A stretch of DNA of 64,000 nt. It comes from Leuctra nigra (lineage: Eukaryota; Arthropoda; Insecta; Plecoptera; Leuctridae). Positions 1 to 64,000 of this stretch are shown in pieces. Made by a program: the position numbers and the translations under genes. The stretch's first letter is position 1, and the number at the start of each line of letters is the position of its first letter. Where the stretch lies: positions 14,316,309 through 14,380,308 of the forward strand of contig OW203766.1 of NCBI GenBank assembly GCA_934045905.1, given 5' to 3'. Below the pieces are notes generated by a model that was given only the letters and a program-made list of their open reading frames with translations, did no database searches and was not told the DNA's origin.

Positions 1-1425
1 GAAATAGAATTAAATACGAGATTAGAGGTGTATAGTTTAGTTCAGAGAAAAGTGGTGCACGACATGGGAAGGCGGTTTGATTGGGTGAGAAGAAAGAGAG
101 ATTTCAATGAAGACACAATTTAATAAACTAGGAATATTCTAAGTAAACACGTTGTTAAACGAGAGCATTCGAAATCATGGAAGATTATCCAACAGTAAAG
201 CAGAGTATAAACTATAAGGCAATTTTCCGGTAAAACCAAGAGTTCGATCTTGCTAGGAAGCAATAAGTAAGCGAACAGGATAGTAATGAAACTTTTGTGA
301 CAAATTGCTGGCCTGACCCGTTTTTTCATTTATACCTGAAATGAGAAAAGTAAAAAAACAGAAATCCGAGCTTGAGCTTCAAATAGACATAGAAATAGTA
401 GAAGTGAAAACAATAATTGAATGAGATAAATTGAAAAATATAATATGGAGTGAAAACAACAACATCCAGGAATTCCGTCGAAAGTTTAGTGTTGGTGAAG
501 ATTGGCTCGCAAGACTATATAGTATCTTGAGAATGTATTCAATATATTGATAATAAGATGCGATAATATGAATATAATATTCAATATTAAATATAAATAT
601 TGAATATGTATTGAATATTTATTCAATACTAATGAATATAATATCATATGAAATATGATACGATACGAGATACTTAAATTTTATAAAAAAAATCAAACAT
701 TTGGAAACTCCCAAGCAGATTTTGAGTTACATTAATTTCCACTATATTCCAAATTATTCTCATTTAGAAAGTTCATTATTTTCTCCAAAGCACGTACTAA
801 TATTCACAAAATAAGAGTTTTCTGGCGCCACAAACAACATTTCAAACGATAAATTAACTCCCAGTTTATCTCACACAAAATATCGTTCCTTCAAAGAAGG
901 TTTCTATTTCAACAGAAATATCTGTCAAAAGATAAGAATCTAAAAATCCTCCAGTTGGTCTCTATGATGATTTGAAAACGTTCGAATTCGATCTGAACGC
1001 GTCATCGAATTGAACAGTCGTGAGAACTCTTGGTTTCTACCCTCAAGCCGCGTAGATATTGAAACATTACATAATTAAACTACCCCTCAATAACATAGAC
1101 GACAACGACGTTCGCCCTCTAGAATTAGCGGGGCCACTTGAAAAGTCAACCAACCCCTAATTGTGGCGACCGTTTCTCTGAATCAAGTTGATTTAATACA
1201 GTGGAAGGGTAAAAAAAACAAAGGATATGTATAATTGTTTCGGATATGGAAATGTAATACTGAAATGTACAATGAAATATTCTTGTTGAGCGAGCGTCGG
1301 GTTTTATAATTACGTATTTTGGGAACCATCTACGTGATTTAGAAATTAATTCAGGATGCCTTTCCATACCACTAAATATACTTTAATTGAGTAAACTTAT
1401 AGGTACCACGTATCATCTGTGTATG
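1..1425. other. no gene seen; AT-rich DNA
   Basis: No convincing coding region or RNA gene. Bases about 530-665 are low-complexity sequence built from ATATTCAAT/ATTGAATAT words. The short open frames have no recognisable protein features. Confidence 0.6.
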
Positions 1426-1640
1426 TGTATGTTATGGGCAATGCCCAGGTCATACCGTTCAACAAATCGATCTGAAATTTAGCACACACACTAACGTTAT
1501 AAGAGCGGTCACGCGTATATAGTTTTTGAACGAGACCCTGTGATTTGTTGAAAATTAAAAAAATGGAACCGTTTGACCGATCAAATTCAAATTTTGCGTG
1601 GTCATCGGGACCAACATTTTAAATGTTTTTGACAATTTTC
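1426..1640 (+). repeat. dispersed repeat R, partial copy
   Basis: It contains the series 'accgttcaac', 'gatctgaaattt', 'cacacacactaa' and 'catcgggaccaacat'. The same words occur in order near 34,860-35,010, and on the opposite strand near 16,500-17,200. It is a degenerate interspersed repeat of unknown class. The shared words look like nucleotide similarity, not conserved coding. Confidence 0.5.
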
Positions 1641-2704
1641 AGACAAATCTGTCAAGAACTTCAGAGTTATTCATATTTTACGGGTATTTTATGCTTGTTT
1701 TCATTTTTATTCATAGAAATTTCAAGTAAATAATCACTTTTCCGTTGACACATTTGGTTAGGTTATGTCCCAGATCCGCTGTCTTGCTAGGTCCCAGATC
1801 CGTTATAGAGCAGTAACTTACACACGAATAATAATCACCGGTGGAGGTGCCGTGATATCACCTCCATAAAACCTCAAAAATTCCCCGTATAGAAAATCAT
1901 TTATCATAAAAACCGACTACGTAACACTATCCAACTTTCTCACCTGACTGTACCCATTTACAAGCACACCCGCGATAATGATAAATGCTTTTGTAAAAGT
2001 TGCGCATTGAATACCAGCTACCGAAGCATCAGTATTATAACGTGAAAATATTTGTGTTTGAAACGGTTGCTAATGGTGTTAGTTTTCACACCTTAGAGAC
2101 CGCCAAGCCGATCAAATCCAGCACAGTCATCGACATTAATAAACTACAGCTGTTGCCGGAGGTGTATTATTTTAACATTTATTCACGTCTTTTGTGAACC
2201 ACTCAAAAGTGTATTATAGAGTTCGTCATCAAGTGAGCACCCTTATATACAGTGATGATAAAGCGAGCCATAGACGAGTGTAAAAGCAACAATTTAATGA
2301 TTATTACTTGACTTCTGTGGAGCTTGAGAAGTGTATTCAACACCTGCCGCTTGTCAGCCAATCGGAAAGTAGAATAGGTTCTTGTATCGAGTTTTAACAG
2401 ACATATTGGCACATGTTATGTAATTATTACAGAGCTACGTCCTGTTTGTATGGTGAGATATGTGTTTCTTTTTTAGGAATTATGTGTTTAAAAAAAACTG
2501 ATTCGAACATTTATGTAAGACGAATTTTTCCAATTCATGTATCACGAATCGGAGTTTATTCTGTGAAAATATCAGCTTGTTCAGTTAAGCGGTTTGAACT
2601 TTGGAGCGTGAACAGAATATTTTCCTAAAAGAATTTAATGAATTTCTGTGACGCACGTTGATTTTTTTTGTAGATATTCTTCTGCAACAAAAGCTAATTT
2701 CGAC

Positions 2705-2706
<2 letters not shown>
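1641..2706. other. no gene seen
   Basis: Only short open frames without family features. Nothing structural noted. Confidence 0.5.
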
Positions 2707-2735
<29 letters not shown>

Positions 2736-2905
2736 AGGAAGATGATAATGAATATGAATAAGGGTGGATGGTGGAAGGAGGTGGTCGTGGCCTATATGTG
2801 GGAACCTACCCAACATTTGTCTCTTCGGTCGACCGAGGGAAACTACGAAAAAGTCTCAATCATGAAGAACTGCCACCGGAATCGACCTGGGACCATTAGA
2901 GGGGC
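2707..2905 (-). mobile_element. diverged tRNA-derived SINE copy with (GAT)n tract
   Basis: Read on the minus strand this matches the SINE at 13196-13456. It has the same 'gaggtggtcgtggcctat' and 'cccaacatttgtctc' blocks, a 'cgaccgaggga' block and an 'ggaatcgacctggg' box-B-like end. A (GAT)n microsatellite lies at about 2707-2735, where other copies have ATCATCATAATCATTC, so the microsatellite probably grew from the SINE's own sequence. Confidence 0.6.
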
Positions 2906-5764
2906 TGTAAAATAAGGAAGTGTTGCATTTCTAGAGAGATATTTTAATTTTCTGACGTGTGCTGAAGAATAACTTCACATTTAAGTGTAATTTAATAATA
3001 AACATCAATGTTGTAGTTTTGAAAACGGATGTAAGAAATAAGTTTAATATTTAAATTACTTTTGAGAAAGTCTTGAAATATGAATAGGACAATAAACATG
3101 TTTTGGAAATTATATTCTCTTCTTCCTATAACGTAGGAAAAGACTTCATCAATAAAAATGTAAATGTATATTATATGATGTGGAGTGCAGAGTTTGTGAG
3201 ACCATGATGCAGATGCTGACATCAATGTAAATGCAACACAACAAAAGTGGAGAAGGAACTGAAAAGTCAAACGTCGTTTCATTGTGTTTCATGTGCAATT
3301 AAAAGTAAGTGTTACTTTGTCTCCAAGTAGAACACGAATTCGACAAGGTTTTCAACTCAAGTAGGTCTATTTCGATCACGTCATCAAAATCACTCGAAAA
3401 TAACCCCCTTGTTAAAAATCTGCTACTCTCATTAACCCCCCCCCCCCCTCCATTGATTCGCTTCGGTTTTAAATCCAATCTACCTTTAATCCATCCCCTT
3501 CACAAAAATGTATATGCAGCAGAACGGAATGTGCCAATTTAGTTCAGCGCAAAAACGTGAAAAATATAAACAAAAAAGCGATAAAAACCACCACCCACGG
3601 TTATGAAAACACTACGCGTCCCTTTATATATCACTCTAAACTGAATTCGCCAACACATTTCGCTCTCGCATGAGTGCCTTCAAAAACATCATATTTTGAA
3701 TCTCATATCATTCGTTTATATTCCACAAATCCCTCGCATAACCCCCCTCCCCCTACACCGTGTAAACCAACAGATTACATTTTATATTTGCAACAATTTC
3801 GCTCCCCGCTTTTGTTTTTTGTTCGCTTTTTCCATATTATTTATACCTAATATATCGTCGCCTTCGCTTTATGCGGCTGTTACTGCATAATATTACCCCC
3901 CCCTGGGCCCCCCGCCCCCCACTAGGGGGCTGATTCGATTTTCGCGGGTGTTTTCAGTGTGAACAGCTCCGAGGCGAACTGATTCAAAGCGAGGGCCTAA
4001 TGAACCGAGGGACGTGTGGACGTGATGGTCTAAATACGTGCATATCGTGTACCGAGACGTGGTGGAAGGTGGGTAATAGAGAGCCGATTGAGATAGGAAT
4101 ATAATCGTATCTTTGTTTATTGATGACATAATTGCGATATTGATAAGGGATGAAGTGTGATAATACAGAGTAAGTTATAGACAAATATTGTATTTTGCTT
4201 TAATTTTGAGGTACCTAAAATTGGTGGTAAAAAAACAAAACATGACAAAAATGATAACACAAATAAAGTGCAAATGGTCATGGAGAACATAATTTCATTC
4301 AGAGCAGAATATTTTTACTAACGAGTCTACTCATTGTCAACAACTTTGTTGAGGAGTACTTAAAATATGTCTTCTTATAACAATTTTGTTGTAGAACATT
4401 TAAATAGGTAGAAAATCAAACTGGATTTTAAATTTGCTAGATAATTTTTGTAGTGGTCTTATATGTCTTTTCAATTTATTTTCCTAAAAAAAAACACACA
4501 AACACATATAAATCAAATATAAATTGAAATACAATGTTGTATTTTTACTACTTAATTTGTATGCATGAAGAGAAATGTGTCAAGTGACAATTCATAGAAC
4601 TATGCAAATATATTTTTAATATGATCATCTAAAATATTACACAAACAACCAGTTTATAGCATTATAAGCCGTTTTGCTATATAACGCTGCTTAGTTTTAG
4701 ATCGTATTTTATTACTTCGATCTGCTATTGTAACTATTCCCGCACTTCCTCAGGTCACTTCCTCAACAAACATCTCAACATCAACATCTCATGCACGAGC
4801 TGCATCAATATCATCTCCATCATCATCAAGAGGAGATGATTATGATTTATTACATTACTCTGATGATCTTCGTCTGATCAGACAGCGTCGACATGCTTCT
4901 GTAAAGAACAAGTTAATAGCAACACATTCACATTATACCGAGAATTAGAAGCATTTTCGTCTCTCTCACAATCTATGTAGTTGTTCTTGCTTTGTGATTT
5001 TTGTGATCACAACTCTTGTGACTCTTGTAAATATCGTCGTAAAACTCCGTTTATATTTTAAAAAAATATAAGAATTTGCACCCAATTCCCAAATATCACA
5101 TGAACGTCACAAAAATTGGTAGGATCCTTCTATAAGAAATACTGTTGTATAAAAATAATTGCAATTTGAGTGGTAATTCGCTTCAAGTTTAATTTATGAG
5201 TTATATCTTTCATCCTATACATTGACGAAAAATACTTACACATTGCCATCTTCAGCTCCTCGTTATGGATATTGGACAAAAAGCATAGAAAATGATATAT
5301 AATGTTGATATGCAAGATTTATATTACCTACTACTATTTTTTATATTTAGGAAGTAAATACATTGAAACATATGAAGAGAATCATGGATGGGACTCAGCA
5401 TCACTCTTACATTTGGTACACCGTCCAAACTCGTACAGAGAAAATAGTTCACAAAATTTTACAAAATACACAAAATAAATTCATAGATATTTCCACATTC
5501 ATAAAATGATACCTTTAATTCACATGTTGGTCCATGATTATATTTATTTATTTATTTCTCAGCAATTTGGTCACATCTTTTTTTAGAATTTAATGTATAA
5601 ATGTTGTCAAATAGACATAGATGATATACAATAATTCATGTTAACTTCAGATAAAAAGTCTAAGCAAAAACACGTTTTAATGATAGTTAAAGGCTAGATT
5701 GTAGATCTTGAAATACTTCAAGTGCCTTTCTCCACCTCACCTAACACATTTATATCTGAACTTA
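2906..5764. other. no gene seen; poly-C tracts
   Basis: AT-rich DNA with two C/G-rich runs (about 3438-3450 and 3896-3925). No domain-bearing frame, tRNA or clear mobile-element end was recognised. Confidence 0.5.
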
Positions 5765-8700
5765 GTCAGGGAACAGAATCTGAAAAGACGTCTCCTTCTC
5801 ATGAGTACAAGTAAATCGTGTTAAAAGCAAACTGAATAGTGATTCCCACTAACTCGACCCCGCTGAATCCAAAAAGTGACGTTGGCAATTCGAAATCCGA
5901 CTCCTTCTACCCTTAAACTTAAAAAACCCTGTTCTAGGGGTTTAAAGCTAAAAACCGTACCAAATTTGTCAAAACTTACGATAAAATTACGAAAAAAAAC
6001 TCATGTCAAGTTTAAATACTGATTAATAAAATGGCATCTTCAAAATTTTGATAATGACCCTTCAAACTTGCTGATTGGGCCCATTATCTCAAAAAACGCA
6101 CTTGCTAATTTTTCACAAAAAAATATAACTTGTCGGTGCTGCTTAACTAAGAAAGTCATAAAGCTCATACTTTACAAAAAACTGCCCAATACAATAAGGA
6201 AGATAATGCAGTTTACCGCATTTCGGTAGATTGCCGGGTTACTTAAATATAGTCATTTGAATAAAGCAACTCCACGGGCCCGCTGCATCGCCCTAGCGTC
6301 CCACAGCTTGGCCCAACGGTATTGCGGTGGAGGGGGGATGATGTGACGGGGAACAGTCAATGCGAGCTAGGCATTTATAGCGCGAAACTGTGTGTTCACC
6401 ATGCAGCTATTCAAAACTAATTATTCACTGTGAAATTGTCAATTTTAATGTACACTATGTCAGTTAGCAGAGGTTTGTTGTCATTCTGTATGTGTGGGAG
6501 ATTTAATCCTTCCTTTTGGCAAGTTATCAATCAATTGATCACATATAGATTAATCAATATACCAAGATAAAGTAATAAAACGAAGAAGTTAATGTACCGG
6601 GAATGTATATGATAAAAAGTAAAAACCCTACTCTGGACGACGCATCACTATGTAGAAACACAAATTAAAATAATGCCTCCGCACTTTTCACTATAATGTA
6701 GAAGTGGCCACGGCTCAAGGTTTGTCGTGTTTTGCCCCAATTAATTCATTGAATAGATAGACCACATTATAGTCCAGAGTCTAAAGGGTTTGACTCCCCA
6801 CTAATTGCAACATCAGAGTATTTTGATATCGTTGGATTCAGAAAAAATTACTTTATAACATACCATAAGTCTACCAAAATTAAAATAAGGTATTATTAAT
6901 TTACTCGAATATGGTATCGAACGAAAATTCTTTTCAAGTAGAGTTCAGAAAAAAATATTACAAAATTCAAAATTTTTACCAAGGTCAAATATGCTCTAAA
7001 GTACCCAGAATGGCCTCTATAGAGGCACGCGACTTAAAATGGCTGCCGTAGTCGCATCCGAAGAGCTACAGACTTGCTTTTTGTGTCATTTTAGCAATCA
7101 ACAATCATACAATCTTCTGTAACATGTCAAAAGTCTACAAAATTCCAAATAGTGCTAATGATAATAATTTGTGAATTAGTGAATAAGAAAATTAAACAAA
7201 ATTATATAGTGCAGTTGCAAAGCAATTGAACTGTGGATTTTTAGATTAAATGTTCAGTACTTGCAAATATCTCAATTGTTATCTTCTGAACATTTTTGGA
7301 AGAGGAGACATTTGATTCGAACTTGCATTTTCAAGATGGCGGCCAAAGATCAATGCGGCCACTGCAATTACAATATATCAGCTCCCGTTGATACGATTTT
7401 AATTATATTTCTTTTATAATGAAGCTGAATAATGTCTTCATCTTTTTTGTAATAAGTAATATTATTATATCTCGAACAGTTAAAAAGTTTTATTTAAAAT
7501 TACTGATAATTTGACTTTTGGATTTTCGTTTTAAACTGTTTAAGCCTATGTATATTGTTGTGTGTATGTCCACGGAAAACATTTTTCTAATAAAATAATC
7601 TGAAAATGTCATTAGCTGTCCTGTGATATATAAATGATGGGTTTTAAAGTCAACAGGAGATGAGAAAATAGGTTTTTAATATTCAGAAATCTGAATACTG
7701 GAATTTTGCTATCTCAATGATTAAGGTTTATGTTCTAAACCCATTTTCTCAGCTCCTATTGACTTTATACCCCACAAATTATACATCATATGAAAGCTAA
7801 TAATATGTCCAGAGTATAATAATTAAAAATGTTTCGCGTGGACATACACACAACAATGTAAATAGGCTTATAACCATATTGAACGAAAACCCAAAAGTCA
7901 AATTAGGTATCAGTAATTTTTAATGTTACTTTTAAACTGTTCGAGATATGATAATAATACTTATTACAAAAAAGATGAAGACATTATTCAGCTTCAATTT
8001 CAAAGAAAATAAATTAAAATCGGATCAACGGGAGCTGAGATATTGAAACTGCAGTGCCGCATTGATCATTGGCCGCCATCTTGAAAATGCAGGATCGAAT
8101 CAAATGTCTCCTCATCCAAAAATGTTCAGGAGGGTACAATTGAGATATTTGAAAGAACTAAACATTTAATCTTAAAATCCATAGTTTAATTGCTTTGCTA
8201 CTGCACTATATAATTTTGTTTAATTTTCTAATTTACTAATTAACAAATGATTATCATTAGCACTATTTTGATTTTAGTATACTTTTGATATGTTACAGAA
8301 AATTGTATTCTTAATCGAATGACACCAAAAGCATGTCTGTAGCTCTTCGGATGCGACTACGGCAGCCATTTTAAGTCGCGTGCCTCTATAGAGGCCATTC
8401 TGGGTACTTTAGAGCATATTTGACCTTGGTAAAAATTTTGAATTTTTTAATATTTTTTTCTGAACTCTACTTGAAAAGAGCTTTCATTCGATACCATATT
8501 CGATGTATTTACATTACACTGTAAATTAATAATCGCATTCAATTGTTTTTCACTAATTGACCAATCAGAGGAAGCCATCTTATTTTAATTTTGGTAGACT
8601 TTTGGTATGTTATACAGTTATTTTTTCTGAATCCAATGATATAAAATACTCTAATGTTGCAATTAGTGGGGGGTCAAACCCTTTAGACTCTAGACTAAAA

Positions 8701-9250
8701 GGTGGCCCACTCGATCCCGCGTGAGGCGAGATGAGCTGGATGCAATCTGAGGTCAATGCATTTGAACATTTCTGTAGACCAAACTATTCAACATTTTGTA
8801 ATACGGTTGATTTCGTTACGGCAGTCAGGATGTTGGGTATGTTATTAACAATTGTCAAGTGTTTAACTCTTATACTTTTTTTAGAATTACGTGATATGTT
8901 TTCCAATTTGGCTAAATTTTATTGAAGTCAATTGTTCAAATATTATTTAGTACATTAATTGTTTACATTTTGCCCATACATGCAGCGACAAATATGTTCA
9001 TTACATGTTCAGCTATATTACGGTTTTTTAACATTTGTTTTATCTCGTCTAGTTACGAAAATAGGGCTGATTTTATGATTAAGGGTAGTTCACCCCGTTT
9101 TTGTTGAATTTAAGGGTGAAGGAGTCAAATGACAGGATGCCAACGTTTTTTTTCGAATTCAGCGCATCAAAATACATAAGAATATCGACGTTGGCAACTT
9201 TTAACAGACCTGCCCGCAAAGTTGTCATTTTTTTAATTCTGTTCCCTGAC
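5765..9250. mobile_element. non-autonomous DNA transposon flanked by TA
   Basis: The two ends are GTCAGGGAACAGAAT and its exact reverse complement, each abutting TA (5763-5764 and 9251-9252), consistent with a TA target duplication. Weaker inverted similarity continues inward: blocks 'cgttggca', 'gactcctt' and 'cccttaaa' near 5888-5925 have counterparts near 9108-9150 and 9190-9205. No transposase frame is present. A second, larger palindrome (6771-8696) sits inside, so this is a nested structure. Confidence 0.6.
6771..8696. repeat. 1.9-kb imperfect palindrome (foldback)
   Basis: The left arm begins AGTCCAGAGTCTAAAGGG. The right arm ends with its near-reverse complement CCCTTTAGACTCTAGACT. 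Matched inverted blocks run throughout. For example, 'ggcctctatagaggcacgcg' near 7013 pairs near 8385, and 'ttttcaagatggcggcc' near 7328 pairs near 8070. Axis about 7733 with almost no loop. Both strands are non-coding. Confidence 0.75.
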
Positions 9251-10924
9251 TAACTCAACATAAAAGAATAATACACAATAACAAATATCATTTCTTTCTT
9301 ATGAACAAACTTCAATCCATCGGCAATGGCAATCGCTGCCACAAATGACAGTTACGTGATCCTATAAACCATCCATCTACCTTTATAATGATAGATAAAC
9401 TTATCAAGTAATAACGAAGTGCCAGAGAAGAGAAGAAGCACCGCCATTGTAAACATGCATACGTTCCCATAGTACTTAGAGGCATGACGGGAAAATCAGT
9501 CGAACTCAAATTAGATCGGTCAGCGGCAGTAGAAATCTTTATAAAAACATAATACAAAGACAAGACGTTGACTGGCAAGCAGAAAGAGGCAATTTAAAAG
9601 AGCATACAGGCTTCAGAGTTAAGTATACCCTTTTGTACGCGATTTAGAAACAAAATGGCCGAAGTAAAGGTATCAATGGTGGGGATAAATATCGTTGAAA
9701 GTTTCTTAGAAGAGATCAGTATGTTGTTTTTAAATGCGTGATTTGACAAAAGACGCTTGGCGCGTGGCGATACTTGCTTATTCTAATGTGAGATTTGTTT
9801 TGATTAGCGTTATTAGCTTGTTGTAAACAAAGGCTTTTGTTTAATGAGGTGTATTAGCATAAAGCGGAGGTGTTTGTTAAATGTTTGCTTTGGAATGTTT
9901 GAATAACTTGAGATGTTTGTGGTTTGATGAACGAGATCACAAGTGTGTAATGTGATAGAATGAGATCAATAATGCATGCCAGGCTGGTTGAATATTTAAC
10001 ACATTGTATTGTTACAAGTAGTTAGTCATTTGATTATCGACTACGTAGGAGTTATAACACTGGGTTATGAAGGCATCCACATTCTTCAGAGAGGTCAACA
10101 TTTTTGGAAGAGCATATTATAGAAAACATTAATATGATTTTTTCAAGCTAAAAGAAAAAATATAAGTAAGTATATCAAAATTGCTATGTATTTACTATTA
10201 GATTCATATAAAAAGATCAAATATATTTAGTGAACCCAATTCTCTAACATCTCTTCTACTTTTACAAGATAAACCTAAGTGTTAAATTGACAAAGTTTTA
10301 TTGATTCATCACATTCGCCTTCCGAGGAGGACGTATTTTTATACAAAGAAAAAAATACAGTTTTAAATATTCTTACACGCGGAATACTCATAAGTCGTAA
10401 GAGTTTTTGAGCCCGGAGGAAATACATCTCAATTTTAATCCATTTGTAACTTTTATTTAAACATATGTTTTAAAAAAATCTTAAAAAAATACTTTGTGAT
10501 ATGAATTTGATCACTTTGTGATAGATGTTAATTTAAAGTATTTCAATTATATTGTAGTCATACTATAGTGGATCTTCTTCGTTTTGGATTTAGATTTTAA
10601 AGGAAAATAGGTATAGGTATGGTTGTAGGACTTGTCATTAGTTGATGGATTAGAGTATATAAATCGGAAACATTTACAACTGGGTTTTAAAACCCTGATA
10701 CATGGGCATTATCGTTGGTTCAAATAAAAATACTGAAAGTGATACGAGCGCTCGGCCGTTTTAGTAAATTGAGAGAGAAAATTTGTTTCATAAGTGGGTG
10801 TAACTTGACAGAATGTTCACATGATCAGTCTGATTGTATATTAGTACTTTTTTCATTTTTGCTTCGTACTTGTTAATTAGTCGCGGGTTATTCAACAAAA
10901 CCGGTAAAAACTACGACATCTGTT
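9251..10924. other. no gene seen
   Basis: Unassigned AT-rich DNA. Nothing recognised. Confidence 0.5.
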
Positions 10925-11225
10925 ATACGATTGGAGACCAATTGATCTTAAATTTTAATCATGATTAGATAAAAGAAAAACTTAGGGTTTTCACTTGGCA
11001 TATTTTTAAAATTTTAATTAATGAATTAATGAATTATAAATTTAATTTTTAAGGCACCCAGCGAGACAAATAATATACAATTTTTCACCTAAATCAACTA
11101 TTTATTACTAATTAACGAAGCAAAAAATAAAAAATGTACCAAGTGATAACCCTAAGTTTGTCTTTTATCTAATCATAATTAAAATTTCAAATCATTTCGT
11201 AAATCCATTTCGTCTCCAATTGTAT
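10925..11225. mobile_element. foldback MITE, family F, copy 1
   Basis: The ends are ATACGATTGGAGAC and GTCTCCAATTGTAT. The arms carry 'acttagggtt.tcacttgg' and its complement 'ccaagtgataaccctaag'. A related copy lies at 62424-62716. About 300 bp, non-coding. Confidence 0.65.
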
Positions 11226-11837
11226 CCAAAAAAGTGTCCAACAAACGGAAAAATCGCTCGCGCTTGCAGCACCTTATTAATTCGATTTCTACATTTTTAT
11301 TCTACAAACACGACATCATCTCCTCTGCCCTGCACATCGCTACATCTGATTCCAGACACAATGACAGCGATGATAAGACTAAGTGCGCGGCTCGGGACAC
11401 ACACGGCGCCACGGCTGGCGCTAACTGCAGGGTTCTGACGTCACACCTGGCAATTACTCAACACTACATGCTAATACACGGCCTAATCACTGGGTGGGTC
11501 TGTTGTCTTAGCCACACCACGTGACGGGCAAACACAATGCGACACTTGTGGAGTGTCACAAAGTCGTCGAGAAGCAGTGATTAAATATCTGACATTTCCA
11601 TGAGGAAAAAGATCGGAAAAGGATGTTAGATTCGGAAGGAATTGATAAGGTTTATGAGTAGGCTGTTGTGATATGAGATTATTCTGTATATTTTCAATTT
11701 ATAATCATAGCTTCCAAACATTTTCTTGTTCTTTGGTGTTCTGTGTTTTTTGCAATTTGTATGTGCTGTAGGTACAAACAGATCATTTTTTTTTGTATAC
11801 AGTAATAGGGAATATGCAAAAATTTATGAAGACTATA

Positions 11838-12176
11838 TTTCAAAATAACAACATAAATGTTGGTAAAACTCACTATTTTCATACTCAAAAGTGTAAATTT
11901 TCATTCATAAATATGACATATAAATTCAGATAACATTTTGGAGGGAAAAAAGTATTTATTTCATTTCCTAACGAGTGACGTCATTTTTTTATCAACCAAC
12001 AATGATGTTGCCATGGTTACTATAAAATATGACATCACTCGTTAGGTAACGTCAGGAATACAACTTTTCCTCCAAAATGTCCACTGAATTTAAATGTCAT
12101 ATTTATGAATGCAAATTTACACTTTTGAGATTGAAAATAGTGTGTTTTACCAACATTTGTGTTGTTAATTTGAAAA
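11838..12176. repeat. foldback element with X-box-like motif
   Basis: Inverted arms: 'ttcaaaataacaac' / 'gttgttaatttgaaa' at the ends, then 'gttggtaaaac' / 'gttttaccaac', then 'cattttggagggaaaa' / 'ttttcctccaaaatg'. The centre carries GTTGCCATGGTTAC (12007-12020), which matches the RFX X-box consensus. No coding capacity. Confidence 0.65.
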
Positions 12177-13039
12177 TGTTTACTTTAACCGTTTTAAAAA
12201 TCTTTTGCATCTTCCCTCTTCATGTGCGGGACAATTAGAATTGATGCAATTCACCTCTATGGTGAAACGGTTCAATTTGTAATACAATCTTAGATAATTA
12301 TTCCATTAAGGCTCATTATCATTCCATGACACTACTACTTACCACGACAAAACAGTGCGTTCACAAATCAAATAAAAACTCCAATCATTGATGAAGATTC
12401 TTGTATCCAAACGGGTGTTTTTTCCCGCCATAAGAAGACCGGTGGTCAAGCTACTTGAACAGTAGCAGCTTCAGTTCGTAGGTTTTTCTACGTTATTTTA
12501 ACATATTGGATCAATTTAAAAAGTAATTTCGTCTTGGTGGATGAAGTCCTCCACGTCTACTTGTGGTTTGCACATGATTGCTTCTCATTTTACTCCAATA
12601 CAATTGTTTACAAACACACACAATCAGCCGAAGAGAACGCAACTATTTCACGTACGAATTGTTCTAATCATGATGTGGTGGGAGGATTGAAATAAGTTAC
12701 GCCGAAACAAAAAGTGACTACTGAACAGACAATTCTTTGTGCGTTTAGTGAAGGAAATTGACTTACGCAGTTAACCAGAAGGGATTAATGATCCAAGAAG
12801 TGAATAACAAGCAGTCATTTGAAACGAAGATTCCTGTAAAACGAGATTTTTCTTTAGTATATGAATTTTATTTTTAATATATATTTTGTTTAATTTTGAC
12901 TAAGTATTTCACAAGACATTTTTATTCAAAGGCACAACTGACAATAACTTTGATTTTCCATGCCAAAGTATACTATTCTTGGATAACTGACAATTTTACA
13001 ATTGATTATTGTACTTAATCATTAATGAGCAGACTATGA
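12177..13039. other. no gene seen
   Basis: Unassigned AT-rich DNA with no recognisable gene or repeat boundary. Confidence 0.5.
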
Positions 13040-13570
13040 TTAGATATAAACATTTGTTCAATAAAGACCAGGAACAAATATTAAATAGAAACATTTTCGT
13101 CAATAAAGACCATAAACAAAGATGAATATAAACATTTTGTTCAATACCAGAAATAAAGATTAAATAAACATTTTGTTCAATAAAAACCATTAGGGAACAG
13201 GTTGGAGCTTGTATTCCGGAGGCCCGGGTTCGATTCCCGCGGCCGTCCTTCCTGACTGGGGTTTTTTCGTGGTTTTCCCTCAGTCGATAGGCAAATGTTG
13301 GGAAGGTACCCTACTAATAGGCCACGGCCGCCTCCTTCCCATCTTCCATCCTAACCTACTCTTCACCATCATCTCCCAATCATCATCATAATCATTCATC
13401 CGTCGCAATTAGCCTCGCTGCAGAACAGTGCGACGTTAAGCCCCAGACAAAAAAAACATGAGAACAAAGAGAAATAGAAACATTTTATTCAATAAAGACA
13501 GCAGAAACAGAGATTAAATTGAAACAATTTATTAATAAGAGAAACTTTTGTCAATAAAAAAAAGTATGAA
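13040..13570. repeat. degenerate minisatellite split by a SINE
   Basis: Imperfect units of about 40-45 bp based on 'aacattttgttcaataaaga' plus a purine-rich spacer occur before about 13190. They resume after about 13460, so a SINE inserted into an existing minisatellite. Confidence 0.55.
13196..13456 (+). mobile_element. tRNA-derived SINE, best copy in the window
   Basis: It carries a Pol III box-B-like GGTTCGATTCC at about 13227-13237, then conserved body blocks: 'ttcctgactgggg', 'ttttccctcagtcgatagg', 'gggaaggtaccctactaata', 'cttcaccatcatctccc'. The 3' end is 'gcagaacagtgcgacgttaa' followed by CCCCAGACA and A8. Related copies lie at 2707-2905, 31797-31972, 56540-56790 and 57966-58198. The tRNA-like head is incomplete (no good box A). 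Confidence 0.75.
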
Positions 13571-15889
13571 TAATAAAAAGAATATATTTTCACTTACAAT
13601 CTTATCAATTGATCTAACTAAATTATTGTTTTCACTCCGTTGTTCCGTTTCTATGATTGATTTAACTTTAGTTCAAGTCCTGATAAAGACATTCTAAACC
13701 GAGTAATTCAGGCTTTGTAGAAGATTGTAATAAAAGATAAAATACAGCAGATTGTAGAATAAAAAGTTTTGCAAATAATTTGCGTAAGTGAGATGTTTGA
13801 TTATCAGAACTCTGCTTTGATTTGGAAAGTGAGACTATCAAGTTCCGAATGTTTAGGCGAGTTTGAAGCGTGGGGCAAGGAAGGCAGAACTTTTCATTGA
13901 AATCAGATCTGTAAACATGGTCGACGAAATAGGCGGGAAAAAGGCAAACGGAAGTGATTATTTCCTCGACTTCCTGTAGAACTGAAAATAGCTGCCATTA
14001 AACTAATTTCAATGAAAATATGTGTGGAATATGAAATTTTCTTTCGAGATAACATCGAACGACTGTTCTGGCTTGGTGGGGGAAAACTTAAAATCAATAT
14101 TTTTGTGATCTGAGAAATCTAAACCATGAATGTATATTCGTATGCCAACTAAAAACGTGTGTTTTAGCCAAGGAAAAAACCATTTGACAATAAATTTCAC
14201 ATTCAAGATAGAGAAAATACACAAACTTAATTATAACATAATGTCTTATTGTACTTAATTAATAATTCAAACATCCCATTCATAGATTTCATTTCACGAC
14301 TATTTCCTTGATCCAGAACAAATTTACTTTCTTTTATGTCAGTTTAATTCATCCCATTTTCCACGCCAAACCCACTGTCTTTCCAATTATCGATCGAGCA
14401 AGAATACAAATTGTATCCAATTTATAGTGTTTCAATTAATTCCTTTTTATCCCGGCACGCATTTTCAATTATAGCATTAAAGGCATATAAAGAGAGTCAA
14501 TTTGTGACACCTTTACCTCCGTCTACTTCAAATAACTTGTCTCACGGACCATTCATTCCCATCAAAGTGTAACAAAATTGTTTGCATTGAGAAATACACA
14601 AAACCATTTTGATTGATAAATGAAATTCATTACGCTGTCTGAGTGTGTCATGTATGTAAGAAGTCGAGTTCGTTTAGTTTGAATGATCGCCGAGTGAGGC
14701 GCAGGTGTCGGTCTCCACGAGGACAATGATAATGACTAATTGATAATCGATCCGCTAGTGGCGCTAGTGGCGCTGGGTTCCTGGAGCAAATACAAGGAAA
14801 TAAGTACTGGGGTAAACAAGTCAAATGGGGGGCTATTTGTTATAAGTATTTCAAGACAGTTTCAAGTAACCAATTTACCGATATTTCTCACGGATGTTAG
14901 TGGAATAGAAAAATGTCGTGATGATTTGTTTTAATTGTTATAACAAACACGATTTTTATAATTTACATAAAATATTTGTAGTACAAAATATTTATGATAC
15001 AATCACGAATTTCTCCTCCAAGTTGAGTGAAACTGAATTCAACATTCCAGGGCAATCAATTATTTTCTCAATATGAATGAACTAAGGGCTTTTTGTGAAA
15101 TAAATTAGCATTTTTCCACCCAGGATGGCTCTCAATGAAAACTCAAAAGCTAGAAAAATTGAACATTGGAACATTAGGAGTCATACCAATGATAGGAAGA
15201 GACAGTCAACAATGCAGTGAGAAATAAAGGAAGTCTAACATGATAACATGACAATTGAATTGGAATTGCATTAAACTGTTTTGAGTTTGAATTATACAAA
15301 TTTGAGATTATGAAGATGTTTTTTTAAATACATTTTTTAATATTAATTTGTTTTCGATATTTCTGCTGATGAAGGTCGTAGAAAGAGGTCGACATATTGA
15401 GATTATAAATACCTATAGTTTGTGTACCGTCCAAAGAAAATAGGTTTTATATAAATGAAGTATTACAGAATGATGAGTGTGTAAATGAAATGACGGTTGT
15501 AATGTTATGTGAGTATTATTTGTTTTTCGATTTTTTTACATCACTTCATGTCCCTATGCCCAATGTTCAATTGTTGTACCTCTTCGTAAAGTATGTCTAA
15601 ACTTATCGACGCAACTGCTCATGAGTCTACTGGATTCTCTTCATAAAATTATTACCCACCACATGTGTTGTGGTGTTGAGAACTTAGCCTACATCCGCAA
15701 ATAACTGGGGACTCAATCTCTTAAAGCATAAGGATAAAGTTTGCTACTGAACTTGATAATGTTATCAGTTATCGGAGTATTAATTAGAGTGCTAATAATA
15801 GGCAAGATTTGAGTCGTGGCATGGGAACAGATTGTGTCTTGAACACTCCAGTTGAGTTTCCGGACAGAGTAAGACCTGCATTCTGCATT
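13571..15889. other. no gene seen; upstream of the receptor's first exon
   Basis: No coding feature recognised. Any promoter of the receptor gene should lie here or further upstream, but I could not place a TATA or initiator with confidence. Confidence 0.45.
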
Positions 15890-16016
15890 ATGAAGATGAA
15901 GTCTTGGAGGGGGCTGATAGTGACAGTCTGGGTGCTGGTGGGTGCGTGGGTGGGTGCAGACACACGGGCTTACTTTCCCAACACACAAAACACGGCAGAG
16001 AACAACGAGCATGCAG
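15890..16016 (+). CDS. candidate first coding exon (signal peptide) of the multi-GPS adhesion-type receptor
   Basis: Reading from ATG at 15890 gives a basic N-terminus (MKMKSWRG), a hydrophobic core (LIVTVWVLVGAWVG) and a small-residue cleavage region. This is a typical signal peptide, followed by a short polar stretch. The exon ends at a strong donor, GCAG|GTATGT, in phase 1, leaving one extra G. The acceptor before the large exon at 21767 supplies TT, so the reading frame is kept across the junction. An in-frame ATG at 15821 has a better start context but would bury the signal peptide, so I prefer 15890 (or 15896). The link to the large exon is inferred from phase, topology and the large exon's lack of its own plausible start. 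It is not proven, and further small exons in the intron are possible. Confidence 0.55.
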
Positions 16017-16329
16017 GTATGTACTACACCGTAAATAGTCTGGACCTATAGAACCCAACGAACTTTATCAGTTTATCACTGATTGAATAGGGAAGTCTCA
16101 TTTTTTAAAATTTAAATTTGTAAATATCAGCACAAAAAATAATAACAAATACAATTTTCACCATAAAAAATTAACATTGTCATTAATAAAATATCAAATT
16201 TTAATGTGACATTTTGGAGGGAAAATCTGTGTGACGTACACTCGAACAAATAATAAATGGTATTCGAAAGAAATGATTGGCTGATAAATAAAGGTTTTAT
16301 GGCATCAACCCATGAAGTGTGTGCTAACG

Positions 16330-17330
16330 CATCAGTAGGTGAGCTCTGATTTCATTGATAATCACTATGAAAACACTCTGTGTAACGCGTTGATGAGCGA
16401 GCACGGATACGCGCAACACCTCGAACCGAAATTCTATCTATCGAAAATGTCGTGAAAAGACGATAATTCTTAAATTTCGTCACAGACTTGTATAAAAATC
16501 TCAAAAAATTCCTAAAATATTGGTCCCAATAACCTGCATGCAAAGTTTTAAGTTGATCGATTGAACCTTTATGATTGAACGGTTCCTTGTAAATATTAAA
16601 AAATCACAGGATCTCTTTTAAAAAAAATATACCTGCAGGGACCACTAATATGATATAAGTGTGTGTACACAATATCAGATCGATCTGTTGAAGGGTCATT
16701 ATTAGTTTCATATGCGTTTGAAAGTTTCTGCTCAAACTAACTTGGATTAGAACTGAAAAGTCAAAGTTGCCGTGATCAAATATTTTCGAAAAATTTTACA
16801 GCCAACACGCAAAATGTCCGTAAAATTTAAATAACTTAATTATTTAAACACATTTAAACACAGATTAGTTTGAAAATTGTCAAAAATACAGATAATGTTG
16901 GTCCCAATGACCATGCAAAGTTTTAAGTTGATCGGTCAACGCTTTAGTTTAAATTAAAAAAAATACATGATTTTTTTTTAAATTTTAACCAATAGGATGA
17001 TTTGTTTGAAACTTTTTAAGATTGGGGACAATGATAGTCGTTATGACTTTTCAAAATTTCAAATTGATCGGACCAACCAATCGAAATATATTTTTTTTTA
17101 AATTTGAACCAATCACAGGATCCCTTTCAAAAACGATCCCAGAGACCGCATAGATTACGTTAGTATGTGTGCAAAATCTCAGATCAATTGGTTGTGCGGT
17201 TTGACCTGGGCAGTGCAGGCAAAAACAAACAAAAAAAACACACAGAAAAGTGCCATAAGAGTACTGTGGTGACGCTCGCTACGCTCGCTCAACAAGGATT
17301 GATTGTCAAGGAACCTGACCAGCAGCCAAT
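16330..17330 (-). repeat. dispersed repeat R, longest copy
   Basis: Minus-strand similarity to 34785-35200 is clear. Shared blocks include 'gagcgtagcgagcgtcacca', 'gtgctcgctcatcaacgcg' and 'atttcggttcgagg'. The words 'ttggtcccaat' and 'aagttgatcg' recur several times within the region, so it is itself internally repeated. Open frames here encode similar peptides in both copies, but this follows from the nucleotide identity. Confidence 0.55.
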
Positions 17331-17825
17331 CCTTTGTTACAAATACCATATTTTATTCGTTTGAGTGTACGTATGACTGCCCGGTGATGTAATTTCTAAG
17401 TCCACAACAATGTGTTACCATGGTGAATACTTTGTTGCCATGGCAATGCTGAGTCCCATGACGTCAATGCCGCTATCTCTGTTTCAAAACAAGGTTAAAT
17501 AATTTTAAAATTCGGAGATTTCTCTCAATATTTCTGTATCAATACTTGAAAACTATTCATCCCACAATAATAATGTTTTGTTTGCCACATCCTAAACATG
17601 TATACATTCATACATTCTACAACTATGGAGAGAGTATATTACTATATTACCCAAGTTTTAAATTTATGTTTGAGTTGACAATTTAGTTTTATATCTTGAC
17701 GGTAGCTTGATAATGAAACCCAAGGCTGCTGAACAATAGACCACTTAAAAAATTATCAGTGTGGCTCTGCTTTTTAACAAAAATCATATGCAGTTTGATT
17801 TCCAGGTCCTCTTGTAATGGGTTTC

Positions 17826-18045
17826 AACAATTGAAGAGCTCCCCGGAACAAGGGTGAATGTGACATTTCTTAGATTGTCGGGAACAACTCCAGAGATTTC
17901 AATTCTTCTTAGGGGAAAGGTTCAATATTTCGAACTTAGATTGCGCCAGCTTACGGATATATGGATATTCATCCTTTTAAAGCAAAAATCCGCGTTTTGA
18001 AAAATTTGTCACATTCAGCCTTGTTCCGGGGAGCTCTTCAATTAT
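17826..18045. repeat. small foldback
   Basis: 'ttgaagagctccccggaaca' near 17830 is matched in inverted orientation by 'tgttccggggagctcttcaa' near 18023-18042. 'gtgacattt' pairs with 'aaatttgtcac' inside. The centre is about 130 bp. Non-coding. Confidence 0.65.
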
Positions 18046-18203
18046 AGGGCACTGGCCAAACTTTCTCCCGCTTGCATGGCGCTAGCATCGAGACAGGTCA
18101 AAACCAAGGTCCATCAAAACTACAACGCGCTAAACGTTTTTGACAGGCATAAGAAGATGTACTTACTGTGTAGATGTATCCATTTTTACTCTAGTATTAT
18201 AAC

Positions 18204-19488
18204 ATCCCAGAAAAAAACACTCCGTGTAAAAAAGGCAGCCAAGTCTCTTTACTTTAAAAAAATTCAACACCGAAAAGGAGTGATATCAAAAAAGGAGCCA
18301 AGTCAATGACATTTCCAAATATTTAATCGTATCTTTGAAATAAAAGTATAAACACCGAGAAATACTTTACAAAAGGACTTGGCGCATCGTTTTTTTAAAG
18401 ACATCATTCTATCCTAAAAGTGGAAAGAAATTTACAAGTAGGTACATTTTCCTCTTTCTATTAGAGCCAGAATCTATGAATCAAGCTACTTTTAGTAATG
18501 ACTATTTTATAGTTTTGTCAATGGCGATAGAAGCATGATTTTATGCTGTAATATATAAGTAATATAAGGGTGAAAGAATTACATAACAATTGGAAGTGGT
18601 GAGAATGTAGGTTTCTTTGGAAAACTTCCATGGAGTCAGGAGTCAGGATCCTCATCAGTGTGTTGTGTCTAATGTCCGCCCGTCCGATCGGGTAGCTCAG
18701 TTGGTAGAGCTCTCGCCCGGCAAGTGAGAGGTCCCAAGTTCGTGCCCCGGTTCGGTCGGATATTTTTCACAACACACATCCCTTCATATCAATTGGAAGT
18801 GGGCTCATACATATTCTTGCAGTACTGTTAATATGGCGATATTAGACTGGTATCTTTTCATAATTTGATCTTGACTGAAGGAAATCATGAAACGTTGTCA
18901 AATAATTACTAACTAATGGAACACAATTATATATTTTTGAAGTGTCAAGTGTATAAAGTTAAATTTTTTAATAGAAATTCAATATGACTGTCTTCTTTGT
19001 GAAATGTATTTTTATAAAATGTGTATTAATAGAAATTGTTACATGATGAGAAGGTATAACGCATGATGAGACTTAATTATATTCACCACGAAACAATATT
19101 ACGAAGATAACTATTGTGTATATTTATAGAAAGCATAGACAACAAGTTTCATAGCGTATATATTCATATAGAAAATATTTTACAGAAGGTATGTATAATA
19201 TGTACCTAATTGAAAGATGTTTCCCTATTATTCTAAACATTCAAAATGACGGTTGTATATAAATGGCACATGCTTATGAATAGAAAAATGTCTTTAAAAA
19301 AACGATGCGCCAAGTCCTTTTGTAAAGTATTTCTCGGTGTTTATACTTTTATTTCAAAGATACGATTAAATATTTGGAAATGTCATTGACTTGGCTCCTT
19401 TTTTGATATCACTCCTTTTCGGTGTTGAATTTTTTTAAAGTAAAGAGACTTGGCTGCCTTTTTTACACGGAGTGTTTTTTTCTGGGAT
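18204..19488. mobile_element. TIR element with 201-bp perfect inverted repeats
   Basis: Bases 18204-18404 and 19288-19488 are exact reverse complements over 201 bp by eye, with outer end ATCCCAG. They enclose 883 bp that have no coding frame but contain a tRNA-like sequence. Perfect identity implies a recent origin or ongoing gene conversion. I could not find a convincing target-site duplication. Confidence 0.8.
18683..18760 (+). tRNA. tRNA-like sequence (Ala-GGC-like), probably pseudogene or SINE head
   Basis: It has a good D-arm (GCTC AGTTGGTA GAGC) and an anticodon arm CTCGC/GTGAG closing the loop CCGGCAA (anticodon GGC). TCCGATC pairs with GGTCGGA as an acceptor stem. Against a functional tRNA: C instead of U before the anticodon, a T-arm that pairs poorly around TTCGTGC, and extra bases between acceptor and D-arm. 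It is bracketed by the inverted 10-mers GTGTGTTGTG and CACAACACAC (18659-18668, 18768-18777). Confidence 0.4.
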
Positions 19489-19649
19489 ATCACTTCTTTT
19501 GTTAGTTTATTCATACAGCTTGTAGCACAGCTTGTGTCCGTGCAAGAACTTATTTCTTTAAAAAAATACGCCTATGCCGATTTGGATACTTAGAAAAGTT
19601 GCGTTTGGTATATAAGATTAAAATAATTATCCAAGAAGAATAGCTTTAA

Positions 19650-20220
19650 GTTTCGTTACAATCGGTCCGGCCGTTTTCGATATATGACGTCACTTCCGGT
19701 TTTAGCAATGGCGGCCGAAAATAATGTCGTCTTGAATTCATAATTATTACTCCTACACATTTCCAAAATTTGGTTGCAATCGGTACAGCCGTTTTTGATA
19801 TATGACGTCACTTCCGGTTTTAACAATGGCGGCCGAAAATAATGTCGTCTTGAATTCATAATTATTAGTTAAACACATTTCCAAAATTTGGTTGCAATCG
19901 GTACAGCCATTTTCGATATATGACGTCACTTCCGGTTTTAACAATGGCGGCCGAAAATAATGTCGTCTTGAATTCATAATTATTAGTACAACACATTTCC
20001 AAAATTTGATTGCAATCGGTACAGCCATTTTCGATATTTGACGTCACTTCCGGTTTTAACAATGGCGGCCGAAAATAATGTCGTCTTGAATTCATAATTA
20101 TTAGTCCAACACATTTCCAAACTTAGGTTGCAATCGGTACAACCGTTTACGATATATGACGTCACTTCCGGTTTTAAAAATGGCCGCCGAGAACACTGCA
20201 ACCTTGGATTTATAATTATT
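19650..20220. repeat. 118-bp tandem array, about 4.8 units, with CRE-ETS-YY1-like sites
   Basis: TGACGTCA occurs at 19685, 19803, 19921, 20039 and 20157, exactly 118 bases apart. Each unit continues CTTCCGGTTTTA, then ATGGCGGCC (ATGGCCGCC in the last unit), then 'gtcgtcttgaattcataatt'. The frames crossing it repeat in the same period and are not genes. It lies in the receptor intron, about 1.5 kb before the large exon. Confidence 0.85.
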
Positions 20221-20284
20221 TACAAAGTACGTTTACTTATATCTATTTTAAAGTATATAGTGGTGAATTTAGCGTCATTTAGCA

Positions 20285-20880
20285 TATTTATGACGTCATT
20301 TCCGGTATAGGTCATAAAATGTGTGACGTCATTTCCGGTTTCGATATTTGAATCATCAAATATTACTGATTACATAAAGTTGACCGTCTAAATCGTTTAG
20401 CGCTGGTTTTGTTCTAATCTGTTTAGCCGTTTTTGAGACATGATGTCACTTCCGGTTTCAAAATGGCGGCTTCCGGTTGGTTTTATAACAAGTCAAATGA
20501 AATATCAAAAGTACAAACGTTACATAAATATCAAGACAATCGGATCAACAGTTGTTGCTGAAATGCAAATCGATGTATATTAAATTTCATGACGTCATTT
20601 CCGGTTTATTTAAAATAATGTTCAGTCTTTTGATATTGATAATCCATATAGATGACCGTCTGAAACGATTGGCGCAAATTTCGTTCCGATCGGTCCAACC
20701 GTTGACGAGATATGACGTCACTTCCGGTTTCAAAATGGCGGCACAAAAAATTCATGGGGTCAAGGTTAAATCAGACGCCAAAAGTGCACACGTGGTAAAA
20801 ATGTGAGATCAATCGGTTCAGCCGTTTAGGCTGTGGCCTGTTTACCGGATTTTAGCTCCAGCCTACTACTATGATTACTG
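20285..20880. repeat. dispersed copies related to the 118-bp unit
   Basis: Further TGACGTCA (or TGATGTCA) + TTCCGG copies at 20291, 20324, 20441, 20590 and 20713, two of them followed by AAAATGGCGGC. Spacing is irregular and the flanks have diverged, so these look like older members of the family. Confidence 0.65.
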
Positions 20881-21766
20881 ATTATGAAAACCGCCCTAAA
20901 ACACTGTTTTCACGGCCCTCTAGCGCGCAAAGGGCGTAACCTATTGTTCCCAAATTTGGTATATGTTGTAGGGTGGGCCATAGCTCGAAATTAAGATATT
21001 TCGCAACAATGTGAGATTTCTCAATTTTAAGATCCAGTAGGCCGAAAATGCCACTTTGATGCTTACAGTAAAAGTGGGTTTGCTCCAGCCTTTATATGAG
21101 AGTGTGCGCGCGCCGTACGACTTGGCTGGCGTGGAGCGACCGCTCCACTAGATGTATGAAAATAAGAAGATATTGCAATTTCTAAATCAAAATCCATGTA
21201 ATAACGAGAAGACACCCCCTCAGTTGTTTCATTGTTTCCATTTGCCGTGAGTCTTCAAGAAAGCCTTGGAAACAAAAAACAAAATACTGACAGCTGTCAT
21301 TACACGATCAAAATATCATTATTACACTATAGTATCTAATAATTATCCACTATTTCGGTAAATAATCAAATATCAACATACATTTTTCATTCTTATTCTC
21401 AATTCTTATGAAAATATGGTCTGTGTAGCAAGAAATCATTTGATTTAAAAGTGACCTCCCTCGACGCTAGCGCCAATAGTTACCCTAACCGACCTGGCGT
21501 CCTATCTTTGCATCGTCCTTATCAAACTGCATATGGTTTTTGTTAAAAAGCAGAGCCACATCGATAATTTTTAAAGTGGTCTATTAAACGTTGGCTTGCT
21601 TTTGTTATGTCTCGATAAAGCATTTGTTTGTCCTGATTATAGGTCGCAAAATCGGCCGCTGAACGTGCAGTTTCAGGGGTTGGTAAAGCGCTGCCCGTCT
21701 ATCAGAGCAATGGTTGCTCATAATAATCTCCCTAACCAGTGTTCTTCCTCCTTGCTTTCTTGACAG

Positions 21767-24700
21767 TTGTCACTGAGCGTGCCGTGGAGCCTCCGTACAC
21801 TCAGCTGCCCAGCGTTGCGCAGACCGAGTCTTCTGTCTCTCTCTCACTCCACAAGCCAACTGCAGCGGATGTCTCAGCGAGGAACCGCGCAGTCAGACAG
21901 TCCATCCAGGAACATCCAGACGAAGAAGAAGTCTTCAGAGAAGTAGCAGCGAAGATCAAACAACTTGCTTCGGAAAACCAAACTTCTCCCATCTCCTTAA
22001 TACGACGTGTAGTGACTCTCTTGTGTAATCATTTTGTCCCATACAGCAATAAAGACAAATTATCCGATGTTAACAAGGACATCCGTACAGTAATGTCCAA
22101 CGCGAAATGTGAGGCAGGTATATTTACCGACAAAGAGACTGGGGATGTTCTTTACATGAACACCATCGAGCTCAACAGTGAGGATAATCCTATCGTGGCG
22201 GTATCCTTTAACAGACAAACAAACCTAGATTCTGTAACACCTAGACTTTATAGAGCTCATGAAGCTGGTGATGCGTTTAATAATAGGTACGAGTTCTCCT
22301 TCAAACTGGATAATCTTGACGCCTACGAGAAGTACTCCTTCATGATCTACCCGAAGAACAAATACTTACGTGCTATGCCTCCACCCTACTGTATTGAGGC
22401 TCAAGTCATTGACCTTGTCTTGACACCGCGTGATTGGAATGAAACGGTGAATAGATCAAATGCTGTTACATCCACCTTCTTCGACCTGACGAAAATTCAC
22501 CTTGATGGCTTCCCATGCTATTACTGGAACAATGAGGTGGGTGATTGGTCAGATGATTTGTGCTTCGTTTCAAAAGATGGTTGTCAGTGTATCTTAAAAG
22601 GGGAGCTTATCTACGGGGGTCAAATTGTCTCCTGTAGATACTCGAATGTCAGAGACTCAAATTATAATGGTGGATTTGAGGATGAGGATTCTGACTCAGA
22701 TATTAGTCTTCGTTGTAACGAATTGGCAGAATACGTTAATATAGAGAATATACCGGTCGTCACTTCTACGATAGAGTACAAATCTATTCTTGATGGCACA
22801 AAATTTATTGAAAATCTGAAGCATCTTGACCACGGAACTCAGATAAATTTGCAGCAATTCATAAAGAAGTCGGTAGCAGTTTTTAGTAACATTCAAGAAG
22901 GTGTCGATGATGATGTTTTAGAATACCAGTATGATTTGTATGATGCATTACTTCAGTGTATAACGGTGTCTATGAAGAAGAATCAATTGAATCCTCTGGT
23001 TGCTGTTGCATTCAATGGTTATCCTCCCAAACTGATTCGAGGAATTACATCAATAGAATATAAGTCAGTTCAACATTTCTTTAAGACCGGCGATACTTTT
23101 GGAATTATTATAGACGAATCAATAGTGAAATACGCGTCACAATATACTTTTCTTCTCTATCCTGTGGACAAGTCACATTGGCCTGAACCTTCACTGCGGA
23201 ACTTTACCTTCAACTGTCGAGTGGGTCAAGTTGGTTTCAAACCTCGAGACAATATGACTGGGCTTAAAACCTTCTTAATTGACTTCTACTACAAACCTTC
23301 GCCCAGGCAATTCAACGTGTCGACAGGTTGTGCGATCTGGAGCGACGCTAGAGGCAACTGGAGCGATGATGAGTGTCAGTTTGACAACCTCGCACCGAAC
23401 ATGTGCCGTTGCCAGATGACAGTTTCTCTGGAAGATAAGTACAGCTTAGGTGCGTTCGTTGTGTACCAATATGTGGATAACATCCATTTTAACTTTTATG
23501 ACGACAACAAAGCATTATCTGTCGACGAAAAAATAACTCTATACGATTTATGTTTTCACGATTACAGTGACATTACTTCTTCATTGTTTCCATTTTGGTA
23601 TGCATTGGGATATTTAAATATGAATGAACCTAATATTACAATAAATCAATGGCAAAATTCTACTTCTACATTTGGTTTGCACTTAGTGCAAGATCTGGAG
23701 TTGATAATGAGTGGTACATACATTATTTCAGAAAACACATATTCCTCAGTTAATTATCATTACCTAGGTTTCTCGTTTCAAAGCATTGGACCAATCACTT
23801 CCAACAACTCGTTAAATATATACAGTTTCAGAGATCCTCAAAAGACCACAGGTATTACTCCAGAAAGCTTAAATGTTGAAGACAAACTTTCAGCCGATGT
23901 GGACCTCGTGTTAACGATTTCGAATTATATTCTTCAATCTATTCAACGTACCATGATCCTGATTTACCCAATAGCTTTGTCCTTAACGCCCACAGTAACA
24001 TTGGCCAATAACACTATTTTCAACAACCAAATCATACACTTAATTCTTGAGCCTGAGCAGAACATATCCAAGAAAGAGAATCAGTCTATTGACATGTACT
24101 TCAGATCTTGGACTCAACGCTTTGAGGACGTAAAGATCGGCTGTGCTTCCTGGAACTTCCAGCAGAATGTCTGGATTCATGAAGGATGCTGGAGTTTATC
24201 GCCAGACGGTTGTCGCTGCAGCTTGGCGCCAAATGACGGGTTAACCTTGGGAAGACAATTCGCCATATTCGAGTACAAGTACATTAACGAGTCGATGCAA
24301 AAGAGACTTGAAAGATTTCGTCATGATGATGGGCCGTCTCTGTCAGGTTTCACAGATCTTGAATATGTACTGGAAACGTTCTCTATATTGAAGTACTACA
24401 CCGAAACCCCTGTTTTAATACATTATGCAACCGATATAGTATTTCATTTAAATCATATTCTTGCGTTAGAAGAAGCGTTCCTTCACAGTCAAAGTGATTT
24501 ACTTTCAAATATTTTAGATTGCATTGATGTAATATTATTTCGACTGGGAAAAGAATATCCCTTCGCCATGAGAAAGAAACCTTGGACTTGGAGGCAGAAT
24601 CCATATGAGGTCTCCATGCTAAAGAGTGTACTCTCAAACAATGTTTCGACAGAACGAATGAATGAACACAGGTGGCTTACTTCAGAAATGCAGATCTATT

Positions 24701-26211
24701 GTTTGTACAATGCGGAATACGAGTTAGAGAATCAGCTTAGTGTGCGATTATTCCCGCCCTCAAGACACGAATTTGATGTTCCAGCTTTTCAAACGCAGTT
24801 AGGTTCCGAATCTTATTATCGACAAACAAAATTCTCTGTAATGGTGATGACAAGGAAGATGAAATTTCGCGTCTTTGTCATGATTTATCCGATCAACAGG
24901 TCTCTCTTACCGACGGTTGTTTACAATCACCACACGATCTACTTCAGTCGCGTGGTGGATTTATATTTCACTCCTCGTCAATCCTGGGTCGAGGAAAACG
25001 ACGGCGATGATCAAGAGAAGTATGTAGATATAATGTTCCAGCCGCTGAATTCTGATAACTTGAGTCCGTCTTCTTCCTTGTCTTCAGTTCACCTCAAGAG
25101 CGGCTGCGCTCATTGGAGCAACAGGTCGTGGTCCACATCAGGATGCTGGATCGTCAACAACGGATCATACGAAACGTGTCGATGTAATCTGTCGGAGCAT
25201 TTGCAAGAGTCTTGCACCAACGTCAGATACGTCATGTTCTTGTTTGCCGACAAGGAGAACTTCCAGTTGAAAGAAGAGTACACCATCAAGGAAATCATCT
25301 TCCTCATTGGTTCTGTACTGTCTTTGTTCGGTTTTCTATTAATCATTTTGACTGCTTCTATATTCAGATCTTATCGCAACAGAAAGAGCAACAAGATCCT
25401 CCTCCATTTAACAGCATCTTCTTTGTTTTATCTTGTTCTTACGATCTACCGAGAAACCCATTACATCTACTCCGTCGTCTCCGGCAAGAGCAACGCTTCC
25501 TTCATTACATTCACCGCGATCGTGCACTACTCCCGTCTCTCTCACTACTTCTGGATGCTGGTTATGTCTGTCCTCCAGTTGAAACGACTTCTGACGATGG
25601 TCGGGCCGACCTATGTCTCCAACTTGCTGTTGAAAGTGTCTCTGTTTGCATGGGGCACGCCTCTTGTGCCCTTGATCGTCCTTCTATCTTGGAAACCGAC
25701 CGAACACTTCTGCGGACCGAACCTCGCTACACACTTGGCTCTTTACTTCATCCCCGGAGCTGTCATCACTCTTCTCAACATGGTTGTACTCAGCGTGATT
25801 TTAGCTCGAATTTGTGCCTGCTTCGGTTGGGGAGAGAAAGCGGATCTTCGTCGACATGTGTCTAACCGAAAACTTTTGTTGAGGCGACTCAAAACGATTG
25901 TTCTTCTGTTCTTCTTGTTCGGAATTCCGACTGCGTTTGAGATGTTTAACGATCTCGGGGACCACGTGTCAGGGCTGGAATACTTGTACAAGATGACGGA
26001 CCCGATGCAAGGGTTCGTGTTGTTCCTCTTCTTTGTAGTGTTTGACGAGAAAGCTCGCGAATGCTGGAGAGACTGGATTGTTGACTGGACTGGCATTGCG
26101 AAGCGTCCTGGACAAGACTTGGTGGTCCAGGTCGTCGTCAACCAAAAGGCCTCCCCAGATTCCATCCCACTTGACGAGGTAAGCGAACGCAATGGTCTGG
26201 AGATCACCTAG
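21767..26211 (+). CDS. adhesion-type GPCR with four tandem GAIN/GPS-like modules, main exon
   Basis: One exon encodes about 1480 residues, ending at TAG 26209-26211. Four similar modules each end in a Cys/Trp-rich GPS-like block starting near 22507 (YYWNNEVGDWSDDLC), 23320 (GCAIW..GNWSDDEC), 24135 (GCASW..GC) and 25093 (GCAHW..GC), each closing with C-R/Q-C. Each block is preceded by a repeated 'YP-[ILKNV]' strand and a hydrophobic strand. From about 25280 seven hydrophobic helices follow, ending near 26050 with the adhesion-GPCR-like TM7 motif MQGFVLFLFF and a cytoplasmic tail. N-glycosylation sequons are abundant in the ectodomain. Family knowledge: GPS blocks sit before TM1 and normally self-cleave at His-Leu|Ser/Thr. 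None of the four shows that tripeptide, so cleavage is doubtful. Ligand and G-protein coupling are unknown. A donor-like GAG|GTAAGC at 26178/26179 could splice away the last ten residues. Confidence 0.85.
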
Positions 26212-29200
26212 ATATTTGCAGGAGAGAGACCAACCTAATAACAGGTCATAATGGACCGACATATTTATATTTAGTTATAATAATTTTAAAAATTCCCATC
26301 TTATTCAACTTGGAATGGGAGTTAACCTCCTCGCTGATAGTTTTGTGTTCTAGTTCCTTCCTTGATTGTCTGGACAACTTGATTTCACAAAAAAATACAC
26401 GTGTTATTAATTTATATTTCATTTAACTATTTTATCATTGACAGTTGTCGTTGATGTGTGAAAGTTACTGGTGCCATAATAATGTGTATTACCTAAGTAG
26501 TAAGTGTTTGTAATTATGTGCATTTGTAATGTGTTTGTGCCAATTATGACAATTTCCTGAAGAGCTTTGATAAAATACTCTTTCAAAATGTTATTATATA
26601 TTTTGTGACGAGGTCAGACAACTCCTCCAAGAACAAACGGCGCTAGGTACTGCTATAAACCAATGCAGTTGTTCGTCATCAAGCCAATATATTTCTTATA
26701 AACTATATACCCATGTAAGCGCAATTTTTAAAGTTGTACTTAGCTATTGTCAATCCAATAAGTGTGGCAACATGTAGCCTATTTTGTTTAGTCTAAGATT
26801 GGCATAAGCTTGTAAATGTAAGCGATGCAAAAATCGAATTTTTGAAAATATTCAATTATTAATAGAAATTCTTAGAATACGAATAGGTAGTAACAAATAA
26901 ATATGTTAGCAATGTAATAGATACGTCATTATTTCAGTATTTTTCTTAATGTCAATTTATGTCAAATGATATCATTTGTTATTATATTGATAAAGACAAT
27001 ATTAATAACACTTTACAGCTTATTGTATTAAACTATTGATGTTTTAAGCTCTTCCGTATAATATGACAATGTAATATGTGAAAAACAAAACTTGAATGTC
27101 ATAATAAAAAATATGTAGCTTTGCATATCTAGATTCATTCTTATTATGTAGAGCAGGTAATGAGTCCAGGAAATGTTTCATATTTACTATCCCTTTATAT
27201 TTGATAGATATTATAATATTCGAGTCATCGTTTGTGTCCCACCCTGACAACAAACTGATAAAAGATGAGGAAACCATTTCCCACCTTCCCCGTGTGAACA
27301 CTAACACATGCAACAATCTATCAACAATACACAAGCCATTTCCCCCCTGCATGGCGTCAATTCAATTTCATTATCAAAATGTGACGTTTTATAAATACTC
27401 CGCCGCCCCCGCACCCCCACATGCTCGGGGGGGAAGTTAGTCGACACAAAATGCGGGCGAAATCTGGACAAAGAGTGACACCAACTTGATCGCGGGGGGG
27501 GGGGGGGGGGCTTTTGCAAGTCATTCTGTAAGACTTCTGGGCATGACACCTGGTGAACGGTAGGCGTGAAATATGCATTAATTTCTTGATTTATTATAGA
27601 AAATACGCATAAAAAGGTGCATTTAATGAGGGAACAGTGGAAAAATTAATTTTATCATTTAAATTCCTTTTGAGAATATTAACTTCTTTACATTCACATC
27701 ACAACAGAATAGGTACAAATTCCACTAAGTATAGGTAAGAACATATCAATATAATGCAATGAAATTAGGTCAAAAATCATATACTTCAACACATTTAATC
27801 TAATAAATTTTCTAAGCAATAATCGAAGTTAAGAAAATTTTAATATTTTAAAAAGCAAATAACATGTAATATTTTGATTACCGAGTCGAGCCTTAACTCT
27901 ATAATATTATACTTATACTAATAGTCGTCATGAAAAAGTTATAACAACAATTTTTCAAAATATTGGATACAACATTTAATTTATATTTTTCAGTTAGAAT
28001 CCTAGAAAGATTGAAGATTAAATTCTTGCTTGCTTTCCAACGAATATTTATTATTTTGCCATTACCCTGTTGTCATGGTAATTTCTTGTTGAAATTAGTT
28101 GAATTCATCAAGAAGTTATTGATGTAAAACCGTTATGTATGTCAGTACGATAATATTCAACTTGCTGTAGTTAAAAGTCTTAAACAGGTAACACTGAGGG
28201 CTGAGAAATACGTTGTAAATAAGTAATGAAGTAATCATTTACAACAGACATATGAGTAATGAGGGTCGATTGTTGAGTAATAATCAACTTGAGAAGTTTG
28301 ATACGCCACATCGAGGATTCAGATAAATTACCTACTTCAATAACCTGGAATAACAAATATCAGAGGTTTTTATAAAGTGGTTCATTTTACCCGTTACATA
28401 TTATTCAAGTAATATAAACTGTTTTGAGTTTGTGACACAGCTACGAAACATAAACTATAGAAAAACAGAATAAAGTGGGACTGTCAGTACGGGTGGAGGT
28501 GCCGAGTAGAGGTGGAGGTGCCGGTTTCAGATTAACGTTTAAACCCTGAAAAACCCCTCTGCTACGTCAAATACCTCTTACAAAAGAATTATAACGTAAG
28601 TTTTACCATACACATACTCACTGCGTTTACATGTCTATGGCACAAACTTATTCTGTTCGTTTATGAAGCCATACATGTAACAAATGTGAATAAAAAATAC
28701 TCGTTAGATTTAAGAAACCATCAAGTGAAAAGATGTTTACATATTATTCAAATTTGTGACTTGGTTAAATTTGTGTAAGACAAAGACAATCGAACCGTTA
28801 AACAATGATTATCATTTTTCTATGTTTGAACTTTAGCCTAAAGATCATTACATCAATTTCATCTTGAACAAAAAAGTCATTCGAACTCTTTCTATTGCTT
28901 TGTTATGGGCGTACATAGAAAATATCAACAATAACAAACATTATGTTTTCTAAAGTGAAAAGTAATTGTGGTCGCCGGATTGATTTTCCATCTGTTCACA
29001 ATCAAGAAGAAACCGATAAATTGACTCCATTGGTCAATTATCTATCTCATACACGATTGCATGATCCTTACACCTTTCTATTGGTAGATTAGAAATAAGT
29101 ACACTCCATGATTATCGTCTCCAGCCAATGATGTAGCTCTGGAGCTGGTGTTTTATAATTTAACATGGCCTCATATCTTTGCGCTTGGCTAGCATAATGT

Positions 29201-31354
29201 CGGCTATTTCTTCTTAACAACAACACCTATAATTTGCCGTCATGGACGTGACTCAATGCAAACTATCGAGATGGATGGAGTTCGATTATTGATACAATCG
29301 ATTGAGAAACGTATCGATTTGATACGTATCGAAGTTTTCTAGTGGAATATTTATAATTTGATAACGAATCTTTTGACCTGTTTTCTTTGTGGAGATAAAA
29401 TCGATTGTGGAGGTCAAAGGATCAATGCTTTTTTTTAATAATTATGTTTATAAATCAAGGGGAAAAGAAAGATGAAGGTCTATTTGTTTTGGTGGTATGA
29501 AAGTCATACTTCAAAACATTTCCAGCAAAAAGCATATCTAATATTTTTTTAAAGTTTTTCTGTACTTACTTTTTAGAGGGCATCAAATGTATTTTAAACA
29601 AGAATGTAAAGTATTCATGCAGAAGCGACAAATTTGTGTCCTCTAAATAAAACAAAATCATTAAAACCTGAGCATTTTGGATGTCTTGAATTGACATTTT
29701 AATGTGAACTTTCGAACCCCAGCATTTTTTATTCAAACTTGATAATAGATTGATCAAATTTTATATGCAAATCAAATTCCTACACACACTAAAGGCAGTT
29801 ACTTTAATGATTACATAACTCAGGCAGTATTCGATCCTCAATTATATTTGACACCAATATAAACATCACGTAATTACTGAACACTAATTACAGACTCTAA
29901 TTCATACAAATACATAGAATTATACAGGTCAATCAAGTTGAATAGCGATTTTTTACGAAGATAAATTGAGAATTAGCTAAGATTACAGGTCAACAAAGTT
30001 ATGATTATTGATTCAATTAAATCTCAAAGGAAATACATTAAAGAAAGCTTACAAGTAAAATGATAATTAAGTAGTATCAAAAATTTCTGTACACTGAAGT
30101 GCCCTTCTCTTATTTACAGTAATTTTTTAAATAATTATAGGTAGTTTATATATTTTGTTACGACTTATGCTATCCTTCAGATGTGAATTATAATTTAGTA
30201 TCAATCCTTGGCCGCAAATATCTTATCTAAAACCACATTTAAACTACAAACAGAATTGTTGCTCGAGACTCGATTTCTATATTGAGACGAGAGTTGTCAA
30301 TATTCGTGATTGTTATTAGCAGTTCGGGTGTGGTGTCCAAGTTACTTGATTAGTCACTGATTACCGGTAATTTAATCTCAAACTTAATCACGATTATGTC
30401 ATTACGGCTGGATTCAATGACGGATTTAATTGTGCTGAAACAACGCCCTGGGTTCGAATAGGTATACTTGGTTAAAATTACAAACAGAATTCACTTCTTG
30501 AAATGCGTTTTAGAACGTGATCTTATATACCCTATTCTGTAAAGTTAATTTCCTGATTCTGCTGGAATCTGATTCACGGCCATATGGATTAACATTGCAC
30601 CGAATCGGATTCTGGCAGAATTGGGAAGTTTAAAATTATAGAATATGGATTAATTTAGATGAGGCCTTGAAAAGGGCAGCTCTAAATATGCCTGAAAATG
30701 GCTCTTATGCTAGCTCTAAAAATCCATGAGTAATGAACTGCTTTTTAAAAAATAAATGCATAAAGAAATACCAATTTGGGATGTTTTTTTCTTTTACTTA
30801 GAGAGCAATTTTCATACATTTCATAAAATTTGGTTCTATTTTTAATAAATTTGACAATATAGCTTTTTCATAATAACTCGAATTGATACTATTTTAAATC
30901 TGTCCATCTTGTAATACTTTTGAAGACTGATCTGATGTAAAATGGATCAATTGGCGTCTAGATGGAGGGTGTTAAAGATCTAATGATTCCTCTAAATTAC
31001 CGATTGACCCACGTTATCCCGCCAGCATCTCGTGTTCCGATCGGGAAGGGAAGAGAAGTGTTGCAACTCTATTGGTCGCGCTAATAGTGAAGTGGTGTGA
31101 ACATCAGTGTGAACAGAGTGTGAACGATGCTGCTTGATATTCATGGCCTGGGAATTGCCGGGGATGTCACGTGGTATGACGTCACTCCACGGCCTTCTTG
31201 TGTACAACCGAGTCCAACCTGGCGGGAACTTTTACAAACAACAAAACATTCTTAGAAATAAAAACTTGAGATTAAGACTTAATTTATCAAATTAAAACAC
31301 AATAACAGATTATTTAAGTGAAAACAATAGAATTTAAAGGAGTTAAAACATCTG
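26212..31354. other. receptor 3' UTR, then DNA with no gene seen
   Basis: Several AATAAA words follow the receptor stop, the first plausible one at 26896-26901. A G17 run lies at 27494-27510. GTTGTCATGGTAAT (28070-28083) is an X-box-like motif. No coding exon, RNA gene or clear mobile-element end was recognised over the remaining 4 kb. Confidence 0.45.
26896..26901 (+). terminator. possible poly(A) signal of the receptor gene
   Basis: AATAAA, 685 bases after the stop codon, in AT-rich sequence. Position is plausible for an insect 3' UTR, but other AATAAA words lie nearby and there is no independent evidence. Confidence 0.25.
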
Positions 31355-31612
31355 TACATCACAGGTAGAAGGGCAGAAGTCCTTTTCTCAATTTATTGTG
31401 CATACTTTTGGAATGATGTAATCAAGCTCTAACAATTGCCATTTGACTGATGTCAATATATTGAAGTATTCTCTTACACAATGACTCATGCCATTATTAC
31501 AAATGATTGGATGAAGGCAGAATTACTGGTTTTTAAGCTCATTCCAAGAATCTTTCAAATGGACTGCAGCCCTTCTACCTCAGAGGCTCAGAGGCTCAGA
31601 GGTCAGAGGTAC
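31355..31612 (+). mobile_element. MITE family M, copy 1
   Basis: Starts GTACATCACAGGTAGAAGG and ends CCTTCTACCTCAGAGGC, with short tandem 'tcagaggc' extensions before GAGGTAC. The interior blocks 'ggaatgatgtaatcaagctc', 'ccatttgactgatgtcaa' and 'gaaggcagaatta' match the copy at 39981-40232. Confidence 0.7.
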
Positions 31613-31796
31613 TTGAATAATTTCGGTTTAAATGTGTTATTGAAAGTTAAACTTTGGGTTCAAGACCCAATGTCGAGGTTTAAAATTGATTCAAATCTAA
31701 CAAATCTAACAAAGGTTCCATTGATCCATTGTTTGTACATTAAAATATAGTTTACAAATAAATTAATGCTCAATAAACTTAATTTATACGAACATA

Positions 31797-31972
31797 TTAA
31801 TAAGGCAAATGCTGGGAAGGTACCCTACTAATAGGCCACGACCGTCTCCTTCCCACCTTCCATCCTTAACTACTCTTCACCATCATCTCCCAATCATCAT
31901 CATAATCATTCATCCGTCGCCATTAGCATCGCTGCAGAACAGTGCGACGTTAAACCCCACACAAAAAATACA
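31797..31972 (+). mobile_element. SINE, 5'-truncated copy
   Basis: Matches the 3' two-thirds of the SINE at 13196-13456, from 'aggcaaatgctgggaaggta' through 'gcagaacagtgcgacgttaa' and an A-rich end. The tRNA-like head is missing. Confidence 0.75.
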
Positions 31973-34062
31973 ATAACTTCCCTATAAATTATGCAATCGG
32001 CAACTTGAAATTTGCTGCATTTGATCTTCACAATCGAGGTAATAAGGAATTTCGAAGCCATTTTATTTTATTAAAAATAAGCGCCCGGCTACAGGAAACT
32101 CAGAGTTTTGTCTGAACTTTGAATTTATCACTGAATTCGAGTCCCATGCAAGGTCTATTTGCGTGTGAGAGGACCACTGTGTGCCGTGCGTTGGGTTGGG
32201 GGGGGAGGGGGGGGGGCACATACAGCGATAAAGTCAAGAGATATCGGCCACTCCACTGCTTTACTCGTCATTTACATACTAAAATGAAGACATCCCTCCA
32301 CTCCCCAACTCCCCTTCACGCTTCGCGTGTTTATTTTTCAAAAGAAGAGCGAGAAAAAATAATCAAAAATGAACACACTGTATCCATTTCGAATTTGCAA
32401 TTCCTTGGTGATTCTTTTTAAATTCCTTTCATCGAGAATATCAAAGTTGAATATGTCTGACGCTTTCTGAATACCATCCATGCAAAGAAGTTAAACATGG
32501 AATAAATAAATCTCAAAGTTATTCCTCTCTTTTCGGAAAGATTATATTTTGTAAGACATCAAAGTTTAAAAAACTTCAATTATGTTGTCGCGCCCCTTCC
32601 CCACCCCCCTCTCGATCAAGGGCTCAAAGGGCTCGGTGATAAGGTGAAAAATCCCACATCACGGGTATAAAAGACTTGAATCTGAATATAGAAGGAAAAA
32701 ATCCTTTACGTGGGGACTCCATAAATCACAACGACTATAATTAATGCATTAAATAAGGAGAAGTCAATTTTCCAGCTCAAACTAACTCATCAATATTCAA
32801 AAATTTTCGTATTACATTCTGTTTTTTTAAGACTTTTAATGCTTTCATGTAAACTGTCAAAGGTCAGGTTTAAAAATTAAGAACGTTTCAGTTTTATGGT
32901 ATAAGATGTAATAGGTATGGATATAGGATAGGTAATATTAGAAATAAGAAATGCAATTTTCATAAATCAGCTAGAAAAAATAAGTTTTTACAAAATTAAG
33001 TTTTGACATGAAAATAGTAGTTTCTTCTAAAAACTGCACAAATACTATATTTTTTATAACGAACCAAAATGTCTTCATGTAATTAAAAAAAAATCTAGTA
33101 ACATTTGTGTTTCCTTCTCCCAAAAAATTATATTTTTACAAACTTTTCTTTTGCAAAAAGAAAATGTTTATGTTACATTAACAGTTTTAATTTTTTGAAG
33201 GCTTTTATATGGTATGTTTCAATCAGTACATAAAATATTATGCTGCAATTTACATCTAATAGTGAAATGTATAATAGATTTAATTTTTTTGAGAATCGTG
33301 AGGATTTTGATGCTTGTTTGTTCAAATTTCTAAATTTAAAACTGTTTGGTCAGAGTTGAATATAATAGATTGATTTATAAGTTGACCAAATGTAAAACTT
33401 GGGGCAAAATTAATATGGAAATTATTGAATATTTAAAAATGGAAGATTTTGTAACAGAAAACTTGTTAACTGTGTAACAAGTACCCAAAGGTTCTAAAAT
33501 AGTGGAAGCTCAATAAATAACTATAAAACAAACAATTAAAGTATAGGAATCCTATAAACTGAATTAAATGTGGAAACCCCGTTCCTCTTCAAAAGATAAA
33601 ACATATTGTACTTCTTCATATATCAACAACAAACCTCATTTGCGGTGGCAAAAACCGGAAACAAAAGTCATCATCGATCACAACTCCCTCTGAAATAAAA
33701 CCGCTCGACAATCACCAACTAGTAATTGTCTGTTAATTTGACAGATCTTCACATGTGATGCATTGCGTGATGTTGGTACACATGCCAGCCTTCTGCACAG
33801 ATGCACCGGCCAGGTCAGGTAATTGCACGATATGTATTTAGTGGTCAGCTTTCGGTCGGATAATGGCAATGTAACGGCGCTTGATTGATGGCAAGGCTAA
33901 TGGCATATTTTGTTGCACGAAATGACGCCGGTTTATTTGTGTTTTGGATGAGGTGTAATTGTTAAAGTGGAATCAATAGGTGGCATCCAGGGAGCGTTTG
34001 TGTGGGGGGGGGGGGAATAGCAGCTGATAGAAGTACATTTCTCTGAGGAAGGAATATCCAAA
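31973..34062. other. no gene seen
   Basis: AT-rich DNA with G-rich runs at about 32200-32218 and 34003-34016. Nothing coding recognised. Confidence 0.45.
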
Positions 34063-34309
34063 ATTCAGAGGTAGAAGGACGGAAGTCCATTTCAATGATT
34101 TTTTTTTGTTGGTGAGCTCGTAAACCAGTAATTCTCTCTTCATCATAATATGTGTAATTTAGTGACATGAGTCATTGTGTAAGAGATAACTTCAATATAA
34201 CTGTATTTGCTGTCATCAGTCAAATGGTAATTATAGCTTAATTACATCATTCCACAAGTGTGCAGCGTAAAATCGAGAAAATGGACCTCCGCCCTTCTAC
34301 ATGAGATAC
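34063..34309 (-). mobile_element. MITE family M, copy 2
   Basis: 'cagaggtagaaggacggaag' at the left and 'ccgcccttctac' at the right. The internal 'tacatcattcca' and 'gcgtaaaatcgagaaaatgg' blocks run opposite to copy 1. Confidence 0.7.
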
Positions 34310-34784
34310 AGTTGCTCAATATATAAACAGGCTAGTCACAAAAGTCATGAGGCTCAATTACTAAACAATATTGGTGTCTGATTGGCCAAGTAAAAAGAAC
34401 CTGAACTGCATGCTGCTTTAGCGGAAAAACTCATTTATTTTAATCCTATTTATTGAAATAAATACCTACGGAAGCTAGAAAACTCTCACATACGAATGTG
34501 AGAGCCACGTCTGAAGGTTTTTCACCGTGTAAGATGGCGCCACTTGTGGTTAGTCATAATATTTTATCTCCTTTAGAAATTAGCATTTTTATATGGCATT
34601 TAACAAATAACATATAAAGAACGATGATACGTATATGCTTTACGTTTCTGAAATATAATATAAAATAGATAGAAATTCACTCAAATTACATTAAACTGTC
34701 TATTTAACAATTAGTCGATTTTAGCTCAAAAATCATTTGTTTACCTATACATTCCATTCAAAATTGTGAGAAACACATTTATTT
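34310..34784. other. no gene seen
   Basis: Unassigned sequence between a MITE and repeat R. Confidence 0.4.
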
Positions 34785-35200
34785 TTTGAGCGAGCGTAGC
34801 GAGCGTCACCACTAGACTCTTATGGCACTATCTGTGTGCTTTTGTTTTGTGTGTTTTTGTAGCATGCCTAGGCGAAACCGTTCAACCGATTTATCTGAAA
34901 TTTTGTACACACACTAATACTATCATATGAGTGGACGATATCTAGTGATTTTTGAAAACTTTGCAATCAACTTAAAACTTTGCATGGCCATTGGGACCAA
35001 TATTTTAGGAGTTATTGGAGATTTTCAGAAAAAATCTGTGACGAAATTAAAAAATTATTGGCTTATATTGACATTTTCGATAGACAGAATTTCGGTTCGA
35101 GGAGTTGCGCATATCCGTGCTCGCTCATCAACGCGTTATACACAGAGCGCTCTCCTAATTTATTCTAATGACTATTTCTGTTTGTCGCTTGCTACACGCT
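34785..35200 (+). repeat. dispersed repeat R, copy
   Basis: Contains 'gagcgtagcgagcgtcacca', 'aaccgttcaaccgat', 'ttgggaccaatatttta' and 'gtgctcgctcatcaacgcg', shared with 16330-17330 (inverted) and in part with 1426-1640. Confidence 0.6.
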
Positions 35201-36252
35201 AATCGTTCTACTTGGTGGAGGTGCCATTCTCTGACATAATAATGAAGCTGATTAGCTATCTCTGTCGTCATCTTCAACTGATCTCCTATCTCAAGTTGTA
35301 ATGGACCGAGAACAATGTTTCTTGATCATGATCGACCACAGCTGCTGAAGTAGATATTCAATCATCATTACATCTAACTGGCGACCACATATAGGACAAT
35401 TGAGTTTAACACCTGGCAAAGTAGCAACCATACCTCACTTCCGGTACAACTATTGCGAAAACCACTTTTTCTGCACCCCAATTATATCGCACTGCACTTA
35501 GGCGCAAATGCAACGCTTTTGGTTGAGCGGCCAGATAATTCTGGTGCCTTTCTGGTGGTTGGCGAGCGTGGCTATAACGTTTAAACTTCATGGGCAGAGT
35601 TTCGAGATAGAATTTAAGGAATATCGGTTTCATGAACGTTGTATTCGGTGAATTATGTCAGAATAATCCTAATCCAACCAATAAGAGAGCAAGATAGTCA
35701 GCAGATTATTCTACAAATAGTGTTAAGACGTAAAATATAATCACAAATTAGTTGAAGAATCAAATTACTTTTGCCTGCTTTTAACTAAGTCTATGGTACT
35801 AATAAGCAAACTGTCAAACAATAGTTTTACATTTCGGGGAATACATTGTGATTTTAAACATCAATGTTGTGTTTATACTTAGGAATAATATCACGGATTT
35901 TGGATACGCTATATCTACCGATAGTTGAAGTCAAATCAGATTGATTTAGTAAGGCTTTAAGTATTATTTCCGCAAATAAATAAGAATAAAAATAAATGGG
36001 GGCAAATTCCATGTAGCAATATCATTGGTTGTTACCATGGCAATCGAGTCCTAAACAATTGTTTAAAAATATAACAGAGCTTTGAAAAACCAACCCTAAG
36101 TCCAGTTTTTCAATATTCTACTAAAAGCAATAATTAAGTATAGCACGGTCATTCTATAGGAATGTCATTGGTTGTTGCCATGACAATACAGTCCTAAAGC
36201 AGAGTATTGAAACACTGGCCCTAAATTATGCACAATAGATTATTTAAATTCT
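35201..36252. other. no gene seen; X-box-like repeat words
   Basis: GTTACCATGGCAAT (36031-36044) and GTTGCCATGACAAT (36174-36187) lie in two related short repeats that also share 'gtcctaaa'. The same words recur near 38170 and 42185. Nothing coding recognised. Confidence 0.5.
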
Positions 36253-36430
36253 GTACCTCAGAGGTAGAAGGACGGAAGTCTATTTCAATGATTCTTAGGT
36301 GAGCTAAGAAAACAGTAATTCTGCCTTCATCCAAACATATTTGTAACAGAGAATACTTCAATATTGTTGACGTCGCAGTCAAATGAAGCTTTCCAAAAGT
36401 TCAAAGCAAAATCGAAAAAATGGACTTCAG
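36253..36430 (-). mobile_element. MITE family M, copy 3, internally deleted
   Basis: Starts GTACCTCAGAGGTAGAAGG and carries 'aatcgaaaaaatggactt' near the far end, but lacks the final CCTTCTACC block. Its 178 bp indicate internal and terminal loss. Confidence 0.6.
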
Positions 36431-37671
36431 GATTTTGGTAGAGAATTGTAATCTTTGATCACCTCAATTAATAACACAAATTTAGATGCATAATAAATGA
36501 AATCAGTATCTTTATAAGGTGCTAATAAGACTTATCTAGGAAACAAAGTGTGCCATTTATTTATCTCCATAGTAAAATACTCTCTTGACACATCATCTAA
36601 TTAACAATTCATACATCCGAAATCTTCACGTCGTGTTTCAGTTTTAATTTCACACAAGAAGCTATATGAAACATGAGACTTGACACCTGTGGTCACGCAC
36701 AATGCGTGGCGGGTTGCGTGTCAACACATAACAATGCGATCAACAATTAGGGCCTATCACGGTGTGCGTGCGCACTATCATTGGCCAAATCTCAGTACCG
36801 TTCGACCGAGACCCCCATTGTTCAGTCCCAATTCCAACAATACCCGTTTCCTGTCACTTGATCAAGTTTTTATGCTATTATAATATTGTTATTATTATTT
36901 TACAGCGACACTTTTCGACTAATTATTACTTTATTTTGTGGTGTTAATTATAGGTTATAGAAACAATACTGGTTCTACGGACAATGGATAATATGCTTTT
37001 TTATTTAATTTAAACTGATTGTAACTGAAAGTCTTTGTTCTAATAAAAAAACATTTTTAAATATTCGACGAAATTTCAGTCATTTATGCTAACGTTATTC
37101 GTTTTTTTTACAATTGTTTTCACTGTTAACATTTTATGACATTCAAACTATTCATCTATAAACTCAGTCTTTTCTATTTTTGTTTAAGATAAGATTCAAC
37201 GACATACCTTATGAGTCTATATAGGCTCTAGGTTTTTCAATTCTCTATTAATTTTAACAGTTTACTAGTGGTAATTTATTTCTTCATCTACTTTATACGC
37301 TTTTGGCTCCGATTTCTGTTTTTGTTTTGTTTTTTCAGGTTGTTTCCGATCTAGATGAAATTTTGCACAATGTAAAGACCAAATTGAATCGTGTTTTTTT
37401 TACTTAAATTTTAATAAAATCAACTAATAAGTTACAATTTAAAAAATAATTTTTGATTGGTTTAAAAATAAAAAAAGTTTCCGATCAAGCTAACATTTTA
37501 GAAAAAAGATAATTTGATTCCGGGTATTTGGTTCTGCAACCACAAGGTAATTATTTATCTGTTCATCGAGGTAAGTTCTGAATCAAAGATCAATAAAATC
37601 AGGCTATATAAATGGTATTGATAGTGACTTAAGTAGTATTTATAAAGGATGATTGCATGTAGAAAATGGTC
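36431..37671. other. no gene seen
   Basis: AT-rich DNA with short open frames lacking features. Confidence 0.45.
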
Positions 37672-37765
37672 TGACTCGGAGTCGAACTCGAGGTCTTGAC
37701 CACTGTCCATGTCATTGCTCGCTCCTCGCGATTATATAACTGAATCGCCTGTCTTTGCCCGGTTC
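37672..37765 (-). repeat. tRNA-like sequence, probably SINE head
   Basis: On the minus strand the segment ends with a box-B-like GAGTTCGACTC flanked by CTC/GAG, preceded by 'gacagtggtcaagacc', which resembles an anticodon-arm/variable-loop stretch. No complete cloverleaf forms, so I treat it as a tRNA-derived repeat. Confidence 0.3.
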
Positions 37766-39181
37766 ACATGATGCCAAATCTCCAAAAACCATCACGAATC
37801 GTCATTTTAATATTTGTCTTCCGCACTTGTTTCTGTTCCAAGATTATAGGTCAATATTTTCCCACATTTCAATCAAGATGATATAACTCTTTGCATAGCA
37901 GTCTAAATCCACGTGTCACGTTCTGGATATTCAAATCGAAACAAAAGAGCATTAATTTCTAGTTCAAATCGTATCATTCTTCATGATTGTTATTGTGGAG
38001 GGGGAGGGGGCAATTGTCATGAACGTGTTTTGTAACATTCCCCGAAGAAAATGCTTCTATGACTCCCATAAATTGGTGGTAAAAATAAATATTTGACGCA
38101 AGCTACATAGGTAATTATAATATAGATGAAAATTTAAATAGTAGCTATCAAATTAAACTGTCAACCAACAAAATGTCATTGGTTTTAGCCATGGCAATAT
38201 ATAGTCCTATAATCATCTCTTTGAGTATTGAAAACTGACGCTAAATTAAATAACTATCATTCGGTAACACGCTTTTAACTAATCAGAATAAGTTAATCAA
38301 CACAACAAAATGTTGAGTTAAAATGTATTTAACATTATTGTGGGTATGTAGTCGGGGGCAAATCCAGAATGTTGCTACCTGAGCTAACTTGCTACATACA
38401 AATCTACTTCACCCACAAAGTTGAGATTATTTACCAGAACCTACAACAGCCAACGAGATCTCACAAAATGAAGATGTAATACAGCCACGTGCCGAGTATT
38501 TATTTCAAACATATACAAAATAACAACAATGACATTAGTTTCAGGTTTGGTTTGTTACAAAGTTTGAATCTCGCATCAAATGCTACAGAGTTATGCCTTC
38601 TGTATTACAAGTCCCGTGTCGAATAGCAAATGAATAATTCATGGTCCAAACAGTGATTCAACTTCATGAAAGAAATCACGATGACATTTATTACCCTCAG
38701 TTTGTTCTGCGATTGTTCTGGTCAATGTTTTCACCCTTCAGCAAGAGGGTGGAGAAGCCGTGAGATCAGCGTTTTGGCGCAGGGGGGGGGGGGGGGGGAG
38801 TTTTCCGCATTGCGAGACCGGAAAACTGGGACTTTTCCAGGGGGCAGTTTGGCCCTTTGTCGGGTGGGAGGAAGTTGACAATTTCGATTTGCTTTTCAAT
38901 TGTAATGCATTTTGGAACTTTGGAAACCGGTCGATGAAGATAACAAAGAAATGAGAATACTTTTTGTGTGTGAAAAAAAGCGATGTTCATTGGAATAGGA
39001 AAAAGTTTTCGCCATGTGGTTTATTTTGCTATTTGTTCCAAATGTTTGAATTAATTTAATTTTGTTTTATTGCTTTGTAGAGAGAAAAGAATACTTACAA
39101 TGTACGCAATTCACTTTAAATTTGCTAAAATACTATAAACAAAAACTCATGAAAAAACCCACAAAAAACAGCTACCAATTT
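37766..39181. other. no gene seen; G17 tract
   Basis: An uninterrupted G17 run lies at 38782-38798. GCCATGGCAAT near 38188 is an X-box-like half. No gene recognised. Confidence 0.45.
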
Positions 39182-39412
39182 GTACCTCAGAGGAAGAAGG
39201 CCAGAAGTCCATTACAATGATTTTTCAGGCTGGCTTTATCCAATCATATTTGTAATGGTAACAAGAGTCCATTGTGTAAGAGAGTAATTCAATACAACTG
39301 TATTTGTTGATATTCAGTCAAATGGCAATCGATAGAGTTTGAATACATCATTCCAAAAGTGTGCAACGCAAAATCGAGAAAATGGACATCCGGCCTTCTA
39401 CCTCTAAAGCAC
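39182..39412 (-). mobile_element. MITE family M, copy 4
   Basis: Starts GTACCTCAGAGGAAGAAGG and ends GGCCTTCTACCTCTAAAGC. The internal 'gtcaaatggcaatcgataga' and 'aatcgagaaaatgg' blocks match family M in the orientation of copy 2. Confidence 0.7.
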
Positions 39413-39980
39413 AGAATTGTAATTGCCCATCCAAATAAAGATTTTTAATAAGAAAATACTTACGTACATTCACTAATTGTAAAGTGGGAAGACGAATTAA
39501 GCCGTGAATGTCGTTTATTTGGGGTTATTTATTTTCAATCGCTGATGGAATGATGACATTGTAACTAAAATAATCGTACCCTGCATATGGTTATAGAAAA
39601 CAAGAACATTTAACTGCATTTCAACTTAAATGAGTGCATTAGTATCATCATAACTATTATTACATAATTATCTCTGCTAAACAAGTTTGCTCCCCGTCGG
39701 GTCTGGTTGCATGTTGCTGGCTGCAGTTCCCATGCACATTGCAGCCGACTAACGACTGGCGTGTCAACTACACATGTTCCTCTACACCTGTGTCGCCGGA
39801 TCCTCGGCCACTGACTCCGTGCTGCGTGCTGGGATAGTTCCCATAGCAGACCAATCACACACGTTTCAGCTCTCTAGTGCGCAGAAGTAGACGATAGTTA
39901 GTGGTCCTTGATTAGAAGAGAGGAGAGAGTAAAGACGCTCGGCAAACGATAAGAAATTCTACATACTGATATTTAATTCT
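39413..39980. other. no gene seen
   Basis: Unassigned sequence. The longest minus-strand frame (about 39610-39858) shows no domain features. Confidence 0.4.
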
Positions 39981-40232
39981 GTACCTCAGAGGTAGAAGGA
40001 CGACAGTCCATTTTCTCGATTTTGCGTTGCACACTTTGGAATGATGTAGGTAATCAAACTCTGTTGCCATTTGACTGATGTCAACAAATACCGTGATATT
40101 GAAGTAATCTCTTGCACAATGTCTCGTGGCACCATTACAATTAATATGATTGTATGAAGGCAGAATTAAAGGTTTTTGAGCTCACACGAAGAGTCGTTGA
40201 AGTGGACTTCCGCCCTTCTACCTTTGAGGTAC
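39981..40232 (+). mobile_element. MITE family M, reference copy (252 bp)
   Basis: Terminal inverted repeats GTACCTCAGAGGTAGAAGG and CCTTCTACCTTTGAGGTAC, continuing inward as GTCCATT/AGTGGAC. The interior includes 'gcgttgcacactttggaatg' and 'gtatgaaggcagaattaaa'. No coding frame. This is the most complete of the seven copies in this window. Confidence 0.8.
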
Positions 40233-40476
40233 ACAACTTTTAATCAAGGTCATAGCTGACGGACATTCAAGAGGTCAGTTCTTGAGCTTTATGTTTTGAA
40301 ACAGTTCAACTTCAAAAAGTTGAATTAAAAAAATCTAATTTTTAAGCAATGAAATGATTAACCCTAAAATAGACAATGTGTACTAAGTTAAAGCTGATTA
40401 TGGAATGAAAATAACTCTGATCTCTATAAAACACCGTTCTGGGTGCAACTTCTGTATCCGCCCAGTTTCCAACACT

Positions 40477-40800
40477 GCTGTTTCCCGGGCGCTCTTGCAC
40501 TTGGCGGGAATACACACCTCTGTTCCCGCCAACTGTGATGCTCGCCACTCGGACTCTGCTGTTTCCCGGGCGCTGTTGCACTTGGCGGGAATACACACCT
40601 CTGTTCCCGCCAACTGTGATGCTCGCCACTCGGACTCTGCTGTTTCCCGGGCACTGTTGCACTTGGCGGGAATACACACCTCTGTTCCCGCCAACTGTGA
40701 TGCTCGCCACTCGGACTCTGCTGTTTCCCGGGCGCTGTTGCACTTGGCGGGAATACACACCTCTGTTCCCGCCAACTGTGATGCTCGCCACTCGGACTCT
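40477..40800. repeat. 81-bp minisatellite, exactly four units, with paired E2F-type sites
   Basis: Four head-to-tail units of 81 bp, differing at only a few bases. Each holds TTGGCGGGAA and its reverse complement TTCCCGCCAA about 12 bases apart. This makes a potential hairpin and two matches to the E2F/DP consensus per unit. Because 81 is a multiple of 3, several frames stay open in both directions. I regard all of them as artefacts. Confidence 0.85.
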
Positions 40801-41196
40801 GTTCTGCACCACAGAACCAAGTAACACTAACCCGTTATTTACGCTAATGACTGGTCGAGTGGGGGAGTTAATACGTGTGCAATGCCGTGTTTAGTGGTTT
40901 TTACATTGAATTGGGGGACGGAATTTCAAATTGAATGGTACTCATTTCCTCTGTAGGTATAACGTGATGCACTGAGTAATAGACTGCATACCTGCTGAAT
41001 TAGTAACTCACACAAAATTCAAGGAGAAAATTATCATCACTCACATTCATTATCAATCGCCAGGAACTTGAATATCAGTATATAATTCATTATTAAGCTC
41101 AAAATTGGAAATATTTCAAAAATTACTTGGGTTGTTTATATTCTTAATTATATTTTATTTTACAAAACGATTTCAGCTTTATATCTTTATAATTCT
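40801..41196. other. no gene seen
   Basis: Short spacer between the minisatellite and a MITE. Nothing recognised. Confidence 0.4.
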
Positions 41197-41392
41197 GTAT
41201 ACCTTAGAGGTAAAAGGCCGGAATTCCATTTTTACGATTTTACGTAGCCTTTTTTGGAATGATGTAATAAAGCTCCATCAACTGTCCATTGGCTGCCAAC
41301 AAATACATTTATGACTCAAGTCACCATTACAAAATAATATTAGCTCACCTCAAGAATCGTAATGGACTTCTGCCCTTCTACCTCTAAAGTAC
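41197..41392 (+). mobile_element. MITE family M, copy 6
   Basis: Begins GTATACCTTAGAGGTAAAAGG and ends CCCTTCTACCTCTAAAGTAC. 'tttttggaatgatgtaataa' is shared with the reference copy. It carries an internal deletion of about 50 bp. Confidence 0.65.
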
Positions 41393-42255
41393 CTCTTCTG
41401 AAAACAAAATTAATTCAAGGATAATTTCTATCATGCCAATTATAGACTCCAGAGTTATATTCAATATGCACTTTCATTGAGTGGAAATTAAAATGGTCCA
41501 ATTTCAAAAAATGTATTTTTTTAAATGTATAATAATAAGTTTTAATATTAAAAGTCTACTGAAATCGGCATTTGTAACATCCCACAAAACTGCAAAACAG
41601 TAAACCAAAACCCTCGTTCTTCCTTTCTGCATTCACGTCATTGACCCTCAAGGAGCTCCACTATCTCCCCTCCTCTACAACTTACACGACTCCTAATTGC
41701 TCTGACGGTCTCGGCGTTGTCTTCACTTATCAGTTATCCACGTCACCAAGATGGCCGTGTCAGATAGCCGAAGATGATCGATCACAACCGAACTCGATTA
41801 CTCCACCCGAAAACCTTTTACTTGACGACATCGTCCGAGGTAAAGCGGCGTCGTATCAATTAGAGATGCATCTCATTATCGAGACACGTTGTTATGGTAA
41901 CATGTGGAAGCTGTTTGACAGCTTACATGTAGGAAGCTGATGCCGTTTAGAAGACGTATTAATCTGATGTGGGATGAAACTAACAGGCGAGAAGTGATTC
42001 GGTGATAATTGGTTGGGCTTTGGCTGGGCCGGATGGCCTCGAGAATATTATATTTTAGTGTCTATATTGTAAGATAATTATTATGTATAGAATATTATTG
42101 CTCAATTTATTAATATACATTACTTGGAGCTGGTTTTCAATGCTCTATTAAAATAATGTTGAAAGATTATGTAGTCATTCTAGGAATGTCATTGGTTGTT
42201 GTCATGGCAATTAATCCAAATTTAGCAGACCATTTAAAAACTAACCCTTTGGTAT
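41393..42255. other. no gene seen; left flank of the Polinton
   Basis: No coding exon recognised. GTTGTCATGGCAAT (42198-42211), an X-box-like motif within a dispersed repeat, lies 50 bp outside the Polinton's left end. Confidence 0.45.
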
Positions 42256-42261
42256 CTTATC
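42256..42261. repeat. Polinton target-site duplication, left (CTTATC)
   Basis: The six bases before the left TIR are identical to 56317-56322, directly after the right TIR. Six-base duplications are diagnostic of Polinton/Maverick integration. Confidence 0.95.
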
Positions 42262-42532
42262 AGTAGAAGGCAGGGCGGTTGGGTACACTATAAATAGATT
42301 ATGACGTCATCATTTTTTATCAATTTTTTTACCAAATTTTTTATCGAATTTTTTTTATCGATTTTTTATCGATTTTTTATCATTTTTTTTAGCGTATTTT
42401 TTATTGATTTTTTTATCATTGGTTTTGTTTTGGACCGCCTCCACCGGAAGCCGTCACCACCGGAAGCCGCCCCACCACCGCCGCTGGAAACCGTCATCAC
42501 TCAAGGCTCCGCCCCTTTTTTATTTTCTGGCC

Positions 42533-42605
42533 GTGTCTCGAAGCCATGTCACTTGCGAATCTCATAATTAGAATCCAGCGACGCTAACCACTGCCCTAAC
42601 GAGGC
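42533..42605 (-). pseudogene. tRNA-Arg(UCU)-like remnant in the left TIR
   Basis: Mirror copy of 55973-56045. See that entry for the structure. Confidence 0.35.
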
Positions 42606-43781
42606 AATAGAGTAGAAGCGCTGTAATGAGTGTACAAGTCCTCTTGTTGACCTCAAAAGTGAAAGTAAGTTCGACTGTTCGACCGACCGAGTCTGTTTGA
42701 TCGACCTCATCTGTCATTGTCGCTGCTTAGTACCAATGTACCGTTACACTAATGAGTTTATAAGTACCTTTGTGGTGGCTAATTATAGTGTACTATAAAA
42801 TTTTGCTTACTGAAACTATGTTTCATTGTGTTAATGTACCTGCAAACACCATCTAGCGGCTAAATTGTGAACCTTCAACTCACTACTTCTGTCGCCACCT
42901 AGTTGCAAAATGAGAAACTGTAGTGACAATGCCGACCATTTTGGAATGTATTTCTATTTTCGTGAAACATAACGGATAGCTTGATCTACTGTCTCAATTC
43001 ATATTGACCAATGCCAGCATGAAACAAATTCTAATGAGAATCAATGAAACTTGATGAAAACTTACTGAATTTTATTTTTTACATACTTTGGATTAATGAA
43101 CTATTGATTGAATAATTGATAGATTGATTAGTTAATGATTTTAAAACATGATTTTACATGAATGGAAAATCATTTGGTACGTCATTGGGTAACAAATAAC
43201 CACGCGTGTTTCATTCCTGGTGTCTAAAATGTGAAACTATTATTTTTACGACAATAAAAGTGCCAAAGTACCTACAAACTCCACACTAAAGTGTAAAGCT
43301 ACTCTACGTCCTTGTGACCAAAGTATCTGCAAACGCCATCTAGCGGCTGAAATGTGATCCTATAATCTAGTTCCTTTATGTGTTGTACCTTGTTGCAAAT
43401 TGTGAAACTAAAGTCATTGGCCGACTTGGATTCTATTATCAGAATAGAATGTGTTCTACTTTCTATTTTCAAAGTCATAGCATTCTTCTACATTCTATTT
43501 CTATTTTCAGGAAAGATAGCGGTAACTTGATCTACATTCTAATTTCATTCTGGTCAATGACTTATATGAAGTAAACGTTCCATCAAAACAAATTCTATTT
43601 AGAATGAATCTTGTTGAGGAATGCAATGACTTATAGAATTTATAAAATATCAGCCAAGCTCTTAAATAATCACAAGATTTAAAATCATGGTTTTACACGG
43701 GAGATGATAGGGAAACAAATAACCACACGGAATTCATTTAAAAACCATCATGGTGTATATAATTGAGGAATAAGACAATGA

Positions 43782-44338
43782 TTAGTACTCACAATTAAAA
43801 TACTCCCTAATAAAAAATATTTTAATATCCTCGTCCGGATCGTAATCACTGTAATCGTCAGAATCGCAGGAATTGGTCTCATTAAACGTTGTTGGTAACT
43901 CACACAAATTGTCTATATCACTGTCATCGCACTCACTCGTGCTATCTATTTTTTCTTCCGCTTCTTCTTCTTCTTCTTCTGCATCATCTTTTTCATCTGC
44001 ATCTTCTTCTTCTTCGTCGTCATCTATGGTCAAATCTATATAGGCTTCTTCTCTAAATGGTTTTTGATGATGCTGATGGTGCTGATTCTCCATTTGAACA
44101 TAATGTGTCACCTCCTTGATAATTATGCAGTCATCGTCTTCCTAAATAAATAAATAAAATAAAATAAAATGAAATAAAACATATAAATATTCAATTAAGT
44201 AAATAAATAAATAAACAACTACATATAACATTTACATTTGACTCAAAATGTAATTAATAAAAGAAAGAAAGAAATAATTTGATTAAATAAATCAAAACTT
44301 ACCAGATCCATAAGCTCTTCATTGGTGAAGTTCGCCAT
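43782..44338 (-). CDS. TIR-encoded acidic protein, left copy (two exons, 131 aa)
   Basis: Exon 1 is 44303-44338 (ATG at 44338 reading down, 12 codons). The intron is 44142-44302 (161 bp, GTAAG donor, T-rich tract, ATTTAG acceptor). Exon 2 is 43782-44141. Sequence and frame are the same as the right-TIR copy at 54240-54796, where the motifs are described. It is transcribed outward, towards the left terminus, away from the ATPase gene. Confidence 0.75.
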
Positions 44339-44619
44339 AATAATATAACAATAATTTACGAGTACGTTTCACAGACCACCTTCTGCGTTGAATGCAAACG
44401 TGATTGTGTGAGAAATGTCAAATGGCTGTGATTTGAGAAGGCGGTGAATAAGGTGGAAATGCAAATGTCTTGAACGCGGAATATTTAAAATTCTGAATGC
44501 CCTTCACTAATGTATTGTAGTAATGATAGAACCCAGGACGGTAAGATAGAATATAGAGCGTCACGGCATTACAAATCAAAAATTTCGATGGAAAACACAA
44601 AGGCTAGGAATACTGTGAG

Positions 44620-45004
44620 GGTTTTCCAATGGGGCAAACACTATGGGGATATTGGGAAACCGTGTAAATACTCCTATGACGTATTTGAAACAGTACACGC
44701 ACACATATCACTGTTTTCCAGTACTAACTTATTCATTGTAAAATAATTAAAAGCAGTTTTTAAATATTGTTTAACGTCCAAAAATTAAAAATAATATTAG
44801 TAAAAATAAAAATATCGCAACAATGTCTTGAAAATTACGCTTTGTAAAATGTGCAGAACAGTGCAACGTTAAACACTGCAGCATGACGCAGTGTACGTAC
44901 TCAATAAATTAATAAATTGATAATTTAATATTAAAAATAATAAAAAATGCTACAAATGACTATAATTCTAAATAATATTCTTGTGTATTACTTAATCGCA
45001 ACAA

Positions 45005-45062
<58 letters not shown>

Positions 45063-45441
45063 TAGAATGTTATTTCACAAATAACAGCAATTTATTCTCA
45101 AAACAAGAATAAAAATGTCACATTCATACATAAATAATTGACAATATATTAAAGTAATGTTATTAGTAATTATAATATTATTATTATTATATTTAACTCA
45201 ACAATACATCAATATCAATTTCTTTTTCTTAAATGTTCAAGTTATTGCTAGTTTCATAGGCATGACGTCAGGGGTTTTCAGCTTTACCCACTACATCACA
45301 GCCAACAATCGAAACGTGGAGATTCAGGAGAAAAGCTAGGTCCGCTTGTCGACCTCAAAGGTTAAAGTATATATTCATTGCAGTTGGTATTTATTTACAT
45401 CTACCTATCTGAGGTTATCAGTATGTTTTCACGTACATAAT
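44620..45441. other. Polinton left non-coding region with A52 tract
   Basis: No large frame. An uninterrupted run of 52 A lies at 45008-45059. The 13-mer ATCGCAACAATGT occurs at about 44814-44826 and again directly before the A run. Between them 'gtgcagaacagtgcaacgtt' resembles the 3' end of the window's SINE. A small AT-rich hydrophobic frame (about 45157-45339) is probably chance. Confidence 0.5.
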
Positions 45442-45598
45442 TCATTTTAAAATTACTTTTGGGTAGACAAAATACTTTATTTATATAAATATTTCCTTTC
45501 TATGTGTGTGCCTGAAGATGGCTAGTGAATCTAGCTGAAACGTTGCAAATAAAGTATTTCTATTCACGTTTGTCTACCCAAAAGTAATTTTAAAATGA
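45442..45598. repeat. 157-bp inverted-repeat insertion upstream of the ATPase gene
   Basis: 29-bp perfect arms, 45442-45470 and 45570-45598 (left arm begins TCATTTTAAAATTACTTTTG). The 99-bp loop includes 'cctgaagatggctagtgaat' and 'gctgaaacgttgcaaataaa'. It lies 50 bp before the ATPase ATG, so it may carry or disrupt the late promoter. Confidence 0.7.
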
Positions 45599-45600
45599 AA

Positions 45601-45612
45601 TATATATATATA
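45601..45612 (+). promoter_or_regulatory. TATA-like tract before the ATPase gene cluster
   Basis: TATATATATATA lies about 35 bases upstream of the ATPase ATG and is the only obvious TATA-like element before the overlapping rightward gene cluster. The transcription start is not known. Confidence 0.35.
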
Positions 45613-45645
45613 GCACTGTTCAAGTGTTGACAATTAGTTGATGAA

Positions 45646-46332
45646 ATGGATCCCTCTTGGAAAGTTCCATTTAGTGCTGTGATCTCGGGGCCCAGTGGGT
45701 GTGGGAAAAGTCATTTCATTGCCCGGTTTCTCAAACACCTTGATGCTATGGTGGACAAACCAATAGCAGAAGTTATTTGGTGTTATGCAGAATGGCAAAG
45801 TCTGTATGATAACCTTCAAAAAGAACATTCTATTCGTTTCCATAGAGGTATTATTGACTCTGACGAATTACCTACTAGTTCTAAAGCACGTATAGTAATC
45901 ATCGATGATCTTCAACGTGAAGCCGATGAACGGGTCACTGATTTGTTTACCAAAGGTGGTCATCATCGCAATCTATGTGTTCTTTTCCTCGTTCAAAATA
46001 TATTTACTCAAGGAAAAGGTCGAAGAGATATTTCTTTGAACGCACACTATGTTGTCTGTTTTAAGAATCCCCGAGACAGAGCACAAATCATGCATTTATC
46101 TAGACAGGTAGCACCGCAAAACTCTAAATTTGTACAGGAAGCGTTTGAAGATGCAACAAGGGAAGCACATGGATATTTACTTTTTGACTTTAAACAAAGT
46201 ACTGATGAAATCATGCGCCTGCGCACATCAATTTTTCCTGATGATAAAGAATCATTTGTCTATATTCCAAAGAATTCGAGTATAAAATCGAAATACATGG
46301 TGGATTTACAATCATTCAATCAAAATGTCTGA
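45646..46332 (+). CDS. Polinton packaging ATPase (FtsK/HerA, A32-like)
   Basis: 228-aa P-loop ATPase expected to power packaging of viral DNA into capsids. Walker A is GPSGCGKS at residues 15-22. Walker B is VIIDDL at about 84-89, followed by a QRE/DER stretch. A conserved 'VLFLVQNIF' strand with a sensor-like Q comes near residue 120. Length matches Polinton/adintovirus ATPases. The ATG at 45646 puts the P-loop at the usual distance from the N-terminus. It is the first gene of the rightward cluster, and its stop overlaps the next start (ATGTCTGA). The frame is intact. Confidence 0.93.
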   Translation: MDPSWKVPFSAVISGPSGCGKSHFIARFLKHLDAMVDKPIAEVIWCYAEWQSLYDNLQKEHSIRFHRGIIDSDELPTSSKARIVIIDDLQREADERVTDLFTKGGHHRNLCVLFLVQNIFTQGKGRRDISLNAHYVVCFKNPRDRAQIMHLSRQVAPQNSKFVQEAFEDATREAHGYLLFDFKQSTDEIMRLRTSIFPDDKESFVYIPKNSSIKSKYMVDLQSFNQNV

Positions 46333-46654
46333 TACGATGTTGAAGCATAAGGATCTTCTTCGAATGCTTCAAAAGTGTTCGCCGTCCATGCGAAACTCCA
46401 TTTTAAAAGCAGCCGATTCTGGTCTCATCAAGTCGTTGTGTGAATGCGCACACAATACATTAAAAGGCAATGTTCGTCTGAATCCAAGTCAGAAGTCAAA
46501 ATTACGTCGACACAAGAACGTCCTTCGTAAGATTATAAAGCGAGGCGAGAATTGGAAGAAGAAGAAGAAACTCTTAATGCAAAAAGGTGGAGCCATCCTT
46601 CCTCTCTTACTTGCGCCCATTCTGTCAAGCATTGTTGGTAGTCTTATGCAATAA
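46325..46654 (+). CDS. small conserved Polinton protein with basic middle and hydrophobic C-terminus
   Basis: 109 aa. The N-terminal half is helical and Leu/Ser-rich with CECAHNTLKGN at about residues 38-48. The middle is strongly basic (KLRRHKNVLRKIIKR, then KKKKK). After QKGG the last 20 residues are hydrophobic (AILPLLLAPILSS...). Proteins of this design sit next to the ATPase in many Polintons and adintoviruses. A DNA-binding or membrane-active virion role is an inference from composition. The start overlaps the ATPase stop by 8 bases, and its TAA overlaps the next ATG (TAATG). Confidence 0.7.
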   Translation: MSDTMLKHKDLLRMLQKCSPSMRNSILKAADSGLIKSLCECAHNTLKGNVRLNPSQKSKLRRHKNVLRKIIKRGENWKKKKKLLMQKGGAILPLLLAPILSSIVGSLMQ

Positions 46655-47406
46655 TGGAAAAGACAAGGAAGATGTTACTCATTGATCCAGAGAGTATCAA
46701 TCGACTGCAGCAAACGTTTACGAGACCTCTCGCTAGCAACACGTCAACTCTGTCAAACATAGACCAGGATATGGATCAAATTCTCAATTCTAAAACCATG
46801 TCTGGTCGGGAAAAATGGAAACAGTATAACCAAGTTCTTCAGAGATATCTATATTTTGTAAATGATTCGCGAAAACCTTTGGCTATGACAATATCAGACG
46901 AGGATGTACAACGTTCAAATACTGTTGCTGCTGTCGATGCAACAAATAGGGATCTAGACTCAAAAGATGATCAGGCTTTTGAGCTCATGCGAGAACAAAC
47001 ACTCTCAACTATTCCCAACAAGTATCGCAACACTGCATCCCTACTGTATGACAAACTCAAATTTTCTGATTCTATATCATGGGATCGTTTGGGTACCGTC
47101 AGTATAAACGGAAAGAAAATTGTTGGTTCCTCCATCACCGATCTAATTGCCGATTCAATTAGGGACCGTAAAGCTACAAATCCAGAGGGCTGGATGGAGT
47201 TTGCCAACATTCTAACAGACATCAACGTACCATTGGAACTTATAGGCAATTCCCGTCGGAAAGAATTCATTCGTGTACAGCATCGTCAACCGAACACACG
47301 AGGCGTTGAAGCACGGTCTCTGGAAAGTTTCGAAATACCAGCTTTGACAGACACACCGTCACGTAAACGCAAGGTAGCCAAGTGGGAGGCATTCACATTC
47401 GAATGA
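46654..47406 (+). CDS. Polinton protein of unknown function (250 aa)
   Basis: I do not recognise a named domain. Mostly hydrophilic and predicted helical, with no signal peptide or membrane segment. It has a W-rich patch (SGREKWKQYNQ), a 'SWDRLGTVSINGKKIVGSSI' stretch and a basic C-terminus (PSRKRKVAKWEAF). Its fixed place between the small protein and the integrase suggests a conserved structural or regulatory role. It starts in a TAATG overlap with the gene before, and its TGA overlaps the integrase start (ATGA). Confidence 0.7.
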   Translation: MEKTRKMLLIDPESINRLQQTFTRPLASNTSTLSNIDQDMDQILNSKTMSGREKWKQYNQVLQRYLYFVNDSRKPLAMTISDEDVQRSNTVAAVDATNRDLDSKDDQAFELMREQTLSTIPNKYRNTASLLYDKLKFSDSISWDRLGTVSINGKKIVGSSITDLIADSIRDRKATNPEGWMEFANILTDINVPLELIGNSRRKEFIRVQHRQPNTRGVEARSLESFEIPALTDTPSRKRKVAKWEAFTFE

Positions 47407-48488
47407 ATCAAAGAAACAAGAGACTACTTGCAAACATCTACCATGATCCTGAACATCCAGCTGGTTATAGAACTGTTGATGCTTTATGGAAAGCAACCAA
47501 CAAGACTGTTCCAAAAGCAGAAGTTGAAACGTATTTGCAAACACAGAATGCCTTTACCCTACATAGAAATTTAAGGAAACGGTTTAAACGCAATGTCTAT
47601 TTGGTGGACAACATTGACGATTTATGGCAGGCCGATTTAAATGTCATGGATTCACTGAAACAACACAATGACGGTTTTATTTATCTGTTAACAGTGATTG
47701 ATGTGTTTAGTAAAGTAGCGTGGGCTGTCCCACTGAAACGTAAAACGGGTGATGCAGTGACTGAAGCATTCAAGTTTATATTTAAGAAAAGCAAAAGGAA
47801 ACCTGTAAGCCTAAATACAGATAAAGGCCGTGAATTTATAAATAAAGTATTTCAAAAGTTTCTCAAAGATAACAATGTCAAATATTATCACACAAATAAC
47901 CCTGACATCAAAAGTTCCATAATAGAAAGGTTTAACCGTACACTCAAGACTCGTATGTACCGTTACTTCACAGCTAAAAGTACTCAGCGTTATGTCGATG
48001 TACTACCGCAACTGTTGAAATCATACAATCATACGGTGCATAGATCAATTCGAATGGCTCCAGTAGATGTGAAGGATGAAAATGTACTCCAGGTGTGGCA
48101 CAACCTATATGATAAACATTTGTCGCTAAAGAAATCTAAACCTAGGCTGATAATTGGTGATCGTGTACGCATAAGTAATGAGAAGTTTCAGTTTGAAAAA
48201 GGGTATGTTCAGAACTGGTCTGAAGAAGTGTTCGTGGTTACACATGTTCTAAGACACAGACAAGTTGTGTATAGAATCAAAGATTTGGAAGATGAGGAGA
48301 TTGAAGGAACATTTTATGAGAAAGAGTTACAAAAAGTTATTATTGATGACAAGACCGAGTATAGAATAGATTATATTGTGGACACAAAGGGTTCGGGTGC
48401 TAGAAAGAAACTACTCGTCAAGTGGAAAGGTTATAGCAGCAAGTTTAATGATTGGATCCCTGCATCAGAATTGAAACAACATGGATGA
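47403..48488 (+). CDS. Polinton integrase (DDE, RVE family) with C-terminal chromodomain
   Basis: 361-aa retroviral-type integrase that would insert the element and make the 6-bp duplication. The catalytic triad is complete: D78 (in WQADLNVMD), D140 (LNTDKG) and E175 (IIERFNRT), with 34 residues between D140 and E175. A C-terminal chromodomain at about residues 319-358 (start YRIDYIVD, core LLVKWKGYSS, end DWIPASEL) may guide target choice through histone marks. The start at 47403 is chosen because ATGA overlaps the upstream stop; the frame is open a little further upstream. The stop overlaps the next start (ATGGATGA). Confidence 0.95.
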   Translation: MNQRNKRLLANIYHDPEHPAGYRTVDALWKATNKTVPKAEVETYLQTQNAFTLHRNLRKRFKRNVYLVDNIDDLWQADLNVMDSLKQHNDGFIYLLTVIDVFSKVAWAVPLKRKTGDAVTEAFKFIFKKSKRKPVSLNTDKGREFINKVFQKFLKDNNVKYYHTNNPDIKSSIIERFNRTLKTRMYRYFTAKSTQRYVDVLPQLLKSYNHTVHRSIRMAPVDVKDENVLQVWHNLYDKHLSLKKSKPRLIIGDRVRISNEKFQFEKGYVQNWSEEVFVVTHVLRHRQVVYRIKDLEDEEIEGTFYEKELQKVIIDDKTEYRIDYIVDTKGSGARKKLLVKWKGYSSKFNDWIPASELKQHG

Positions 48489-49242
48489 CTCGTTTTACAT
48501 GACGCTACCCAGCAACGTTTCAATGTCTACTTATTCAGGCAATACAACTGCTCGTTATACAACACAGCTAAGAGAACCTGTCAAGTTACACGGCCAGTGG
48601 TCTGTTGCACTCGTAGAGTTTCATTTCCCTCAAACATTCTTTAACGTTGTTGAGGGTCAGAATGAAATTAAAATTTCCTACATGTCGGATAATGTAGCCG
48701 TAATTGATTTACTCTATGTAAAGCCGGGCTTTTATGCTACCAACAGCAATTTGTTGAAGGCCGTCAATGAGACTTTATCCCCTGTAGGGTATGGCAAGAT
48801 AAAAATTGATCCAAACACTAAAAGAGCTCATCTATCTCTAGGTGAAGCTTATATGAAACAATCGGCAGTTAAGTTTTCACCTGAACTGGCCAGACAAATG
48901 GGTTATGATCCTGTGATCAATGCATCCTCTTATACAATGGCAGGCTCTGCTATGAATTTGAGTTGGGGGTCCCCACATCATATTTTCGTCTATTGCGACA
49001 TCATTGATCCTCAAATTGTTGGTGATACTGTGTCCCCTCTTTTGAGGATGGTTAATACAAATATTTCAAAGAATGATTTTGGAGACGAGGTTACTGTTTC
49101 GTTTCAAACACTGCAATACGTTCCAGTACTAAGACGTGAATTTAGTACAGTGGAAATAGATTTAAGGGGCAGCACAGGCGTTCCGATACCATTCCAAACA
49201 GGTACGTCTTCAGTGATGCTTCATTTTAAGCGGCGTTCATAA
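48481..49242 (+). CDS. minor capsid protein (penton-like, single jelly roll)
   Basis: 253 aa. Begins DDSFYMTLPSNVSM and continues with LREPVKLHGQWSVALVEFHFP, the characteristic N-terminal strands of Polinton/adintovirus penton proteins. It is beta-rich with a C-terminal 'VPIPFQTGTSSVMLHF' strand. It should form the capsid vertices. It sits between integrase and pX-like gene as in other Polintons, overlapping both neighbours (8 bases at the start, TAATG at the end). Confidence 0.85.
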   Translation: MDDSFYMTLPSNVSMSTYSGNTTARYTTQLREPVKLHGQWSVALVEFHFPQTFFNVVEGQNEIKISYMSDNVAVIDLLYVKPGFYATNSNLLKAVNETLSPVGYGKIKIDPNTKRAHLSLGEAYMKQSAVKFSPELARQMGYDPVINASSYTMAGSAMNLSWGSPHHIFVYCDIIDPQIVGDTVSPLLRMVNTNISKNDFGDEVTVSFQTLQYVPVLRREFSTVEIDLRGSTGVPIPFQTGTSSVMLHFKRRS

Positions 49243-49736
49243 TGCACGGACACGACACTAATTTCTACACCAGTTATTATCTGGAACAGGCTGGAAGCGG
49301 AATTAATGTATTTAGAGGAGCACGTTATCAGAGAGGACACGGAATATCAAGTTTCTTCAAGGGGCTATTCAGAGCAGCATTGCCTTTGTTCAAGAGTGGT
49401 GCAAGAGCTGTTGGTCACGAGGTTTTGAGATCAGGGGCTAATGTTTTAAACGACATTTCAGACAATAAATCTATTAGACAGTCTTTAAGAGAACGCGCTG
49501 GTGAGTCTGAACGAAACCTCAAGCGTAAAGCCGCAATAAAATTAAGTACCATGACAGGCAATGGGTTAAAAGGACGAAAGCTACGTCGTATTACTCATTC
49601 GTCTTTCATACCTAAACGAGGCAAGACATCTAGGGAAACAATAAAGAGGAGATTACCTCCGAGGCAGAAGAAGAGAAAGGTTACAAAGAGGAAAGTGTCT
49701 ATTAAGAAGTTGAAAGTCCAAGATATATTTGCCTAA
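49242..49736 (+). CDS. pX/pVI-like basic core protein with adenain-type cleavage site
   Basis: 164 aa. Residues about 24-70 show the Polinton pX pattern (RGARYQRGHGISSFFKGLFR, then a P-x(3)-KSGARAVGHEVLRSG helix). The C-terminal third is very basic (KKRKVTKRKVS), consistent with DNA condensation. MTGN|G at residues 104-108 fits the adenovirus protease rule (M/I/L)-x-G-x|G, so the element's own protease probably processes it. The start overlaps the penton stop. Confidence 0.8.
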   Translation: MHGHDTNFYTSYYLEQAGSGINVFRGARYQRGHGISSFFKGLFRAALPLFKSGARAVGHEVLRSGANVLNDISDNKSIRQSLRERAGESERNLKRKAAIKLSTMTGNGLKGRKLRRITHSSFIPKRGKTSRETIKRRLPPRQKKRKVTKRKVSIKKLKVQDIFA

Positions 49737-49737
49737 A

Positions 49738-51042
49738 ATGTCTCTTCTTCATGAAAAATCAGGTAAATCGATCAAAGCTGAAATGGACATTTTTGGATTG
49801 CCAGTTACACAGACAATGATTGAACGTGGAGATTATATCCCGTTCAAACCCATGGCAGCCCTTAACGACAATGCACCTGTTGAGTTTGTTGTACCTGGTA
49901 GAGGAGACGAATACATTGATCCTGCCCAAACGCTTTATCATATTGAGGCTCAAATCACTATGGCTGATGGAACTAATGTCCCTGCTGACACTGTTGTAGG
50001 TCCTGTTAATAATTGGCTTCATTCAGCTTGGAGTCAAGTTGACGTTACTCTAAACGACAAACAGCTGTCTCCTCCTACACAGATGTATCCATACAGGGCA
50101 TACATTGAGACTCTTTTACATTATTCAGCTGATGCAAAGGGTTCACATGTCGGTACCAGATTCTGGTACAAGGATCTCGCAGGAAAGATGGATGACTTGT
50201 CTCTGAACACTGGTTTTACCAAAAGAGCTTCTCTTACTGCTAGTAGTAGGACTGTTGATATGATTGGGAACATACACTGCGACTTGTTCAATCAAGAACG
50301 TTTTCTAATAAACGGAGTTGATATGAAAGTTAAATTCATTCGTAGTAAAGATGCTTTTCAGTTGATGAGCGCCAATACAAACCTAAAAGTGCATATTACT
50401 GATGCAACTCTGTACGTTCGTAAAGTTAAAATTGATCCTGATGTTCTAATTGCCCAAAATCAAGTTCTGCGTTCCAATAAAAATGCAAAATATCCACTTA
50501 CGAGGGTGGATACGCGAGTTGTCACCATACCTGCTGGATTGCATAGCAAAACTTTGGATAATTTGTTTATGGGCCAAATTCCTACACGTATTGTAATTGG
50601 ATTTGTCACAAATGCAGCGTTCAATGGCTCCTTTACTCGTAATCCGTTCAACTTTCAACACTTTGGAATGAACTTTTTCTGTCTCTACATTGACGGCTTT
50701 CAAATTCCTTCAAAGCCATTTACACCCGATTTCGCAAGCAAACGTTACGTTAGAGAGTACCATTCCCTCTTTTCAGGAACGGGTATTCACTATCACAACG
50801 AAGGAAACGATATTACTATGGAAGAGTACCCAAATGGATTTTGTCTCCTGTGTTTTGACTTGACTCCAGATTTGTCTGCCGATTCTGACCATTGGTGCCT
50901 TAAGCGCAGCGGTAGTATAAGAGTGGATGTGAGGTTCAGTACAGCGCTCACAGAGGCCGTTGACTGTATTGTTTACGCTGAATACGACAGCCTGATGGAG
51001 ATTGATAGTAATAGAAACGTTATTATAGACTACAACAACTGA
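49738..51042 (+). CDS. major capsid protein (hexon-like, double jelly roll)
   Basis: 434 aa. VVGPVNNWLHSAWSQVDVTL (about residues 82-101), then YPYRAYIETLLHYSADAKG, are the conserved blocks of Polinton/adintovirus major capsid proteins. Two beta-rich halves follow, the second starting near residue 220. The likely start is the ATG at 49738, one base after the pX-like TAA. The intact frame and the presence of the full capsid, ATPase and protease set indicate that the element could form virions. Confidence 0.92.
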   Translation: MSLLHEKSGKSIKAEMDIFGLPVTQTMIERGDYIPFKPMAALNDNAPVEFVVPGRGDEYIDPAQTLYHIEAQITMADGTNVPADTVVGPVNNWLHSAWSQVDVTLNDKQLSPPTQMYPYRAYIETLLHYSADAKGSHVGTRFWYKDLAGKMDDLSLNTGFTKRASLTASSRTVDMIGNIHCDLFNQERFLINGVDMKVKFIRSKDAFQLMSANTNLKVHITDATLYVRKVKIDPDVLIAQNQVLRSNKNAKYPLTRVDTRVVTIPAGLHSKTLDNLFMGQIPTRIVIGFVTNAAFNGSFTRNPFNFQHFGMNFFCLYIDGFQIPSKPFTPDFASKRYVREYHSLFSGTGIHYHNEGNDITMEEYPNGFCLLCFDLTPDLSADSDHWCLKRSGSIRVDVRFSTALTEAVDCIVYAEYDSLMEIDSNRNVIIDYNN

Positions 51043-51073
51043 GTTTCAAGTCAGTTCCGATCTGACAGTCGTC

Positions 51074-51841
51074 ATGAGTGCCACGATTGATTTTCAAGCG
51101 TTCATGGTTGACGGTTGTTTGTATGTGAAGGAGTTGGCCATTATCGATAACAAATCACTCAAGTACAATGATTGGTTATTTACATCTCCTGTAAATTTCA
51201 AAGCGGATAAAACAAACGTGTGGCTTACCGAAAATTATCATGGGTTAAACCCAAAGTCCGGCGATGTTCCGTACGAAGCTCTTAACGCAATCATTATGGA
51301 TCATACTCGTCGGTACAAGATTTTATTCGTGAAAGGTCAGGAAAAGGCCGAATTCATCAGGCGCATCATACATCGACATGTCATTGACTTGGAGTCTATG
51401 GGTTGTAGTAAGCTTCAAAGTCTTGCACATTGTGCAACGCCTTCATCACTTCCAACATGTATGAATCATGGAGGTACAAACAGACACTGTGCTATTCGAA
51501 ACGTGTTTGTACTTGCACGCTGGGTGAAGGGGAACTCTGACATCACCGACCTCACTAAGACGTCCGCACGATTGAAAACATTCAAAAATTTTAAAAGTAT
51601 CCACGTGACCCCCGAAGACCTGGCAGCTGCGGGATATTACTACACACAGAAGAGTGATTTGGTCAATTGTCCATTCTGCAATATAGACGTGCATCAATGG
51701 GTAGCAGGTGACATTCCACGCGACGAACATGTGAGGTGGAGTCCGAGGTGTTCATTCGTAGCAAGAGAACGGCGAGGTATTGACGTGTGCGGATTCGGTC
51801 TTTGTGGATTCAAAAACGAAGGCTTTGACGAAGTCGATTGA
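51074..51841 (+). CDS. BIR-domain protein (IAP-like) with unrecognised N-terminal domain
   Basis: 255 aa. C-terminal residues about 160-230 are a BIR zinc domain. R164-TF..F opens it, followed by LAAAGYYYT, then C199-x2-C202-x16-H219-x6-C226, the canonical BIR ligand spacing, with W-V-AGDIPRDEH around it. There is no RING or second BIR. The N-terminal 150 residues hold a compact alpha/beta domain I cannot name. It has FMVDGCLYVKELAIID, WLTENYHGL and ILFVKGQEKAEF blocks and a possible zinc site C129-x2-H132-x5-H138-C139. BIR proteins of insect viruses often block apoptosis, but BIRs also serve other roles, so an anti-apoptotic job is inference. Sits between capsid and protease genes, 31 bases after the MCP stop. 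Confidence 0.85.
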   Translation: MSATIDFQAFMVDGCLYVKELAIIDNKSLKYNDWLFTSPVNFKADKTNVWLTENYHGLNPKSGDVPYEALNAIIMDHTRRYKILFVKGQEKAEFIRRIIHRHVIDLESMGCSKLQSLAHCATPSSLPTCMNHGGTNRHCAIRNVFVLARWVKGNSDITDLTKTSARLKTFKNFKSIHVTPEDLAAAGYYYTQKSDLVNCPFCNIDVHQWVAGDIPRDEHVRWSPRCSFVARERRGIDVCGFGLCGFKNEGFDEVD

Positions 51842-51846
51842 ACATC

Positions 51847-52377
51847 ATGTTTACCTCTGACATCGAGCATGCACTCATCAGCGACATCCACTGCAGACCA
51901 TACTATAAGGGTGTATTTGCTGCCGACAACCTGCCTGTATCAACTGTTGGACTCCCAGCTCTCCTAGTTTCAAACACAGATGTCCAGAGGCTTGCTGGAT
52001 CACATTGGATTGCCATTTACATTGATTCAAGAGGTCGCGGTGAATTTTTCTGCAGCTACGGAATGAAGCCAGTTGTTCAACATCACATTGATTTTCTTGA
52101 CCGACAGTGTACCTCATGGACTTATAATGATGTGACTCTTCAAAGTATTCAATCAGAAGTGTGTGGAGAATATTGTGTATTGTTTTTAGCCACAAGAGCA
52201 AGAGGGTTTCCAATGTCGTTTTTTATTTCCAAGTATGTGGAACGATCGCCACTTAGAAATGATAGACTAACCAGAAATAAATATTTTAAGAAATTTGGTC
52301 ACTGTATTAAACATTCTGTAAATGACGGTACTGTTAATCAGTGTTGCTGTGCATTGCGCACTTATGTACTAGCATAA
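51847..52377 (+). CDS. adenain-like maturation cysteine protease (C5/C63 type)
   Basis: 176 aa. GSHWIAIYI gives the catalytic His (H53). QSIQSEVCGEYC gives the oxyanion Gln (Q99) and nucleophile C106, with the same Q-to-C distance (7) as adenovirus protease. The usual acidic third residue lies in the 'E/D-(P/S)-(F/Y)-G' motif. Here that motif reads EFFCSYG, so the acid is replaced by Cys69. E66 or D60 might substitute, or activity may be altered. It starts six bases after the BIR stop, and an in-frame TTG just upstream is not used. It probably cleaves the pX-like protein. Confidence 0.85.
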   Translation: MFTSDIEHALISDIHCRPYYKGVFAADNLPVSTVGLPALLVSNTDVQRLAGSHWIAIYIDSRGRGEFFCSYGMKPVVQHHIDFLDRQCTSWTYNDVTLQSIQSEVCGEYCVLFLATRARGFPMSFFISKYVERSPLRNDRLTRNKYFKKFGHCIKHSVNDGTVNQCCCALRTYVLA

Positions 52378-52745
52378 GATAAATGTATGTTAAATCACTT
52401 TATATTTATGTTCAATATAAAATTATTGTTTTACGGGTATTAAGATGTATTTTCATAATTACAATAAATAGTTTGTTACTTTAATTTCGCATTTGAAATT
52501 CATTTCTTCAACCAACACATTCCTGACCTACACCCATCCTATTTCTTAAACAACCGTTACTTGAAAACATTCAGACCAGCTTGAAACAGTTTGGACCTGC
52601 TGAAACATGATCGAACCTGATGAAACAGAGGAACTGTGACGTAAAGAGAAAGTAAATTTACGGTTAGCACAAGCACTACGCGCACAGAGTGGTCAGTCGT
52701 GACACAGATCTTGAACCGTCAAGTATTGTATTCAGTGGCTTCATC
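52378..52745. other. Polinton intergenic region: 3' end of the gene cluster, start of the last gene
   Basis: AATAAA at 52463-52468 is the likely poly(A) signal for the rightward cluster. Bases about 52570-52640 repeat 'tgaaac' words (four within 60 bp). A further promoter for the 227-aa gene probably lies here. No coding frame. Confidence 0.5.
52463..52468 (+). terminator. possible poly(A) signal of the Polinton gene cluster
   Basis: AATAAA 86 bases after the protease stop, in AT-rich DNA. I did not pick out another strong signal between the overlapping genes. Confidence 0.45.
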
Positions 52746-53429
52746 ATGTGTAGCGAAGAAAAGAGCATTCCTATGGATACGAACGAAAAGGCGACTGCAA
52801 CAGAAGTTTCGGGTGTACTGTGTTCGTTTAATTACGTCAACTCATCTAAATCAAAGTTGGTTGTGACTGGTCTCGATGCAAATAACGAGTTCAAGCCCTA
52901 CATGAAGCTAATGTCATCGTCGGGAACAGGCATTGTCCTGGACACCTTGCAGTGGAAGTATCTCGTCTCGGCCATCGCTGACTTGACACCTGGAGTCTTC
53001 ACGATGAATCCTGAAGAGGCTGGCGTCCAACAAATACCAGGTTATACCATCAGTGTGCGGAGGTTCGGTGGATCTAATATCTTGTGCATCGAATCAAAGT
53101 GCATTCCTGGCATGGGTGTGTATTGTGGAAAAGTGACGTGTGAAGAAATACTCAAGAAACGAGCGTTCCTAACATTCATGATGGATCATTGGGAATCCAT
53201 TTCTGAGAACATTGCAAATTGGGTCGAACATGTTCAAATTGCCATCGCAAAGACTCTTGTTAAACAAAGTAAACATGTAGATAAATATTTATTTGTTAAC
53301 AGTTACGTAAACGGTTTACAAAGTGATTTTGTACATAAGCGTACTGAATACGAAATCAGAGTCCTGAGAGAGCTGGGTACTGATTATTTAATTGAAGAGT
53401 TTAACAATAACTATGAACAGAAATACTAA
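52746..53429 (+). CDS. Polinton protein of unknown function, possibly PC4-like
   Basis: 227 aa from ATG 52746. The open frame extends 19 codons upstream without an ATG. Function not recognised. Two parts each look like beta strands followed by a helix: 'MKLMSSSGTGIVLDTLQWKY' near residues 53-72, and 'TISVRRFGGSNILCI' near 105-119 with a helix after it. The G-I-x-L-x(4)-W spacing recalls the single-strand-DNA-binding coactivator PC4, but this is weak. It stands apart from the overlapping cluster and has its own upstream region, so it may be regulated separately (early or replication class). Confidence 0.6.
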   Translation: MCSEEKSIPMDTNEKATATEVSGVLCSFNYVNSSKSKLVVTGLDANNEFKPYMKLMSSSGTGIVLDTLQWKYLVSAIADLTPGVFTMNPEEAGVQQIPGYTISVRRFGGSNILCIESKCIPGMGVYCGKVTCEEILKKRAFLTFMMDHWESISENIANWVEHVQIAIAKTLVKQSKHVDKYLFVNSYVNGLQSDFVHKRTEYEIRVLRELGTDYLIEEFNNNYEQKY

Positions 53430-53449
53430 ACATGTATGGATTTAGTATG

Positions 53450-53826
53450 TGTCTTATTCCTCAATTATATACACCATGATGGTTTTTAAATGAATTCCGT
53501 GTGGTTATTTGTTTCCCTATCATCTCCCGTGTAAAACCATGATTTTAAATCTTGTGATTATTTAAGAGCTTGGCTGATATTTTATAAATTCTATAAGTCA
53601 TTGCATTCCTCAACAAGATTCATTCTAAATAGAATTTGTTTTGATGGAACGTTTACTTCATATAAGTCATTGACCAGAATGAAATTAGAATGTAGATCAA
53701 GTTACCGCTATCTTTCCTGAAAATAGAAATAGAATGTAGAAGAATGCTATGACTTTGAAAATAGAAAGTAGAACACATTCTATTCTGATAATAGAATCCA
53801 AGTCGGCCAATGACTTTAGTTTCACA
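53450..53826. repeat. extra partial copy of a TIR segment (377 bp, direct)
   Basis: Matches 54801-55177 in the right TIR at a constant offset of 1351 bases from 'tgtcttattcctcaattata' to 'gactttagtttcaca'. That segment therefore occurs three times in the element: left TIR, inner right, right TIR. No difference was noticed by eye. Confidence 0.85.
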
Positions 53827-53960
53827 TTCTAGCTACCAGGTGAACTCAATTAGTTCCACATTTACCTAATAGGTGCCAGTACTTGGTACAATGACGTACT
53901 ACAATAGTTTCACAATTACGCCACCAGGTGAACTCAATTAGTTCCACATTTACCTAATCT
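53827..53960. repeat. iteron-like tandem repeats inside the right TIR
   Basis: Two near-identical units containing 'accaggtgaactcaattagt' and 'tccacatttacctaat' start near 53834 and 53922. Between them is a variant with 'aggtgccagtacttggta'. They extend the same motif series found at 55170-55731. Confidence 0.75.
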
Positions 53961-54239
53961 CACAGTATTCCTAGCCTTTGTGTTTTCCATCGAAATTTTT
54001 GATTTGTAATGCCGTGACGCTCTATATTCTATCTTACCGTCCTGGGTTCTATCATTACTACAATACATTAGTGAAGGGCATTCAGAATTTTAAATATTCC
54101 GCGTTCAAGACATTTGCATTTCCACCTTATTCACCGCCTTCTCAAATCACAGCCATTTGACATTTCTCACACAATCACGTTTGCATTCAACGCAGAAGGT
54201 GGTCTGTGAAACGTACTCGTAAATTATTGTTATATTATT

Positions 54240-54796
54240 ATGGCGAACTTCACCAATGAAGAGCTTATGGATCTGGTAAGTTTTGATTTATTTAATCAAA
54301 TTATTTCTTTCTTTCTTTTATTAATTACATTTTGAGTCAAATGTAAATGTTATATGTAGTTGTTTATTTATTTATTTACTTAATTGAATATTTATATGTT
54401 TTATTTCATTTTATTTTATTTTATTTATTTATTTAGGAAGACGATGACTGCATAATTATCAAGGAGGTGACACATTATGTTCAAATGGAGAATCAGCACC
54501 ATCAGCATCATCAAAAACCATTTAGAGAAGAAGCCTATATAGATTTGACCATAGATGACGACGAAGAAGAAGAAGATGCAGATGAAAAAGATGATGCAGA
54601 AGAAGAAGAAGAAGAAGCGGAAGAAAAAATAGATAGCACGAGTGAGTGCGATGACAGTGATATAGACAATTTGTGTGAGTTACCAACAACGTTTAATGAG
54701 ACCAATTCCTGCGATTCTGACGATTACAGTGATTACGATCCGGACGAGGATATTAAAATATTTTTTATTAGGGAGTATTTTAATTGTGAGTACTAA
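54240..54796 (+). CDS. TIR-encoded acidic protein, right copy (two exons, 131 aa)
   Basis: Exon 1 is 54240-54275 (ATG at 54240, 12 codons). The intron is 54276-54436 (161 bp, GTAAG, TTTA-rich tract, ATTTAG). Exon 2 is 54437-54796. Splicing supplies an ATG; exon 2 alone has only a GTG-initiated frame. The product is extremely acidic. AYIDLTIDDDEEEE is a textbook SUMO-interaction motif (hydrophobic I-D-L-T next to acids), and CIIIKEV before it is a second candidate. An HHQHHQ cluster lies between, and long E/D and S/D runs fill the rest. No known family. A regulatory role such as transactivation or control of host SUMO bodies is inference. Its duplicate location keeps it in any element with both TIRs, and gene conversion would keep the copies identical. 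Confidence 0.8.
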
Positions 54797-55169
54797 TCAT
54801 TGTCTTATTCCTCAATTATATACACCATGATGGTTTTTAAATGAATTCCGTGTGGTTATTTGTTTCCCTATCATCTCCCGTGTAAAACCATGATTTTAAA
54901 TCTTGTGATTATTTAAGAGCTTGGCTGATATTTTATAAATTCTATAAGTCATTGCATTCCTCAACAAGATTCATTCTAAATAGAATTTGTTTTGATGGAA
55001 CGTTTACTTCATATAAGTCATTGACCAGAATGAAATTAGAATGTAGATCAAGTTACCGCTATCTTTCCTGAAAATAGAAATAGAATGTAGAAGAATGCTA
55101 TGACTTTGAAAATAGAAAGTAGAACACATTCTATTCTGATAATAGAATCCAAGTCGGCCAATGACTTTA

Positions 55170-55731
55170 GTTTCACAATTTGCAACAAGGTACAACACAT
55201 AAAGGAACTAGATTATAGGATCACATTTCAGCCGCTAGATGGCGTTTGCAGATACTTTGGTCACAAGGACGTAGAGTAGCTTTACACTTTAGTGTGGAGT
55301 TTGTAGGTACTTTGGCACTTTTATTGTCGTAAAAATAATAGTTTCACATTTTAGACACCAGGAATGAAACACGCGTGGTTATTTGTTACCCAATGACGTA
55401 CCAAATGATTTTCCATTCATGTAAAATATTGTTTTAAAATCATTAACTAATCAATCTATCAATTATTCAATCAATAGTTCATTAATCCAAAGTATGTAAA
55501 AAATAAAATTCAGTAAGTTTTCATCAAGTTTCATTGATTCTCATTAGAATTTGTTTCATGCTGGCATTGGTCAATATGAATTGAGACAGTAGATCAAGCT
55601 ATCCGTTATGTTTCACGAAAATAGAAATACATTCCAAAATGGTCGGCATTGTCACTACAGTTTCTCATTTTGCAACTAGGTGGCGACAGAAGTAGTGAGT
55701 TGAAGGTTCACAATTTAGCCGCTAGATGGTG
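55170..55731. repeat. iteron-like motifs with CTCF-like core in the right TIR
   Basis: Five copies of TTCACAnTT-n(2-6)-(C/A)YAGRTGG-like sequence, at about 55171-55195, 55221-55246, 55341-55362, 55661-55687 and 55707-55731. The best, GCCGCTAGATGGCG and CAACTAGGTGGCGA, match about 12 of 14 positions of the CTCF core CCASYAGRKGGCRS. The same set is mirrored in the left TIR (42847-43408). Confidence 0.6.
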
Positions 55732-55972
55732 TTTGCAGGTACATTAACACAATGAAACATAGTTTCAGTAAGCAAAATTTTATAGTACACTATAATTAGC
55801 CACCACAAAGGTACTTATAAACTCATTAGTGTAACGGTACATTGGTACTAAGCAGCGACAATGACAGATGAGGTCGATCAAACAGACTCGGTCGGTCGAA
55901 CAGTCGAACTTACTTTCACTTTTGAGGTCAACAAGAGGACTTGTACACTCATTACAGCGCTTCTACTCTATT

Positions 55973-56045
55973 GCCTCGTTAGGGCAGTGGTTAGCGTCGC
56001 TGGATTCTAATTATGAGATTCGCAAGTGACATGGCTTCGAGACAC
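55973..56045 (+). pseudogene. tRNA-Arg(UCU)-like remnant in the right TIR
   Basis: 'gcctcgttagggcagtggtt' followed by 'agcgtcgctggattctaatt' follows the layout of an arthropod tRNA-Arg: D-arm AG.GCAGTGGTTAGC, then anticodon loop ATTCTAA with anticodon TCT. 'ggcttcgag' stands where the T-loop would be. Acceptor pairing GCCTCGT/ACACGGC is only 5 of 7, and the T-stem is poor, so it is a remnant or mimic, not a working tRNA. It begins about 270 bp inside the terminus. Confidence 0.4.
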
Positions 56046-56316
56046 GGCCAGAAAATAAAAAAGGGGCGGAGCCTTGAGTGATGACGGTTTCCAGCGGCGG
56101 TGGTGGGGCGGCTTCCGGTGGTGACGGCTTCCGGTGGAGGCGGTCCAAAACAAAACCAATGATAAAAAAATCAATAAAAAATACGCTAAAAAAAATGATA
56201 AAAAATCGATAAAAAATCGATAAAAAAAATTCGATAAAAAATTTGGTAAAAAAATTGATAAAAAATGATGACGTCATAATCTATTTATAGTGTACCCAAC
56301 CGCCCTGCCTTCTACT

Positions 56317-56322
56317 CTTATC
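56317..56322. repeat. Polinton target-site duplication, right (CTTATC)
   Basis: Identical to 42256-42261. Confidence 0.95.
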
Positions 56323-56539
56323 TTTTTTTGATTGTTTTAACACAATCAAAGGATATAATACTTTATTAATAATCTGGTTAGAAAATGTTGGAAAATTAAC
56401 AAATAATTAATTCCTCACAAATTGTTTCCAATTGATACAAAATAGGCAATTGAAGGTAAGCTACTGCCAAATCTGATTTCTCTAATTGATGCCAATCCAT
56501 TTCAAATAACATTTCAAGACCAATTTTTTTTTATATAAA

Positions 56540-56790
56540 CTTCGTAATGTCTTGAGACTAGGCTAATGGCAACTGAATGATGATAATGATGATGATCATG
56601 ATGATCATCGAGATGGGAAGCAGGAATACTATATAGTACTAATTTCACCTCACCTCCATGCATTACCCCCTTCGACTGAGGAAAACCAAGAAATAACTCA
56701 TTCAGAAGAAAAGACGGCAGCTGGAAACGAATATGGGACATAGACTGAAAGTCCACTACGTTACTGCCTGAACCAACTTGCTCCATAGTT
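56540..56790 (-). mobile_element. diverged SINE copy
   Basis: On the minus strand it carries the 'ggttttcctcagtcgaag' and 'cttcccatctcga' blocks, then an ATCATGATGATC-rich stretch and 'ttgccattagcctagt', in the order of the SINE at 13196-13456. The head reads 'ggagcaagttggttcaggc'. Heavily mutated. Confidence 0.55.
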
Positions 56791-57503
56791 TCGCTCGTTT
56801 GTACTGAATGATATTTTTGTATCTCATTACTAATGCTTATTTTATAAAAATAGCTGTAAGATGACTATAGAGCTATGTACACAAAAGTATTTTAAAACGT
56901 ACAATAGTTGTTTGAACATCAGTCTATTAATCGTCCATCACTGCCTAGTTGATCTCTCCTCAACAGACACAATTCTGTCATCAAAGCGGCTCTGACTTTG
57001 ATGTGGCCTCACTCACACATTAGCTCCTCTAATCGCTCTTTAAACGCTGCGGTCGCTAGGCAACGCATCTTCCAGGTAATCTCATTTCATGAATCAAGTC
57101 TGTTTCATTCACAAAACCGTCTGCCTGCGGGCGAGCCGCGAGTAGACTAATTCGAGGTAAATGTGTTTTAAAGACGTGATTTTGAGGTTAAACGAGGGAA
57201 ACGACTTGGCTAAAGACCACCATCAACGGTGTCGTCTTCGATGCCTCGAGGAAGGTGGAAACGATGATCTTCCGGTTCTTGCTAATGGTCTGATCCTCAG
57301 AGAAACAGCGACAAAGTGTCAAGAATCATCTTCAATCAGCCTGAATTTTGTTTCTCCCTTGGGTGTTATATTTTTTTAAGTTAGTTTTTACAGTTAGCGA
57401 CCATTTTAAGCTTACTGGAGTGAATAATGACGCACAATAAAGTACACACATGAAAGTTTTACAGACGATCATTTTACGATAAATATCGTATTTAACACTT
57501 TGA
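56791..57503. other. no gene seen
   Basis: Unassigned sequence. A short + frame at about 57161-57379 shows no recognisable domain. Confidence 0.4.
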
Positions 57504-57682
57504 GGTCGTACCAGGAGGCCAATTCTTGAGTTTGCATGTTTTGAAACCATGAGTGTTTGCATTGTATAAAACTTGAAACAGTTGACAACTATTGCTTAGC
57601 CATCAACTTTTGTACGTTTTAAACAATGAAAACACACATGGTTTCAAAACATGAAAACTCAAGAATTGGCCTCCTGAGGTCA
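57504..57682. repeat. foldback, about 180 bp
   Basis: 'ggaggccaattcttgagttt' near 57513 pairs with 'aaactcaagaattggcctcc' near 57656-57675, and 'catgttttgaaaccatg' pairs with 'catggtttcaaaacatg'. The loop is about 60 bp. Confidence 0.7.
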
Positions 57683-57709
57683 TAGTATAGGGTCGTGGAA
57701 AAATGTGTC

Positions 57710-57831
57710 GATCATCCCTACGCTTATACCATCCCGCCATACAACGGAGCGCTGGTATACCACTGTACCATAGAGGTAAGAAGGGTTTGATCTACGTTGT
57801 ATGGCGGGAGGGTATAAGCGTAGGGATGATC
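57710..57831. repeat. 122-base hairpin, 36-bp arms with one mismatch
   Basis: 57710-57745 (gatcatccctacgcttatac...) is the near-perfect reverse complement of 57796-57831, with a 50-base loop. Unknown origin: small foldback transposon or hairpin RNA source. Confidence 0.75.
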
Positions 57832-57965
57832 AAGATATTATTCCAAAGCTGTACTCCAGTGTGTGGCGTTATTCAGTCCAGTAAGCCTGAAATGGTCGCT
57901 AATATCTGATTTTTTAATATTCTGTTAATGAGAAGACAAAACAATAAAACACTTGATGAACCATG

Positions 57966-58198
57966 CGCGTCCCGGTACCTCACGGGTTCCTCTTAACGTC
58001 GCACTGTTCTGCAACCAGGCTATTGGCGACGGACGTATAAGACTATCTCAGGAAACGAGGTCGTCGCCTGTTAGCACCTTCCCAGCATTTGCCTCTCGAC
58101 TGAGGGAAACCTCTAATCTCAGTCAGGAAGGACAGCCGCGGGAATCGAACTCGCCACCACCGGAGTGCAAGTCTGCTTGAGCCAACTTGCTCGACAAT
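57966..58198 (-). mobile_element. SINE copy, minus strand
   Basis: Reverse-complement match to the SINE at 13196-13456: 'ttaacgtcgcactgttctgc', 'ccttcccagcatttgcctc', 'tcgactgagggaaacc', 'aggaaggacagccgcgggaa' and box-B complement GGAATCGAACTC. The head here ends in 'ttgagccaacttgctc', likely the 5' end of the element. Confidence 0.75.
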
Positions 58199-58476
58199 GA
58201 AGTGTTATCGTTGTCTCGAATACTTGAATTCTGCATTTTGTTTGTGTTCATGTAAAAAGTGACGATCTGTTATACCTTAAATTTCAGAATAATATTCAAT
58301 GTTCTGTGATCATGTTGTCGCTAACCTCCTGCCTCTACCCCCCCCCCTTCCCCTCCCCTCTTCTCCGCACTATCAGTGACTTGCCTCAGTTTAGCCCTAT
58401 AGTTGTCCCTCTAATGGAGGCAATTAAGATCCCATGTTCTTGTCGAGGACTCCAGGAGGGTGCAGGTAACAGAGTT

Positions 58477-58553
58477 GTGCGTATCTGCACCTCCATCTGT
58501 GCGTATCTGCACCTCCATCTGTGCGTATCTGCACCTCCATCTGTGCGTATCTG
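58477..58553. repeat. 22-bp minisatellite, about 3.5 units
   Basis: Unit 'gtgcgtatctgcacctccat' + CT, perfectly repeated. No coding significance seen. Confidence 0.85.
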
Positions 58554-58860
58554 ACATCATGCGTGCGTAACCAGCAGTTTAGAGCGTGAATACGAGATCA
58601 CATTACACTCCGAGTAGTACTACACCAGCCAAAAGTCTTATCAACTTAAAAATAAATTAAATAAAAAATCAGTACATTCTGAGAAGTGAATATGAAAAAA
58701 TATGTCATCAACACGTTTATTCAAAAAATATTTTTGAAATAAAAAAATACTGGACGCCCTGTATAAAAAAGAATAGTGCGGTATAGGTAATAGTAAGGGG
58801 GTAATAGTAAGGTGACCTATTGGCCATGAAATTCGAAATCTCTACATTAAATGCACTATA

Positions 58861-59686
58861 CCGGGTGGCGCAAAAAAAATCCCCCTGATTGAGAGGTCAC
58901 TATATCGAAACTATTATAGATAGGATTCTGAAATTTGTACACATATTAGAAAACATACCAAAATTTAATATGTGCAAGTTTCAAAAACATTTCTATTGTA
59001 GGAAAAAAGTTACAGCTGTTCAAATTTGGTTGTCAAAAAATTGATTAAACCGAGCTCAAATAGCGCGCGTCGAGAAAACTTCCGATGGCCGGGACGCTGT
59101 TTCTTCAAAACTACGTACGATGTCAAGCTGAAAATTTCAAATTATATTTAAAATAGATTAAGATCGATTGTGTAAAAATTTCAATCAATTTGAATGAAAG
59201 GAACGAAAATTATGGAATCTTGAAGTTGAGCTTGAAAACAGAATAGTGGGAAAAGAATCACATTTATAACGTGTGTAATAAAAGTTTAGAAATAATCTTC
59301 GTTTTCTGATTTTACGCTCAACTTCAAGATACCATAATTTTCGTTCCATTCATTCAAATAGACTGAAATTTTTACACAATCAACCTAATATATTTTCAAT
59401 ATAATTTGAAATTTTCAGCTTGATATCGTAAGCAGTTTTGAAGAAACAGCGTCCCGGCCATTGGAAATTTTCTCGACGCGCGCTATTTGAGCTCCGTTTA
59501 ATCAATTTTTTGACAACCAAATTTGATCGTCTGTAACTTTTTTCCTACAATAGAAATGTTTTTGAAACTTGCACATATTAAATTTTGGTATGTTTTCTAA
59601 TATGTGTACAAATTTCAGAATCCTATCTATAATAGTTTCGATCAAGTGACCTCTCAATCAGGGGGATTTGTTTTTGCGCCACCCGG
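58861..59686. mobile_element. 826-bp foldback element flanked by TA
   Basis: Ends CCGGGTGGCGCAAAAA and TTTTTGCGCCACCCGG with TA on both sides (58859-58860, 59687-59688). The arms are near-complementary for about 370 bp (for example 'agcgcgcgtcgagaaaactt' near 59060 pairs near 59470), with the axis near 59274. Non-coding. Confidence 0.75.
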
Positions 59687-60111
59687 TATTGCAACGATGC
59701 ACAAGGTATTTTAGAGCGATGAGCCCTGTATACGAAATTTACTTCCTTGTCTGTGCCGAACTTTCTGTTTTGCTGCCAATTCATTGAGGTTGTGGACCCC
59801 TAATAAATATGCCAGCATTATATAAAAACATACTCGCGTATTAATTATCTAAATTAAACGGAGCGTTTAATGACGTCTTTAAACAGTAATCAGTGGAGTC
59901 AGAATAATAAACATTTCGATTGGATGAAGTTTGTGTGTAACCAATAAAACAGTAAGAATAAAACATTTTATTGTGCGTGCAAGTAATTTAAGTATCTTAC
60001 GTGATGGGTTTAGTTCATAAAACTTATTGAGCGTATTGATCATATCTTCATTATAAAACTAATTGCAATTTAGCATTAATTATATTAATTGATTTCAGCT
60101 TGGAAAGCGTT
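59687..60111. other. no gene seen
   Basis: Unassigned AT-rich sequence. Confidence 0.4.
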
Positions 60112-60801
60112 GTACCTAAACCTCAGAGAAGGTCCGATATTTTATCAATTATTTTTGAGGAGCTCAAAAACTAGTAATTCTGCCTTAATCCAATCAGTCA
60201 CATTTTGAGAGATGACACCAGCAATCTTAGAAGAGAACGCATTAATATAACTGATGAGTAATAGGCAGTGTTGGGTAAGTTCCTCAAAAAAGGAACTAGT
60301 TCCAGTTCTTTTGAGCAAAAAGGAACTAGTTCCAGATCCTAGTTCCTTTCAAATAAAGGACCTGGAAAGTTACCAGTAAGGAACTAAGTCTCATTTTAGT
60401 TACTTTGCCCTAAAAAAACATCCGTTTTTTTAAATTACCGGGGTCACTAAATTGAGTGAGAAAAGGGAAAAATTAATATTTTCAGAAATCAGGTAAATTT
60501 ATGTAGCGCCACAAATAATGCATCATCATTCATTATAAATTCTGTGAAAATCATTTAATAAGACACTACGTCATGTCTTCGAAGGGAACTTAAAAATATC
60601 GTCAAATAGGTTCTCAAGTTACTTACAAAAAGGAACTTTTTAGTTCCTTTAAAATTAAAGGAACTGTTACCTTAAAGTTCCTAAAAAAGGAACTTGTTCC
60701 CGGTAACTAGTTCGTAGGAACTAGGAGCATTTTGTACATGATTCCAAAAGCGTGCGACGCAAAATCGCGACAATGGACATCAGGCCGTCTACCTCTGAAA
60801 G
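60112..60801 (-). mobile_element. MITE family M, copy 7, split by another element
   Basis: Left part 60112-60263 (GTACC..CCTCAGAGAAGG) and right part about 60734-60801 (attccaaaagcgtgcgacgc ... CGTCTACCTCTGAAAGC) together make one family M copy in the orientation of copies 2 and 4. The interruption is a separate insertion. Confidence 0.65.
60264..60733. mobile_element. AAGGAACT-rich insertion inside MITE copy 7
   Basis: Begins GGCAGTGTTGGGTAAGTTCC and is full of 'aaggaactagttcc' words in both orientations near each end, giving strong self-complementarity. Probably a non-autonomous DNA transposon. The exact end is uncertain. Confidence 0.5.
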
Positions 60802-62074
60802 CTGATGAGTAAACGACCGTTCGATTCGGTCACTGGAACAAATCCTCGAACTTCCCATGACTAAACGTGATCTCGTTACCAGGAATCTTCATTTCTTCTC
60901 AATATTTAGAATTGTTGTTACTCAAAAGTATAAACATTAATAAAAGTAAATCCTTTCAAATAAAATATAAGAATCCTGATAAAACCACACGACATTCCTT
61001 CTATTGTCAAATCCTCGAATTGTCTGGAATGTTAAACTGCGACAGAATTACAGTAATTGATCGAAGGCGACCGCACGTTGGGCGCCAGTTTGTGGTGTTC
61101 TACCGTCCATGAGTGTAATTGTCAAGTCTCCAGGTAGAGAACCGGGATTCTCTCGTGGGAATTAAAATACATCAAAATGGCAATTTATTGTCGGATCTCG
61201 GAGCTCGGGTCGCTGAGAGACAATCTCTGTTATTAGAGGTCCAGCCCAGACTCCCTCGCAATCATCTGGTATCCATGGAGACAATGTGAGGATTAATAGG
61301 ATATCATTCGTGGTTTGTGTTGGGGTTTGTCAAGTCGATAATCAGAATTGAAGAAGAAGTTTGATCCCTTTTTACAATTATATCCAGCATCGATACCCTT
61401 TTGATTTTAATATGTATGATCAGATGGAATAGAGTACCCTATTCATTTAATATCTAAGCATGAAATTGTGATTTTTTTCAATCGTTTTCTTTTTAGATAT
61501 GTTGGGAAGCTCTATAAAATACAGATGAAGAGGGGGTGCTGATATTAATTTCAATTTGTAAATTGTATTAATTTTGTAAATTAATGGCTGTCAAGAAATA
61601 CTACAATACTTGTACAAATTACACTTAATTGTTCCACAATTGGTTGACAAGCTTAAAGAAATGCTGTGATGTTTTGTTTATTTATTTATTTATTTAATTA
61701 TTTTTTAGCATAGGTTACACAAATTGGGCCTCTTGGAAGCCAAAGATTAAAAGAATTGGAATATACATTAATTGACTTGTTTTTAAATTTACAACAAATT
61801 TTCAACGAACTCTTCAAGACAAATTCAGGAACTGGCAAATTTAAATCTATCCCCTAATCACGCAAAACCTAATATTATATTAATACATCATTAAAAATAT
61901 TACACTATCATGTAATTACAATAATTTCTAAATCAACTATCAGAATAAAACAATTTTTAGTTAAAAACTTCACACAATTTTTCTTTAAATAATTGTACAG
62001 TTGGCACTCTATAAAACAGGTTCATTTTGTACATTATGCTCAGGCATAGGATGAAAATTGGCGTCTTTTAATCA
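60802..62074. other. no gene seen
   Basis: AT-rich DNA with a short TTTA microsatellite near 61678-61700. No coding exon recognised. Confidence 0.4.
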
Positions 62075-62190
62075 ATGGGAGACATCGGCAAGATTCCTGA
62101 CGCCTCACAGAGACAGCTCGGGGCTCGAACTCAGGACCACCGGCATGAAACATGCTTCAAGACGACTCTGACAAGCCGTGAAGACCATGA
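62075..62190 (-). repeat. tRNA-derived (SINE-like) fragment
   Basis: On the minus strand 'ccggtggtcctgagttcgag' followed by CCCCGAGC is a good box B/T-arm. No complete cloverleaf. Distinct from the main SINE. Confidence 0.4.
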
Positions 62191-62423
62191 ACATAAACTG
62201 TCGTTTAGTGAAGAATGTGGGGGAGGGGGGACTACTTTCGGCAATTTGTTAAGTCCACATTGTTGTTGCTGTTGTTGTGACATGAACTTCCATTAGGTCT
62301 AGACTCACATTCTAGAAGTAAATAGTCTGCGAAACAAGCAGAATTCATCCTCATTCAGACCCGACTTTAAGGTGGAGCAAGCGCGAGCGATTTCTCCACT
62401 TGTTGCAGACACTTTTGTTGTTG

Positions 62424-62716
62424 ATACGATTGGAGACAAAATTGGGTTGACGAAATGATTTGAAATTTTAATAATGATTATGGATAAAAGACAAACTTAG
62501 GGTTATCACTTGGTAAATTTTAAATTTTTTGCTTTGTTAATTACTAATACTTAGTTGATTTTTGGTGGAAAATGGTATATTTTCTTGTCTATCGCTGGGT
62601 GCCGCATGAAATTTAATTTTAAAAATGTGCCAAGTGATAACCCTAAGTTTGTCTTTTATCTAATCATGATTACAATTTGAGATCAATTGGTTAACGGGTT
62701 TGGTCTCCAATCGTAT
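62424..62716. mobile_element. foldback MITE, family F, copy 2
   Basis: Ends ATACGATTGGAGAC and GTCTCCAATCGTAT. The interior 'acttagggttatcacttgg' pairs with 'ccaagtgataaccctaagt'. Related to 10925-11225. Confidence 0.7.
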
Positions 62717-64000
62717 CAGAAATGTCATAGTTTCAAAACAAAACCGCGCAAAAACCTGACCCGTTTAATCCGACCCGTCAACGTGCCAACATAATATTGT
62801 TCATTCTCGGGGGAAAAATTCCTTTTTTTAGCATTGCTGATATATAAAACAAATGAAGTTCGTGCAAGCTGAATAGCAGTTTTTATATAATAAAGAAAAA
62901 ACGTTGGACAATTTTTAATAATATTTGTAAAGTTAGATTAAAAAGTAAAATAGTCGGTGATTGTTTCAAATATAATGTCGATGCAGTATATAGGTAATAG
63001 TTAGTTGTGCATTTGTTTGTTTTGCCAGTAGAGTTGACATTGACATTGTTGAATGTTTCAAAGTCAATCAATGTGATCCTGACAAAGGTCAAGTTCATGA
63101 TACAAAAGTTAAACAAATGTAACACTGAATTCTATACAACTACGTTATGAATGTGATCAAATGATCAAGACAACTACATTGATTTTCATAATCCGATCCA
63201 AGGACTGTTTAGACCTGTTTAAAGTTGTCCCCACATTTGTTATTTGGAAATGGGAAGAAGTATTCAAAATTCATAACTTATAAAATTTTGACTTACTTAT
63301 AAATGTTTGAAAAGAAAATGCACTACGTTCTACAAGAACCTTTCAGCGCCTGAGGGCAAATGCCAAAATATAAAAGCCAATAAAACGTTGTACTTATATC
63401 CCTCAGAAATGTGGATTTTCTTTTGTCCTCTGTTATGAGGTGAGGAAGAGGTAGTGCCAGAAAACTGGCCAAAATTAGTGTTGAAAATAGGAATTTTAAA
63501 TAGAAAATAGATGTTTCGTTGTTGCAAATTCCTTGTGAAACGTAACTATGAGAAATAATTAGAAATCTTATATTGCTCTATATATTGCTTTTACTGCTTT
63601 ATAAAACCAATATTTCTGTGTAGGATCTGAGAAAAAAAAATGGAAACGAAAAAGAGAGAAAATATTTTACAAATACCAAAAGTTTTAGCGAAAGCTTATA
63701 GAAAAAGGGTCAATAAAAACCCGTTTACAAAACTTAATCTCAAAATAACAGTAATTTCTCTGAATCCAACTTCACTCACTGGTATAATTACATAACTGAA
63801 GACTCGATCTAAGATTTTCATTATAACCACATTACAACCCATCCAGCTCATTCTGCGGTCGCCGAGTGTCACTTAAAACACTAAAATACATAACACAGCG
63901 CAGTAATAACTGAGAAACACACACGGTCTCTCGGAATCATCAGAAGTGATCAGAGTTGATATAATTGACCGTCTTGTTTTTGTCAGACGAAAAGAGGAGA
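62717..64000. other. no gene seen
   Basis: AT-rich sequence to the end of the window, with nothing recognised. Confidence 0.4.

What the first reader, a model, noticed from the sequence alone, without database searches (positions are those of the whole stretch)
42262..56316. Intact, recently inserted Polinton that lacks DNA polymerase B
Seen: perfect CTTATC duplication, 2358-bp TIRs with two differences found, and open frames for ATPase, integrase, both capsid proteins, pX-like protein and protease. Also seen: no frame of the roughly 1000 residues expected for protein-primed PolB, and no interior gap above about 1 kb. Established: Polintons/adintoviruses are normally defined by PolB plus integrase. 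Inference: this lineage may replicate by host polymerases, by a helper in trans, or through one of its unknown genes. The intact capsid set suggests it is not just a dead deletion product.
Basis: partly seen in the sequence, partly recalled or inferred. Interest (0 to 1): 0.92.

Follow-up and report, generated by a model that had tools for sequence, protein, structure and literature searches.

The report
Polymerase-less Polinton family that spread
An insect-like genome carries a family of virus-like jumping elements that lost the gene for their own DNA-copying enzyme yet kept their shell and integration genes and still spread to many places, most likely by borrowing the enzyme from related elements.

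Summary
Window 42262-56316 is a 14,055-bp Polinton: CTTATC duplication, 2,358-bp TIRs with two mismatches, ten open genes, no PolB. It is not a private deletion: the genome holds 13 copies with 99-100% identical integrase. Of the 12 siblings, 11 lack PolB at the same place; one keeps only 133 C-terminal PolB residues. In 9 of 9 siblings whose ends could be read, the 6-bp duplications match and differ between copies, so the PolB-less form itself moved. By contrast 14 of 16 integrase relatives at 78-82% have a PolB hit upstream. All ten interior genes have open-frame counterparts in a PolB-bearing sister (ORF2 seen in part), so nothing visible replaces PolB. Relics show that this lineage once had PolB. 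A C3 insertion without integrase and a gene-free 0.7-kb palindrome, both with these tips, carry matching duplications: integrase worked in trans. Best explanation: a capsid-encoding, non-autonomous Polinton copied by PolB in trans; that last step is inferred. New variant of a known kind.

The parts
42256..42261 (.). left target-site duplication CTTATC
56317..56322 (.). right target-site duplication CTTATC
42262..44619 (+). left terminal inverted repeat, tip AGTAGAAGGCAGGG
53959..56316 (-). right terminal inverted repeat, two mismatches to the left one
43782..44141 (-). acidic open frame (119 aa stop to stop) inside the TIR; no Pfam family
54437..54796 (+). second copy of the acidic TIR frame
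44620..45630 (.). non-coding left spacer at the place where the C8 sister carries PolB; 9 of 12 siblings are colinear with it throughout
45434..45606 (.). imperfect hairpin (38-nt arms, 95% complementary) that ends at the boundary near 45605 where the C2:41.81M copy turns to PolB remnant
45646..46329 (+). packaging-ATPase-like P-loop protein (228 aa)
46328..46651 (+). ORF2, 108 aa, unknown; counterpart in the PolB-bearing sister (66 residues compared)
46654..47403 (+). ORF3, 250 aa, unknown, counterpart in the PolB-bearing sister
47403..48485 (+). retroviral-type integrase with chromodomain (361 aa)
48481..49239 (+). minor capsid (penton) protein
   Evidence: fold match to mavirus penton
   Evidence: no Pfam family
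49738..51039 (+). major capsid protein, fold match to double-jelly-roll capsid proteins
51074..51838 (+). protein with C-terminal BIR domain
   Evidence: E 5.6e-19
51847..52374 (+). adenovirus-type cysteine protease (weak Pfam match)
   Evidence: E 0.083; counterpart in sister
52746..53426 (+). ORF10, 227 aa, unknown, counterpart in the sister
53450..53826 (.). out-of-place 377-bp TIR segment, inverted copy of 43401-43777; read as a relic of the older right end
53931..55765 (.). 1,835 bp absent from the older right end (the C3 insertion and the copies at C4:1.45M and C2:30.33M join 53930 to 55766)

Best explanation
A Polinton lineage lost PolB at the boundary just upstream of the ATPase gene, kept integrase, capsid, packaging and protease genes, and then multiplied as a non-autonomous (satellite-like) element. 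Shown: PolB is absent at one shared place in 11 of 12 siblings and in the window copy, copies sit at independent sites with their own duplications, and sequences are nearly identical. Inferred: the copying enzyme is a protein-primed PolB supplied in trans, either by a PolB-bearing form of the same lineage (seen here only as relics) or by the related PolB-bearing families in the same genome; integrase from any copy then inserts the linear DNA by its tips. The rebuilt right end and the palindromic derivatives fit end-primed linear replication.
For: Integrase: 13 copies at 99-100%, none with a listed PolB-profile hit within 20 kb, against 14 of 16 copies at 78-82% with one upstream on the same strand. 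PolB site read directly in 12 of 12 siblings: 11 without PolB, 1 with a 133-aa C-terminal remnant. TSDs match in 9 of 9 siblings tested and all differ (chance per site 2.4e-4). Over about 4 kb, seven siblings show 0-8 substitutions plus small gaps, with integrase, ORF3, penton and pX frames full length in 7 of 7; capsid-protein piece, BIR, protease and ORF10 without stops in 4 of 4 other pieces read. Trans action of integrase: the C3 insertion (no integrase in its three pieces; TSD TACTAG) and the C10 mini-palindrome (no genes; TSD AATGTT). Same-lineage PolB relics on C2, C3 and C10. Ten of ten interior genes have open-frame counterparts in the C8 sister.
Against: No helper was caught in the act. 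No intact same-lineage PolB was found in this assembly, in a search that scored 57 of 94 candidates. The C8 sister family has other TIRs; its tip agrees with the window tip only in the first nucleotides (AGTAGA, then partly). Sister PolBs are only about 43-52% identical to the N-terminal relic and 67-69% to the C-terminal one, so they may not recognise these ends. Palindromes and end copying can also arise by host repair.
Confidence: 0.62

Rival explanations
1. No PolB needed: integrase moves the element and host polymerases copy it during replication or repair.
For: Integrase frame full length in 7 of 7 siblings checked. Cut-and-paste transposons with a Gypsy-type integrase exist (start of the abstract of PMC2836005, listed).
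Against: The rebuilt right end and palindromic insertions of the same family look like products of linear replication; that reading is inference.
Confidence: 0.18
2. One of the unknown genes (ORF2, ORF3, ORF10 or the acidic TIR frame) is a replacement replicase or recruits one.
For: Functions unknown; the acidic TIR frame was found only in this family's own pieces among the loci held.
Against: ORF2, ORF3 and ORF10 have counterparts beside PolB in the sister; none has a Pfam match; the acidic frame is about 100 aa of low complexity.
Confidence: 0.05
3. Bipartite genome: PolB travels on a second element with the same ends.
For: The C3 insertion has this family's tips and a PolB N-terminal piece without integrase.
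Against: Of 46 TIR matches (40 of 42 candidates scored) none lies within 20 kb of a PolB listed; two places lie near PolB pieces: the broken C3 composite, and a short 76% match about 4.5 kb from a frame-broken PolB on C4.
Confidence: 0.06
4. Private deletion or assembly error.
For: None found.
Against: Same junction in siblings on several chromosomes with separate TSDs.
Confidence: 0.02

Closest known systems
Polinton/Maverick elements (animal Polintons, adintoviruses)
   Same: 6-bp TSD, TIRs, rve integrase, ATPase-like protein, double-jelly-roll MCP, penton, protease (weak match)
   Different: No protein-primed PolB, which the passages read name among the group's proteins (PMC6431247; PMC4028283)
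PolB-bearing sister Polinton family in the same genome (C8:15.3M)
   Same: Counterparts of ten of ten interior genes at 50-86% aa identity in the same order; ORF2 compared over 66 residues
   Different: 1,462-aa PolB frame upstream of the ATPase; ~0.74-kb TIRs (96% to each other) without blastn match to the window TIRs
Polintons that lost the capsid module (PMC4028283, passages)
   Same: Loss of a module within Polintons
   Different: Opposite loss: here capsid genes stay and the polymerase goes
Polinton-like viruses and Tlr elements
   Same: Capsid genes, some with rve integrase, mostly without canonical pPolB (PMC11071308 and PMC12747079, passages)
   Different: Those carry another replication protein (helicase, primase or polymerase fusion); none was recognised here
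Non-autonomous transposons and satellite viruses (recalled)
   Same: Depend on an enzyme from a relative
   Different: This one keeps a full capsid gene set

Membership tests
Polinton/Maverick | 6-bp target-site duplication and terminal inverted repeats | tested here: met
Polinton/Maverick | retroviral-type (rve) integrase | tested here: met
   PF00665 E 3.6e-15
[quoted passage not shown]
   PolB site in siblings
Polinton/Maverick | FtsK/A32-type packaging ATPase | tested here: inconclusive
   P-loop hits, Pox_A32 E 8.6e-4, below its cut-off; 82% identical to the sister's ATPase-like frame
Polinton/Maverick | double-jelly-roll MCP and jelly-roll penton | tested here: met
   Foldseek E 1.1e-14 (3j26_A) and 3.8e-11 (6g41_G)
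Polinton/Maverick | adenovirus-type protease | tested here: inconclusive
   Peptidase_C5 E 0.083
Polinton-like virus with alternative replicase | helicase, primase or other polymerase in place of PolB | tested here: not met
   Pfam scan of ten proteins: weak helicase names only on the P-loop of the ATPase-like protein, which the PolB-bearing sister also has
Trans-mobilised non-autonomous element | several independent insertions of the enzyme-less form | tested here: met
Trans-mobilised non-autonomous element | autonomous relative with matching ends in the same genome | tested here: inconclusive
   only relics or partial matches with matching ends
Satellite virus | packaging or replication shown with a helper | not testable with these tools
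   needs the living host

The most novel reading that the evidence does not exclude
An endogenous virus-like lineage has become a replication satellite of its own kin: it keeps and transmits a complete capsid, packaging and integration set, has dropped the polymerase that defines its group, and has multiplied so well that in this genome its PolB-bearing parent survives only as broken relics and diverged sisters.
Probability: 0.4. Interest if true: 0.72.

Novelty: new variant of a known kind. Interest (0 to 1): 0.62.

Why it matters
Polintons are thought of as self-synthesising elements with their own PolB. A PolB-less subfamily with open capsid genes and ten recent insertions with readable, separate target duplications (window plus nine siblings) is a natural test of whether Polinton replication genes work in trans and whether virion genes persist without the polymerase. 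Palindromic and end-copied derivatives with target duplications also give physical clues to how Polinton DNA is copied and integrated.

Tried and rejected
Private deletion or assembly error: rejected. Simple deletion of PolB from the C8 sister family: rejected as the direct source, because the left end and TIRs do not match that sister; the same-lineage relics are a better source. A hidden PolB in the window: rejected at tblastn sensitivity. Relatives in IMG/VR: two scans confirmed none. A sequence match of the MCP to solved structures: none. Own-genome searches that never got an answer: the MCP protein, the C-terminal PolB piece and the 44620-45640 interior; so the number of capsid-bearing copies is not known. 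The one search list is incomplete (86 of 152 candidates scored): it lacks a reverse-oriented PolB seen in L052 and the PolB pieces on C3, C4:0.86M and C10:29.92M found.
Full report
What was checked. The element at 42262-56316 is real. The two arms of 2,358 bp are complementary except at two adjacent positions, and CTTATC lies on both sides. The ten interior genes point the same way: ATPase-like, ORF2, ORF3, integrase, penton, pX-like, major capsid protein, BIR protein, protease, ORF10. The capsid protein has 826 homologues, several of the 120 listed named from insect genomes, and its model matches Sputnik and mavirus capsid proteins; the penton model matches the mavirus penton. The protease and packaging-ATPase calls rest on weak profile matches plus position.

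PolB is absent from the window. The longest frame in the element is 442 aa, and a 1,462-aa PolB from a sister element in the same genome finds nothing better than E about 2 in the whole window.

Not a one-off. The window lies in a 536-Mb assembly. Its integrase DNA has 40 scored matches (of 70 candidates): 13 at 99-100% (the window copy and 12 siblings), 16 at 78-82%, 1 partial at 77%, 3 at 70-71% and 7 at 66%. Profile PF03175 places a PolB upstream on the same strand within 20 kb of 14 of the 16 copies at 78-82% and of 0 of the 13 close copies. The two without are C1:51332175 and C7:34487879; upstream of the latter lie retroelement frames. Because one search scored 86 of 152 candidates and missed PolBs seen later, I read the PolB site directly in all 12 siblings. 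Nine are colinear with the window there apart from small indels. C11 has a deletion of about 700 bp reaching into the ATPase gene. C10:4.65M has about 195 bp extra at 45612. The copy at C2:41.81M instead carries the last 133 residues of a PolB, cut off by an inverted piece of the BIR gene. So 11 of 12 have no PolB there and 1 has a remnant.

It moved in this form. For 9 siblings both ends could be read; all 9 have a matching 6-bp duplication, each different, and different from CTTATC. Three of 12 were not resolved: C7 (no right TIR match), C10:4.65M and C2:41.81M (another tip sequence). Seven siblings differ from the window by 0-8 substitutions and a few gaps over about 4 kb, and integrase, ORF3, penton and pX frames are full length in 7 of 7; ORF2 is altered, or its start was not found, in 3 of 7. 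In four siblings the capsid-protein piece (from about residue 35), BIR, protease and ORF10 have no stops. The remaining siblings were not read in those genes. The spread is therefore recent and followed the loss of PolB.

History of the ends. In the C3 insertion and in siblings C4:1.45M and C2:30.33M, base 53930 joins directly to 55766. The window's right end has 1,835 bp more, matching its left end, and keeps a 377-bp segment at 53450-53826 that belongs to the older right end. Reading: the left end was copied onto the right end. From TIR positions, the two copies with the older right end are 12.25-12.28 kb; seven copies, the window included, are 14.0-14.9 kb; C11 is 13.4 kb and C10:4.65M 12.75 kb; C7 and C2:41.81M could not be measured in the same way.

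Where PolB went. On C3, one 12.6-kb insertion with TSD TACTAG is a composite: this family's tip, ORF10 at 98%, then a 783-aa N-terminal PolB frame, followed by an 8.1-kb palindrome of the family's right half. A search with the 783-aa piece (59 matches, 57 of 94 candidates scored) finds the same lineage only there and on C10:29.92M, where pieces of 75-94% identity are split over three frames with a 7.4-kb gap; next comes a relative on C4:0.86M (63-72%) whose frame breaks further on, then sister families at 50-52% and 43-45% with frames up to 1,497 aa. No intact same-lineage PolB was seen.

How it works, most likely. Integrase acted in trans within this family: the C3 composite has no integrase in its three pieces and the C10 palindrome of two tips has no genes, yet both are inserted with perfect duplications. 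By the same logic PolB was supplied in trans while the PolB-less form multiplied. Ten of ten interior genes have an open-frame counterpart in the PolB-bearing C8 sister, ORF2 compared over only 66 of 108 residues because the fetched piece ends there, so no gene looks like a replacement. That a PolB rather than a host enzyme copied the element is inference; it rests on the end-copying and the palindromes, which fit linear, end-primed copying as in adenovirus-like systems (recalled). Whether the helper was a PolB-bearing form of the same lineage, perhaps infectious, or the present sisters is open; the C8 sister's tip agrees only in the first nucleotides.

Host. The longest host frame (21736-26211) is a 7tm_2 (adhesion-type) receptor nearest stick-insect and fly proteins; the host is probably an insect, not identified further.

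Novelty. Papers seen in passages describe Polintons as encoding PolB and integrase (PMC6431247, PMC4028283), loss of capsid genes in some Polintons (PMC4028283), and PLVs that lack pPolB but have another replication protein (PMC11071308, PMC12747079). Full-text phrase searches found no paper on non-autonomous or defective Polintons and, for PolB-lacking wording, 16 papers of which the 15 listed were unrelated by title except PMC12747079. Subscription literature and Repbase were not searched, so an earlier report is possible.

Noticed in passing
G000 C3:18901016-18909143 (L094, L095): 8.1-kb palindrome made of two copies of this family's right half (MCP C-terminus to tip) head to head, inside one composite insertion.
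   Followed up: partly
G000 C10:7950671-7951399 (L100); C1:5580918-5581380 (L101): Mini-palindromes of two family tips only; the first has TSD AATGTT, the second lacks the first bases of one tip.
   Followed up: partly
G000 C4:16943867-16950630 and C12:24537307-24544332: Pairs of PolB genes arranged tail to tail, about 30 bp and 1.6 kb between the matched parts; perhaps palindromic Polinton derivatives.
   Followed up: no
L052 (G000 C10:17102000-17108000): A Polinton of the ~71% integrase group with PolB in the opposite orientation beside a C2H2 zinc-finger frame.
   Followed up: partly
G000 C10:4641803-4654552 and C2:41805955: Copies with 99-100% identical integrase but another tip (AGTAGTATGTGAGACACC...), so termini seem to be exchanged between elements.
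   Followed up: partly
window 43785-44093 (-): Acidic TIR-encoded frame with a hydrophobic-acidic stretch that resembles a SUMO-interacting motif (motif recalled, not tested).
   Followed up: no
window 51074-51838: BIR (inhibitor of apoptosis) domain gene next to the capsid gene, without stops in four siblings read and with a 50% counterpart in the sister.
   Followed up: partly
window 40342-40894: Repetitive stretch read as open frames on both strands, about 1.4 kb from the insertion.
   Followed up: no
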